From the NCBI GenBank assembly GCA_030737835.1, contig JAUJYN010000013.1, positions 4,205,354 through 4,269,353 on the forward strand: a stretch of 64,000 bases of DNA. The letters run 5' to 3'. The notes beneath the pieces were generated by a model. The model was not told the DNA's origin, did no database searches, and saw only the letters and a list, made by a program, of their open reading frames with translations. Shown in pieces: positions 1-64,000 of this stretch. Source of the stretch: Acorus gramineus (lineage: Eukaryota > Streptophyta > Magnoliopsida > Acorales > Acoraceae). Positions within the stretch are counted from its first letter, which is position 1. Each line of letters begins with the position of its first letter. A program made the position numbers and the translations under genes.

Positions 1-1
1 A

Positions 2-2472
2 AGGGTCGAGCCTGAAGAGTTTGATGCTATTTCTTTTGAACGTGATCCAAATTTGCATATTCAAATATGGCAACATCCCGCTAATCAACAAGATGAGATT
101 CGACGAGCATTTATTAGAGCGGGACCATATCAACCCAAGCTTTAAAAATATCCACTCTCTGAATCAGGAAAACAATTTCGTCGATTTCAATATTCTTGGT
201 TCTCACAATTTCCTTGGCTAGAGTACTCTCCTTCAAAGGATAAAGCATTTTGATTTCCTTGCTTTCTCTTTGAAAAAAATCCACCGATCTGTCTTGCATT
301 TACTACTGATGGGTTTAAAAGTTGAAAAAGGGTTAATGATGGAAATAGATGTGCATTTTTGCATCATTTAAGAGGTCCCACTTCACCACATAACAATGCT
401 ATAAAAGCTTGTGAGGATTTATTGAAACCTTCTCAACATATCGACAAAGTGATGAATGTACAATCTTCATAGCATATTTTGAAGAACCGATTGAGACTCA
501 AGATGACAATTGAGAGCGTTCGGTGGCTTGCATTTCAAGCATGTGCTTTCAGAGGTCACGATGAATTTGTAGATTCAAAAAATCGCGGTAATTTTATTAA
601 ATTAGTAAAGTTTGTGGCTAAATTTAACAACGAAATTGTGAAGTTGTTTTAGAAAAAGCTCCAAGAAATTCCAAGTATACCTCACCAGCTATTCAAAAGG
701 AGATTTTGCATATTCTCGCTGACAAAGTGAGAAATAAAATTCGTGAGGAAGTTGGGGATGCCAAATTTTGTATTCTTGTTGATGAAGCAGAAGATAAATC
801 CAAGAAAGAGCAAATGGTCATTATTTTAAGATTCGTTGATGATTACGGTTTTATACGAGAGCGTTTTTTTGCAATTATGGGCGTTGTAGACACCAATGCA
901 TCAACCCTTAAAAAAGTGATATCTGATGTCCTTGCTCATTACAATCTCCATATTCATAATATGCGAGGTCAAGGGTATGACGGTGCTAGCAATATGCATG
1001 GTGCATGGAAAGGATTGCAGGCTTTGTTCCTTAGAGATTGGCCATATGCATATTATGTACATTGTTTTGCCTATTGACTACAGTTAGCCTTAGTTGCAGC
1101 ATCTAAAGACATGACTTCTTTTTGGCTATTCTTTTCAACATTGACATCCATTGTTAATATTGTTGTTGCATCTCCCAAATGTCATAGTGAGTTACAAGTT
1201 GCTCAAGCAGATGAAATTGCAAGTATGTCAGCTAGTGGTGAACTTGAGACTGGTAGAGGGGCTAATCAAATTGGTACTTTACATCGAGCTGGAGCTACTC
1301 GATGGAGCTCTCATTTCAGTTCCATTAATAGCTTGATAGATAAGTTTGGTCCATCTTGTACAGTTCTTAAAAAAATTATAGAGGATGGATCAACTAACTC
1401 TATACGTGGAGAAGCTTCTGGTGCCTATATTGCGATGAGATCATTTGAATTTGTATTTATCTTGCATTTATTATACAGAACCATGGGTATCACTGAAGTA
1501 CTTTGTCAAGCCTTGCAACAAAAATCTCAAGACATTTTAAATGCTATGAGTTTAATCTCAACCACAAAAGAACTCCTCTTGAGATTGAGGAATGATGGTT
1601 GGGATATTTTTTTTGAAAGTGTGGTTATATTTTGCAATCGGTATGACATTGATATGCCTGACATGCATGCTCCTTATATGGTGGGTACACGTCGTTCTTG
1701 TCAACAAAAGGGCAACAACAGAAATATGTTAGAGCATTATCAATTTGAATTATTCAATGAAGCAATAGATTTCCAGTTGCAAGAGTTAAATAACAGATTC
1801 AGCGATGGAGCAATGGAACTTCTTATTTTTAGCTCGGCTTTGGATCCTAGTGATTGTTATAGAGCATTTAAAATTGATGATATTTGTAATCTAGTTGAAA
1901 AGTTTTATCCTCAAGATTTCACTAAGCAAGAGACATGCACTTTGAGAATTCAACTACAACATTATGAGCTTGATATACTTTGTCATCCAGATTTTGAGAA
2001 CATGTCTACGATTTATGAATTATGTCAAAGATTAGTTGAAACAAGAAAGTCAAAAGTCTATACTTTGATTGATAAATTGATTCGTCTTGTGTTAACTCTT
2101 CCTGTTTCTACAGCAACTACTGAACGAGCATTTTCAGCTATGAAGCTTGTTAAAACAGCACTTCACTCGAAGATGGATGATGATTTTTTTTTTACAGATT
2201 CTATGATAGTCTACATTGAAAAAGAATTTGCTGAAAATATTGACTTAGATTCGATGATAGATGAATTTTATTCTCTGAATGATCGTCGGGCACAACTTTA
2301 GTAATGTATTTTTCTAGAAAAAAAACATGATCTTTTTTCTGATTTTGAATTTTTACTTTTGTATGTCAAAATTTATTAGAGACTTATGAACTCGTTTAAT
2401 TTATATTAAATTCAAATTGTGTTTTAGCTTTTGAATTCATGTTAGGCCCCCCCCCATCCTGGTTCCGCCCTG
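2..2472 (+). pseudogene. hAT transposase relic (TTF-type zinc finger / DUF4371 / hAT C-terminal dimerisation)
   Basis: Reading from base 2 gives the start of a TTF-type zinc-finger region, broken by stops at 143-145, 251-253 and 323-325. A frameshift near 645 moves the reading into the frame used at 706-1077, which matches the DUF4371 block of plant hAT transposases (conserved ILVDEA and GYDGASNM). A TGA at 1075-1077 interrupts it. The frame then stays open to 2301 and ends in the hAT dimerisation signature (LPVSTATTERAFSAMK, about residues 340-355 of the 1111-2301 frame). About 170 bp after the last codon, 2458-2472 reads CCTGGTTCCGCCCTG, the reverse complement of a CAGGG(G)CGGAACC hAT terminal inverted repeat. 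The 5' end lies outside the window. Several stops and a frameshift make it non-functional. Two shorter relatives occur at 14671 and 44755. Confidence 0.88.
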
Positions 2473-3038
2473 GATTGCTATTTTTAATCCCTCTGGTAGC
2501 TAATTAATTTCAATTACCCAAACATGTTCAATGTCTTGATATACACAGGAAAAATTACCGGTAAGTGCAAAAATTGTTATATATAACCAAAAAAACAAAG
2601 ATAAATGTTAAACCCGTGTAAGATAATAACTCAAAAAGCTTTGCACGTCCGCATAGAATTTGTAAAACTGTTGAAGTACTTCAATGACTCAAGGATTTTT
2701 TCCTTTTTCTTTGAGCGACGACTGACTTTCATAAAAAATTATTTTATTCCATTTGTAAGGGAATGTGTTCCATTTTTTTATGCTTTTTCTGTCTCTTGCG
2801 ATAGGAATTTTTTTTTTTGGAAAGCCAAGTTGATTATTTTTTTTTTAAAATTGTATACACAGTCCAATTCACCTGGTATAATTTTAATTTTTAAAAAATA
2901 GTGTACCAAAATTAATAAGATATATATATATTTTTTAAAAGATGATTTATATACTCTATCGGGTAATCAATTAAGATTTTTATGGACAAAATGTCCATGT
3001 TCCTGGATTTGTAAATTTTATGTTATTCAATCAGGAGA
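2473..3038. other. AT-rich stretch, nothing recognised
   Basis: Low-complexity AT-rich DNA with long T runs (about 2795-2855). The open frame at 2605-2901 is rich in Phe and Lys and looks like nothing I know. I see no gene here. Confidence 0.5.
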
Positions 3039-3262
3039 TTGGCTCATGGACAATTGAGGCGTAATTTTGTGGATAAAAAGTCTAGCGTTATTCGATTGAG
3101 ATATTATTTCGTGGACAAAAAATCCAGCGTTATTCAATTGAGACATTATTTCATGGACATAAAGTCTATTGTTATTCGATTGAGACATTATTTCATGGAC
3201 AAAAAGTCCAGTGTTATTCGATTGAGATTCCTCATAGTAGACATTTTGTCACGTGTTATTCA
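3039..3262. repeat. 42-bp tandem repeat, about 5 units
   Basis: A unit of 42 bp, containing TGGACAAAAAGTCCAG, then GTTATTCGATTGAGA, then a TTATTTC-type spacer, recurs about five times with a few differences per unit. 42 is a multiple of three, so all three forward frames repeat as 14-residue units, and one stays open across the array (3039-3281). The core contains the palindrome GGAC-AAAAA-GTCC. A weaker copy of the core lies at 2980-2995. I see no protein family and treat it as non-coding, possibly the subterminal repeat of an unidentified DNA transposon. Confidence 0.7.
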
Positions 3263-3364
3263 ATTTAAATATGATTTGTGAAGAATTTCATAAGTCATTA
3301 ATTTTTATGGACTTTAGAAAGAGAAATATAAAGGAAAAAGTCATTTCAAAATCCCACCCAAATG

Positions 3365-3814
3365 TAGGGCTGGTAAACGAACCAAGTCGCTCGGGCTCGG
3401 CTCGGGCTCAGCTCGGTTTGAGCTCGTTCAGGCTCTTTTAATTAGATAAACGAGCGAGCTTGAACAATTTTTAAAGCTCGGTTAGGCTCGGAACCTGGAT
3501 CGAGCTTCATTTTGTGTTTAAACTCAGCTCATTTGTGTTATAAAAAAACTTAATTGTAGCTTAACTCAACTCATTTGTAAAATCAAAACATTAAACCAAT
3601 ACAAAGTTATGCTCGTTTAGACTCATAAACTTAGCTCATTTAGGCTAAAATTTTGTTTTCAACCCCTAGAAACCCTAAAATAAAGAAGAACACTAGGCTC
3701 GTTGAGGCTTGTGAGTTTGACTCAGCTCGGCTCGGCTCGGACTCAGCTCATTTATAAACGAACTGAGCTTGAACATGTCAAAGCTCGGCTCGTTCGGCTC
3801 GTTTACCACCCCTA
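3365..3814. mobile_element. hAT-type MITE of the CTCGG-rich family, copy 1
   Basis: A 450-bp element full of CTCGGCTCG / GAGCTCG motifs. Its ends are inverted repeats: TAGGGCTGGTAAACGA at the left, and TCGTTTACCACCCCTA at the right, whose complement is TAGGGGTGGTAAACGA. A perfect 8-bp target duplication, CCCAAATG, flanks it (3357-3364 and 3815-3822). Eight-bp duplications are diagnostic of the hAT superfamily. There is no coding capacity, so it is non-autonomous. Two relatives lie at 16845 and 46913. Confidence 0.85.
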
Positions 3815-3822
3815 CCCAAATG

Positions 3823-5485
3823 GGTGGGATTCTCACAGACTTTTTATTCTAACATTGTTAATATCTCTTATTTTTTTTCTTTTAACAGAACTTCTTTCTT
3901 TTATGGCAGATGGTTATCTTATGTCTTTTATATTTTTATTCTCGTGTTAGTCTTTACCCAAACCATGTACCATACTTTTAAAGTCCAACTCTACACAAAT
4001 AACACTCTCAAAAACAAAAAATTCCTGCAACTGATGAAATTTTCAAAAAAAAAACTATAATTATATAATAATTTTTACTTTATCCTGAACTACAATATAA
4101 TAATAATTCATTCACAATCACTATGAACTTAGATCACCCATATATGTCATACAAAACCATCCAATCGGTCATATGTCGACAACATTCCAATTATTCACTA
4201 GACCCCAATCAAAATGCATTCATGACTGAGGTATTTAGAAACATGCTTGAAAAGTAGCTTTTCACTTAAAATTACTCTTAAAATTAAATTATCAAGAAGT
4301 ATACTTTTATTATATTTAGGAAAATCTCAATTTTCCTTGTTCATAAATAAAAACTGTTTTTTCTTTTTTTCCTTATAAAATTTAGGATCATTTGGGGCAT
4401 TTGGAAACATGTTTAAATTATATATGATTCCTATAAAAGCATAATCATCCAAACATATGTCCAAACACTATATTTGAAAGTGGGTGTTTTTATCATGGCA
4501 TTCTAGCAATATGCATTTCAGATATACGAAGATTGATATTTATTATATTAAATTACATTTTATGTTGGGTATGAATAATTCATGTTGAATTTGAATATTT
4601 GAGTTTTTTATTTGTTATTTGAAAAATTCAAAAACAAGTACACGAGAATCAATGGAAATCCACCTATGAAAGTTTACAAAAGTATCTGAAATTCCATGAG
4701 AGTCAATACGTGAAAGACTATAAAGGTCTATAAAAGTTTGTGAAAATCCATGAGAGTCAATATGTGAAAGTCTGCAAAAGTCTGTGAAAGTCAAATAAAG
4801 TTAATATGTGAAAGTTTAGAAAAGTTTACGAAAGTCCATGAAAGTCAATATGTAAAAGTCTATAAAAGTCGGTGAAAGTTTTCAAAAATCTGTGAAAGCT
4901 TGCAAAGTCTACAAATGTCCATCACTTAAATAATGTCCACAAAAAATATCGACTATCCTTATTAAGTCTAATGAATTGTATGAATTTATTTTTAAAAACT
5001 CTAAAAAATTTTAATGAGAAATATGTACTTCATCTATATATATATATATTTGAACTGAATGATTTTATAGACACCTTTATATATTAAGGACGAATACCCA
5101 AATGTTGAAACAAAAAATCGAAATAAAGACTCGTGGGACCTGAGCAGAAAAGAATTCTATCAAAACCCACCAACATGCCAACAACTCACTAAATCAGCAA
5201 TATAAATATATAGTTGGATAGCTATTAGGACATATAAGACTAGCATGGTAACAGATACCACGTGCATGTGTAAATTATTTTTTAAACAAAATATAAGTAG
5301 ACCTTATTTAAAAAAATCATTTCATCCAACACAAACCCAACATATAATATAACTCCACAAGCTACCTGCCTACCTACATACCCATGACAACAAATCAACA
5401 ATCTACTAACCTCCCAAATTCCCAAAACAATAAAAACCCACCTAAAAAATCACAAACATACATCACACAAACTAACATTCGCCCA
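3823..5485. other. gene-free spacer with a 44-bp minisatellite (4693-4880)
   Basis: No gene seen. At 4693-4880 about four tandem units of 44-54 bp occur, beginning TCCATGA(A/G)AGTCAATA and themselves built from short GTGAAAGTCTR sub-repeats. Degenerate versions extend over 4620-4930. The right end (about 5340-5485) is the likely 3' untranslated side of gene A. Confidence 0.55.
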
Positions 5486-8400
5486 CTACTCTACAACCGA
5501 AATCCCCTTCAAGACCTCCAAAACCTCCTCCATCGACGGCCTCATCTCCCTCTCCCCCTCCAAGCACCGCAAAGCCAGATCCCCCACCGCAGCAACCATC
5601 CTCTTCACCTTCCAATCCGAATCAAACCCCAAATTCGGGTCCACCAACTCACCCAACGAGCCATTACGAATCTTCTCAACCGCCATGTTCGAAAGATTTA
5701 TCTCCCGCCTCCCCCTCGCGAGATCCACTGCGCGCTTCGACGATATAAGCTCGACCAGCACAACTCCAAAGCTATATACGTCGCTCTTGTTTGTCAATTG
5801 ATAGCAGATCCGGTACTCGGGGTCCACGTACCCCGGCGTGCCTTGCGGGGCGGTGGACACGTGCGTGGCGTCCATCGGGAACAGACGGGAGAGCCCAAAG
5901 TCCGCCACCTGTTAGGAAATATATTATATCTCAACAAATAATTATTTTGAAGAATCAATATACGGAAAATCAATAATATAAAAACAAAATATTCCGTAAT
6001 TTAATAAAATTTGGATCATAATTAAAATATATCTAACACCACCTTCACCCGGAAATCGCCGTCCAATAAGATGTTATTGGTCTTCACGTCGCGGTGGATG
6101 ATTGGGGGATCGGCCGCGTGGAGGTACGTGAGCGCCTCCGCCGTCTCGATTGCGACACGCATGCGGACGGGCCACGTGAGGGCGTTCTTGGGGGAGAGGG
6201 GGCCGTGGAGGTGGTCGGCCAGCGTTCCGTTGGGGACGTACTCGTAGACGAGGAGGAGGTCGCGGCCGTGGCGGGAGGTGCATCCGTAGAGGGAGACGAG
6301 GTTGGGGTGGCGGAGGCGGTTGAGGATCGCCACTTCGTTCATGAATTGCTCCACCCGCTTGTAGTTGTTCTTGTAGAGGCGCTTCACCGCCACGACGCGC
6401 CCGTCCTGAAGTTTTCCTAGAGAGTTTAAAAGAGCCCAGTTACACCCAGTTTTTTTTTTTTAGAGTTTTAAATTGAAGTAACTCATTAACTCCTTCCACT
6501 CGCTCTAATAAAATATATATCTCATTAAAAATATTCACATCTTCAATAAATAATATCGTTCAATTAATTGGATGGTATATTTCATCTTTTATAAAATCAC
6601 ATGCCTTATTATACATGATATACATGTTTTTAAAAACAAAAAACATGTTCGATCTGTATTTTGTACTGTGAAATGAATTGAGTGTATTACATTTCCTATT
6701 TAAAATTTGAAGGTGATTGTTTGTTCAAAAACATACATTGAAAAGTGGCATAAACGAAAAAGCTATTTGTAAAATTCCCTTTAAGTATAATTTTTTGGGG
6801 TCTCAAATAGAATTATTCATCCTTTAACGTTGTACTTGGATAGATTCCAATCTATGTAAAATAAGTAATCTTTTTATCTGATTGGCTTTTTGACAAATTT
6901 TATAGTGATTTTTTTGTTTTTTGGTTTACTCTAAATAAATCGTGAACTATATAATATATAACTTTAAAAAGACCATATAAATTGTTTGTGTTTAGGAATG
7001 TGTATGAGAAATGTATGCGTGATATGATATATATATTCTTTTAGGATTAGTGTGGGTGTTGGAGGATTTTAAAAATTATATAAGACTATATTTTTATCCA
7101 TTATTACACATGAACTCTAATAAGCAATTCCAGCCCTTTCCAAAATAATTATAATTAATCGTTTACCCTAACTTATTAGATATACTTATCAGACTGTGAT
7201 CATACACTACACTAATGCATCGAGAGTAGTATCATGATGAGTGATCTTCTGGGAGTTCACGCGTTGCACTGACCAATAAAAAACATATAATTTCTTTTTG
7301 CCTATATAGTATACCCTTATTAATTCTTGGATTATTTCACAACCCCAAATCAGAGAACAGAGTCTGCTTTCGCTAAATTATGTAAACAAGGAGGATATAC
7401 CTTTGTAGACGGTGCCGAAACCGCCGTTACCGAGTTCCCGCGAAGAGCTGAAGTTGTCGGTGGCCTCCTGGAGCTCTCCGTAACTGAAAAGGTGTTCGTG
7501 GTGAACAGGGTCGCAGAGTTCTGTGTCCCATTTGAAGGAGTCCTCGGACGAAACAGAGTCTGATGAAGAAGCGTTCGAAGGGAGTGTTCTACGTTGTCGT
7601 CTGCGAAGGCGCCGACAGACAAAGAAGACGATCGCCAATGCAATTAAGGAGCCCCCAACCGCCGATCCAACGACTAGGGAAAAAAAAAAATTTAAAAATG
7701 ATTTTGAGATATGCATCTTCAACCACAATAGCAAAGCCATTCAAATTTGTTAGAATGGTCCAAACAATGTTTTTGGTTGGTTGTTTTTGATAACCAAAAA
7801 GGTGTGCACTCCAGGTATGCTAGTTATATTGAAAAGGTATTTATATTTCATTACTTTTGAATCAAAACCATAATTTAATTATACAATAACAACACATTTC
7901 GACCCTATCAATCATGCGGAGCTACTAATTAATTTCAGGAGATATTAAAAAAAATCAATAGTTCATCAATATTGAGGCTCCCCCGTTTGGATCCGTGGTG
8001 GGAAAGCCGATAAAATGTTATGGGGAACCCATGCTGATTTAGATCATTATTTTGACGTTTCAAAAGCTCTCCAAACAATGATTCTTCTATGCTGGTTTTT
8101 AGTATCACTGGATTTTCCAGAACGAGGACATCCCCACTGCGAATCCAAATGGTGACAAAAGAAAATGCAAAAGAAAGTACATGTAACTTACCTATCCCAA
8201 TCTTTGTTTTATTACCCTTCTTTTTATTTGAAGATTGGTTCCCCGAGGGAGGGGGTGGCTTGTGCTTATTGCCTGCCAATTCATAAGAGACATCAGCAAT
8301 TAGATACCATTAGAACATAGAATCAACTCAAAAATCAGTAGACCTCATTTTCATAATCAATACTTAAATTTTAAAACACAAAAAAAAAAAAAATGCGCAT

Positions 8401-8948
8401 TTACATTTTACTTGCACATCATTCCAGTACTCGGCCAGTCGTGACGAGTTGAAGAATCTTAAGTATTGGCACTCAGGAAGATGAAATGGAGGAAGCTCCA
8501 CAGACATGTGACCATCTTCAAAGAGTAGTATCAATTCAAAGCCCAAATGGCCCATGGAAGGATCGGTTTGTAGCCAGTAAGAGATATTGTAATTTCCAAT
8601 AATATCAGCATCTTCGCAGCAGTTCAATCTGTGCAGATCATTTTCATGGGGAACATATTTGTCGTAGCAGGTAATGTTGGGGGCGGATATTTGATCGATA
8701 TGCAAGCAGGATATATCTATTTGGTCAGGGTCGTTACAAGTATGGAAGAGATAGAAAACTTTGGATACTTGAATGACATTCAGATTAGGTGTCCTTGTTT
8801 TTTCAATTTCACCATCACATAGAAGCAGTGGGGTTTTATCATCACACTGTGTATCTGTGTATGGCATGCTAAAGTGAAGAGGAAGGTGAGAGAGGAGAAG
8901 GAGGAGTGAGGAGAAGAGGATGAGAGAGGAAGGAAAGGTGGAATCCAT
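5486..8948 (-). CDS. Gene A: LRK10-like (LRK10L-1 type) receptor protein kinase, RD class, five exons
   Basis: Probable plasma-membrane Ser/Thr receptor kinase. Exons from sequence: 8948-8405, 8272-8192, 7673-7401, 6416-6043, 5908-5486. All introns are GT-AG; the first three are phase 1, the last phase 0. Together they give 564 residues with no interruption. Residues 1-27 form a signal peptide. A Cys-rich extracellular part runs to about 207, with a Lys/Pro-rich juxtamembrane exon (about 182-208). One membrane helix spans about 209-229, followed by a basic stop-transfer. Kinase: glycine loop LGNGGFGTVYKG (289-300), Lys311 in VAVK, Glu327, HRDVKTNN (407-414), DFG (427-429), TPGYVDPEY. All catalytic residues are present. 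The kinase closely resembles plant LRK10L-1 proteins (RVEQFMNE, STAPQGTPG, ELISSKRAVD). The ectodomain is shorter than usual for the family and only loosely WAK-associated-like. The C-terminal tail is short. Ligand unknown. The exon model is my inference from splice signals and phase. Confidence 0.85.
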
Positions 8949-9040
8949 GGGTAACGAAAGGAACTGTTAGTCGTAGCTGTGCAGGGGATGAGACCATGGG
9001 AGAGGCAACCATGAAGAAGTACCTGATTTTTAAAGTTGTT
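8949..9040 (-). promoter_or_regulatory. 5' leader of gene A with an overlapping upstream ORF
   Basis: On the minus strand, ATGGTTGCC upstream of the gene A start opens a frame of about 45 codons. It runs past the main ATG (8948) in a different frame and stops inside exon 1. A candidate splice acceptor (AATCAG/GTAC) lies just before it, so the leader may be spliced. The same arrangement is kept in gene B and fragment D. An overlapping upstream ORF would be expected to lower translation of the receptor. This is inference; the transcription start is unknown. Confidence 0.35.
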
Positions 9041-9349
9041 TGGAATTTTCTTTTCCTTGCTTGACCTGGCCAATTGACTTGGATGTGGGAATTGGGGATA
9101 CCTCCTCTGTTTCCGTGTCATGAGTCAAGTCTTTGGACATGTTTGTAAAGATTTCACACCTCTCCGTCCTTTTCAAGTGGTTGGAGAGAATTTCTTCTCG
9201 TGCTCTCTGGTTAACGTTGGGATAAAAATAGAGAATAAATGTTATTCTGAATAACAAAATTTCATTCTTAATTCAAGTTAACGAAGGATAATTGTACACA
9301 TTTTATCTCAGTTTTTTCTTTTACAGTTGTGGATGGAAAAATATGCACC

Positions 9350-10050
9350 ATGTTAAAAGATGACACGTGTCAGGGCTTAGACGGGTATTGACCACCACAT
9401 CCGACACCTAAGAACCCAACCTAATAGCGGAATACCAAGCAGGCATTCCTGAGTAGGTGAGACACAACCATATTGAATCAGGTCTGGTTCGACTGTTTTA
9501 CATCTCGCGGGCGAATGCCATCCTGAGTAGGTGGGACACGACCGGATTGAATCAGGTCTGGTCGGACGGTCTTACACCTCGTGGACGAATAACCAGGTAC
9601 ACGCCGTGCAGGGCCCCGTGTTCCAACCAGACCAAGACCACGAGGAGGACTTCAGAAATGGTCAGACACCCATAACGCCTGTAATCGTCAGATGAATGAT
9701 TAAGGCGCAGTACTTATAATACATGGGTAATTAAGGATAAATTTAGCTACAATAAAGCAAGACGGTTACTACAAAATTCACCCACTAAACAACCATTAAG
9801 GTATAGTTGTTAGAACGGCCATTAGGCCAGTGACAATGGCTATCTAGCGCTCATGAACCCTATAAAAGGGAAGGTTAACAGCAAACTGAGGTATGAGTTA
9901 ACTTTTAATCAAGCCACATAATTAGTGAGATAAACCTTTGAATTTCCTTACTGATACATCGCTTCGGAGTCCTTTTGGCTGGCACCACATCGGTGTTCCC
10001 CTGATTCCTTTTTGAGTGTAGGATCCACGTTCAATTGGGTCCGGATTCGA
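9350..10050 (+). mobile_element. Tat-like LTR remnant (solo), copy 1
   Basis: The block has a promoter-like TATAAAAGGG at 9861-9870. Downstream, GGCTGGCACCACATCGGTG resembles the end region of the LTR at 52552-53403 (AGCTAGCACCACATTGATG). Inside is a tandem duplication of about 74 bp (about 9448-9522 and 9523-9597), each unit starting TCCTGAGTAGGTG. No primer-binding site or coding region follows, so it is probably a solo LTR. I could not fix TG/CA ends or a target duplication. The same block at 26287 shows it was present before the flank duplicated. Confidence 0.5.
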
Positions 10051-11365
10051 GAAGAATGCTCTGTTCGATTGTTTTGTTTGAAAGGGAAAAATACCACTTC
10101 AACTGTGAAATAATAATTTGTTGTCTAGTCACTTATTTCACTATTTATTGTCTTATCCTCACACTAATTCTTTAAGCTAAAATATAGATTAATTTATTTT
10201 TTATTCTATTTTAGTTATTCTTATTTGGAAATGTAATAATTTAATTTTTGTTGTTTGATTAATCATGGATAAAGTGTTATAAAAGATGAATAAGATATGC
10301 ATAATTTATAAAATATGAAAAAAATGATTTGATACAAGTAAATTTAAAATTTTAAAAAAAATGTGAAAAGAGATTTGTATATGAGATTTTATTACAAATC
10401 ATTATGAGGAGAAGTGATATGTAATCACGTCTTAGAAGAGGCGCGATTTACAATCATGCTTACTATGTCATAAAAGAAAAAAAATCCAGTCAACGATTGA
10501 AGTAGCAGTGCTGACCTGGTCAAAATTAACCTAGGGCCAGTTTTGAAATAAAAACTAGACTAGGGTCAATCTTGAAATTAAAAATGTAATGGGCTTAAAA
10601 ATAAAAATTGCCCTCGTAATTATAAGAGATGTGTTGGCTAGTGATTTGACATATGAACCCCTCTTATACTGGTGGAATAAATTGGGTAGAATAAGACAAT
10701 TCGATGTGAGATTTGGAATACGAGTATCAGCTTAATTATTCTTATATATTCCGACATAGCTATAAATAAATTTTTAAACTTATTCAGCTATATTCTACCA
10801 TGTTCTTATCCTGTTCCGCGACCGTAACTGGGCTTAACTAAAATAAGCCATCAATTATATATCGTATTATATATCCTCAAGTAGAAGTTTGTCTTTTGGA
10901 GTTGGGGCTAAATGAGTCGTCCCTCCTAAAGGGATAGGCTGATTATTCAAAGCAAGCTAATATGTGAATACCAAAGGTAGTTTCTGTTAGAAATTATGCA
11001 ACTTTGTTTCATGAGAGATAAATTAAATATATTTTGATATTGATTTTGTCATATAATATATGTTATTAATTGCTTGGGTTCACTGTCTTGGTTTTAGAGT
11101 TGATGTACTTGGTGGTTTTAACATTAATTCCGTTCGTAACAGTTTGTTTTCTTAAAAGGATGTTTGTGCACCCCTTCTTTTATCACATGTTTTCAAAGAG
11201 ATATTATTGTAATTGAATAGCAGATCAGATTACATAATCTTATCCTATATGATCTTATCCTACTAAATTTGTTATGAGTTGTTCCAAGAGATATGATGAG
11301 TTGTTAGTGTAAATCCCATCTCTCTCTCTTATAAAGATATGTAAATCTTTTGAAGTTATCTTTAT

Positions 11366-11460
11366 GTGAGTGGTCATAGCGCAACGGTTCAGAGTTTAGC
11401 GGTGTTACCGATAGATTCTGGGTTCGAGTCTTGGCACTGACTTACCCACCTGTTTATTTT
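11366..11460 (+). repeat. tRNA-derived SINE-like block, copy 1
   Basis: Contains an A-box-like CATAGCGCAACGG (11375-11387) and a B-box-like GGGTTCGAGTC (11420-11430), about 33 bases apart. That is the layout of the internal RNA polymerase III promoter of tRNA-derived SINEs. No cloverleaf with acceptor stem is evident, so it is not a tRNA gene. Copies lie at 28404 and 30430. Confidence 0.5.
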
Positions 11461-11728
11461 ACTATACAGAGAGTATACAATTACACAAACCAGTCCATTC
11501 AACAGTCACAAGGTGTTTCCTAAAACCTTTTAATTTGGAATGCACCTTGAGAATAGTAAGATATCGTTGTATCCTTGGAATGGACCGTCAGTGAACTATT
11601 GCACCATTGTGGGGGCATAACTGCTTTTTAGAAAGTGCATTTGCGTGCTTCGATCCACCACTTTTGTCAGATTTTTCTAACTCTACTTAATTCCATTTTG
11701 TTGTGATTTTTCAAAATTAGAAACCTTA

Positions 11729-12171
11729 AGCCTCTGTCTGGATAGAGAATTAAGTTATTATGAGATTTATGACTATTCTAGTATAAATAAGAATAAAATG
11801 ATATTGTGTTTGGTTGTGTTTTAAAATATTCTTGTCAGAAAACATAATAATAAAGTTTTTGTTGTTTGAGTAAAATGTGAATAAGGTGTGGATAAAAATT
11901 TATAAAGGATGAAAAAATGATGATAGTTAATTTGACAATTGATTTATAAGAGGTGGTGACAATTGATTTGTTAGTAGACCCACATATTTTTTTTGGTTAA
12001 ATAATCTGGAATAATTAATTTCAGGGGTTACCTATAATTTTTATACCACTTTATATCAGTTTATTCTGGTATACAAATTCTCATTTATTTTAGCTATCCA
12101 AACAGCATTAAATCCTTTATTTCACATTATATCCATTTATTCAACCTTCGATTCCCAATCCAAACATGGGT
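11729..12171. mobile_element. Tourist-like (PIF/Harbinger) MITE, copy 1
   Basis: A 443-bp AT-rich element. Imperfect inverted ends: AGCCTCTGTCTGGATAGAG at the left, and at the right a sequence whose complement is ACCCATGTTTGGATTGGG. TTA flanks both sides (11726-11728 and 12172-12174), the target duplication typical of PIF/Harbinger. No coding capacity. Present in all three flank copies. Confidence 0.6.
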
Positions 12172-12764
12172 TTAGTGTTTTTCCAACCGTTTCTATGTGC
12201 TTTCTTACCAATAATTTATACAACTTCCCCCTTAATGTGATGTAAGCTTATGACACGGGCTAGTGTTAGGTGCATTTGATCATACAAGCTCCACCTGCAT
12301 TGGCCTCTTGCTAAACAAAACGGCTTTAATTATCTGTCTAATGTCGATTTTAACTAAATAAGGTACTCAACCATGTTTTTTGGAGTCAACCATGATCTCA
12401 TGGTCGATTATTCAAGCTGGTACATGGACGATTTGGAGAATAAGCAATGAGGCTCTCTCCTTGGAATTTATTTTGTCAATGCTTGAAGGATTGGGGATGC
12501 TATATAGCGAATGTGAGCACGATTAGTTTCATCGGTGGGAAACAAGTCATAGTAGAGTGAGGGGTACCTGTTGGTGTGTTTTTGTCTGGTTAAATTTTTT
12601 AACCAGGCAGCCGTAGACGATTACCCATGCACTTTCAATTTTTTTCTTCTTCTCTTTCTCTACTTCTCTCACCTAGTTTCAGATTTATGCTTCAAATTTA
12701 ATAATGAAATTGCAATAACAATATCTATATTTTTTTGGAGTCTTCTCGTTGATACAACTTACAG

Positions 12765-12895
12765 GGTGTTGGTCGAGCTCATCTCGTCGATGCCTGCGTG
12801 GGCATCACGAGGCGCTTGCGAGAGATCAACCTCGCAAGCATGGCCATGAGCAAGATCCACAACAACTTTGGAGGGACAGAAAATAGTGATCTGGG
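12765..12895 (+). pseudogene. LRK10L-1 kinase fragment (subdomain IX-X region), X1
   Basis: An acceptor-like TTACAG is followed by codons for VLVELISSMPA. After a frameshift comes REINLASMAMSKIHNN, matching ELISSKRAVD and REINLSNMAVEKIRNG of gene A's last exon. The similarity fades into unrelated sequence after about 12895. It runs on the plus strand, opposite to genes A-C. Relic only. Confidence 0.75.
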
Positions 12896-13524
12896 TTTGG
12901 GTTGGTACGATCTGTCCGTTCCGCTCCTTCTGACGGCTTCCACTGGACGGTTGGTGATCCTTGTCCTCGAGTGTCTTCGGAAACAGAGTTGGGGGTGACT
13001 TGTGGAAGACCTTCCGACGCTTCCCTATTTATAGTACTTTGGTGGATGCCCTAGAATCAAGGGTAGATCTCTCTCTCATCGGACATATGGGAAGAGATCT
13101 GGATTTTGGGGATTGGCTACATGTCATTTAGATGGAATTGCAAAATCCACTATCATTATCTCTGGATGAATGCACATAATATATTGGGATTTTGTAAATC
13201 AGTTGATGATGTATATAAATCAAGGATATATTATTGCAATCCTAGATAATCAATTTAATGATAGCTTTAGATATAGGATTTAGAGAATCAGTTATTAATG
13301 ATGCTTTATTCAAAAATTGAATGTAAAATACTGACTTGAATTTGTGCTTGGTCGTCAGATAAAGAGGGTTCGATAGGCCGGATCTACGTTTGGTGGGCCA
13401 TCCGGGTCGTGGGCTCTTGTTAATCTGGTCTTAAACCATTAGTACGTGGAGCATAGTTTATGGACCTTTTGACCCTTGCAAACTCCTTGTATGAATTGGT
13501 CGACCTGAACATCGGATTCATTTA

Positions 13525-13590
13525 GGATTGCAAGGTGAAGAGGATGATCACTGTGGTGGGCAAGCTGCCTTTCCGGTGCTTGCATGCAAC
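13525..13590 (+). pseudogene. LRK10L-1 kinase fragment (subdomain XI), X1
   Basis: Plus-strand codons give DCKVKRMITVVGKLPFRCL, matching DWKVKRMVAAVGDLALRCL of gene A. A TAG precedes it. At about 13588 the similarity switches abruptly to the opposite strand. Confidence 0.75.
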
Positions 13591-13715
13591 TCCAAAGCTA
13601 TATATGTCGCTCTTGTTTGTCAACTGATAGCATTGGTGGTACTTGGGGTCAACATACTCTGGCATGCCTTGTGGGGCAGTGGACACGTGCATGGCGTCCA
13701 TCGAGAGCATGCTGG
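13588..13715 (-). pseudogene. LRK10L-1 kinase fragment (activation loop to subdomain IX), inverted, X1
   Basis: Minus-strand codons match MDATHVSTAPQGTPGYVDP and the QLTNKSDVYSFGV part of gene A's last exon, with several substitutions. It abuts the plus-strand fragment ending at about 13590. In an intact kinase this piece lies upstream of the two plus-strand pieces, so the exon was broken and this part inverted and moved. Confidence 0.78.
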
Positions 13716-14040
13716 AGAGGCATTGAAATTTTTTTATTTATTGGAAAGGTAGGCATGAGTCTTAATTTTTTAAATCAAAAGGATCATCTCCAAAGCAAAA
13801 AAAAAAGAGAGTAATGGGGGGGGGGGGGGGGGCGCTAATGCAACACGATCATAGGCCCTTATGATGCATCAAGGGCTCTACAGCGAATACAATGTGTTAC
13901 AATACTTACTCCATAACAACTATTTTCCCTCCCACATAAGCTACCCTATTTGAGGGCTAGATGTGGGAGTAGTCTGGGCCGAGCTATAGAACCCCCAAAA
14001 TTTTGAAAAAAAAACTTACAAATAGGTTCCATACCTCGAT

Positions 14041-14330
14041 GTCGTCCATCATGATCCTGTGTTTGAGGACTGCCGAGAAGGTTTCGAGGCCCTCATGAGG
14101 CCTCCCCGACCATAGCAGTGGAGGAGGTCCCTCGGCGGCTTCTCATCGCGCAAGACCTCGACGAGCTCATCGAGTCCGTCGATGACTCCATGGTTTGCAT
14201 CGGAATCGATCAAAAGAGCATGAAGTTGGAAGGCTTTAGAACCCTAGAAGAGGAAGGTGTGTTGAGCAGACCTTTTGTGGGAGATGCTTTTTGGGGTTCT
14301 TTCAGTGACAGGGGTTGAAGAAGAAGAAGT
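14041..14330. other. GC-rich block of unknown origin, X1
   Basis: A locally GC-rich stretch inside AT-rich X1, with a plus-strand open frame of 66 codons at 14118-14318 (82 codons in the X2 copy, from 44155). Its composition looks like a captured exon: acidic stretches such as AQDLDELIESVDDS on the plus strand, and on the minus strand a stretch with GVIDGLDELVEVLRDEKPPR. I recognise no family and do not assign a function. The X2 copy has few differences. Confidence 0.3.
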
Positions 14331-14670
14331 GGAGATGCTTTTTGGGGGTTTTTAAGTGACGGGTTGAATTACATAAGGGGACTTGTGTTAGTTTTAAAAG
14401 GTCCTTTTAAAAGGTTTTTGGAAAAAAATTTGTTTGGGTTTTTTGTATGCAATGTCTGCATGTGTGACTGTGCTTGTAGTGGTTCGAGCTTCTTTTTCGA
14501 ATGGAAAACGCACAGAAAAGGTTAGACTTAGTGTTCTTTACAGTCCAAAACGAAGCTAACGCATGTTTTTATTTTTTAAAAAATAATTAATATATGTACA
14601 TATTTTGATAAAAAGTGTATATCACTCTATTTCAAATTGAACGAATCCATTTTTAGTAAACATAAAAAAT

Positions 14671-15201
14671 TAACTTTATATGCGGAGAAGCTTTTGGTGC
14701 CTATATTGTGATGAGATCATTTGAATTTGTATTTATTTTGCATTAATTGTATAGAACTATGGGTATCATTGAAGTATATCTTGTTAAGTCATGCAACAAA
14801 AATCTCAAGACATTTTAAATGCTATGAGTTTAATCTAAACTATAAAAGAACTCCTCTTGAGATTGAGAAATGATGGTTGAGATAAAAAATTTGATGTGTA
14901 TATTATCTGATTGTCTACATTGAAAAAGAATTTGCTTAATATATTGACTCAGATTCAATAATAGATGATTTCTATTCTCTGAAGAATCGTCGAGCACAAC
15001 TTTAGTAATATATTTTCTGGAAAAAAAACTTAATCTTTTGTTTGATTTTGAATTTTTATTTATCTATGTCAAAGTTTACTAGAAATGACTTATGAACTTG
15101 TTTAGTTTATATTAAATTCAATTTGTTTAGTGGATTTTGAATTAGTGTTAGCCTCTCCCCTCCCCCCCCCCCACCCATATAAAATCCTGGTTCCGCCCCT
15201 G
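14671..15201 (+). mobile_element. hAT internal-deletion derivative, X1
   Basis: 14671 to about 14885 matches 1395-1610 of the long hAT relic. The sequence then jumps to the match of about 2205-2301 (last codons AACTTTAG), so about 600 bp of transposase is missing. The 3' tail is shared, including the poly-C run, and it ends TCCTGGTTCCGCCCCTG (15185-15201), a full-length CAGGGGCGGAACCAGG-type terminal repeat in complement. No left terminal repeat was found, so it is truncated. Confidence 0.8.
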
Positions 15202-15273
15202 CCCTACTTGCCCCCTCTCCAATCTTTTATGAAATTGATTACTGAGTCCCACACATTTTCAATGTAGAACCTG

Positions 15274-15490
15274 TCATTCTTGAATACCATATGGAAGAGG
15301 CATTGAAATTGTCGATGGCCTCCTTGTAACTTTGTAAGAGAAAATGTGGGCAGGGTAAAGAGCCCTGCCGAGTTCTGGGTCCATTTTGGAGGAGGAATTG
15401 AAAGAGATCGACCGATAGAGGAGGATCGAAGTATTGGTCGGGAGTGATTTGCATTTTTTGTAGCGGCAGAAGGCGAAGATCACCAATGCA
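15274..15490 (-). pseudogene. LRK10L transmembrane/juxtamembrane exon relic, X1
   Basis: Minus-strand codons give a membrane segment and basic stop (VIFAFCRYKKCKSLPTN), then KMDPELGRALYPAHIFSYK, matching FVCRRLRRRQRRTLPSN and KWDTELCDPVHHEHLFSYG of gene A exon 3. After FSYK a frameshift moves EAIDNFNASS into another frame. No glycine loop follows. It is the same exon type as gene A exon 3, so X1 holds pieces of at least two exons of a dead LRK10L-1 gene. Confidence 0.75.
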
Positions 15491-15709
15491 GTTAGGGAGA
15501 CATCGACAAATTTTCAATCGGTTGTCCTTCCATTTAAATAGAGACTGATCCCATGTTGCAAATGGAGTAAAATAAATCATAATAGCACTTAGGATCTTGA
15601 TTAACATGTTTACGAATACTATAATCATATTTTTCTGCCATGCATGATCATTATAGTATATACATATATATACACACACACACAAACCTTTCTCCGTGGT
15701 AAGTAGCAT

Positions 15710-16844
15710 TCTTTTGGTATAAGGACTTGAACAAGAATAGAAGGATTCTTCACTCTCCTATCTCTCTATGAAATGGACTTACTCTTGCTTGTGCAAATAT
15801 AAGATGTGAGACATGAAAAATGGGTCGGGAGTCCACTCCCTTTTATAGATGGAGGGGGAACCCTTCCACACTCAATCATAAATTAGATTCTTAAAACTCA
15901 TTGAAGAATCCAATGAACCTACTAAATGTTTTAGGAATGTATCCAATAATGGGCGGGTGTTGGGACTACAAAGTATATAGAATATTTTCCTCATTCCAAT
16001 GGCAATTCATGTACACAATTATTTCATACATTGTGTGCCACTTTAAAAAGGATGTATATACATTGTCTATCACTTAATGAAAAATGTACATACATTGTGT
16101 ACCACTTAATGAGATACACACAATTACTTTTTATACATTGTATATTTCTATATTCATTATTCAATGGATAGTCATGGGAGTTGAACCACATAAAAACTTT
16201 TATCATTTATACTTAATTGGTTCACTCTTCCAATGTACCCTTTCATGAACCAAATAATGAAATAAAACATTGATTATTATATGTCCATATTCATTTATTC
16301 ATGGGTCACATTCTTATAAATAGGTCACAAATGAGGTAAAAACAATCTGAAACAAAACATAACTTCAAAAAACTCTCATTTGGCGTTCTGGAGGAAGATC
16401 GTTTCCATATCTCGTGAGGATGCGTGGCTCTTAGTGGAGGGGGTGGAGTCGTAGAAACATTTTCTACATGGTGTCTTCTCTTCCCCAAGGCATGTTTTCT
16501 TTCCTTCATCTTTTTTTTTAAATATTTTCTCTATTTTTTCTTTCATCTACAATTCAAACTATGTCTATTTTGATTACCCTTGAAATGGATATACGCCCTA
16601 AGTTTTGCTCAATGTTTTTCAGAAAAATTAATTAGGGGTCTTTCTAGTCGCCCTCCTATTAATTTTCTCTAGTTTTTAGGGGTCAAAAATACCCTTTCCA
16701 ACATTCAAGTGTACTTGAACCATCCAAATCCATATTGGGTTTTCCATACGTACCGTTTGACTACACTATTAGATTTTTTGGGTATATAGCTAGTTAGATC
16801 ATATGGGTACATTTTTAGGTCATCTGGGAGAGAGAGGAAGAGAG
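15710..16844. other. AT-rich stretch, nothing recognised
   Basis: No gene seen. A (CA)n tract near 15670 is short here and longer in X2 (45733-45760). Direct repeats of CATTGTGTRCCACTT occur around 16030-16110. Confidence 0.45.
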
Positions 16845-17337
16845 TAGGGGTGATAAACGAGCCGAACGAGCCGAGCTTTGACCTGCTCAGGCTCGGCTCG
16901 TTTAGTATCAGGCTCGGCTCGGGCTCGGCTCAGCTTGGGACCAAGCTTCATTTTATGTTCAAGCTCGACTCGTTGGGCTCGTGAAAAGCTCGGTTGAAGC
17001 TCAACTCAGCTCGTTTGTCAAACAAGCCAAGCCGAAGCTCGAATCAAGGCTCGGCTCGGGCTCGTTTAGCTAAAAAAAAACCTTGTTTAGCATTCGAGAA
17101 GTCACATTTCACAAATCACAACACCTTATACATGTGATAGTAACATAAACTCGGCTCGGGCTCGGCTCGTTTCACTTTTTCCTGTTAAGTAAACGAGCTC
17201 GTCTAGGCTCGCGCTCGGCTCGTTTACAAATCAAGCTTTAAAAATTATTCAAGCTCAGCTCGTTTGTCTAATCGAACGAGCCTAAACGAGCTTTAACCGA
17301 GCTGAGCCCGAGATGCTTGGCTCGTTTACTAGCCCTA
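16845..17337. mobile_element. hAT-type MITE of the CTCGG-rich family, copy 2
   Basis: A 493-bp element starting TAGGGGTGATAAACGAGCC and ending GGCTCGTTTACTAGCCCTA, inverted ends as in the copy at 3365. It is flanked by the perfect 8-bp duplication GAAGAGAG (16837-16844 and 17338-17345). The interior is GAGC/CTCG-rich. The X2 copy at 46913 has the same flanking duplication, so insertion predates the X duplication. Confidence 0.87.
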
Positions 17338-18007
17338 GAAGAGAGTGGAAGGGCATATTCGGTACAACAAATATCTCCTAACACATGTTAACCTGGAATT
17401 TAGAAATAATATAATTAAAAAATTGGGACCTAAAGATATCTCCAAATAGATCAGGGACATAAAGATATCTCCAAATAAATCAGAGACATAAAATGTCACG
17501 CCCCGGGCGTCCCCGAGACGCGGCAAGTGTATATATAATATCAGAATCTACACAGGAGGTCAATAATATATCATACACAAACAACCAGAATGACACTCAG
17601 ACAACAAAAGCAGGGCTGACATGATATATACACCAAATGCAGATAACAAATGACTGAATCTGTAATCAAAACACACTACAGACTCCATACATAATCACAT
17701 GTCCTGTGAGAGCCAATATACACACAAAGACGTCCAAATACAACACAAACGCGTGCCCAAGCACGGAAAATAATACATACTGGTACAAGGGATGCTGATA
17801 GTCTCTGCAACTCGCGGGACGTGGCGCTACTCCGCTACTGATGAAGTCCCTCGGGGAGCTCCTCCTCCGGATCCGACTCAGATGGCACTGAAGAAAAAAA
17901 TATTGTGCGAGGGGTGAGCCACACGCTCAGTGAACGGCACAACCCATGCATCACAGACAATATTTACCACAATTCCATTATTTATCCAGCCTCTAAGACA
18001 TAACAAC

Positions 18008-18455
18008 ATGATCCAGTGATTCGTACTTCGCCGAACCACCACACCCTCACCCTCACCCATCAATGGGTGACATAGGTTATTGGGACTGATAATAATCCAT
18101 TCACAAATCCAGTAGGTCGCTCATCGCCAACCCACTACACCCTCACCCTCACCCTACCACGGGTGACATAGGATTTTGGGACTGACTACACATAACCAGC
18201 GGGTCGCTTCCGCCAACCCGCCACACCCTCACCCTCACCCTTCAATGGGTGACATAGGATATTGGGACTAACTGCACCAAAAACCAACGGGTCGCTTCCG
18301 CCAACCCGCTACACCCTCACCCTCACCCTTCAATGGGTGACATAGGATTTTGGGACTTACAAGCATCCAATCACAACTCCAGTGGGTCGTTCATCGCCAA
18401 CCCACTACACCCTCACCCTCACCCTTCAATGGGTGACACAGGATTTTGGGACGGA
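18008..18455. repeat. Minisatellite inside the solo LTR, five units of 78-96 bp
   Basis: Each unit carries ACACCCTCACCCTCACCC, then GGGTGACATAGGATTTTGGG, then a CCAACCC-type segment. Unit starts lie near 18041, 18137, 18233, 18311 and 18407. The two LTRs of the full element carry only about two units each (around 33376-33535 and 41360-41525), so the array varies in copy number between LTRs. The G-strand (GTGAGG)n has runs of GGG. Confidence 0.8.
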
Positions 18456-19379
18456 CTAGGCTGTTGGTCACCCTTGGTCCACCGATAGTCTCTCCTCCAC
18501 TCCGTAGGCCGCCTGGTCTACTCCCACATTCAGCACAGTCCGTCCAAAATCAGGAGGTGCCTACTAATGGGAGCCCTCTGTCAGGAAGGCCCTGTCTAAC
18601 GCTGGGGTAGTCTCTACCGGATCCAACGAAGGGAACAGAACAGCCTAACCATCGCATATGATCCACTTGGATCCGCAGACGACACATTATAACAACACTA
18701 ATGTTCTGAATTCCTCAGAACCCACCAGGGCGCATAACTACGATGCGGGGAACATGCATAAGGTTATAACAAGGTGGAATATCGTTGGGGAAAGAAACTC
18801 GGGAGGGCAGCGTGAGTTCCCGTTATAGGACACCCCGACAACCAAACAAGGAACACGGTGTACCCTAACCCGGGTCTCACCGCTGTCCTCGCAAGGCCCC
18901 TCCCCTATAATATTCACTATAACGTGCATTGTAAACAAATACTAGCATTTAATCAAATAAATAAACTAGTAGGGCACATGCATCGGCCGGGCTTCCTAAC
19001 ATGGAACCAGGGGACATGCTGCATGGCTCATATACATATCCTAAGGGTGCAAGTCCCTAACATGCAAGGTCTAGGGTAACATGCATTCTACAGTTAAATC
19101 ACGCTCGCATGATATACATATCATTGCAGGTTAATATTTATCCATGACGCCCCAGGAGAGGTCGGTATACGCCCAAATGCGTATGACCCCTCTCTACTGG
19201 GTTGGATTGTCCCACTCACCAGTATTCGGGTCGACGCGCGACCGTCCGTCGAGATCTGCAAGACAAGGTATTAACTGGTTAGAATAAATCCACAGTTATC
19301 CCAAAATACATAACATACACCAATAAACACCCAAAGTTCCCAAACAAATCCCCCAACACCCTCGGCACCCCCGCACGGC

Positions 19380-20010
19380 CACCCGATCGCCCGGACGCGC
19401 CACCGCGCCTCAGCCCGCGCACTCCGTGCACCGCCCGGGGCCCCGCGCGTCAACCGAGCCCAGCCGCGGCAGCCCGCACGCGCCCCGCACGCCGTGCGCA
19501 CGCTCCACGCCCCGCGCGCCGGCATGCGAGCACCCCGCGCGCCCCCCACGCGCAGAGCCTCGCCTCGCGCGCACCTCGCGCCACCTCGCCGCACCTCGCC
19601 GCGCCTCGCGCGCACCACCGCGGCCTCACCGCGCCCTCCGCGCACCGCCACGGCCTCGCCGCGGCCTCCGCGCACCGCCACGGCCTCGCCGCCGCCTCCG
19701 CGCACGCCATCCGCACCCTCAGCCACGGCCTCGCGCACGCCACGGCCTCGCGCACGCCATCCGCACCCTCAGCCACGGCCTCGCGCACGCCACGGCCTCG
19801 CGCACGCCATCCGCGCACCCGCGCGACCTGCTCCACGCGCATCAGCCGCCCAGCTCGCCCAGCACCGGCCTCTGCTCGCCCAGCACCGGCCAGCACCCTG
19901 CACCAGGCCCGCGCGCCCTCGCGCTCACGCCGCGCGTACGCGCGCCCGCGCACGCACGCGCGCCTGCCCGCGCGCACCCGACCTGGCGCCGCCTGGGCTG
20001 CTGCTGCTGC
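19380..20010. repeat. Extremely GC- and CpG-rich LTR segment
   Basis: Low-complexity GCGCGC/GCACGCC sequence open on both strands for 150-240 codons, giving only Ala/Arg/Pro-rich translations. The same segment occurs in the full element at about 31730-32480 and 39770-40480. I read it as LTR sequence, not genes. It includes a repeat CTCAGCCACGGCCTCGCGCA (about 19722-19810). Confidence 0.75.
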
Positions 20011-21019
20011 TGCTGCTTGGCCCGGACGACCTGCCACTGCCCGAGCGCCACCACCACCTCTCCCTTGACCACCGACCACCCTCCAACCACTTCCGACCGC
20101 CCTCCGACCACCTCCACTGCCGCCGACCACCCCCAAACACCCAATCCACCTTCCTAGCATTCATCTATGCAAGAAAAGGAGGGAAAGGAGGCTTACCGAG
20201 GGGAGGGGAAGACGTTCGGTAGCTCTCCGCGCGCCGAAACCTTCCTCAAAGGCTTTCCCACGCCCCGATCTATCACGGCCCTCGATTTGGCTCGAAACAG
20301 AGGAGAGAGAGAGGAGGTCGGGGAGGCTAGGATCGTCGGAATTCGGATTTGAAGACACCGGAGTGTAGATCGGGACCCGATCTACACTTCCCGTGCTTTG
20401 GGTTTTCGATTTTGAGGGGTGGAGGGGGCTCAAACGGAAGAAAAACGGAGAAGGGGAGAGGGGAAATCACGTCGGGAGGGATGATGAATAGTGTAGGGGT
20501 GATTTTTGATTTCTTTTATATAGCGCGCGACTTAAAAACCCGGATACGCCCCGGAACTGGGAAATTTTTGCAAACGATGCCAGAATTCAATGAAATTTCG
20601 TGAGAGGTCTAAAATGGCACCAGGACACCAAATATGCAGTCAGATTTCCAATCGGAGTCCTCTAGCTCAGGACGATAGCTAACAGTCCAAAAATTGGCGG
20701 TTCCGATCGAAAACCCTAAAAAATTTTAAAACTGCTAGGGCGCTCTAACGGTTACCAACAGGTTAAAAGTGACACATATATAACATTAAAAATTACAAGA
20801 GGATGACTAGAAGGACCCCTAATTAATTTTCCCATTAATAAGGGATGTGCATAAGTATTTATTCAAAATGCATGAGACACAAGATTACCACAATCGTTTT
20901 GGATTTTAAACTTACATCGAACATGTTCGTTTTGAGTATTAAATCCTTACAAATCTTTACAAAATACAGAACAATATAATAGACTTTTTTATTGCGTAGT
21001 ACTCACAAAAATACACAGA

Positions 21020-24000
21020 TCACATGCTCTTAGATGTTAGAGATGTGGTATCCTTTATTGTATCGACAGAAAAACTTTGTAGCTCAAAAGGTTCTACTGT
21101 GGATGAAGGAAAGAATGGCTTTGGTGGATTTTCAATGCCATCATGATCTCCCTTTAACATCTCCAAAACTCTATTTATCGGAGGTCGATTAGAGGGATTT
21201 ATCTGTATGCACCACAAGCCTACTAGTACCATCTTCCTAGCAATGCACAACCCTTCATCGACAAGCATCGTTTCATTCCATTGATCAAGTTGGGTGTAAA
21301 TCCAATCAGGAAAGTACGATATACTAGACCGTTCATCTACAAATTTGGTGTTCTTCCTTCCTACAATCATGTCCAGTAATAACATCCCATAGCTATAGAC
21401 ATCAGATTTATGTGTAACACACCCAACACTCCTCATAAAAACTTCTGGAGCTATATAGCCTATCGTCCCTCGTGCACACGTCAAGGAGACCACACTATTC
21501 TTTCGAGAGTACAATTTTGCTAGTCCAAAATCAGATATCTTTGGATGATAATCGTGGTCTAACAAGATATTCTGGGGCTTAATATCCAAATGTAAGATCC
21601 GTGTGTCACAACCACTATGCATATATTGGATGCCTTCTGCGATACCTATTGCAATTTCAAGTACTTTCTCTCGGCTTAGACTACGTCTCGCCTCTTCATC
21701 AAAGATCAAGTCTCCAAGTGATCCATTAGGCATATATTCATATATTAGAGCTCGTATCGACCCTTCACAACAGAAGCCAAGAAGCCTTATAATATTGAAG
21801 TGGTGGATTCTGCCAATAGTTGCAACTTCATTGATGAAATCCTGACCATTGTCCTTGGACTTCTCTAAGATCTTTGCAGCAATGGGGTGACCATTTGCTA
21901 GTTTTCCTTTATAAACACTCCCATAACCTCCTTGGCCTAATTTATTTCGGAAGCCATTTGTCAATCTTTTTACCTCCAGGTATGAGAATTTTGTAGGAAG
22001 CATAGAATGATAATCTTTCATAAATTTTTCCACAATAACATTATCATTGCTGGTCTCTTTGGAGAAGATATAGTAGATCAATGAGCCCCTCCATCTGGAC
22101 ATGATCAGAAATGCAACTACTAATATAACAATAGCTGCTGTGGCGACAGAGACTCCTGCAATTATGAAGGGAGATATATAACAGTCATTCATAATCATTC
22201 AATTTCTAAAACAACATCAATTTTTTGAACTTTAAGAAATGCAAAGATAAAGATAACGGTCAATGTAATAGTAAACAAAAGGCTAAAAAAAATCAATATG
22301 AACATAGGGACAAGCAAAGTAAAATACCTACAGTAATCTTGCTTGTTCTCTTCTTGCCTACAAAGTCTAGTATCAATTCATACTAGCTGGATGTATGCGC
22401 ACCCGCGAGTAATCTATACTCAGTTTGAATTGAATTATATAAGCTACTTTATATTATAATTAGAAGATAAACAAGAGTTCATATTATTATAAGCAATTCT
22501 TTTAAAACAAAAAGAATGTTTGATAACTTGGGTTCTATCTTGTATATTTTATATTTTTGAAACAAAAAAATTATTATTTTGTTTCAGCATATACTTATTT
22601 TTCATATAACAATTCTATTTACAACTTGAAATACACCTTTATGTACCTCTTTATTCATTTAATAGTCATCTAATAACGATATATATATATATATATACCT
22701 TTGTATGTGAGATATATACCTTATTAATTTTTTTTAACATTTACTAAAAATGAGTACATTAAATTCAAAATGGTGTAATGTTTACTATTTTAAAAAATTA
22801 AAATATGTGATAACTGCATTTGAGGTTGTATTTGGGACTGTATCTAACATTAAGTGAAGATCCATTCAAAGTTATATTAAACATACAATTAAAAAAACAT
22901 CTATTCCTTCTCTTTTAGGGACATTAATTTTTGAAAATTTTTAGATTCAATCATTTTTACCGACCAAAATTAAGACCACAAAAAAATCAACCATTACATT
23001 TGATGAGAGTATGCACAGTCAACCATATAATCCAATTTTCGACAACTGCATGTCAATTAAAAAACAATTATCGAACCTCATACAAACAATCTAACTTCCG
23101 TGAAAAAACTAAAAATATACTTATTCTCACATATAAAAAAAAGTGATATATTGATCCAAAATCAATAAAAAAAAATTTTAAATTCGAAAACAAGACACCC
23201 ATCAATTAATTTTATGGGGATCAAATGAGTTCAATTCCATCTGTAATTTATGTATTTATTAATATGACTAAAATATTCATATTGTATAATTTTATGGATG
23301 TCTGAAAAATCATCGAATAAAATTTGAAGTCCGAGAAGTCATGTTCTGAGATTAGGGATCTGCTTATAATTCTTGGAATCTGAATCAGGGAGTTATTTGT
23401 AACACATATTAGGGTCTAGTTGTGAAACTGACAGAATATGGGGACTTAGTTAAAAATATGATGGACTTGTTTATAACACATATAGGGGTCTTTTTGTAAA
23501 TCCTATAGAACAGGGTGTCCTATCTGAAAAATGATCATGATGAAATTACAAAACTACCCTCGGTACGCCCATCCACTTGTACTTTATAGAAGAGTAAAGA
23601 TATGCTACTAGTACATTGTGATGATGGAAATGTAATACAGAATATGAGTAGAGGCATCTAAATACCATGCCTTAATTTGGTTATTGGGTTTAAAATTCTT
23701 GTAAGCATGAAAGATCTAAGTATCTCCCAAATTTTTAACCCTAAAAAATGCGATCACCATCACTGTCCAATTCAATAAAATTTAATCTAATGGTGAAGAG
23801 ATCTATAAAAAAAAATCATTTAATTTTTAAGAGAGAAAGGGACTTGGAGAGATTGGGAGTTCATGGGAGAAAAAGGGGAATCACAGCTCTGAAAGATGAT
23901 ATTCATTGAGAAAGCAATTAATCAGACGGCTTTTTAATGTTAGAAAGAAAGATAAAAGAGAGAGACAGAGAGAACTTTAGCATCCAATATTTGAACTTAA

Positions 24001-25883
24001 TTCCTAAGTACGAGCTCCTCTGCCTTTATTATAACACCAAGATTTGTCTCTGCCTTTTGTTTTTAATTAAAAAATGATAGCACATAACAAAATGAACGGG
24101 AAAGAAACTTTGAAAAAAAAAGTGATAACCCATCAAACTAAATATCTGTAAACTAAATATTTTACTCGATTAGTCATTTATATTTCATTAATTTTGAATT
24201 AATATCATAATTTAATTTTACAATCACACATTTCGACCCTATCAATAACATGGATCTACTAATCTCAGGAGATAAAATTAAACCAATATTTCTAAAGCAC
24301 TGATATTACACTCAATTCGTTTTGCAGCTCCATACGTTATAATAGTATAGTATATATTATATCATCATAGTGTATGGGTTCTATCATAATATATGATGTA
24401 AAAATTATCATTTTTTAAACATGAAAAAATACACTAATGCATTTCAGTATATACTTCATTTTATATAACTGCATATACTTCAATGAAAGAATGTATGATT
24501 TTTTAAAAAAAGAAAATCGGTGTGAACTGCAATTAGGGCTGCAATGGGGGTTGGACGTATCATATTCCATATATCTATACTAAGATGCCACCATTTGGAC
24601 TTGTGGTGGAAAAGCCCATAAAACATCATGGATCCAAACGGGTTTATCACACCATCCATCCTCACTCATTCAGATAATTTTTTGAAGTTTCAAAAGCCTT
24701 TCAAACAATGATTTCTCTACACTGGTTTTTAGAGCATCTCCAATCACACCGCCTAAATATTTCTTACATTTAAGAGTCAATAAAGATAGAAGGCCATTTA
24801 AAGAGTGTATTCTTTAACTTTGTTCCCTTAATGACTCCATATAAAAATTTGAAAGTATTTATATCACAAAGTGATGTGAGGCTCGGGCAATAGGGAGCTA
24901 AATTTCACTCCTATGTGTGGGGAGACTTCCTCAGCGGAGAATGTTTAATGTTAAATATAATGAGTCTATTTTTTTATTTTTTCTTCAAATATGACTTAGG
25001 AGCCTCTAACTCCATTAACATTGGAGATACTGTACCCCTAGATTTTCCAGAACTCTTACATCCCCACTGCGAATCCAAATGGTGACAAAAGAAAATGCAA
25101 AAGAAAGTACATGTAACTTACCTATCCCAATCTTTGTTTTATTACCCTTCTTTTTATTTGAAGATTGGTTCCCCGAGGGAGGGGGTGGCTTGTCCTTATT
25201 GCCTGCCAATTCATAAGAGACATCAGCAATTAGATACCATTAGAACATAGAATCAACTCAAAAATCAGTAGACCTCATTTTCATAATCAATACTTAAATT
25301 TTAAAACACACACAGGAAAAAAAATTGCGCATTTACATTTTACTTGCACATCATTCCAGTACTCGGCCAGTCGTAACGAGTTGAAGAATCTTAAGTATTG
25401 GCACTCAGGAAGAGGAAATGGAGGAAGCTCCACAGACATGTGACCATCTTCAAAGAGTAGTATCAATTCAAAGCCCAAATGGCCCATGGAAGGATCGGTT
25501 TGTAGCCAGTAAGAGATATTGTAATTTCCAATAATATCAGCATCTTCGCAGCAGTTCAATCTGTGCAGATCATATTCATGGGGAACATATTTGTCGTAGC
25601 AGGTAATGTTGGGGGCGGATATTGGATCGATATGCAAGCAGGATATATCTATTTGGTCAGGGTCGTTACAAGTATGGAAGAGATAGAAAACTTTGGATAC
25701 TTGAATGACATTCAGATTAGGTGTCCTTGTTTTTTCAATTTCACCATCACATAGAAGCAGTGGGGTTTTATCATAATCACAGTGTGTATCTGTGTATGGC
25801 ATGCTGAAGTGAAGAGGAAGGTGAGAGAGGAGAAGGAGGAGTGAGGAGAAGAGGATGAGAGAGGAAGGAAAGGTGGAATCCAT
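21020..25883 (-). CDS. Gene B: chimeric LRK10L receptor kinase, gene A-type ectodomain with LRK10L-2-type non-RD kinase
   Basis: Inferred exons: 25883-25337, 25202-25122, 22155-21020, all joined in phase 1 (about 587 residues). A 30-base exon at 22357-22328 (acceptor TTGTAG, donor GTAG/GTATTT, also phase 1) may be included, adding 10 residues. Exon 1 (signal peptide, Cys-rich ectodomain) and exon 2 (KPPPPSGNQSSNKKKGNKTK) differ from gene A at about seven residues. The kinase exon differs: membrane helix about residues 210-228, LGQGGYGSVYKG (282-293), Lys304, HLDIKPQN (398-405), DFG (418-420), GTIGYIAPEV. HLD instead of HRD marks a non-RD kinase of the Lr10/PR5K-like group. All catalytic residues are present and the frame is clean. 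The 3-kb second intron holds a MITE. Splicing of these exons together is inference; otherwise the kinase exon would have no ectodomain in the window. Confidence 0.68.
24733..25031. mobile_element. MITE with GCATCTCCAAT ends, in gene B intron 2
   Basis: 299 bp. Left end AGCATCTCCAAT; right end ATTGGAGATACT, whose complement is AGTATCTCCAAT. Gene A's intron lacks it: there TTTTTAG runs straight into TATCACTGG (about 8095-8108). Flanks here are TTA and GTA, close to but not a clean PIF/Harbinger TTA duplication. The identical copy in gene C (51621) shows insertion before the B/C duplication and after the A/B split. Confidence 0.7.
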
Positions 25884-28403
25884 GGGTAACGAAAGGAACT
25901 GTTAGTCGTAGCTGTGCAGGGGATGAGACCATGGGAGAGGCAACCATGAAGAAGTACCTGATTTTTAAAGTTGTTTGGAATTTTCTTTTCCTTGCTTGAC
26001 CTGGCCAATTGACTTGGATGTGGGAATTGGGGATACCTCCTCTGTTTCCGTGTCATGAGTCAAGTCTTTGGACATGTTTGTAAAGATTTCACACCTCTCC
26101 GTCCTTTTTCAAGTGGTTGGAGAGAATTTCTTCTCGTGCTCTCTGGTTAACGTTGGGATAAAAATAGAGAATAAATGTTATTCTGAATAACAAAATTTCA
26201 TTCTTAATTCAAGTTAACGAAGGATAATTGTACACATTTTATCTCAGTTTTTTCTTTTACAGTTGTGGATGGAAAAATATGCACCATGTTAAAAGATGAC
26301 ACGTGTCAGGGCTTAGACGGGTATTGACCACCACATCCGACACCTAAGAACCCAACCTAATAGCGGAATACCGAGCAGACACTCCCAAGTAGGTGAGACA
26401 CGACCAGATTGAATTAGGTCTGGTTCGACTGTTTTACATCTCGCGGGCAATTGCCATCCTGAGTAGGTAGGACACGACCAGATTGAAACAGGTCTAGTCG
26501 GACGGTCTTACACCTCGTGGACGAATAACCAGGTACACGCCGTGCAGGACCCCGTGTTCCAACCAGACCAAGACCACGAGGAGGACTTCAGAAATGGTCA
26601 GACACCCATAACGCCTGTAATCGTCAGATGAATGATTAAGGCGCATTACTTATAAAACATGGGTAATTAAAGGCAAATTCAGCTACAATATAGCAAGGCG
26701 GTTACTACGAAATTCACCCACTAAGCAACCATTAAGGGAGAGTTGTTAGAACGGCTATTAGGCCAGTGACAATGGCTATCTAGCTCATGAACCCTACAAA
26801 AGGGAAGGTTAACAACAAATTGAGATATGAGTTAACTTTTAATCAAGCTACATAATTAGTGAGATAAACCTTTGAATTCCCTTACTGATACATCGCTTCG
26901 GAGTTCCTTTGGCTGGCACCACATCGGTGTCCATCTAATTCCTTTTTGAGTGCAGGATCCATGTTCAACTGGGTCCGGATTCGAGAAGAATGCTCTGTCC
27001 GATTGTTTTGATTGAAAGGGAAAAATACCACTTCAACCGTGAAATAATAATTTGTTGTCTAGTCACTTATTTCACTATTTATTGTCTTATCCTCACACTA
27101 ATTCTTTAAGCTAAAATATAGATTAATTTATTTTTTATTCTATTTTAGTTATTCTTATTTGGAAATGTAATAATTTAATTTTTGTTGTTTGATTAATCAT
27201 GGATAAAGTGTTATAAAAGATGAATAAGATATGCATAATTTATAAAACATGAAAAAAATGATTTGATACAAGTAAATTTAAAATTTTTAAAAAATGTGAA
27301 AAGAGATTTGTATATGAGATTTTATTACAAATCATTATGAGGAGAAGTGATATGTAATCACGTCTTAGAAGAGGCGCGATTTACAATCATGCTTACTATG
27401 TCATAAAAGAAAAAAAAAATTCAAGTCAGCGGTTGAAGTAGCAGTGCTGACTGGTCAAAATTAACCTAGGCCAGTTTTGAAATAAAAACTAGACTAGGGT
27501 CAATCTTGAAATTAAAAATGTAATGGGGTTAAAAATAAAAATTGCCCTCGTAATTATAAGAGATGTGTTGGCTAGTGATTTGACATATGAACCCCTCTTA
27601 TACTGGTGGAATAAATTGGGTAGAATAAGACAATTCGATGCGAGATTTGGAATACGAGTATCAGCTTAATTATTCTTATATATTCCGACATAGCTACAAA
27701 TAAATTTTTAAACTTATTCAACTATATTCTACCATGTTCTTACCCTATTCCGCTACCGTAACAGGGCTTAACTAAAATAAGCCATCAATTATATATCGTC
27801 TTGTACCGATCTCTTTCAACGATCATTCATCCGTCAAAGGTTCGGTAACTCTTTTCCAGCTCCACGATGACGATGTTTAATAAAGTCCCTGGAAGTTTGT
27901 TTTGGTGGGTCCTCAAGGAGAAGTTTGTCTTTTGGAGTTGGGGCTAAATGAGTCGTCTCTCCTAAAGGGATAGGCTGATTATTCAAAGCAAACTAATATG
28001 TGAATACCAAAGGTAGTTTCTGTTAGAAATTATGCAACTTTGTTTCATGAGAGATAAATTAAATATATTTTGATATTGATTTTGTCATATAATATATGTT
28101 ATTAATTGCTTGGGTTCACTGTCTTGGTTTTAGAGTTGATGTACTTGGTGGTTTTAACATTAATTCCGTTAGTAACAGTTTGTTTTCTTAAAAGGATGTT
28201 TGTGCACCCCCTTCTTTTATCACATGTTTTCAAAGAGATATTATTGTAATTGAATAGCAGATCAGATTACATAATCTTATCCTATATGATATTATCCTAC
28301 TAAATTTGTTATGAGTTGTTCCAAGAGATATGATGAGTTGTTAGTGTAAATCCAATCTCTCTCTCTTATAAAGATATGTAAATCTTTTGAAGTTATCTTT
28401 ATG

Positions 28404-28500
28404 TCATTAGTCATAGCACAATGGTTCAGGGTTTAGCGGTGTTATCGATAGATTCTGGGTTCGAGTCTTGACGCTGACTTACCCACCTGTTTATTGACGC
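28404..28500 (+). repeat. tRNA-derived SINE-like block, copy 2
   Basis: Same A-box/B-box arrangement as at 11366, with several substitutions (TCATAGCACAATGG; GGGTTCGAGTC). This copy alone is followed by a T-rich tail region absent from the other two. Confidence 0.45.
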
Positions 28501-28869
28501 TAATTTATAAGATTGAAAAAAGTTTTTTTAAATTACTTTCAGTTTTACATCTCTTCATTGAATATATAGATAAGAGGGTTGTGTTGTCCACGACTATACA
28601 CAGAGTATACAATTACACAAACCAGTCCATTCAACAGTCACAAGGTGTTTCCTAAAACCTTTTAATTTGGAATGCACCTTGAGAATAGTAAGATATCTTT
28701 GTATCCTTGGAATGGACCGTCAGTGAACTATTACACCATTGCACCATTGTGGGGGCATAATCTGCTTTTTAGAAAGTGCATTTGCGTGCTTCGATCCACC
28801 ACTTTTGTCAGATTTTTCTAACTCTACTTAATTCCATTTTGTTGTGATTTTTCAAAATTAGAAACCTTA

Positions 28870-29311
28870 AGCCTCTGTCTGGATAGAGAATTAAGTTATT
28901 TTAAGATTTATGACTATTCTAGTATAAATAAGAATAAAATGATATTGTGTTTGGTTGTGTTTTGAAATATTCTTGTGAGAAAACATAATAATAAAGTTTT
29001 TGTTGTTTGAGTAAAATGTGAATAAGGTGTGGATAAAAATTTATAAAGGATGAAAAAATGATGATAGTTAATTTGACAATTGATTTATAAGAGGTGGTGA
29101 CAATTGATTTCTTAGTAGAGCCACATATTTTTTTTGGTTAAATAATCTGGAATAATTAATTTCAGGGGTTACCTATATTTTTATACCACTTTATATCAGT
29201 TTATTCTGGTATACAAATTCTCATTTATTTTAGCTATCCAAACAGCATTAAATCCTTTATTTCACATTATATCCATTTATTCAACCTTCGATTCCCAATC
29301 CAAACATGGGT
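28870..29311. mobile_element. Tourist-like MITE, copy 2
   Basis: Same ends and TTA flanks as the copy at 11729, with a few substitutions. Confidence 0.58.
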
Positions 29312-29702
29312 TTAGTGTTTTTCCAACCGTTTCTATGTGCTTTCTTACCAATAATTTATACAACTTCCCCCTTAATGTGATGTAAGCTTATGACACGGGC
29401 TAGTGTTAGGTGCATTTGATCATACAAGCTCCACCTGCATTATTGGCCTCTTGCTAAACAAAACGGCTTTAATTGTCTGTCTAATGTCGATTTTAACTAA
29501 ATAAGGTACTCAACCATGTTTTTTGGAGTCAACCACGATCTCATGGTCGATTATTCAAGCTGGTACATGGACGATTTGGAGAATAAGCAATGAGGCTCTT
29601 TCCTTGGAATTTATTTTGTCAATGCTTGAAGGATTGGGGATGCTATATAGCGAATGTGAGCACGATTAGTTTCATTGGTGGGAAACAAGTCATAGTAGAG
29701 TG

Positions 29703-30061
29703 AGGGGTATCTGAATGACATTCAGATTAGGTGTCCGTGTTTTTTCAATTTCACCATCACATAGAAGCAGTGGGGTTTTATCATAATCACAGTGTGTATC
29801 TGTGTATGGCATGCTGAAGTGAAGAGGAAGGTGAGAGAGGAGAAGGAGGAGTAAGGAGAAGAGGATGAGAGAGGAAGGAAAGGTGGAATCCATGGGTAAC
29901 GAAAGGAACTGTTAGTCGTAGCTGGGCAGGGGATGAGACCATGGGAGAGGCAACCATGAAGAAGTATCTGATTTTTAAAGTTGTTTGGAATTTTCTTTTC
30001 CTTGCTTGACCTGGCCAATTGACTTGGATGTGGGAATTGAAGAGTCATCAGTCAAGTCTTT
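29703..30061 (-). pseudogene. Fragment D: 5' part of the LRK10L ectodomain exon
   Basis: Holds the start codon (29893), signal peptide and about 61 residues identical or nearly identical to gene B exon 1, then ends at the codons for LNVIQ (29703). The leader is kept to about 30061. Both edges join flank DNA: the left joins the end of flank copy 2, and the right joins a point inside the flank (ATGAGAGATAAATT). It is therefore a partial duplication, not a gene. It could only encode a secreted peptide if transcribed. Confidence 0.8.
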
Positions 30062-30068
30062 GGACATG

Positions 30069-31023
30069 TTTTATGAGAGATAAATTAAATATATTTTGAT
30101 ATTGATTTTGTCATATAATATATGTTATTAATTGCTTGGGTTCACTGTCTTGGTTTTAGAGTTGATGTACTTGGTGGTTTTAACATTAAGTCCGTTAGTA
30201 ACAGTTTGTTTTCTTAAAAGGATGTTTGTGCACCCCTTCTTTTATCACATGTATTCAAAGAAATATTATTGTAATTGAATAGCAGATCAAATTACATAAT
30301 CTTATCCTATATGATCTTATCCTACTAAATTTGTTATGAGTTGTTCCAAGAGATATGATGAGTTGTTAGTGTAAATCCCATCTCTCTCTCTTATAAAGAT
30401 ATGTAAATCTTTTGAAGTTATCTTTATGTGAGTGGTCATAGCGCAACGGTTCAGAGTTTAGCGGTGTTACCGATAGATTCTGGGTTCGAGTCTTGGCACT
30501 GACTTACCCACCTGTTTATTTTACTATACAGAGAGTATACAATTACACAAACCAGTCCATTCAACAGTCACAAGGTGTTTCCTAAAACCTTTTAATTTTG
30601 AATGCACCTTGAGAATAGTAAGATATCGTTGTATCCTTGGAATGGACCGTCAGTGAACTATTGCACCATTGTGGGGGCATAATCTGCTTTTTAGAAAGTG
30701 CATTTGCGTGCTTCGATCCACCACTTTTGTCAGATTTTTCTAACTCTACTTAATTCCATTTTGTTGTGATTTTTCAAAATCAGAAACCTTAAGCCTCTGT
30801 CTGGATAGAGAATTAAGTTATTCTGAGATTTATGACTATTTTAGTATAAATAAGAATAAAATGATATTGTGTTTGGTTGTGTTTTAAAATATTCTTGTCA
30901 GAAAACATAATAATAAAGTTTTTGTTGTTTGAGTAAAATGTGAATAAGGTGTGGATAAAAATTTATAAAGGATGAAAAAATGATGATAGTTAATTTGACA
31001 ATTGATTTATAAGAGGTGGTGAC
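30069..31023. repeat. Non-coding 5' flank, partial copy 3 (left part)
   Basis: Matches 28048-29100 and 11005-11955. It contains a SINE-like block (30430-30515) and the left part of the MITE (30792 onward), which the Tekay-like element interrupts. It resumes at 42044. No gene seen. Confidence 0.8.
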
Positions 31024-34000
31024 TGTTATATATGTGTCACTTTTTGGCCTGTTGGTAACCATTGGAGCATTTTAGCAGTTTTTAAAATTTTTGCATTTTT
31101 CGATCGGAACCGCAAAATTTTAGACTGTTAGCTATCGTCCTGAGTTAGAGGACTCCGATTGAAATTTCACAGTTCTGGGGCGTATCTGGGTTTTTAAGTC
31201 GCTTACTATATAAAGGTGGGATCTAATTTTTGAAATCACTATTCATCATCCCTACCAACCATTCCCTCTCTCCTCTCTCTCATTTTTCTCCCTTTTGAAG
31301 GCCTTAGACCCCTCAAACCCAAAAACCTAAAACCTAAAACCTAAGAAGTCCCGATCTACACCCCGGTGCCTTCAAATCCCGTTTCCGGCGATCCTAGCCT
31401 CCCCATCCTCCCTCCTTTCTCCTCTGTTTTGGGCCGTTTCGAAGGCCGTGATAGATCCGGGCGTAGGAGGGCGTTTGGGAAGGGTTTCGGTGCGCGGAGA
31501 GCACCCGGTCACCTCTTCCTCCCCCTTGGTAAGCTTTCTTTCCCTCTTTTTCATGCTTAGATGCTTGATAGGAGGGGGTGTTTGTGTTTGGGGGGTGGTC
31601 GGCGGCTGTGGGAGGTCGTCGGAGGTGGTTGGGGGGCGGTCGGAGGCCGTCGGAGGCCATTGGGTGGTGGTGGAGGTGCTCGGGTAGTGGGGGGGGGGGT
31701 TGCTGTTCGGGCAGCAGGCAGCAGCGGCAGCCAGCTCAGGCAGCGCGCAGACTGGGCGCGCGGGCGTGCGCGCGTTCGTGCGCGCGGGCGTGCGCTCGGT
31801 GCGTGGAGCTGGTCGAGCAGCTGTGCGCGGGTCGGTGCGAGGTGCTGGTCGTGCTGGGCGTGCGCGGTGCTGTGCGCGAGGTGCTGATCGAGCAGCTGTG
31901 CGCGAGGAGCTATTGGGCGTGCTGTGCGCGGGTCTGGTGCGAGGAGCTGGTCGAGCAGCTGTGCTGGGCGTGCGGATGCTGGGCGGTGCGCGCGGGTGCA
32001 CCCGGGAGGAGCTGGTCGAGTGGCTGGTGCGGGGAGAATGTGCGAGCGGGCGATGCGCGCGAAGTGCGTGCTGGGTGTGCTGGGGGTGATGGCCGAGTGG
32101 GCGGTGTGTGCAGGGAGGTCGTGCAGAGTGCGCGCGGGGTGCACGCGAGGCGCTGCGAGGTGGCGGAGGTGCGCGCGGGGTGCGCGCGGGGCGAGGCGCT
32201 GCGCGCGGGGGCGTGCGGGGTGCTCGCGGGCGGCGCGAGGCATTCGGGGCGCGCGCGGGCTGCTGCGGCTTGGTGCAGTGGACGCGCGGTGCCCGGGTGG
32301 TGCGGCGGCGTGTCCAGGCGGCGGGCAGGGGCCCGGCGGTGCGCGGGGTGCGCGGGCTGAGGGCGGCGGTGCACCCGGGCGGTCGGGTGGCCGTGCGGGT
32401 GGTTGCCGGCCGTGCGGGTAGTTGCCGGAGTGCTCGGGCTAGCGTGCGTGCGGGTCGTGTGCACGTTTGCCCGAGTGTTGGGTGTTTGTTGTGGGTTTTG
32501 GGTATTTAATTGTGTATTTTGGGTACTTGTAGATTTTTACTCACCAGTTGATACGCTGTCTTGCAGATTTCGACGGACGGTCGCGCGTCGACCCGATTTC
32601 CGGTGAGTGGGACAACCCAACCCAGTTTGGGAGGCGCTACATGCACTTGAGCGTGTACCGTCCTCCCCTGGGGCAGATAGTTAGTATTAACTGTTTTTAT
32701 TTGTCATATATGTAAGCATGATGTGTGTGTAGAATGCATGCCACCCTAGACTTGTATGTTAGGGACTTGCACCCTTAGGATTTGTGCATGAGCCGTGCAT
32801 CCTGTCACCCCGTTATCATGTTAGGAAAGCCCGACCTGAGCATGCGTCCTATTAGTTTGATTTATTTAGTTAAATGCAAGCTTTAATATTGATAGCATGC
32901 CTTAGGGAATATAAGGGGGCCTGGCGAGGTTAACATTGAGACCCGGGTTAGGGTACTCCGTGTTCCTCGTTTGGTTGTCGGATGTCCTACATCGGGACCT
33001 CAGGTTACCCTCCCAAGGTCTCTTTTCCCCTTTTATGTCTTATTTATTTCCCCGCATCCTGGTTATGCGCGCTGGTGGAATTCTGAGGAATTCAAGACAT
33101 TAGAGTTGTAGAGATGTGCTGTCAGCGGATCCGAGTGGATCATATGCGATGGATAGGCTGTTCTGTTCCCTTCGTTGGATCCGTGTAGAGACTACCTCAG
33201 CGTTAGAAAGGTTGTCCCGTGCAGGGGCTCCCATTAGTAGGCGCCTCCTGATTTGGTAGAAGGACTGCGCTGAACATGGGAGTGGCCAAACGACCTACGG
33301 AGTGGGGAGAGACTATCGGTGGACCAAGGGTGACCAACAGCCTAGTCAGTCCCAAGAGCCTAGGTCACCTGTTGAGAGGTGAGGGTGAGGGTATGGTGGG
33401 CCGGCGATGCGACGACCCACAGGATTATGTATGGATGATTATCAACCCGTTAAGTCCCAACATCCTTGGTCACCTATTGAGGGTGAGGGTGAGGGTGAGG
33501 GTATGGGGTTCGGCGATGTGACGAACCCCCGGATTTGAGATATTTATGCCTCGGGGCTTATGACTTGATTAAATATGGTTAATATGAACTGTATGCATGG
33601 GTTGTGCTATTCACTGAGCGTGTGGCTCACCCCTCGCATATTATCTTTTTCAGTGATCTCTGAGGGAGGAGCTTCCCGAGCGACTACACCAGTAGGAGTA
33701 GCGCCACGTCCCACGAGTTTTGAGGCCATCAGCACCCTTCTTTCTGTTGTATGTATATATTCTGTGCTTGGGCACCTAGTTGGATTATGTATGGATTTTA
33801 TTTGTGTATATATGGACATGTTGGCTCTCACAGGACATGATTATGTATCGAGTCTGTAGTATGTTTTGATTACAGACTCAGTCTTTTTAGCTTCCGCATT
33901 TGGTGTATATATTATGTCAGCCCTGCTTTTATCTGTGTTGTCATTTTAGTGATTGTTTGTGGTATATTGTTGATTTCCTGTTACTGATATCATATATACA

Positions 34001-34039
34001 CTTGCCGCGTCCCGGGGACGGCCGCCCTGGGGCGTGACA
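31024..34039 (+). repeat. 5' LTR of the Tekay/Del-like element
   Basis: 3,016 bp, TGTTATATATG...GGGGCGTGACA. TATATAAAGG near 31206-31215 is the likely core promoter. Against the 3' LTR it lacks about 83 bp after GACTCCGATTGAAA (31160 region), but its GC-rich part is longer. Confidence 0.9.
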
Positions 34040-34044
34040 AAAGT

Positions 34045-34056
34045 TGGTATCAGAGC
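34045..34056 (+). other. Primer-binding site (initiator tRNA-Met type)
   Basis: TGGTATCAGAGC, six bases after the 5' LTR, complementary to the 3' end of plant initiator tRNA-Met. Confidence 0.9.
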
Positions 34057-34159
34057 CTGGTCCTGTCAGAGCCAAATGTCTTCTTTTTCGTAGAGATGAG
34101 TCCTAGGATTTCTATATGCGTATTCTGATCCTAGTGTCTGGTTTTCTTAGGTTGCTGAT

Positions 34160-35320
34160 ATGCCTCCTCGCAGAGGACGGCGCGGACGTGGTCCCTCTCG
34201 ACCCTTGGAGGTCTCCGGACCTGCCAGAGTCGAGGATGCTATTGGTGAGTCCTCAGCCGAGAGGCCAGGATCAGCGCAGGAGCCTCCTGCCTGGGAGCGC
34301 GCGTTTGCGCGGTTAGCAGATTTGGTAGAGACCCAGACGAGGGTGTTGGCAGATCAGGCACGGGAGATACAGGAGCTGCGGGCGGCCCGCGAGGCAGTAC
34401 CGCAGGTTCCCTTGGTGGCAGATCCGCCTGTGGTACCTGATACACCCCCAGTCCCCGTGGTGGAGATTCCGGCGGCCAGAGTTCAGGATCCTCAGGAGAG
34501 GGAGATGGGGCTAGAGGCTGCAGCGAGGGTGCAGCAGAGTGGCCTCTCAGCCTTTCTGAAGCTCCATCCTCCCGAGTTCCAGGGTCAGACAGAGGACCCC
34601 CTTGCTCCCGAGAGATGGTTGATGGAGGTGGATAACATCTTCTCGACGATGCTTTGCACAGACCGCCAGAGGGTCTCCCTGGCTGCGTTTATGCTGAAGG
34701 GTAGCGCCGCCGACTGGTGGGCTACTAGATCAGTGACATCCAGAGGGATTGGAGCAGCTCACATGGGCGGGATTCAGGGGATACTTCTTGGAGGAGTACT
34801 TCCCCTTTTCGACGTGACAGGTCGTGATGCAGGAGTTCGAGCAGCTGACCCAGGGCAGTATGTCCGTCGCTGAGTACTCCACGCAGTTCACGAGGCTGTC
34901 CAGATTCGCTCCAGCTCTGGTGATGGACGAGGAGACGAGGTGCCGTCGGTTCGAGCTCGGTCTCAGCAGTGCCATCCGAGTGCACGTCACCGCCCATGCT
35001 TTCACGAGGTACTCCGACTTAGTGTCTCGAGCGAAGACCGTCGAGAGAGACCTCGGGATCCAGGTGAGGGCTCCGACCCCGTCGACAGACCAGAGGCCAC
35101 CCAGGAGTCAGGACAGAGGGCAGCGCAAGAAGAAGAGGGCCCGCTTCGAGCAGTCAGCGGCTTCCTCTCTCCAGCAGATGTGGTGCCAGCGCGAGGTCCA
35201 GCACCCATCGCAGCAGTGCCAGTCCAGTCGAGGCGACCGGAGACGAGGCGCTGTTATCACTGTCAGCGCGTCGGGCATATCCTGTATAATTGCCCCGACG
35301 CTGGCCGACCCGCAGTGATG
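34160..35320 (+). pseudogene. gag of the Tekay/Del-like element (frameshifted)
   Basis: Starts ATG at 34160 (MPPRRGRRGRG). A gypsy gag signature LKGSAADWW lies near 34695-34720. The frame is lost around 34750-34800, continues from 34824 ([17 protein letters not shown]), and shifts back near 35150-35180. The zinc knuckle [14 protein letters not shown] (CX2CX4HX4C, about 35252-35293) follows. It packages RNA in the virus-like particle in active relatives. The shifts disable this copy. Confidence 0.85.
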
Positions 35321-38300
35321 CCCCAGCAGCAGCAGTTGCAGCAGCGGCCGTTCCAGCAGCCGTTTCAGCAGCGCCAGCAGCAGCAGCAGCCTCAGCGCCA
35401 GCAGCAGCAGCAGCCTCAGCGTCAGCAGCAGCAGCCACAGGGTGGCCGTGCTGATCAGAGGAGGCAGCCAGCGCAGCAGGCGAGGCGTGCCCCTGCTCCT
35501 CAGCCTCAGTTCGTCCAGGGCCGAGTGGCAGCGCTTTCGGCAGAGGAGGCCCAGGCATCAGGCAGCGTGGTCAGAGGTACTGTTCAGATCTCCCAGCTTC
35601 CTGCTTATGTACTATTTGATTCCGGAGCCACCCACTCGTTCGTGTCTCCCGCTTTCGCGAGACGGACGGGTGTGGCGTCCGCTCCTCTAGATGCTGTGTT
35701 AGAGGTGTCATTGCCCGTGGGAGACCGTATTCTCCTCAGTTCAGTGTACCGAGGGTGCACGGTAGAGATCGCGGAGCATGAGTTTCCGGTAGAGCTGGTG
35801 GAGCTTGCGATGGCGGATTTTGATGCCATCCTGGGGATGGATTGGCTTGCAGCTAGTCATGCCAGCATCGACTGTTTCGCCAAGTCGGTGTCGTTCCACC
35901 TTCCTGGTCGGAGGTCTTTCCAGTTCGTGGGCGATCGAGACGTAGCTCCTTTGGGGTTCGTGTCGTCCATGCAGGCGTGGAGACTCCTACAGGGTGGGTG
36001 CGAGGGCTTTCTGGCTTATATTGCTCTGGAGGATGCACCGCTGCGGGCAGATATCAGTCAGACTCCGGTCGTGGCAGAGTATCCCGAGGTTTTCCCCGAT
36101 GATCTTCCGGGATTACCGCCGGATCGCGCGATCGAGTTTGAGATCAATCTGCTTCCGGGGACCGAGCCGGTTTCGAGGGCTCCGTACCGGATGGCTCCCG
36201 CAGAGCTGAGGGTGCTGAAGGAGCAGTTGGAGGAGTTGCTGGAGAAGGGCTTCGCACGTCCGAGTGTGTCTCCGTGGGGAGCCCCTGTCCTGTTCGTCCG
36301 GAAGAAGGACGGTTCACTGCGGCTGTGTATTGATTACAGGCAGTTGAATAAGCGGACAGTGAAGAACAAGTACCCGTTGCCGCGGATCGACGATCTGTTT
36401 GACCAGCTCCAGGGAGCGTGCGTCTTTTCCAAGATCGATCTCCGCTCGGGGTACTACCAGTTGAAGATCCGGGAGTCAGACATCTCGAAGACGGCCTTTC
36501 GCACCCGGTATGGGCACTACGAGTTCAGAGTACTGCCATTCGGGTTGACGAACGCGCCGGCGGCCTTCATGGATCTGATGAACCGGGTATTTCGACCCTT
36601 CCTCGACTCCTTTGTGGTAGTATTCATCGATGATATATTGGTGTACTCGAGGAGTCTTGAGGAGCACGCTCACCATCTTCGCACTGTTTGGAGACTTTGG
36701 CCAGACATCAGTTGTTCGCCAAGTTCAGCAAGTGCGAGTTCTGGTTGGAGCGGATGGCCTTTCTGGGCCATGTGATTTCCGGTGAGGGTATAGCTGTGGA
36801 CCCGGAGAAGACGCTCGCCGTGTCGAATTGGCGTCGACCGTCGAACCCCACTGAGATTCGGAGCTTCTTGGGCTTGGCGGGTTATTACAGGAGGTTTGTG
36901 GAGGGTTTCTCCAAGATAGCCGTTCCTCTTACCCGCCTCACTCGGAAAGACGTTCGGTTCGAGTGGTCCCCTTCTTGTGAGGAGAGCTTCCAGGAGCTGA
37001 AGCGTAGGCTCACCTCAGCGCCAGTTCTTACCCTTCCATCTGGGAGTGGTGGGTTCGCAGTATACACAGATGCATCGCAGTTGGGTGTGGGTTGCGTCCT
37101 GATGCAGCACGGTAAGGTGGTGGCTTACGCGTCTCGTCAGTTGAAGCCCCATGAGCAGAATTACCCCACCCATGACCTTGAGTTGGCTGCGATCATTTTT
37201 GCGCTGAAGATATGGAGGCATTCTCTACGGAGAGGAGTTCGAGCTCTTTACTGACCATAAGAGCTTGACGTATCTGCAGTCTCAGCCGGAGCTCAACATG
37301 CGACAGAGGCGTTGGGTTGAGTTCCTTACAGACTATGACTGTGACATCGCTTACCATCCGGGTAAGGCGAATGTCGTTGCAGATGCGCTCAGTAGGCAGC
37401 CCCTGGGCATGGCCGCCCACATGGCTGTCCGTCGTTGGAGGCTTCTGGAGGAGGCCGCTTGCTGGATCAGTGTTCGAGAGACTCCTGCGGGTGGCTTTTT
37501 GGCCAGGCTGGTGGTGCAGCCGGTTCTTCTCGACGAGATCCGCACGGCTCAGGCTCAGGACCCGCATTTTATAGTCCTTTCTGAAGGCGTCGCCCGGGGC
37601 GAGCGCCAGGACTACCAGATTCGCGCGGACGGGATCCTGAGATTCAGAGGCCGAGTGTGCATCCCCGACGACGCAGAGCTGAGGCGGAAGATTCTGGACG
37701 AGGCCCATCGCTCGAGGTACACCGTGCACCCTGGTGGCACGAAGATGTACAGAGGCCTTCGTCGCGGCTACTGGTGGCGCGGGATGAAGACGGATATCGC
37801 CCGTTTCGTTGCCCGGTGCCTAGTATGCCAGCAGGTGAAGTCGGAGCATCAGCGCCCTGCGGGGAAGCTGCAGTCCATTGAGATCCCTCAGTGGAAGTGG
37901 GAGCAGATCACCATGGACTTCGTCTCGGGTCTGCCGAGGTCACGTTCGGGTCGCGATGCCATCTGGGTGATCGTCGACCGGCTGACGAAGTCTGCTCATT
38001 TCCTCCCCATCCGACTCACCGATTCTCTGGACACCCTGGCGCAGTTATTCGTCTCCGAGATTGTCCGACTCCATGGCACTCCAGTCAGCATCATTTCAGA
38101 TCGAGACGCGCGTTTTACTTCGAGGTTCTGGCGTAGCCTCCAGCACGCCCTTGGTACGAACCTCCATTTCAGTACAGCGTTTCATCCTCAGACGGACGGC
38201 CAGTCGGAGAGGACGATCCAGACCCTTGAGGACATGCTGCGGGCCTGTGTACTCGATTTTGGGGGCAGTTGGGAGAGGCACCTTCCGTTGGTGGAGTTCG

Positions 38301-38955
38301 CCTACAACAACAGCTACCACTCGAGCATCCGGATGGCTCCCTACGAGGCACTTTATGGCCGCAGCTGCAGGTCCCCCCTGTGTTGGGATGAGGTCGGAGA
38401 GCGCCAGCTAGAGGGACCAGAGATTGTTCACCAGACCTCCGAGATGGTGAAGACGATTCGCGAGCGTATCCGAGTCGCTCAGAGTCGTCAGAAGTGCTAC
38501 GCCGACCGCCGTCGCCGTGAGCTCACCTTTGAGGTCGGTGACCATGTGTTCCTGAAGGTGTCCCCGATGAAGGGCATCTTCCGATTCGGCGTGCGGGGCA
38601 AGCTGAGTCCGCGTTTCATTGGGCCATTCCTCATCCTCGAGCGAGTTGGGGAGGTGGCCTATCGCATAGCTCTGCCCCACAGTTGGCTCAGGCCCATGAC
38701 GTCTTCCATGTCTCGCAGCTGAGGCGATACGTCCACGATCCTGCTCACATCATCCCGTTCGAGCCACTCGTCTTCGAGCCGGACTTGTCTTTCGTGGAGC
38801 AGCCGATTGAGATCATGGACCGCCGCGAGAAGAGGCTCCGCACCAAGACCGTCCAGCTGGTCAAGGTGCGATGGCAGCACCGTTCCGGTGCCGAGGCCAC
38901 CTGGGAGCTCGAGGACGCCATGCGTGACGCGTATCCGCATCTTTTCCCTTCTTAG
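35300..38955 (+). pseudogene. pol of the Tekay/Del-like element (protease, RT, RNase H, integrase, chromodomain)
   Basis: A CAG-rich tract (35325-35440) encodes poly-Gln/Pro between gag and protease. Protease DSGATHSF lies near 35620. Reverse transcriptase: CIDYRQLNK near 36330, FIDDIL near 36625. Frame shifts occur at about 36690, 37215 and 38690. RNase H: VYTDAS near 37060. Integrase carries the HHCC region (CLVCQQVKSEHQ near 37818) and the core (TMDFVSGLPRS, IISDRDARFTS, HPQTDGQSER). The last frame (38683-38955) has DVFHVSQLRRY and a chromodomain-like KVRWQHRSGAEATWE. Domain order PR-RT-RH-IN-chromodomain places it in the chromoviruses. Confidence 0.92.
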
Positions 38956-38990
38956 ATGTTCTTGTATTTATTTTGAGGACAAAATTTTCT

Positions 38991-39003
38991 AAGGGGGGGA
39001 GAA
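38991..39003 (+). other. Polypurine tract
   Basis: AAGGGGGGGAGAA directly before the 3' LTR; primes plus-strand synthesis in LTR retrotransposons. Confidence 0.85.
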
Positions 39004-42000
39004 TGTTATATATGTGTCACTTTTTGGCCTGTTGGTAACCATTGGAGCATTTTAGCAGTTTTTAAAATTTTTGCATTTTTCGATCGGAACCGCAAAATTT
39101 TGGACTGTTAGCTATCGTCCTGAGTTAGAGGACTCCGATTGAAAATCTAACTGCATATTATGTGTCCTGGTGTCATTTTAAGCCACTCATGAAAATTTCA
39201 TCGAATTCCGGCAACGTTTCTGAAATTTCACAGTTCCGGGGCGTATCTGGGTTTTTAAGTCGCTCACTATATAAAGGTGGGATCTAATTTTCGAAATCAC
39301 TATTCATCATCCCTACCAATCATTCCCTCTCTCCTCTCTCTCATTTTTCTCCCTTTTGAAGGCCTTAAACCCCTCAAACCCAAAAACCTAAAACCTAAGA
39401 AGTGTAGATCGGGTCCCGATCTACACCCCGGTGCCTTCAAATCCCGTTTCCGGCGATCCTAGCCTCCCCATCCTCCCTCCTTTCTCCTCTGTTTCGGGCC
39501 GTTTCGAAGGCCGTGGTAGATCGGGGCGTAGGAGGGCCTTTGAGAAAGGTTTCGGTGCGCGGAGAGCACCCGGTCACCTCTTCCTCCCCCTTGGTAAGCT
39601 TTCTTTCCCTCTTTTTCATGCTTAGATGCTTGATAGGAGGGGGTTTTTGTGTTTGGGGGGTGGTCGGCGGCTGTGGGAGGTCGTCGGAGGTGGTTGGGGG
39701 GCGGTCGGAGGCCGTCGGAGGCCATTGGGTGGTGGTGGAGGTGCTCGGGTAGTGGGGGTTGCTGTTCGGGCAGCAGGCAGCAGCGGCAGCAGCTCAGGCA
39801 GCGCGCAGGCTGGGCGCGCGCGGGCGTGCGCTCGGTGCGTGGAGCTGGTCGAGCAGCTGTGCGCGGGTCGGTGCGAGGTGCTGGTCGTGCTGGGCGTGCG
39901 CGGTGCTGTGCGCGAGGTGCTGATCGAGCAGCTGTGCGCGAGGAGCTGTTGGGCGTGCTGTGCGCGGGTCTGGTGCGAGGAGCTGGTCGAGCAGCTGTGC
40001 TGGGCGTGCGGACGCTGGGCGTGCTGCGCGCGGGTGCACCCGGGAGGAGCTGGTCGAGTGGCTGGTGCGGGGAGAATGTGCGAGCGGGCGATGCTCGCGA
40101 AGTGCGTGCTGGGTGTGCTGGGGGTGATGGCCGAGAGGGCGGTGGGTACAGGGAGGTCGTGCAGGGTGCGCGCGGGGCGCGGCGAGGTGGCGGAGGTGCG
40201 CGCGGGGGCGTGCGGGGTGCTCGCGGGGCGGCGCGAGGCGTTCGGGCGCGCGCGGGCTGCTGCGGCTGGGCGCAGTGGACGCGCGGTGCCCCGGGTGGTG
40301 CGGCGGCGTGTCCAGGCGGCGGGCAGGGGCCCGGCGGTGCGCGGGGTGCGCGGGCTGAGGGCGGCGGTGCACCCGGGCGGTCGGGTGGCCGTGCGGGTGG
40401 TTGCCGGCCGTGCGGGTAGTTGCCGGAGTGCTCGGGCTAGCGTGCGTGCGGGTCGTGTGCACGTTTGCCCGAGTGTTAGGTGTTTGTTGTGGGTTTTGGG
40501 TATTTAATTGTGTATTTTGGGTATTTGTGGATTTATACTCACCAGTTAATACCTTGTCTTGCAGATCTCGACGGACGGTCGCGCGTCGACCCGATTTCCG
40601 GTGAGTGGGACAACCCAACCCAGTTTGGGAGGCGTTACATGCTTTGGGCGTGTACCGTCCTCCCCTGGGGCACATAGTTAGTATTAACTGCTTTGATATA
40701 ATCCATGTAAGCATGTTGTGTGTGTAGAATGCATGCCACCCTAGATTGTATGTTAGGGACTTGCACCCTTAGGATTTGTGCATGAGCCGTGCATCCTGTC
40801 ACCCCGTTATCATGTTAGGAAAGCCCGACCTGAGCATGCGTCCTATTAGTTTGATTTATTTAATTAAATGCAAACTGTTTTAGTAAATAGCATGTTTAGG
40901 GAATATAAAGAGGGCCTTGAGAGGTTAACGCTGAGACCCGGGTTAGGGTACTCCGTGTTCCTCGTTTGGTTGTCGGATGTCCTACATCGGGACCTCAGGT
41001 TACCCTCCCAAGGTCTCTTTTCCCCATTTATGTTCTATTTATTTTCCCCGCATCCTGGTTATGCGCGCTGGTGGAATTCTGAGGAATTCAAGACATTAGA
41101 GTTGTAGAGATGTGCTGTCAGCGGATCCGAGTGGATCATATGCGATGGATGGGCTGTTCTGTTCCCTTCGTCGGATCCTGTTAGAGACTACCTCAGCGTT
41201 AGACAGGTTGTCCCGTGCAGGGGCTCCCATTAGTAGGCGCCTCCTGATTTGGTAGAAGGACTGTGCTGAACATGGGAGTGGCCAAACGACCTACGGAGTG
41301 AGGAGAGACTATCGGTGGACCAAGGGTGACCAACAGCCTAGTCAGTCCCAAGAGCCTATGTCACCTGGCGAGGGTGAGGGTGAGGGTATAGTGGGCCGGC
41401 GATGCGACGACCCACAGGATTATGTATGATTATCAGCCCATTAAGTCCCAACATCCTTGGTCACCTGTGGAGGGGTGAGGGTGAGGGTGAGGGTGTGGTG
41501 GTTCGGCGATGTGACGAACCCCCGGATTTGTGATATTTATGCCACTTGTGGCTTATGACTTGATTAAATATGGTTAATATGAACTGTATGCATGGGTTGT
41601 GCTATTCACTGAGCGTGTGGCTCACCCCTCGCATATTATCTTTTCAGTGATCTCTGAGGGAGGAGCTTCCCGAGCGACTACACCAGTAGAGGAGTAGCGC
41701 CACGTCCCTCGAGTTTTGAGGCCATCAGCACCCTTCTCTTGTTGTATGTATATATCTCTGTGCTTGGGCACCTAGTTGGATTTTGTATGGATTGTATTTG
41801 TGTATATATAGACATGTTGGCTCTCACAGGACATACGATTATGTATCGAGTCTGTAGTATGTTTTGATTACAGACTCAGTCTTTTTAGCTTCCGCATTTG
41901 GTGTATATATTATGTCAGCCCTGCTTTTATCTGTGTTGTCATTTTAGTGATTGTTTGTGGTATATTGTTGATTTCCTGTTTACTGATATCATATATACAC

Positions 42001-42038
42001 TTGCCGCGTCCCGGGGACGGCCGCCCTGGGGCGTGACA
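39004..42038 (+). repeat. 3' LTR of the Tekay/Del-like element
   Basis: 3,035 bp, very similar to the 5' LTR apart from indels in the leader and the GC-rich segment. TATATAAAGG near 39266-39275. Confidence 0.9.
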
Positions 42039-42043
42039 GTGAC

Positions 42044-42650
42044 AATTGATTTGTTAGTAGAGCCACATATTTTTTTTGGTTAAATAATCTGGAATAATTA
42101 ATTTCAGGGGTTACCTATAATTTTTATACCACTTTATATCAGTTATTTTTGGTATACAAATTCTCATTTATTTTAGCTATCCAAACAGCATTAAATCCTT
42201 TATTTCACATTATTTTCATTTATTCAACCTTCGATTCCCAATCCAAACATGGGTTTAGTGTTTTTCCAACCGTTTCTATGTGCTTTCTTACCAATAATTT
42301 ATACAACTTCCCCCTTAATGTGATGTAAGCTTATGACATGGGCTAGTGTTAGGTGCATTTGATCATACAAGCTCCACCTGCATTGGCCTCTTGCTAAACA
42401 AAACGGCTTTAATTATCTGTCTGATGTCGATTTTAACTAAATAAGGTACTCAACCATGTTTTTTGGAGTCAACCATGATCTCATGGTCGATTATTCAAGC
42501 TGGTACATGGACGATTTGGAGAATAAGCAATGAGGCTCTTTCCTTGGAATTTATTTTGTCAATGCTTGAAGGATTGGGGATGCTATATAGCGAATGTGAG
42601 CACGATTAGTTTCATTGGTGGGAAACAAGTCATAGTAGAGTGAGGGGTAC
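42044..42650. repeat. Non-coding 5' flank, partial copy 3 (right part)
   Basis: Continues the block broken at 31023 and matches 11960-12570. It joins block X2 at TGAGGGGTACCTG exactly as copy 1 joins X1. No gene seen. Confidence 0.8.
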
Positions 42651-42848
42651 CTGTTGGTGTGTTTTTGTCTGGTTAAATTTTTTAACCAGGCAGCCGTAGA
42701 CGATTTACCCATGCACTTTCAATTTTTTTCTTCTTCTCTTTCTCTACTTCTCTCACCTAGTTTCAGATTTATGCTTCAAATTTAATAATGAAATTGCAAT
42801 AACAATATCTATATTTTTTTGGAGTCTTCTCGTTGATTAAACTTACAG

Positions 42849-42980
42849 GGTGTTGGTCGAGCTCATCTCATCAATGCTTGCGTGGGCATCACGAGGTGCT
42901 TGCGAGAGATCAACCTCGCGAGCATGGCCATGAGCAAGATCCACAACAACTTTGAAGGGACAAAAAATAGTGATCTGGGT
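42849..42980 (+). pseudogene. LRK10L-1 kinase fragment (subdomain IX-X region), X2
   Basis: Copy of 12765-12895: VLVELISS, then frameshifted REINLASMAMSKIHNN. Confidence 0.73.
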
Positions 42981-43608
42981 TTGGGTTGGTACGATCTGTC
43001 CGTTCCGCTCCTTCCGGCGGCTTCCACTGGATGGCCGGTGATCCTTGTCCTCGAGTGTCTTCGGAAACAGAGTTGGTGGTGACTTGTGGAAGACCTTCCG
43101 ACGCTTCCCTATTTATAGTACTTTGATGGATGCCCTAGAATCAATGGTAGATCTCTCTCTCATCGGACAGATGGGAAGAGATCCAGATTTTGGGGATTGG
43201 CTACATGTCATTTAGATGGAATTGTAAAATCCGCTTTCATTATCTCTGGATGAATGCACATAATTTATTGGTATTTTGTAAATCAGTTGATGATGTATAT
43301 AAATCAAGGATATATTATTGCAATCCTAGATAATCAATTTAATGATATCTTTACATATAGGATTTAGAGAATCAGTTATTGATCATCCTTTATTCAAAAA
43401 TTGAATGTAAAATACTGACTTGAATTTGTGCTTGGTCGTCAGATAAAGAGGGTTCGACATGCCGAATCTACGTTTGGTGGGCTATCCGGGTCGTGGACTC
43501 TTGTTAATCTGGTCTTAAACCACTGGTACGTGGAGCATAGTTTATGGACCTTTTGGCCCCTGCAAACTCCTTGTATGAATTGGTTGACCTGAACATCGGA
43601 TTCATTTA

Positions 43609-43675
43609 GGATTGCAAGGTGAAGAGGATGATCACTGTGGTGGGCAAGCTGCCTTTCTGGTGCTTGCATGCAACT
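43609..43675 (+). pseudogene. LRK10L-1 kinase fragment (subdomain XI), X2
   Basis: Copy of 13525-13590: DCKVKRMITVVGKLPF, running to the same strand-switch junction at about 43672. Confidence 0.73.
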
Positions 43676-43799
43676 CCAAAGCTATATATGTCGCTCTTGT
43701 TTGTCAACTGATAGCATTGGCGGTACTTGGGGTCAACATACTCTGGCATGCCTTGTGGGGCAGTGGACACGTGCATGGCGTCCATCGAGAGCATGCTGG
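43672..43799 (-). pseudogene. LRK10L-1 kinase fragment, inverted, X2
   Basis: Copy of 13588-13715: VSTAPQGMPEYVDPKY and QLTNKSDIYSFGV on the minus strand. The same inversion junction proves the rearrangement is older than the X duplication. Confidence 0.76.
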
Positions 43800-44754
43800 A
43801 GAGGCATTGAAATTTTTTTATTTATTGGAAAGGTAGGCATGAGTCTTAATTTTTTAAATCAAAAGGATCATCTCCAAAGCAAAAAAAAAAGAAGAGAGTA
43901 ATGGGGGGGGGGGGGGGGGTTGATGCAACACGATCATAGACCCTTATGATGCATCAAGGGCTCTACAGCGAATACAATGTGTTACAATGCTTACTCCATA
44001 ACAACTATTTTCCCTCCCACATAAGCTACCCTATTTGAGGGCTAGATGTGGGAGTAGTCTGGGCCGAGCTATAGAACCCCCAAAATTTTGAAAAAAAAAC
44101 TTACAAATAGGTTCCATACCTCGATGTCGTCCATCATGATCCTGTGTTTGAGGATTGCCGAGAAGGTTTCGAGGCCCTCATGAGGCCTCCCCGACCATAG
44201 CAGTGGAGCAGGTCCCTCGGCGGCTTCTCATCGCACAAGACCTCGACGAGCTCATCGAGTCCGTCGATGACTCCATGGTTTGCATCGGAATCGATCAAAA
44301 GAGCATGAAGTTGGAAGGCTTTAGAACCCTAGAAGAGGAAGGTGTGTTGAGCAGACCTTTTGTGGGAGATGCTTTTTGGGGTTCTTTCAGTGACAGGGGT
44401 TGAAGAAGAAGAAGTGGAGATGCTTTTTGGGGGTTTTAAGTGACGGGTTGAATTACATAAGGGGACTTATGTTAGTTTTAAAAGGTCCTTTTAAAAGGTT
44501 TTTGGAAAAAAAATTATTTGGGTTTTTTTTATGCAATGTCTGCATGTGTGACTGTGCTTGTAGTGGTTCGAGCTTCTTTTTCGAATGGAAAACGCACAGA
44601 AAAGGTTAGACTTAGTGATTTTACAGTTCAAAGCGAAGCTAACACATGTTTTTATTTTTTTAAAATTAATCAATGTATGTACATATTTTGATAAAAAGTG
44701 TATATCACTCTATTTCAAATTGAATGAATCCATTTTTAGTAAACATAAAAAAAT

Positions 44755-45274
44755 TAACTCTATATGCAGAGAAGCTTTTGGTGCCTATATTGTGATGAGA
44801 TCATTTGAATTTGTATTTATTTTGCATTAATTTTATAGAACTATGGGTATCATTGAAGTATATCTTGTTAAGTCATGCAACAAAAATCTCAAGACATTTT
44901 AAATGCTATGAGTTTAATCTAAACTATAAAAGAACTCCTCTTGAGATTGAGAAATGATGGTTGAGATAAAAAAATTTGATGTGTATATTATCTGATTGTC
45001 TACATTGAAAAAGAATTTGCTTAATATATTGACTCAGATTCAATAATAGATGATTTCTATTCTCTGAAGAATCGTCGAGCACAACTTTAGTAATATATTT
45101 TCTGGAAAAAAAACTTAATCTTTTGTTTGATTTTGAATTTTTATTTATCTATGTCAAAGTTTACTAGAAATGACTTATGAACTTGTTTAGTTTATATTAA
45201 ATTCAATTTATTTAGTGGATTTTGAATTAGTGTTAGCCTCTCCCCACCCATATAAAATCCTGGTTCCGCCCCTG
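44755..45274 (+). mobile_element. hAT internal-deletion derivative, X2
   Basis: Copy of 14671-15201 with the same internal deletion. The poly-C run before the terminal repeat is contracted here. It ends TCCTGGTTCCGCCCCTG (45258-45274). Confidence 0.8.
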
Positions 45275-45347
45275 CCCTACTTGCCCCCCTCTCCAATCTT
45301 TTATGAAATTGATTACTGAGTCCCACACATTTTCAATGTAGAACCTG

Positions 45348-45564
45348 TCATTCTTGAATACCATATGGAAGAGGCATTGAAATTGTCGATGGCCTCCTTG
45401 TAACTTTGTAAGAGAAAATGTGGGCAGGGTAAAGAGCCCTGCCGAGTTCTGGGTCCATTTTGGAGGAGGAATTGAAACAGATCGACCGATAGAGGAGGAT
45501 CGAAGTATTGGTCGGGAGTGATTTGCATTTTTTGTAGCGGCAGAAGGCGAAGACCACCAATGCA
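45348..45564 (-). pseudogene. LRK10L transmembrane/juxtamembrane exon relic, X2
   Basis: Copy of 15274-15490 with the same frameshift after the FSYK codons. Confidence 0.74.
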
Positions 45565-46912
45565 GTTAGGGAGACATCGACAAATTTTCAATCGGTTGTC
45601 CTTCCATTTAAATAGAGACTGATCCCATGTTGCAAATGGAGTAAAATAAATCATAATAGCACTTAGGATCTTGATTAACATGTTTACGAATACTATAATC
45701 ATATTTTTCTGCCATGCATGATCATTATAGTATACACACACACACACACACACACACACAAACCTTTCTCCGTGGTAAGTAGCATTCTTTTGGTATAAGG
45801 ACTTGAGCAAGAATAGAAGGATTCTTCACTCTTCTATCTCTCTATGAAATGACCTTACTTTTGCTTGTGCAAACATAAGATGTGAGAAATGAAAAATGGG
45901 TTGGGAGTCCACTCCCTTTTATAGATAGAGAGGGGGAACCCTTCCACACTCAATCAGAAATTAGATTCTTAAAACTCATTGAAGAATCCAATGAACCTAC
46001 TAAATGTTTTAGGAATGTATCCAATAATGGGCGGGTGTTGGGACTACAAAGGATATAGAATATTTTCCTCATTCCAATGGCAATTCATGTACACATTTAT
46101 TTCATACATTGTGTGCCACTTTAAAAAGGATGTATATACATTGTCTATCACTTAATGAAAAATGTACATACATTGTGTACCACTTAATGAGATACACACA
46201 ATTACTTTTTATACATTGTATATTTCTATATTCATTATTCAATGGATAGTCATGGGAGTTGAACCACATAAAAACTTCTATAATTTATACACTCTTCCAA
46301 TGTACCCTTTCATGAACCAAATAATGAAATAAAACATTGATTATTATATGTCCATATTCATTTCTTAATGGGTCACATTCTTATAAATAGGTCACAAATG
46401 AGGTAAAAACAATCTGAAACAAAACATAACTTCAAAAAACTCTCATTTGGTGTTCTGGAGGAAGATCGTTTCCATATCTCGTGAGGATGCGTGGCTCTTA
46501 GTGGAGGGGGTGGAGTCGTAGAAACATTTTCTACATGGTGTCTTCTCTTCCCCAAGGCAAGTTTTCTTTCCTTCATCTTTTTTTTTAAAATATTTTCTCT
46601 ATTTTTTCTTTCATCTACAATTCAAACTATGTCTATTTTGATTACCCTTGAAATGGATATACGCCCTAAGTTTTGCTCAATGTTTTTCGGAAAAATTAAT
46701 TAGGGGTCTTTCTAGTCACCCTCCTATTAATTTTTTCTAGTTTTTAGGGGTCAAAAATACCCGTTCCAACATTCAAGTGTACTTGAACCATCCAAATCCA
46801 TATTGGGTTTTCCATACATACCGTTTGACTACACTATTAGATTTTTTAGGTATATAGCTAGTTAGATCATATGAGTACATTTTTAGGTCATCTAGGAGAG
46901 AGAGGAAGAGAG

Positions 46913-47404
46913 TAGGGGTGATAAAAGAGCCGAACGAGCCGAGCTTTGACCTGCTCAGGCTCGGCTCGTTTAGTATCAGGCTCGGCTTGACTTGGGACCA
47001 AGCTTCATTTTGTGTTCAAGCTCTGCTCGTTGGGCTCGTGAAAAGCTCTGTTAAAGCTCAGCTCGGCTCGTTTGTCAAACAAGCCAAGCGGAAGCTCGAA
47101 TCAAGGCTCTGCTCGGGCTCGTTTAGCTAAAAAAAAACCTTGTTTAGCATTCGAGAAGTCACATTTCACAAATCATAACACCTTATACATGTGAAAGTAA
47201 CATAAGCTTGGCTCGGGCTCAGCTCGTTTCACTTTTTCCTGTTAAGTAAATGAGCTCGTCTAGGCTCGCGCTCGGCTTGGCTCGGCTCGTTTACAAACCA
47301 AGCTTTAAAAATTGTTCAAGCTCAGCTCGTTTGTCTAATCAAGCGCACCTAAACGAGCTTTAACCAAGCTGAGCCCGAGATGCTCGGCTCGTTTACTAGC
47401 CCTA
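46913..47404. mobile_element. hAT-type MITE of the CTCGG-rich family, copy 3
   Basis: 492 bp, TAGGGGTGATAAA...TTTACTAGCCCTA, with the same 8-bp GAAGAGAG flanks (46905-46912 and 47405-47412) as its X1 partner. Confidence 0.86.
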
Positions 47405-50400
47405 GAAGAGAGTGGAAGGGCATATTTGGTACAACAAGTATCTCCTAACACATGTTAACCAGGAATTTAGAAATAATATAATTAAAAAATTGGGACCTAA
47501 AGATATCTCCAAATAGATAAGGGACATAAAGATATCTCCAAATAAACCAGAGACATAAAAATTACAAGAGGATGACTAGGACCCCTAATTAATTTTCCCA
47601 TTAATAAGGGATGTGCATAAGTATTTATTCAAATTGCATGGGACACAAGATTACCATAATCGTTTTGGATTTTAAACTTACATCAAACATGTTCGTTTTA
47701 AGTATTAAATCCTTACAAATCTTTACAAAATACAGAACAATATAATAGACTTTTTTTATTGCGTAGTACTCACAAAAATACACAAATCACATGCTCTTAG
47801 ATGTTAGAGATGTGGTATCCTTTATTGTATCGACAGAAAAACTTTGTAGCTCAAAAGGTTCTACTGTGGATGAAGGAAAGAATGGCTTTGGTGGATTTTC
47901 AATGCCATCATGATCTCCCTTTAACATCTCCAAAACTCTATTTATCGGAGGTCGATTAGAGGGATTTATCTGTATGCACCACAAGCCTACTAGTACCATC
48001 TTCCTAGCAATGCACAACCCTTCATCGACAAGCATCGTTTCATTCCATTGATCAAGTTGGGTGTAAATCCAATCAGGAAAGTACGACATACTAGACCGTT
48101 CATCTACAAATTTGGTGTTTTTCCTTCCTACAATCATGTCCAGTAATAACATCCCATAGCTATAGACATCAGATTTATGTGTAACACACCCAACACTCCT
48201 CATAAAAACTTCTGGAGCTATATAGCCTATCGTCCCTCGTGCACACGTCAAGGAGACCACACTATTCTTTCGAGAGTACAATTTTGCTAGTCCAAAATCA
48301 GATATCTTTGGATGATAATCGTGGTCTAACAAGATATTCTGGGGCTTAATATCCAAATGTAAGATCCGTGTGTCACAACCACTATGCATATATTGGATGC
48401 CTTCTGCGATACCTATTGCAATTTCGAGCAATTTCTCTCGGCTTAGACTACGTCTCGCCTCTTCATCAAAGATCAAGTCTCCAAGTGATCCATTAGGCAT
48501 ATATTCATATATTAGAGCTCGTCTGGACCCTTCACAACAGAAGCCAAGAAGCCTTATAATACTGAAGTGGTGGATTCTGCCAATAGTTGCAACTTCATTG
48601 ATGAAATCCTGACCATTATCCTTGGACTTCTCTAAGATCTTTGCAGCAATGGGGTGACCATTTGCTAGTTTTCCTTTATAAACACTCCCATAACCTCCTT
48701 GGCCTAATTTATTTCGGAAGCCATTTGTCAATCTTTTTACCTCCAGGTATGAGAATTTTGTAGGAAGCATAGAATGATAATCTTTCATAAATTTTTCCAC
48801 AATAACATTATCATTGCTGGTCTCTTTGGAGAAGATATAGTAGATCAATGAGCCCCTCCATCTGGACATGATCAGAAATGCAACTACTAATATAACAATA
48901 GCTGCTGTGGCGACAGAGACTCCTGCAATTATGAAGGGAGATATATAACAGTCATTCATAATCATTCAATTTCTAAAACAACATCAATTTTTTGAACTTT
49001 AAGAAATGCAAAGATAAAGATAACGGTCAATGTAATAGTAAACAAAAGGCTAAAAAAAATCAATATGAACATAGGGAGAAGCAAAGTAAAATACCTACAG
49101 TAATCTTGCTTGTTATCTTCTTGCTTGCAATGTCTAGTATCAATTCATACTAGCTGGATGTATGCGCACCCGCGCGTAATCTATACTAAGTTTGAATTGA
49201 ATTATATTAGCTACTTTATATTATAATTAGAAGATAAACAAGAGTTCATATTATTATAAGCAATTCTTTTAAAACAAAGAATGTTTGATAACTTGGGTTC
49301 TATCTTGTATATTTTATATTTTTGAAACAAAAAAATTATTATTTTGTTTCAGCATATACTTATTTTTCATATAACAATTCCATTTACAACTTGAAATACA
49401 CCTTCATGTACCTCTTTATTCATTTAATAGTTATCTAATAACGATATATATATATATACCTTTGTATGTGAGATATATACCTTATTAATTTTTTTTAACA
49501 TTTACTAAAAATGAGCACATTAAATTCAAAATGGTGTAATGTTTACTATTTTAAAAAATTAAAATATGTGATAACTGCATTTGAGGTTGTATTTGGGACT
49601 GTATCTAACATTAAGTGAAGATCCATTCAAAGTTATATTAAACATACAATTAAAAAAACATCTATTCCTTCTCTTTTAGGGACATTAATTTTTGAAAAGT
49701 TTTAGATTCAATTATTTTTACCGACCAAAATTAAGACCACAAAAAAATCAACCATTACATTTGATGAGAGTATGCACAGTCAACCATATAATCCAATTTT
49801 CGACCACTGTCAATTAAAAAACAATTATCGAACCTCATACAAACAATCTAACTTCCCTGAAAAAACTAAAAATATACTTATTCTCACATATAAAAAAAAA
49901 GTGATATATTGATCCAAAATCAATAAAAAATTTAATTCGAAAACAAGACACCCATCAATTAATTTTATGGGGATCAAATGAGTTCAATTCCATCTGTAAT
50001 TTATGTATTTATTAATATGACTAAAATATTTATATTTTATAATTTTATGGATGTCTGAAAAATCATCGAATAAAATTTGAAGTCCAAGAAGTCATGTTCT
50101 GAGATTAGGGATCTGCTTATAATTCTTGGAATCTGAATCAGGGAGTTATTTGTAACACATATTAGGGTCTAGTTGTGAAACTGACAGAATATGGGGACTT
50201 AGTTATAAATATGATGGACTTGTTTATAACACATATAGGGGTCTTTTTGTAAATCCTATAGAACAGGGTGTCCTATCTGAAAAATGACCCTGATGAAATT
50301 ACAAAACTACCCTCGGTACGCCCATCCACTTGCACTTTATAGAAGAGTATAGATATGCTACTAGTACATTGTGATGATGGAAATGTAATACAGAATAGAG

Positions 50401-50444
50401 TAGAGGCATCTAAATACCATGCCTTAATTTGGTTATTGGGTTTA

Positions 50445-50636
50445 AAATTCTTGTAAGCATGAAAGATCTAAGTATCTCCCAAATTTTTAACCCTAAAAAA
50501 TGCGATCACCATCACTGTCCAATTCAATAAAGTTTAATCTAAATTCTTGTAAGCATGAAAGATCTAAGTATCTCCCAAATTTTTAACCCTAAAAAATGCG
50601 ATCACCATCACTGTCCAATTCAATAAAGTTTAATCT
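50445..50636. repeat. 96-bp tandem duplication in gene C intron
   Basis: AAATTCTTGTAAGCATGAAAG... is repeated head-to-tail with period 96 (second unit starts 50541). Gene B has one unit (about 23692-23790), so it arose after the B/C duplication. Confidence 0.85.
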
Positions 50637-51620
50637 AATGGTGAAGAGATCTATAAAAAAAAATCATTTAATTTTTAAGAGAGAAAGGGACTTGGAGAGA
50701 GATTGGGAGTTCATGGGAGAAAAAGGGGAATCACAGCTCTGAAAGATGATATTCATTGAGAAAGCAATTAATCAGACGGCTTTTTAATGTTAGAAAGAAA
50801 GATAAAAGAGAGAGACAGAGAGAACTTTAGCATCCAATATTTGAACTTAATTCCTAAGTACGAGCTCCTCTGCCTTTTTTATAACACCACGATTGAACCA
50901 CAACTACATCACCACAAGATTTGTCTCTGCCTTTTGTTTTTAATTAAAAAATGATAGCACATAACAAAATGAACGAAAGAAACTTTGAAAAAAAAAGTGA
51001 TAACACATCAAACTAAATATCCGTGAACTAAATATTTTACTCGATTAGTCATTTATATTTCATTAATTTTGAATTAATATCATAATTTAATTTTACAATC
51101 ACACATTTCGACCCTATCAATAACATGGATCTACTAATCTCAGGAGATATAATTAAACCAATACTTCTAAAGCACTTATATTACACTCAGTTCGTTTTGC
51201 AGTTCCATATATTATGATAGCATAGTATATACTGCACCATCATAGTGTATGAGTTCTATCATAATATATGATGTAAAAATTATCATTTTTTAAACATGAA
51301 AAAAATATACTAATGCATATCAGTATATACTTCATTTCATATAACTGCATATACTTCAATGAAAAAATGTATGATTTAAAAAAAAAAGAAAATCGGTGTG
51401 AACTGCAATTAGGGCTGCAATGAGGGTTGGACGTATCATATTCCATATATCTATACTAAGATGTCACCATTTGGACTTGTGGTGGAAAAGCCCATAAAAC
51501 ATCATGGATCCAAACGGGTTTATCACTTCTGCGTCCATACCATCCATCCTCACTCATTCAGATAATTTTTTGAAGTTTCAAAAGCCTTTCAAACAATGAT
51601 TTCTCTACACTGGTTTTTAA

Positions 51621-51919
51621 AGCATCTCCAATCACACCGCCTAAATATTTCTTACATTTAAGAGTCAATAAAGATAGAAGGCCATTTAAAGAGTGTATTC
51701 TTTAACTTTGTTCCCTTAATGACTCCATATAAAAATTTGAAAGTATTTATATCACAAAGTGATGTGAGGCTCGGGCAATAGGGAGCTAAATTTCACTCCT
51801 ATGTGTGGGGAGACTTCCTCAGCGGAGAATGTTTAATGTTAAATATAATGAGTCTATTTTTCTATTTTTTCTTCAAATATGACTTAGGAGCCTCTAACTC
51901 CATTAACATTGGAGATACT
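51621..51919. mobile_element. MITE with GCATCTCCAAT ends, in gene C intron
   Basis: Partner of 24733-25031, same length and position relative to exon 2. Confidence 0.7.
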
Positions 51920-52551
51920 GTACCCCTAGGTTTTCCAGAACTCTTACATTCCCACTGCGAATCCAAATGGTGACAAAAGAAAATGCAAAAGAAAGTACAT
52001 GTAACTTACCTATCCCAATCTTTGTTTTATTACCCTTCTTTTTATTTGAAGATTGGTTCCCCGAGGGAGGGGGTGGCTTGTGCTTATTGCCTGCCAATTC
52101 ATAAGAGACATCAGCAATTAGATACCATTAGAACATAGAATCAACTCAAAAATCAGTAGACCTCATTTTCATAATCAATACTTAAATTTTAAAACACAAA
52201 AAAAAAAAAAAAAGCGCATTTACATATCCCATGCACATCACTCCGGTACTCGGCTAGTCGTGACGAGTTGAAGAATCTTAAGTATTGACACTCAGATAGA
52301 TGAAATGGAGGAAGCTTCACGGACATGTGACGAAAGGAAAGGAACTGTTAGTCGTAGCTGTGCAGGGGATGAGACCATGGGAGAGGCAACCATGAAGAAG
52401 TACCTGATTTTTAAAGTTGTTTGGAATTTTCTTTTCCTTGCTTGACCTGGCCAATTGACTTGGATGTGGGAATTGAAGAGTCATCAGTCAAGTCTTTGGA
52501 CATGTTTTTAAAGGTTTCACACTTTCCTCTCCCTCATTTTTGTAGGAGACC

Positions 52552-53403
52552 AAATTCATCGGAAGGCCGAGTAGGGGATAAGATTGTATAAGTACATGAA
52601 TTAAGCAAGGATTAACCCATGATGATAAAAGAGGAATTCAGGGTAAGAAAGCCCATGGGCCAAATTCCCCCACGGCCTCATCAAGCCCACTTTCCCCCAC
52701 AGGTTGGACAAATGATTATGCCCGGCCATGTTAGACATAAGGCTATGCCCGACTAGGTCAAGTCGGACATGCACCGAAAAATGGTTGACTAGAGTTTGAC
52801 GAACTAAGAACGGACACTGAGCAATGCCCGACTTAAGGGACAGACCATCCAGGACGTAATACCTGAATTGAAATGCAGGTCGGCTATATTCCTGTCCCTG
52901 CGTAGTAACGATTAACAAGGAGAATAGTCCATGACACTGGAAAAGGACAGTATGTCAGAAAAATAGTTATAGGGTGATGATCCCTAGGCGACACATGTCC
53001 ACAGATCCAGAGGTCACGTAGAGATTCCATATCATGATATAGTCATTCAGCAAGGCCAAACTCGACACTCCCCTGTTTAGTATAAAAGGGGGACTTCATC
53101 TCCCCCTCAATCCAGGCGAGCACTCCCTCTCAGTTATTAGTCCTCAAGAATTTTAAGTTCTTCTTCTTCCAAAAAAGATGACTAACTTATGCGTTGGAGG
53201 GGCGTTAGCTAGCACCACATTGATGTGAGTTTTAGGTACATGAAGAACGAAGAGGGAGGACGGCGACAGCGACTGGCGCTGAAGGTCTGCCACTAGACGT
53301 CGTGAAGGAGATTTGTCATCAACATCGTCTCGGATCCACAACAAAAGCCCGGATCGGAGAAGATCCGGCCTAGGAGGGTGAAGGCCTGATTTTACCCCCC
53401 ACA
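52552..53403 (+). repeat. 5' LTR of the Tat-like element
   Basis: 852 bp, TGTAGGAGACC...ACCCCCCACA. Promoter-like GTATAAAAGGGGG at 53081-53093. The right end is fixed by the adjacent primer site. The left end rests on TG alone. Confidence 0.75.
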
Positions 53404-53405
53404 AA

Positions 53406-55004
53406 TTGGCGCCGTCTGTGGGATTCGAACATGAAGCCATCCCAAACTTCAAAGCAGAGAAGATGGTGATGACGAGGACTCGATCAACGATCCAAGGGCA
53501 AGACGGAGAAGGTGGTCGAATAACACCTGAGGATCCGACCTCGACGAAGGGCAAAACGGTAATAGGGTCTACTTCCCAAAACCCGACGTCTGAAGCAGAG
53601 CGCAACTATGCTAAGGAACTCGAAGAGATGAACCATAGATATCATCACCTAGAGAACCTGACAGAGGAAATTTTGAAGCGACCAGATGCAGTACCACCAC
53701 CACCACCTCCAGAAGTGCAAAATCAAGGGGGCTCGATTGCAGGGGAGGGTGTCCCGCGCAACAAGGACCAACAAAGTCAGCAAGCTAATGAAAGGGTTGG
53801 TGAGTCGATGAATTCTTCTGGAGAGGAGCGTAGGCGGCGAGAGAGAGGACCTGCTCAGTCAGCATTTCCCTCAAGGAGAACTCAGTTTAGGCCAGACCAA
53901 GGAAGGCGCCGCAGTCGTTCTCCACGATGAGAACCAAGGGGTGAATGCGTACAACAGCCACCAAGGCACGGATGTTTCCGCAGTCCCAACCGCTACTCGG
54001 CGTCGTCGGACGATGACTATGAAGACGAATGGCTTGATCGCCCAAGACGAACATATAAGAGCGGGGTGACAAACACCTGGGACTGGGATTTCATCGCCAG
54101 AGCACTGAAGGGGTTCGAATCTCCATTTGTTGAGCATATCTTGCATAGTACCCTGCCCAAAAAGTTTGTCCAACCCAAATTCCGGCCGTATAATAGGACA
54201 ACCGACCCATTTGATCACGTGTTGAGCTTTCGGCACGTGATGGCTTTGTACGAATAGTATGATGAACTTATGTGTAGGATGTTTCCTTCCAGTTTGGAGG
54301 GAGCAACCCTCAATTGGTTCCATCAGCTTCCTGGCGGTTCGATCCGGTGTTTTGAAGAGCTCAGAACCTTGTTTGCCAAGCATTTTATGTGCAGTCGCAA
54401 ACAGAAGAAGGATTTGGGAGATTTGATGAAAGTGCACATGCAAACTGGGGAATTTATCTGGAGTTATGTGGATCGCTTCCATCTCCTCATGTTCGAAGTT
54501 GACAAGTGCGACCCCAATGCCGCCGTAATGGCATTTTGCAATGGGTTGCCGCCCAAGCACAAACTGAGAAACTCCCTGGTAAAGAAGGTCCCAGAATTGC
54601 TAAATGAGCTGATGTGCCGGGCAGAGAAGTATGCCAAAGTCGAGGACGAGGCCACTTCCTCTAGACCCCAGGTGGTAGTCGCAGTCTCTAAAAGCCCACC
54701 AACAAAAGAGGATAAAGGAAGCAAGCCGCGAGCTGACACAAAGAGTAACCCGACGACCAACGAAGTCAGGGAGCGCCCGTACACCAAGTTTACTCTCCCT
54801 TTTGTTCAAATCCTGGAAAAGATAAAGAACGCGCCGTTCTTCCAATGGGCACCCCCGATGAAAAGCGATCTGGCCACCAGAGACAAGTGTGATTATCACA
54901 GAGACTATGGACACCAGATAGAGAGTTGTCGAACACTAAAGGGGTTTCTAGAGGTATTGGTCCGCAAAGGAAAGCTCAAGAAGTTTATAGACACCGAGGA
55001 GTAA
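53406..55004 (+). pseudogene. gag of the Tat-like element
   Basis: Opens with MVMTRTRSTIQGQDGEGG (53464 on). An Arg/Ser-rich stretch RRRERGPAQS lies near 53840. A TGA at 53928-53930 and a TAG at 54256-54258 break the frame. The retrotransposon gag core follows in 54270-55004: LEGATLNWFHQLPGGSI, FAKHFMCSRKQKKDLGDL, then CDYHRDYGHQIESC, a zinc-knuckle-like motif (CX3HX4HX4C). Ends TAA at 55002-55004. Confidence 0.82.
53407..53423 (+). other. Primer-binding site of the Tat-like element
   Basis: TGGCGCCGTCTGTGGGA, three bases after the LTR; this sequence type is common in plant Tat/Retand elements. Confidence 0.8.
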
Positions 55005-55138
55005 AAGAGGCCTGAAAAACACATGATTGCTATTGCCCCATCACATGCGGCCGGAGTCATTGACATGATCTACGGTGGATTACCAATTTTAAAAGACCCC
55101 AAGTTGATCCAACGGGCTGAAAAAGGAGCTCGAGTCAT

Positions 55139-56906
55139 ATGGAAGTCTTGCAGATCGATCAGGAAGCCCGACTAATCACCAAAAGATCGAAAGCAGAGGA
55201 TCCAGGGCTCATATCCTTTTCCGATGATGATTTAGCCGATGTCTCCATACCGCACAGTGATGCTCTGGTCATCACCTTACGCATTGCGAATTATGACATC
55301 AAAAGGGTATTGATCGACATCGGGAGTTCGGCCAACATTTTGTTCATGCAGCCTTACCTCAAGATGGGCCCGAAACCCTCAAGCCTCGAGCCAATGCGGG
55401 ATCCGTTGATTGCTTTCAATGGAAGCCAAGCTATCCCGGCCGGTCGGATAAATTTGCCTATGCAGGTAGGCGAGGAAACAGTTATGACCGAGTGCATTGT
55501 TATGCACTTCCCTTCCCCTTACAATGCCATCATGGGTCGCACTTGGCTGGGGGAAATGAAGGCCATACCTTCAACTTATCATTAGAAATTGCGTTTCCAG
55601 ACCTTACGCGGGATTATGGAGATACGGGGCGATCAGCCCACTACAAAGAGGTGTTACGCCATCGCCACTGCCGGCAAAGCTCCAGCCGAAGAGCAACCTG
55701 GAGTCGTAGATGACATACATCTGAAGAGATAGCAATTACTGAAGGATCGGGTGAAGACTAATGAGGCCCGACCCGATCCTGCTCAAAGTGTGGTTGAAGA
55801 TCTAGAGAAAATCTTCATCGACTCGCTCGAATCGGAGAAGTATTTCTTTATTGGTACCACGTTAAACCAAAGTGAAAGAAAAGGTCTGATCAAATTACTC
55901 CATGAGCACGTAGATGTGTTTGCATGGAAGACATCTGATATGCCCGGCATCAATCCAAATGTGATCTGCCATCGGCTATGCATCTCCCCTGCAGTATGAC
56001 CCGTCAAGCAACGGCAGAGGCGAGTAGCACAAACTCATGCCAATGCGATCAAGGAAGAGGTGGAGAAGCTCCTAGCTGCTGGGTTCATCCGGGAAGTCTG
56101 ATACCCCGATTGGCTAGCCAATATGGTGGTGGTGCCTAAGAAGAATAAAAAGTGGTGAGTCTGTGTCGATTTCACTAACCTCAACAACGCTTGCCCAAAG
56201 GACAGTTTCCCCCTTCCTAAAATAGACCAGTTGGTAGATGCCTCCTCGGGCAATGAGCTGATGAGCTTTATGGACGCGTATTCGGGGTATCATCAGATCC
56301 CGATGTACGAACATGATATAGAAAAGACAACATTCATCACCCCGATGGGCACCTATTGCTACAAGGTCATGCCCTTTGGGCTGAAGAATCCAGGGGCAAC
56401 ATACCTGCGACTAATCACCAAAATGTTCAAGCAACAGATCAGCAAGACCGTTGAAGTCTATATAGACGATATGCTGGTGAGAAGTGACAAGCGAGGTGAT
56501 CATCTGGAGCATCTCAAGGCAGCATTTGTTTGAAACTATCACATGAAGCTCAACGTAGCTAAATGTTCCTTCAGGGTAGAGTCAGGGAAATTCCTCGGCT
56601 TCTTGACCACGCATCGGGGGATAGAAGCTAACCCCGATCAGATCAAAGCCGTGCTGAAAATGGACCAGCCAAGTAATCAGAAGGAGGTTCAAAGGTTGAC
56701 CAGGAGATTGTCTCCCTTTGACCTCCAATACATCCCAAGAAGTGTTATAAAAGAGCAAGTAGTTGCTGACATTTTAACTGACTTAACCCTACCGTCCGAG
56801 GAAGTTCTTGTGATTGATGATCAAGAGATAGTGACCGGTGCAATGTGGACTCTAAACGTCGATGGAGCATCTAATCGAAAAGGCACGGGGGCAGAACTGG
56901 TCTTGA
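55139..56906 (+). pseudogene. protease-RT-partial RNase H of the Tat-like element
   Basis: The protease-like part has DIGSSANILF (Thr of the usual DTG is Ile) and IMGRTWL (55139-55585). A frame from 55751 carries the RT N-terminus (HVDVFAWKTSDMPGI). Stops at 55997-55999, 56099-56101 and 56156-56158 interrupt it. The RT core (56231-56533) shows FMDAYSGYHQI, MPFGLKNPGATY and YIDDMLV. After a TGA (56531-56533) the connection continues as CSFRVESGKFLGFL. It then jumps from QRLTRR to the end of an RNase H linker (FDLQYIPRS), so most of the first RNase H is deleted. Non-functional. Confidence 0.82.
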
Positions 56907-57545
56907 GATACAACTGTCGGTATCGGATTTTGGAAAGAAGAAAAAAGGGGGTTCGTTGGGGGGGATGCTCCGAAAAGAAACCGAGACGCGCTTCGGTCGA
57001 GTGAGGAGAGATTCTGGCCTGCAGAGACGAGGGCAAGGGAACTCGAGGAGCGGTTGAGGGAGGTCGAGGATCGATCGAGAGGGTGGAGGCACGCCTTCGC
57101 CAGAGGTTTGAGAGGAGAGACAGAGACATCCAGCAGGTCCACCTCTGGGACGCCACTGTGAGGGGGAAATTGGTCGGTGGAGGGGCCATGACCGATGTGG
57201 AGCTCGACCTTCTTCCTCTTGAGCGAGAGTATTCTATTTCTGCTTCCTTGGCCATCGGGCCACCTTCAGTCGAGCTTCTCGCTCATCAGCGACTCAGAGC
57301 CGTGGGAGATATGCGAGGGCTACGTCTTCAGTCCGAGAGACCTCTACCGCTCCGGACATTCCAGAGGTTCAATCTTCTCATCAGCCACCGCCTCCTTCTC
57401 AGCCAAGTCAGGACGCTCCTCCCCCAACCCAGCCTCTTGCGGATGATGATACTCCGAGGTATGCTTTTATCAACCTCTGGTAGAAAACTTCAGATTTTGG
57501 GGACAATAATTTTAAGTTTCCTTCTTTTGTTTTTGCTTAGGTGAT
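56907..57545 (+). pseudogene. Unassigned retroelement-like coding remnant
   Basis: The Tat similarity stops and a charged, coiled-coil-like sequence begins (VEARLRQRFERRDRDIQQ, near 57083). In another frame it is followed by a Pro/Ser/Gln-rich tail ending in PRYAFINLW and a stop near 57483, then TTTTGGGGACAATAATTTTAAG. This recalls the C-terminal end of gag-like ORFs of plant gypsy elements, but I cannot name a family. Confidence 0.35.
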
Positions 57546-59761
57546 TGTTTCGACGATACAGAGCTCAAGATATTGGAGTTGAAGCTTTGGTGGACCTATC
57601 CCTTCTTTTGCTTTTATAAAGACTTTTTTGTGTAATATTTATGTTTTGGGGACAATTTATGTTTTTTCATGCATGATTTATGTATTTAAACATGGGTGTT
57701 TAGTTTTGAAAGTATTTTGATTCTAATTTTGATGATTGTGTATGTGTGTATGTGTGTGGTGAATGGTTAGGTATGCGAATGGATGAATGTGTAAGAGTTA
57801 GTATCGATGCGTGGATTGGTATACGTTTTCAGTTTTGATTGCTCTTTGATCCGTATTTATACAGGTTTTGTGGATGTATATGTGTATAAAATGTGTATGT
57901 ACAGGTTTTGGAAATAAAGATTTTTGACAGGTCTTACAAAGGTTGAAGAGTTGATTGAACTGGACTGACAGGAACAGGTGGGGTTGCAGGTGAGGGGCGG
58001 CATGTTCAGACTAGCCGCCCAGGACCAGGCAGCTAGTTTGTTTTAGCTGCCCCTGGACTAGGGGTTTTAACTCGGAAAGGGGTTGGGCCGGCATGTTGCG
58101 AGTAGCCGCCTGAAACCCGGCGGCTTGTTGTCAGTAGCCGCCCCCTGCCTGGGGCAGTTTCCTGGTTTTGCTATCTGTCTGTTGCTGCTGAAGGTCATTG
58201 TGAGTATTTTGGCCAACCTTTAGAACCTGTAAAAACATTCCTTCCATGGATCAAGTGTTAAATCTCTTTGGATTGCGCCCCTGCACTGACTTTTGAGCCT
58301 CTCTTGTTCAAATTGTCAAGGGCTACAACCCATCTAAGGTAGTTTAAAAGTAAAGCAAGGAAAAAGGTGCGAGAAGCTATGCCCGGCATACAGAGGAGGG
58401 AGCCTAAGTGACTCTAAGTGTGAGAATATGTGATAATGGAAAAAAATCTCAGGTGTGTATGAGAGTGGGGCAATTTTCCTTCTTAAGTGTGTGTGGAAGG
58501 GTATAAAATAAAAGTAATTGGGGCAATTTTTTTTTCTTTTGGCATGGGAGTCAATTTGTGGTATTTTGAGAAAAATTGAATGCCTAGATGTTTGGAAAAG
58601 GAAAATACAATCTTATGCATAAGTGTGAGTGACATAAGGGAATATTTTTCTTCTTTAGTGGATCTTTTATGTGGGAGGGCATTTTTTTTCAATTTCCTAA
58701 AGTAAAAGATGCCATCAAGTCCTTGAAGAGGGGCCCTTGTGGTCACTTATGTCCAAACCAGGATTGTATTTGAAAGGTATTGGCTTCAGGTGTCAATTTC
58801 TCAAGTTCATGGTTCTCAAATGCTTGATCACATTATTCTAAACATGTTGGGAAATCCATGAATGCACCAGGAATTAAGTCAAATAAGCTTCTTTTAGACA
58901 TGCAAGTTTTTTAAGTGAACTCATGTGAGTGTGTGCTGTTTTATAAACATAGGAAAAGGTCTATTTTTGGCTGAAATTTTGCCTCTCTAGGTAGACACAG
59001 TTCAATTTCAACTCCATAGCAGAAAATAAAAGGGTGGGGGGTGAATGGGGTAAGAGTAATATCTCCCTTGGGGCAATATTTAGAATTGTCCCAGTCTGGC
59101 ATATGTCTTACTTTCTAGGTCCCTCTGGCTTTCTTCTTTTTACCACTTCTTTATTTGGGTGGAGAGTACAGCCTGCCGGGCGTATACCCATGTTTTGAGT
59201 GGAGAGTATAGTCCGTTTGTTCAGATGCGTACGAGTATAACCTTTTGTTCAGCATATACTGTGCGTAAAGGCGTTTGCGCCTGCTAAAATAGAGAGTTTA
59301 ACCCGTTTGTCTAGGTGTTGTTTTGATTTTTGGCCTCTCATTGCCTTTTCTTTTTTTCTTTTTGTTTTGAGGGGGGGGGGGTGCTTTTCTGTTTTTCACC
59401 TATGTTCTTTTCTGCTTCCCCTCTAGAAGTGTTTATATAGTGCTAGTGCCAGTTTTGGGACATATGCCAGGTCCAAGACAATCCCTCATTTTGTCTTTGG
59501 GTTGATACGAATAAGAGCGAGAATAAAGGGGAGATGCCTCGGGTTTAAAAAATTATCCCAGTCTACAGGATAGGCAATTTTTCCTTTTATCAGATAAACC
59601 GATTCCTAAGTCATACTGGTGTGATGGAGGTAGCATGAATGGTGAATATATGAGCTCAAGTAAAATACAATTTATCTTTGAGAGTCTTATAATTCTATCA
59701 TCAGGTGCTAAACACCAAAATCGCAAGAAGGAAGAATAATATTTCTCAAGTATTAAGAGTT
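57546..59761. other. Non-coding stretch, probable retroelement UTR/LTR remains
   Basis: No gene seen. Notable pieces: a cluster of GCCGCC/GGCGGC motifs in direct and inverted orientation (AGCCGCC four times, 57990-58155); a G10 run (59370-59379); imperfect repeats of GGAGAGTAYAGYCYG (59161-59210). Its right edge abuts the 3' end of a minus-strand pol fragment, so part may be that element's 3' untranslated region or LTR. Confidence 0.4.
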
Positions 59762-60060
59762 TTACGCATGGAATTTCTTTAGATAAAGTGCATTCCACAA
59801 ACCTAACACTTCGATTCCTTCGCCATCCACCAAGCGGTAGGCATTCCTGGAGTAGGCATGGGTGATCACATAGGGTCCTTCCCATGTGGGTTGCAGCTTG
59901 CCTTTGGTGTGGGGCTGTCTTGATGCATAATTTGCTTGAGTACTAGCTCCCCAATTTAAAATTTTCTTTCTAATACTTTTTTTGCAAATGCCCTTGCCAC
60001 CCTCCTCTGGTAGGCCTGGGCATGGTCCTCAACTCTTAACCTCTTTTCGTCTATATTTTG
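59762..60060 (-). pseudogene. C-terminal end of a gypsy integrase/pol (Tat-like), minus strand
   Basis: Minus-strand codons show EDHAQAYQRRVARAFAKKV, then, after a stop, GELVLKQIMHQD. In the next frame GKLQPTWEGPYVITHAYS leads to WNALYLKKFHA and a stop at 59764-59762. This is the pol C-terminal end (GKL-P-WEGPY...WN-LKK-Y) seen in plant Tat-type elements. One stop and one frameshift. No integrase core precedes it. Confidence 0.75.
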
Positions 60061-60084
60061 TGGTTCCTTTCTCTCCTTTTTTTT

Positions 60085-60455
60085 TGTTTTAAGAAAGCAT
60101 GTAAACAAATATGTACATGAATATGAAAGCATAAGCTGATAAACAAATGTTTTGGATTTTTTTGTTTTTAGGAAAGCATGGAAACAAATATTTACAGAAG
60201 TGAGGAATGAAAGCTAATTAGCATATTTTTTGGATTTTTTTTTTTTGTTTGGAAAAGCATGTAAACAAATATGTACATGAATGTGAAAGCATAAGCTAAT
60301 AAACAAATGTTTTGGATTTTTTTTGTTTTTAGGAAAGCATGGAAACAAATATTTACATGAGTGAGGAATGAAAGTTGATTAGCATATTTGTTTGGATTTT
60401 TTAGTTTTTTTGTGAAAGCATGTAAACAAATATGTACATGAGTTTGGAATGAAAG
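60085..60455. repeat. 80-bp tandem repeat with an alternating 160-bp higher-order unit
   Basis: GAAAGCATG(T/G)AAACAAATAT starts units near 60091, 60171, 60252, 60332 and 60412. Odd units read GTAAACAAATATGTACATGA; units two and four read GGAAACAAATATTTACA followed by GTGAGGAATGAAAG. The array is therefore an A-B-A-B-A dimer repeat. It lies between the pol tail and the protease region of the minus-strand remains, where RT and integrase would be expected. Confidence 0.75.
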
Positions 60456-60456
60456 C

Positions 60457-61736
60457 TTACTTCGGTGGATCGGTCCCAGGTTTGTGGATTTGAACCACTT
60501 CTTCGAGTCGGCTAACCTTTATAGGGAGACTCATTTCTGGTGGAGGTTTTGCGGGTTCAGCTCCTTCTTCTCTTGCCCTCTTGGGTTTTCGCCCCTGACC
60601 TAGCATATCTTTGGGCGAGTAATTCTTCATTTTGTACGAGTACATCTCCCACTAAATGTGCATGGTGTAGATGATCCAGTTGTGGACTCGTGCCCCGTTG
60701 AAGCGTGCCTCTCCCCAGACAGATACCACTTCTTCGTGATACGGGAAGCGGAGGCATTGGTGCCGGGTAGATGAGACAGCTTCGATGCTGTTGAGTCACG
60801 TTCTTCTGACAATTAGGAGATGAGGGGATCAGATGTCCATGACCATGTAGTTGACGATTGTGGCTACCGGGCCGATCTTAAGTGAGAGAGTAACCAGCCC
60901 GCAGGTGTTTTTGCGTGTGCTGTCAAAAGCGTAGATGAACTCGTCCGATGTTTCTTTGGGACCTTGCCTTCAAGCTTTCGGTAAGCGGAATAGGTTAAGA
61001 CATTAGTTTTTGTTCCCGTATCTATGATAATGTGGCTAAATTCCTTCCCTCCGAGACTTGCAGTGATCGTGAGGGGCGCTGAGCAGACCCCGGTTTTGGC
61101 GACCTCGTGGTGGAGGAAGGCAATTAGATTGGACTGTACGTTGTTGCTTACTGAGTTCATGGTCTCGGCCGACCCTTTAGGGAGGTATTGAGTGCCGTAG
61201 GGGGATCTGGGTGAGTTGTTGCCTTCAGATTCAATAGCTGAGTGCAAAGTTGATGCAAACATATTGTGTAAGACCCAGTTATCTTTGTTTTCATACCTGA
61301 GGCATGCTTCTACCCAGATAGTCAGTATGTGGCCCATGAATGGTAATCGAAGACATTGATGCCTTGGGGAGCAGATGGCCTGGATACTATCCAACCATGG
61401 CCGTCCTAGCATTAGAGGGTATCTTGTGTCAACGTCGGCCATGAAGCATTCCGTTTCGCAAATTAGGGGACCAACGGCCAGCTCGAATACCCCGAGACCG
61501 TAGATGGTTTTCCCAAAATGGTTGAAAGCTTGGATAGTGGAGTGTACCGGCTGAGCAAAGGGGTGGCCTAGCTTGGGCATTTCCTGGTAGGTGGAACAAG
61601 TGATGATGTTCAACCCTGACCCTAGATCGATGAAAATGTTGTTTAGTGGTATGGCCTGGAGTCGCCCGCGAACGTGGAGGAGATATACTCGTAGCCTTGG
61701 GTCAGGATGGTCCTTGTCGGTGAAGGAGATAGTCAT
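60457..61736 (-). pseudogene. Gypsy-type element with two tandem retropepsin-like domains
   Basis: The open frame 61736-60864 holds a first aspartic protease-like domain: IFIDLGSGLNIITCSTYQEM (about residues 34-53), then LMLGRPWLDSIQAICSPRHQ and CLRLPFMGHILTIW. A second begins at about residue 222: TASLGGKEFSHIIIDTGTKT. It runs out of frame beyond 60864, but its matching end, SIEAVSSTRHQCLRFPYHEE, is read on the minus strand near 60700-60790. The last open piece (60645-60457) is Lys/Pro-rich. The domains resemble the protease of plant Tat/Ogre-like polyproteins. The first has DLG and the second DTG at the catalytic position. In-frame stops make this a relic. Confidence 0.65.
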
Positions 61737-61915
61737 CGGACGGCACGGGCCGTCTACTGTGTCAGTGCTTTTGGGGGACCCGTTGTCGTCTGGAAGCAGA
61801 TCATCTGAGGTACATTTCCCCTCCTCGGTTCCTTCGTCTGCTCCTTCGGGGACCTCCTCAAATGGTTCCTCCTCTTCTTCTTCTCCCGGATTATCTAGCC
61901 CGCTCTCATCTGATT

Positions 61916-62741
61916 CTATGTTGATGACTTCATGACTTGTTTTAGATGCTTTCTTTTAGATGTCCAATTGTGGTTATTTCTAAGTATCACTTGAAGTAAA
62001 TTTTTGATTTTTGGAAGGTCAAAATTGGGGTATCTACAGGCACATCTGTTTGCCCAGAGGGAGATGTCGGATTCGAGATGGTCAACCTTCTCATCAGATT
62101 CAAGGAGTTGAGGCCTGAGCACTTGAATGACTAGTTCAGAGCCTGGCTCAGGCGCTCCATCCCTGCAGTCCTGGAAGCCCTTACGATAACCCCTATCGTA
62201 TCCGACTGAGACGGCCTCCGCAGACTTCCTTTCTATCGGACCTAGGCGCTCCCGCACTCTTTCAAGAACTTTGATTTCAAAATCCCATTTCATCTCCCTC
62301 TTTTGCTGCTCGGCCTCAGAAATGTCGCTAGTCCTTTCGGCCCGTTCTTTTTCAAAATTCAAACATCTCTGAGAGGTCCTTTTTAAGTTTTTCAAACGCC
62401 CGGGAGTGCTCTTTCTGGGCAGCTTTCATAGCAGCCTCAGGTTTCTCCCGAGCTGCCCGCTCTTCCTCACGAACGCGGTGTGCCTGGACGACATCACTGA
62501 TGACTTGATCAAACTTTTGACCTGCCACGCTCGAATAAATGCCGAGCTGCCCCAAAATAAGAAAACCATAAGAATCGAGAAAGATAGATAAACGTAGTCT
62601 TCCACGATTTGGTTCACAACAAAATAAAACGTACCTGTAGGCCATGCTTTGCAAGATTGATCCCACCTCAGAAGCAGATATATCGCCAGCCAAGGCCTTG
62701 TCCTTCTCCAGGATCACGGATTGGATTAAACCAACCGCCAC
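61916..62741 (-). pseudogene. Coiled-coil region of a putative gypsy-type transposon ORF
   Basis: Two overlapping minus-strand frames (62741-62352 and 62395-61916) read on from each other across a frameshift near 62370. They are rich in Glu/Lys/Arg heptads (VREEERAAREKPEAAMKAAQ; EKERAERTSDISEAEQQKRE). Such coiled coils follow the PF04195-type domain in plant 'putative gypsy type transposon' proteins. The insert near 62550-62640 looks intron-like. No function assigned beyond mobile-element origin. Confidence 0.5.
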
Positions 62742-62999
62742 GTCACGGTCTTTCAGGCCAGAATCAGAAACTTGGACGGGCAGGTCTTGGTCTGAGGAGT
62801 AGGGACAAACGCCTGGACCTCTTGGTCTCGGGTCTCAATTGTTTTAATGACAAGAAGAACATAGAAAGGCACACAATGACGCCCTCTCACTGTCGATGAC
62901 GACAAGAGGAAGGAGCAACCGAGTAGAAGTACTCGGGACATCCCTCGCGTAGCGGCCATAACACCTCTCGAACAAAAAAGCGTCATATATTTCTTTCAG

Positions 63000-63413
63000 T
63001 CAATTTGATGAAGGGAAGGGTTCCCCATCACGACCAGCCATGTAACCATCGTAAAAGCCAGCGTAGAAGTCTTTAGGCCGTTCGTCCTCCTCTTCCTCCT
63101 TGATCAGAAGCCTTAGTTTTTCAAGCTTCTTCTGAATGGTGAAGACATGTTCCCAAACCACGAGGCTGGCCTTGCGAGGAAGGGCAGGGGGCTCTGCGAA
63201 CGGAGTGTCAGTCCTGACACGAGTGTCAACCGCAAATCGAGGAGGGCTGGGACTATGAAACTGACCGGAAATATGCATTTGAGATGGAGGCCACTCCTGG
63301 CTCTTCTTCAGCCACTGGGGAGCCTTGGAGGAACTTGACGTGATCCTCCTGCCAGGGAGATTCACCTCCGAGGATTTCTTCCTCCTCTTTTGCTTGTTCT
63401 CCAAAGTCCGCAA
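63000..63413 (-). pseudogene. Gag-like/transposon ORF segment, minus strand
   Basis: 137 codons, basic N-terminal part (KQKRRKKSSE), Pro/Ser-rich middle, then an acidic C-terminal stretch (LLIKEEEEDERPKDFYAGF). It lies in line with the pieces at 63900-64000 and 62741-61916, so probably part of the same decayed ORF. Not recognised on its own. Confidence 0.4.
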
Positions 63414-63884
63414 AATGGGGAGCTTGATGATTCAGGGCAGAATTAAGGGGGAGCTTGACGATTCACGGGACGGTCACCTCCGAGAAAAACTTCTTCCTCC
63501 TCTTGTTCCTCTTCTTTGATCTCAACCGGGCGGTTGTAGGCACGGCCGACCTGACCGCCACTCTGCGATGATGGTTCGACCTCCTCAACGCTCCTCCCCC
63601 ACCAGAAGCGGAACTTGATGCCTCACCTCAAGAAGTAGAAGGAGCGCCTTGGCGAGTTGCCCGACTCGAAGTTGGCCGAGAAGCCAGAGAAGGAGGAATT
63701 TGAGGGTTGACAGGGGCGGCACCCAGCATGGTCTTCCAGCTCCTCCCACGAAAGCCTAAGGCACAGTTTATGTCCCCCGTGCGAAGGCTCTCTTGTGGAG
63801 GACAAGCATTGAGGGACGAGTCACCTAGAGAGAAAAAGTGTAATAAAAGGAAATCACCTTTAAAAGAAGAAAAGCAACTGCTGC

Positions 63885-64000
63885 CAAAAGAAAGACCGAT
63901 CTGACTTCAATGGCGAGTCCCTCCAGTGAAGCGGAATCCGGTACGCGCAACCTTCAGGCATCCATGCGCCTTGGATCTTGAAATATTTGTACCGCCAATC
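63885..64000 (-). pseudogene. Putative gypsy-type transposon domain (PF04195-like), partial at window edge
   Basis: Minus-strand codons from the right edge give DWRYKYFKIQGAWMPEG and then IPLHWRDSPLKS, typical of the aromatic-rich domain of plant 'putative gypsy type transposon' proteins. The 5' end lies beyond the window. Confidence 0.5.

Follow-up and report, generated by a model that had tools for sequence, protein, structure and literature searches.

In grasses, a switch has been described in the CRK (DUF26) family, in which the ectodomain was retained and a kinase from another family was acquired, and the ectodomain and kinase trees disagree; the authors suggest that a chimeric gene formed following tandem duplication (PMC6368629). 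In the Arabidopsis OAK cluster, an identical stretch of 2.7 kb, which begins a short way ahead of the start codon and ends within the coding sequence of the kinase, is attributed to gene conversion (PMC3136440). Exchange between ectodomain and kinase is already known from CRK, as is exchange between paralogues from OAK. Other reports describe an LRK10L-2 receptor kinase (PMC10303076), link non-RD kinases to innate immunity, and present the non-RD receptor EFR as signaling without catalysis of its own (PMC8463890).

Here, we analyze a cluster of LRK10-like receptor kinase genes in Acorus gramineus. On the reading that we consider probable, this cluster swaps a fast-changing cassette, which carries an ectodomain that we call E, between RD and non-RD kinases by gene conversion or unequal crossing-over.

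Results

The window, that is, the whole stretch of DNA that was analyzed, comprises 64,000 nucleotides at positions 4205354-4269353 of contig C43, in a genome assembly of 398.6 Mb and 137 contigs. Every C43 gene that entered the detailed comparisons is encoded on the minus strand. Two genes of the window, A and B (Table 1), are chimeric at the DNA level, with one ectodomain on two kinase types. A preliminary description had assigned an HRD kinase to A and an HLD kinase to B, and both motifs were found (IIHRDVK and ILHLDIK, respectively). We take the RD kinase of A to be LRK10L-1-like and the non-RD kinase of B to be Lr10/LRK10L-2-like. The spliced models of A (1695 nt, 564 aa) and B (1794 nt) are open up to a single terminal stop, and B is still open without its 30-nt mini-exon or without exon 2, with a product of 597, 587, or 570 aa. 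The mini-exon, which is in phase 1 at both ends, resembles the mini-exon ahead of the transmembrane segment in other non-RD genes; Shin et al. reportedly dealt with mini-exon splicing in Arabidopsis Lrk10 genes in 2015. Splice points proposed earlier for B (25122, 22357, 22328, and 22155) are compatible with our model. It had also been stated that all joins are in phase 1, which holds for the exon ends upstream of the kinase exons but not for the last join of A (6043/5908), which is in phase 0. The fusions of E with a kinase would presumably be expressed as chimeric receptors.

Table 1. Features of the E-bearing genes, in positions of the window
Feature	Position	Strand	Basis or remark
Gene A exon 1, signal peptide and domain E	8405..8948	-	Spliced model; 97% amino acid identity with B
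Gene A exon 2, linker	8192..8272	-	Spliced model
Gene A exon 3, transmembrane segment and start of RD kinase	7401..7673	-	Spliced model
Gene A exon 4, kinase, IIHRDVKTNN (RD)	6043..6416	-	Spliced model; Pkinase match
Gene A exon 5, remaining kinase and stop	5486..5908	-	Spliced model
Gene B exon 1, signal peptide and domain E	25337..25883	-	Spliced model; groups with A versus A'/B'
Gene B exon 2, linker	25122..25202	-	Spliced model; two copies in B'
Gene B mini-exon KKRTSKITV	22328..22357	-	Spliced model; similar stretches in L040, L044
Gene B last exon, transmembrane segment and non-RD kinase, ILHLDIKPQN	21020..22155	-	Pkinase; 82% to C6:933367
A tract common with B (97%): exons 1-2, promoter, upstream	8102..12570	-	Pairwise alignment, window-by-window identity
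B tract common with A	25032..29713	-	Pairwise alignment
Intron 2, older shared layer, A	7839..8101	-	Also in L014-L018
Intron 2, older shared layer, B (patches)	24176..24732	-	Alignment patches, shuffle test
Likely joint in B, E cassette/non-RD intron	23941..24048	-	L015 match ends 24048; C6 match starts 23941
Gene C, duplicate of B	47787..52475	-	Kinase exon open (47787-48965); exon 1 about 440 bp short, ATG gone
Fragment D, 5' part of exon 1 at tandem-duplication joint	29712..30039	-	Alignment map

The ectodomain resembles no domain in the collections that we searched. Pfam gave no match to the E of A at an E value of 10, and among nine copies scanned, two had one chance-level match (best E value, 0.17). 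The PDB contained no relative (best E values, 0.97 and 0.52). We rejected the idea that E is a diverged GUB_WAK/WAK_assoc ectodomain: when alignment A1 was compared with the canonical L067 exon in hhalign, the probability was 0.2%, and Pfam and the PDB gave nothing beyond the chance-level values above. E is a candidate new ectodomain family. The genome has 103 matches to GUB_WAK_bind and 39 to WAK_assoc, and none of these lies in the window or in the E-bearing stretches of C43 (4.21-4.39 and 4.76-4.885 Mb); accordingly, neither the A nor the B ectodomain belongs with GUB_WAK_bind and WAK_assoc. The kinase of A is 78-81% identical to those at C1:12049059, C43:4386982, and C43:4886161, each of which has GUB_WAK/WAK_assoc exons upstream. 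The RD gene at C43:4386982 opens with an exon that contains both domains, after which come a mini-exon and a transmembrane exon. About 3 kb upstream of C6:933367, which is 82% identical to the last exon of B, there are GUB_WAK and WAK_assoc matches, and, with pairing by position, the non-RD genes on C1 and C6 have these domains upstream. Relatives of both kinases carry GUB_WAK/WAK_assoc, and therefore E occupies that place on both types; judging from these matches, it is the usual ectodomain of neither.

A protein search of this one genome returned 24 matches to E, which comprise 12 full exon-1 copies, 5 exon-1 fragments, 5 exon-2 matches, and 2 weak matches; for large families, counts from such a search are lower bounds. 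All of the full, fragment, and exon-2 matches are confined to the interval of C43 from 4.21 to 4.88 Mb, whereas the weak ones lie elsewhere (E values, 0.09 and 0.74). Among the full copies, nine (A, B, A', B', L013, L014, L015, L017, and L018) are intact, while L016 is without an ATG, L019 has a stop, and L020 is out of frame near its end. The partners of E are RD kinases in A, A', L015, and L017 and non-RD kinases in B, B', L013, L014, L016, and L018, where the pairing spans 225 bp of unread sequence in B', relies on a partly read kinase in L015, and is by position over 5.4 kb of unread sequence in L013. L019 and L020 are upstream of degraded non-RD kinases, and the L019 intron runs into non-RD gene sequence (106 bp, 79%). 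The similarity of L013 to L016 stops about 135 bp past exon 1, where there is a copia-like open reading frame, and an insertion of this kind may have split the L013 gene. Within the window, the kinase exon of gene C is 99% identical to that of B at the protein level. Identity between C and B is 90.5% in the 200-bp window that contains the end of exon 1 and part of intron 1 and 99.0-99.5% in the next three. The arrangement fits a tandem duplication of a unit that would run from inside exon 1 of A to upstream of B.

Exon 1 of E has a dN/dS of 0.89-1.70 between four E groups and, on few changes, 0.27-1.47 within groups. For none of six pairs tested for positive selection was the ratio significantly different from 1 (smallest p, 0.075). 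Among kinase exons, for which we computed the ratio in the non-RD type, 51 of 55 pairs have values of 0.20-0.50; the exceptions are one value of 0.16, two of 0.19, and one of 0.88, and both the lowest and the highest are based on 4 to 6 changes. All 15 gap intervals among the nine intact copies are multiples of 3, and frames were kept in 1 of 5000 neutral simulations, with copies preselected as intact, insertions ignored, and a simple mutation model. Under the same settings, a looser criterion of one stop-free copy for each of the four E groups also gave 1 in 5000. We conclude that E appears to be translated now, or to have been until recently, and to be fast-changing; weak constraint would also fit a dN/dS near 1.

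It is unlikely, in our view, that turnover of the array has produced the non-RD genes with E merely as by-products, which are decaying and make no receptor. Decay is evident in the five exon-1 fragments, in L016, L019, L020, and C, and in several fragments of non-RD kinases, and a dN/dS of about 1 in E would agree with it. Nevertheless, exon 1 and the kinase exons are open in B, B', and L018, the frames of E have been kept among copies preselected as intact, and the kinase exons of B, C, and B' have dN/dS values of 0.23-0.29, on 6 to 9 changes a pair.

The earlier claim that exons 1 and 2 are nearly identical in A and B was borne out. Positions 8102-10865 of A and 25032-27799 of B are 96.8% identical over 2773 bp, and further blocks at 97.3-97.7% extend to 12570 in A and 29713 in B. 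The tract is a mosaic, with 200-bp windows that range from 91% to 100%, and the two exons 1 (97% identical in amino acids) differ by 6 substitutions, 5 of them non-synonymous, and one in-frame codon difference. Similarity in intron 2 has two layers, a younger one (97%) from 8102/25032 outward and an older one (82-86%) near A 7839/B 24176. The older layer consists of colinear patches of 82% and 86% identity that extend to 7839 and 24176; their scores are 142.5 for the better patch and 94 for the second, compared with a maximum of 50 among 50 shuffles. The limit of similarity given previously, 7820/24160, is near the one that we measured, but the 97% tract already stops at 8102/25032. Likewise, the breakpoint is intronic, as had been proposed from the limit of similarity between the two loci, but 7839/24176 marks the end of the match to A rather than the joint in B. 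Intron 2 of B is similar to that of the RD gene L015 down to about 24048 and to the canonical non-RD C6 intron from about 23941, with the caveat that an earlier 140-bp segment of the B intron is also similar to DNA located downstream of the C6 kinase.

The start of intron 2 in A is alike, at 72-93% in pieces, in L014, L015, L016, L017, and L018, which include both kinase types; L013, L019, and L020 either lacked such a match or were outside the comparison. Since this old layer is common to both types, E was present on both before the recent exchanges. Among the genes compared, the patches recur in these five and in A' and B'. Dispersed repeats are a weak explanation for patches that, within the window, are confined to A, B, and C.

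A second pair, A' and B', is located 0.55 Mb away and likewise has a common ectodomain. The promoter and the first two exons, 1.47 kb in all, contain 50 sites that group A with B and A' with B', none that groups A with A' and B with B', and 1 for the third grouping, and the AU test rejected both trees other than AB|A'B'. Yet, identity between A and A' is 99.5-100% in the interval from 7907 to 5509, as opposed to 82-98% in windows from 9499 to 8308, and the kinase windows of B and B' are 98.5-100% identical. The ectodomain grouping conflicts with the kinase grouping, as in a natural chimera, in A/B, A'/B', and L017/L018. In the preliminary description, the locus was read as one fusion. One ectodomain with two kinase types has stood, but the sharing is recurrent, as these three pairs demonstrate, and the pattern of 50 sites versus 0 speaks against the sharing between A and B having been one event.

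We doubt that the cluster can be explained by one old fusion per kinase type along with one recent 5' tandem duplication from A to B, with exchange not continuing. Such a history draws on the presence of E on both kinase types, fusions that would be old because the shared start of intron 2 is 70-93% alike, and on the tandem unit A-B/D-C in the window. It is contradicted by the grouping of A with B within a block when the kinases group across blocks, unless the second block is an artefact, and by L017/L018, which is a separate case with a different joint.

The direction of transfer left traces in two genes. A third non-RD gene (L018/L037) has the ectodomain of the RD gene L017 together with 1.8 kb of the DNA behind it. 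The two are 97.2% identical over 3450 bp and 99.8% over 823 bp, to 4347514, which is 1.8 kb past exon 1; L018 has a tandem repeat of a piece of about 380 bp, and parts of the common stretch resemble intron 1 of a canonical RD gene. At 4314771-4314748, L018 switches to sequence that also occurs in B and in further non-RD genes with E, and a match to a canonical non-RD intron begins at 4314236. While the kinase of L018 is separated from those of L036, L038, and L039 by a dS of 0.008-0.025, its ectodomain has a dS of 0.12-0.15 against the partners of those kinases and 0.008 against L017. In B', exon 2 is of the A type, as are the next 144 bp of intron (98.6%), and a second exon-2 stretch (88%) and B-type intron follow, likely a transfer intermediate in which the old exon 2 was left behind. 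The traces in L018 and B' point to transfer from RD to non-RD genes. By analogy, B likely received its ectodomain in the same direction, and an older version of E was probably overwritten there, as suggested by the two exon-2 copies in B' and the divergent exon-1 remnant in C. It is improbable that E is of non-RD origin and A the chimera: intact copies number 5 on non-RD versus 4 on RD kinases and E2 copies (L013, L014, and L016) are confined to non-RD kinases, but L018 has an RD-type intron, the A-type intron of B' precedes its older exon 2, and, as a weaker point, a decayed E-like stretch occurs in the intron of an RD gene on C1 (12047009-12047071 by DNA, E value 1e-5; 12047265-12047471 by profile, E value 2e-4 with 102 frames searched), in an order relative to another intron piece unlike that of L017.

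Discussion

Our results are best accounted for by an LRK10-like cluster in which the E cassette moves between kinase types. The cassette would comprise the promoter, exon 1 with the signal peptide and domain E, exon 2, and the start of intron 2, and it would precede either an RD (LRK10L-1-like) or a non-RD (Lr10/LRK10L-2-like) kinase. Ectopic gene conversion or unequal crossing-over between neighbours would then replace the sensor and promoter of one gene, without a break in the frame because the joint is in a phase-1 intron. The donor of the present sensor of B would be A or an RD gene similar to A, and this sensor would probably have replaced an older E already linked to the non-RD kinase of B. 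We infer that conversion is the probable mechanism, and that A and B may have a common ligand and differ in their output. Some observations run against this reading. Three of the 12 full exon-1 copies are broken, as is C, and L013 is possibly interrupted; the two superblocks could represent two haplotypes within a single assembly; partial tandem duplication, rather than conversion, could be the source of the shared DNA; and in B itself, no junction shows the direction.

A more far-reaching version, which we put forward tentatively and with more doubt than confidence, is that a previously undescribed, lineage-restricted sensor and the promoter that travels with it are copied time and again from RD kinases to non-RD ones, creating matched receptor pairs. 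If true, each round would yield a pair with an equal sensor and expression but a different kinase. The members of such a pair could work together, with an active kinase alongside a non-RD immune kinase, or they could be a receptor and its decoy. More generally, the cluster shows how sensors could be renewed while kinases are left undisturbed, and one recognition part may drive two signaling outputs. A and B provide a natural, near-isogenic comparison of RD and non-RD kinases behind the same sensor and promoter, for which engineered chimeras would otherwise be used.

We found no LRK10L chimera in the literature searched, which left most subscription journals outside its coverage, and in the same partial coverage there was no case of an ectodomain and promoter that are repeatedly common to RD and non-RD kinases. 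In their kinase halves and, for B, in the mini-exon ahead of the transmembrane exon, A and B resemble LRK10L-1 and LRK10L-2/Lr10, but their ectodomain is not GUB_WAK_bind/WAK_assoc. As in CRK, an ectodomain has been retained under a foreign kinase and the trees conflict. The CRK switch was between CRK and a lectin-type kinase and is fixed in grasses (PMC6368629), whereas the present cluster has both kinase types under a near-identical ectodomain and promoter, with recent repeats. As in OAK, a tandem cluster of receptor kinases contains a long near-identical 5' tract. In OAK, the exchange partners were close paralogues that belong to one subfamily and have a single kinase type (PMC3136440); in contrast, the exchange described here spans two kinase types and its joints are intronic.

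The kinase gene cluster and its neighbors

The same kinase cluster recurs on contig C43 of the A. gramineus assembly (G000) as two similar superblocks, at 4.205-4.46 and 4.76-4.95 Mb. Separated by approximately 0.5 Mb, they could represent a recent duplication or two haplotypes that were joined during assembly. On the same contig, an intron piece of ~380 bp is tandemly repeated at approximately C43:4316717-4315198 in the non-RD gene L018, whereas it is single in the RD gene L017. Elsewhere, on contig C1, a weak and decayed stretch resembling the ectodomain E (L066, G000:C1:12047009-12047471) lies within an intron of a canonical RD gene, and it is possible that this is a trace of the source of E.

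Kinase relics and mobile elements in the window
Feature	Position	Observation
RD-type kinase relic	12766-15511	Between genes A and B; decayed, rearranged
TM-exon piece of relic	15511-15296	84-86%
Kinase pieces of relic	13719-13481 and 12766-12867	Partly inverted
Second copy of relic	42850-45585	
LTR retrotransposon	31024-42038	Inserted in array
Its repeats	31160-34039 and 39221-42038	93.5% alike
Single similar repeat	17494-20787	Opposite sense; inserted in array
Two long ORFs	628-2301	Side by side

Mobile elements were also found in the window. Between the repeats of the LTR retrotransposon sit gag-pol-like ORFs. The adjacent pair of long ORFs may be a split hAT-type transposase.
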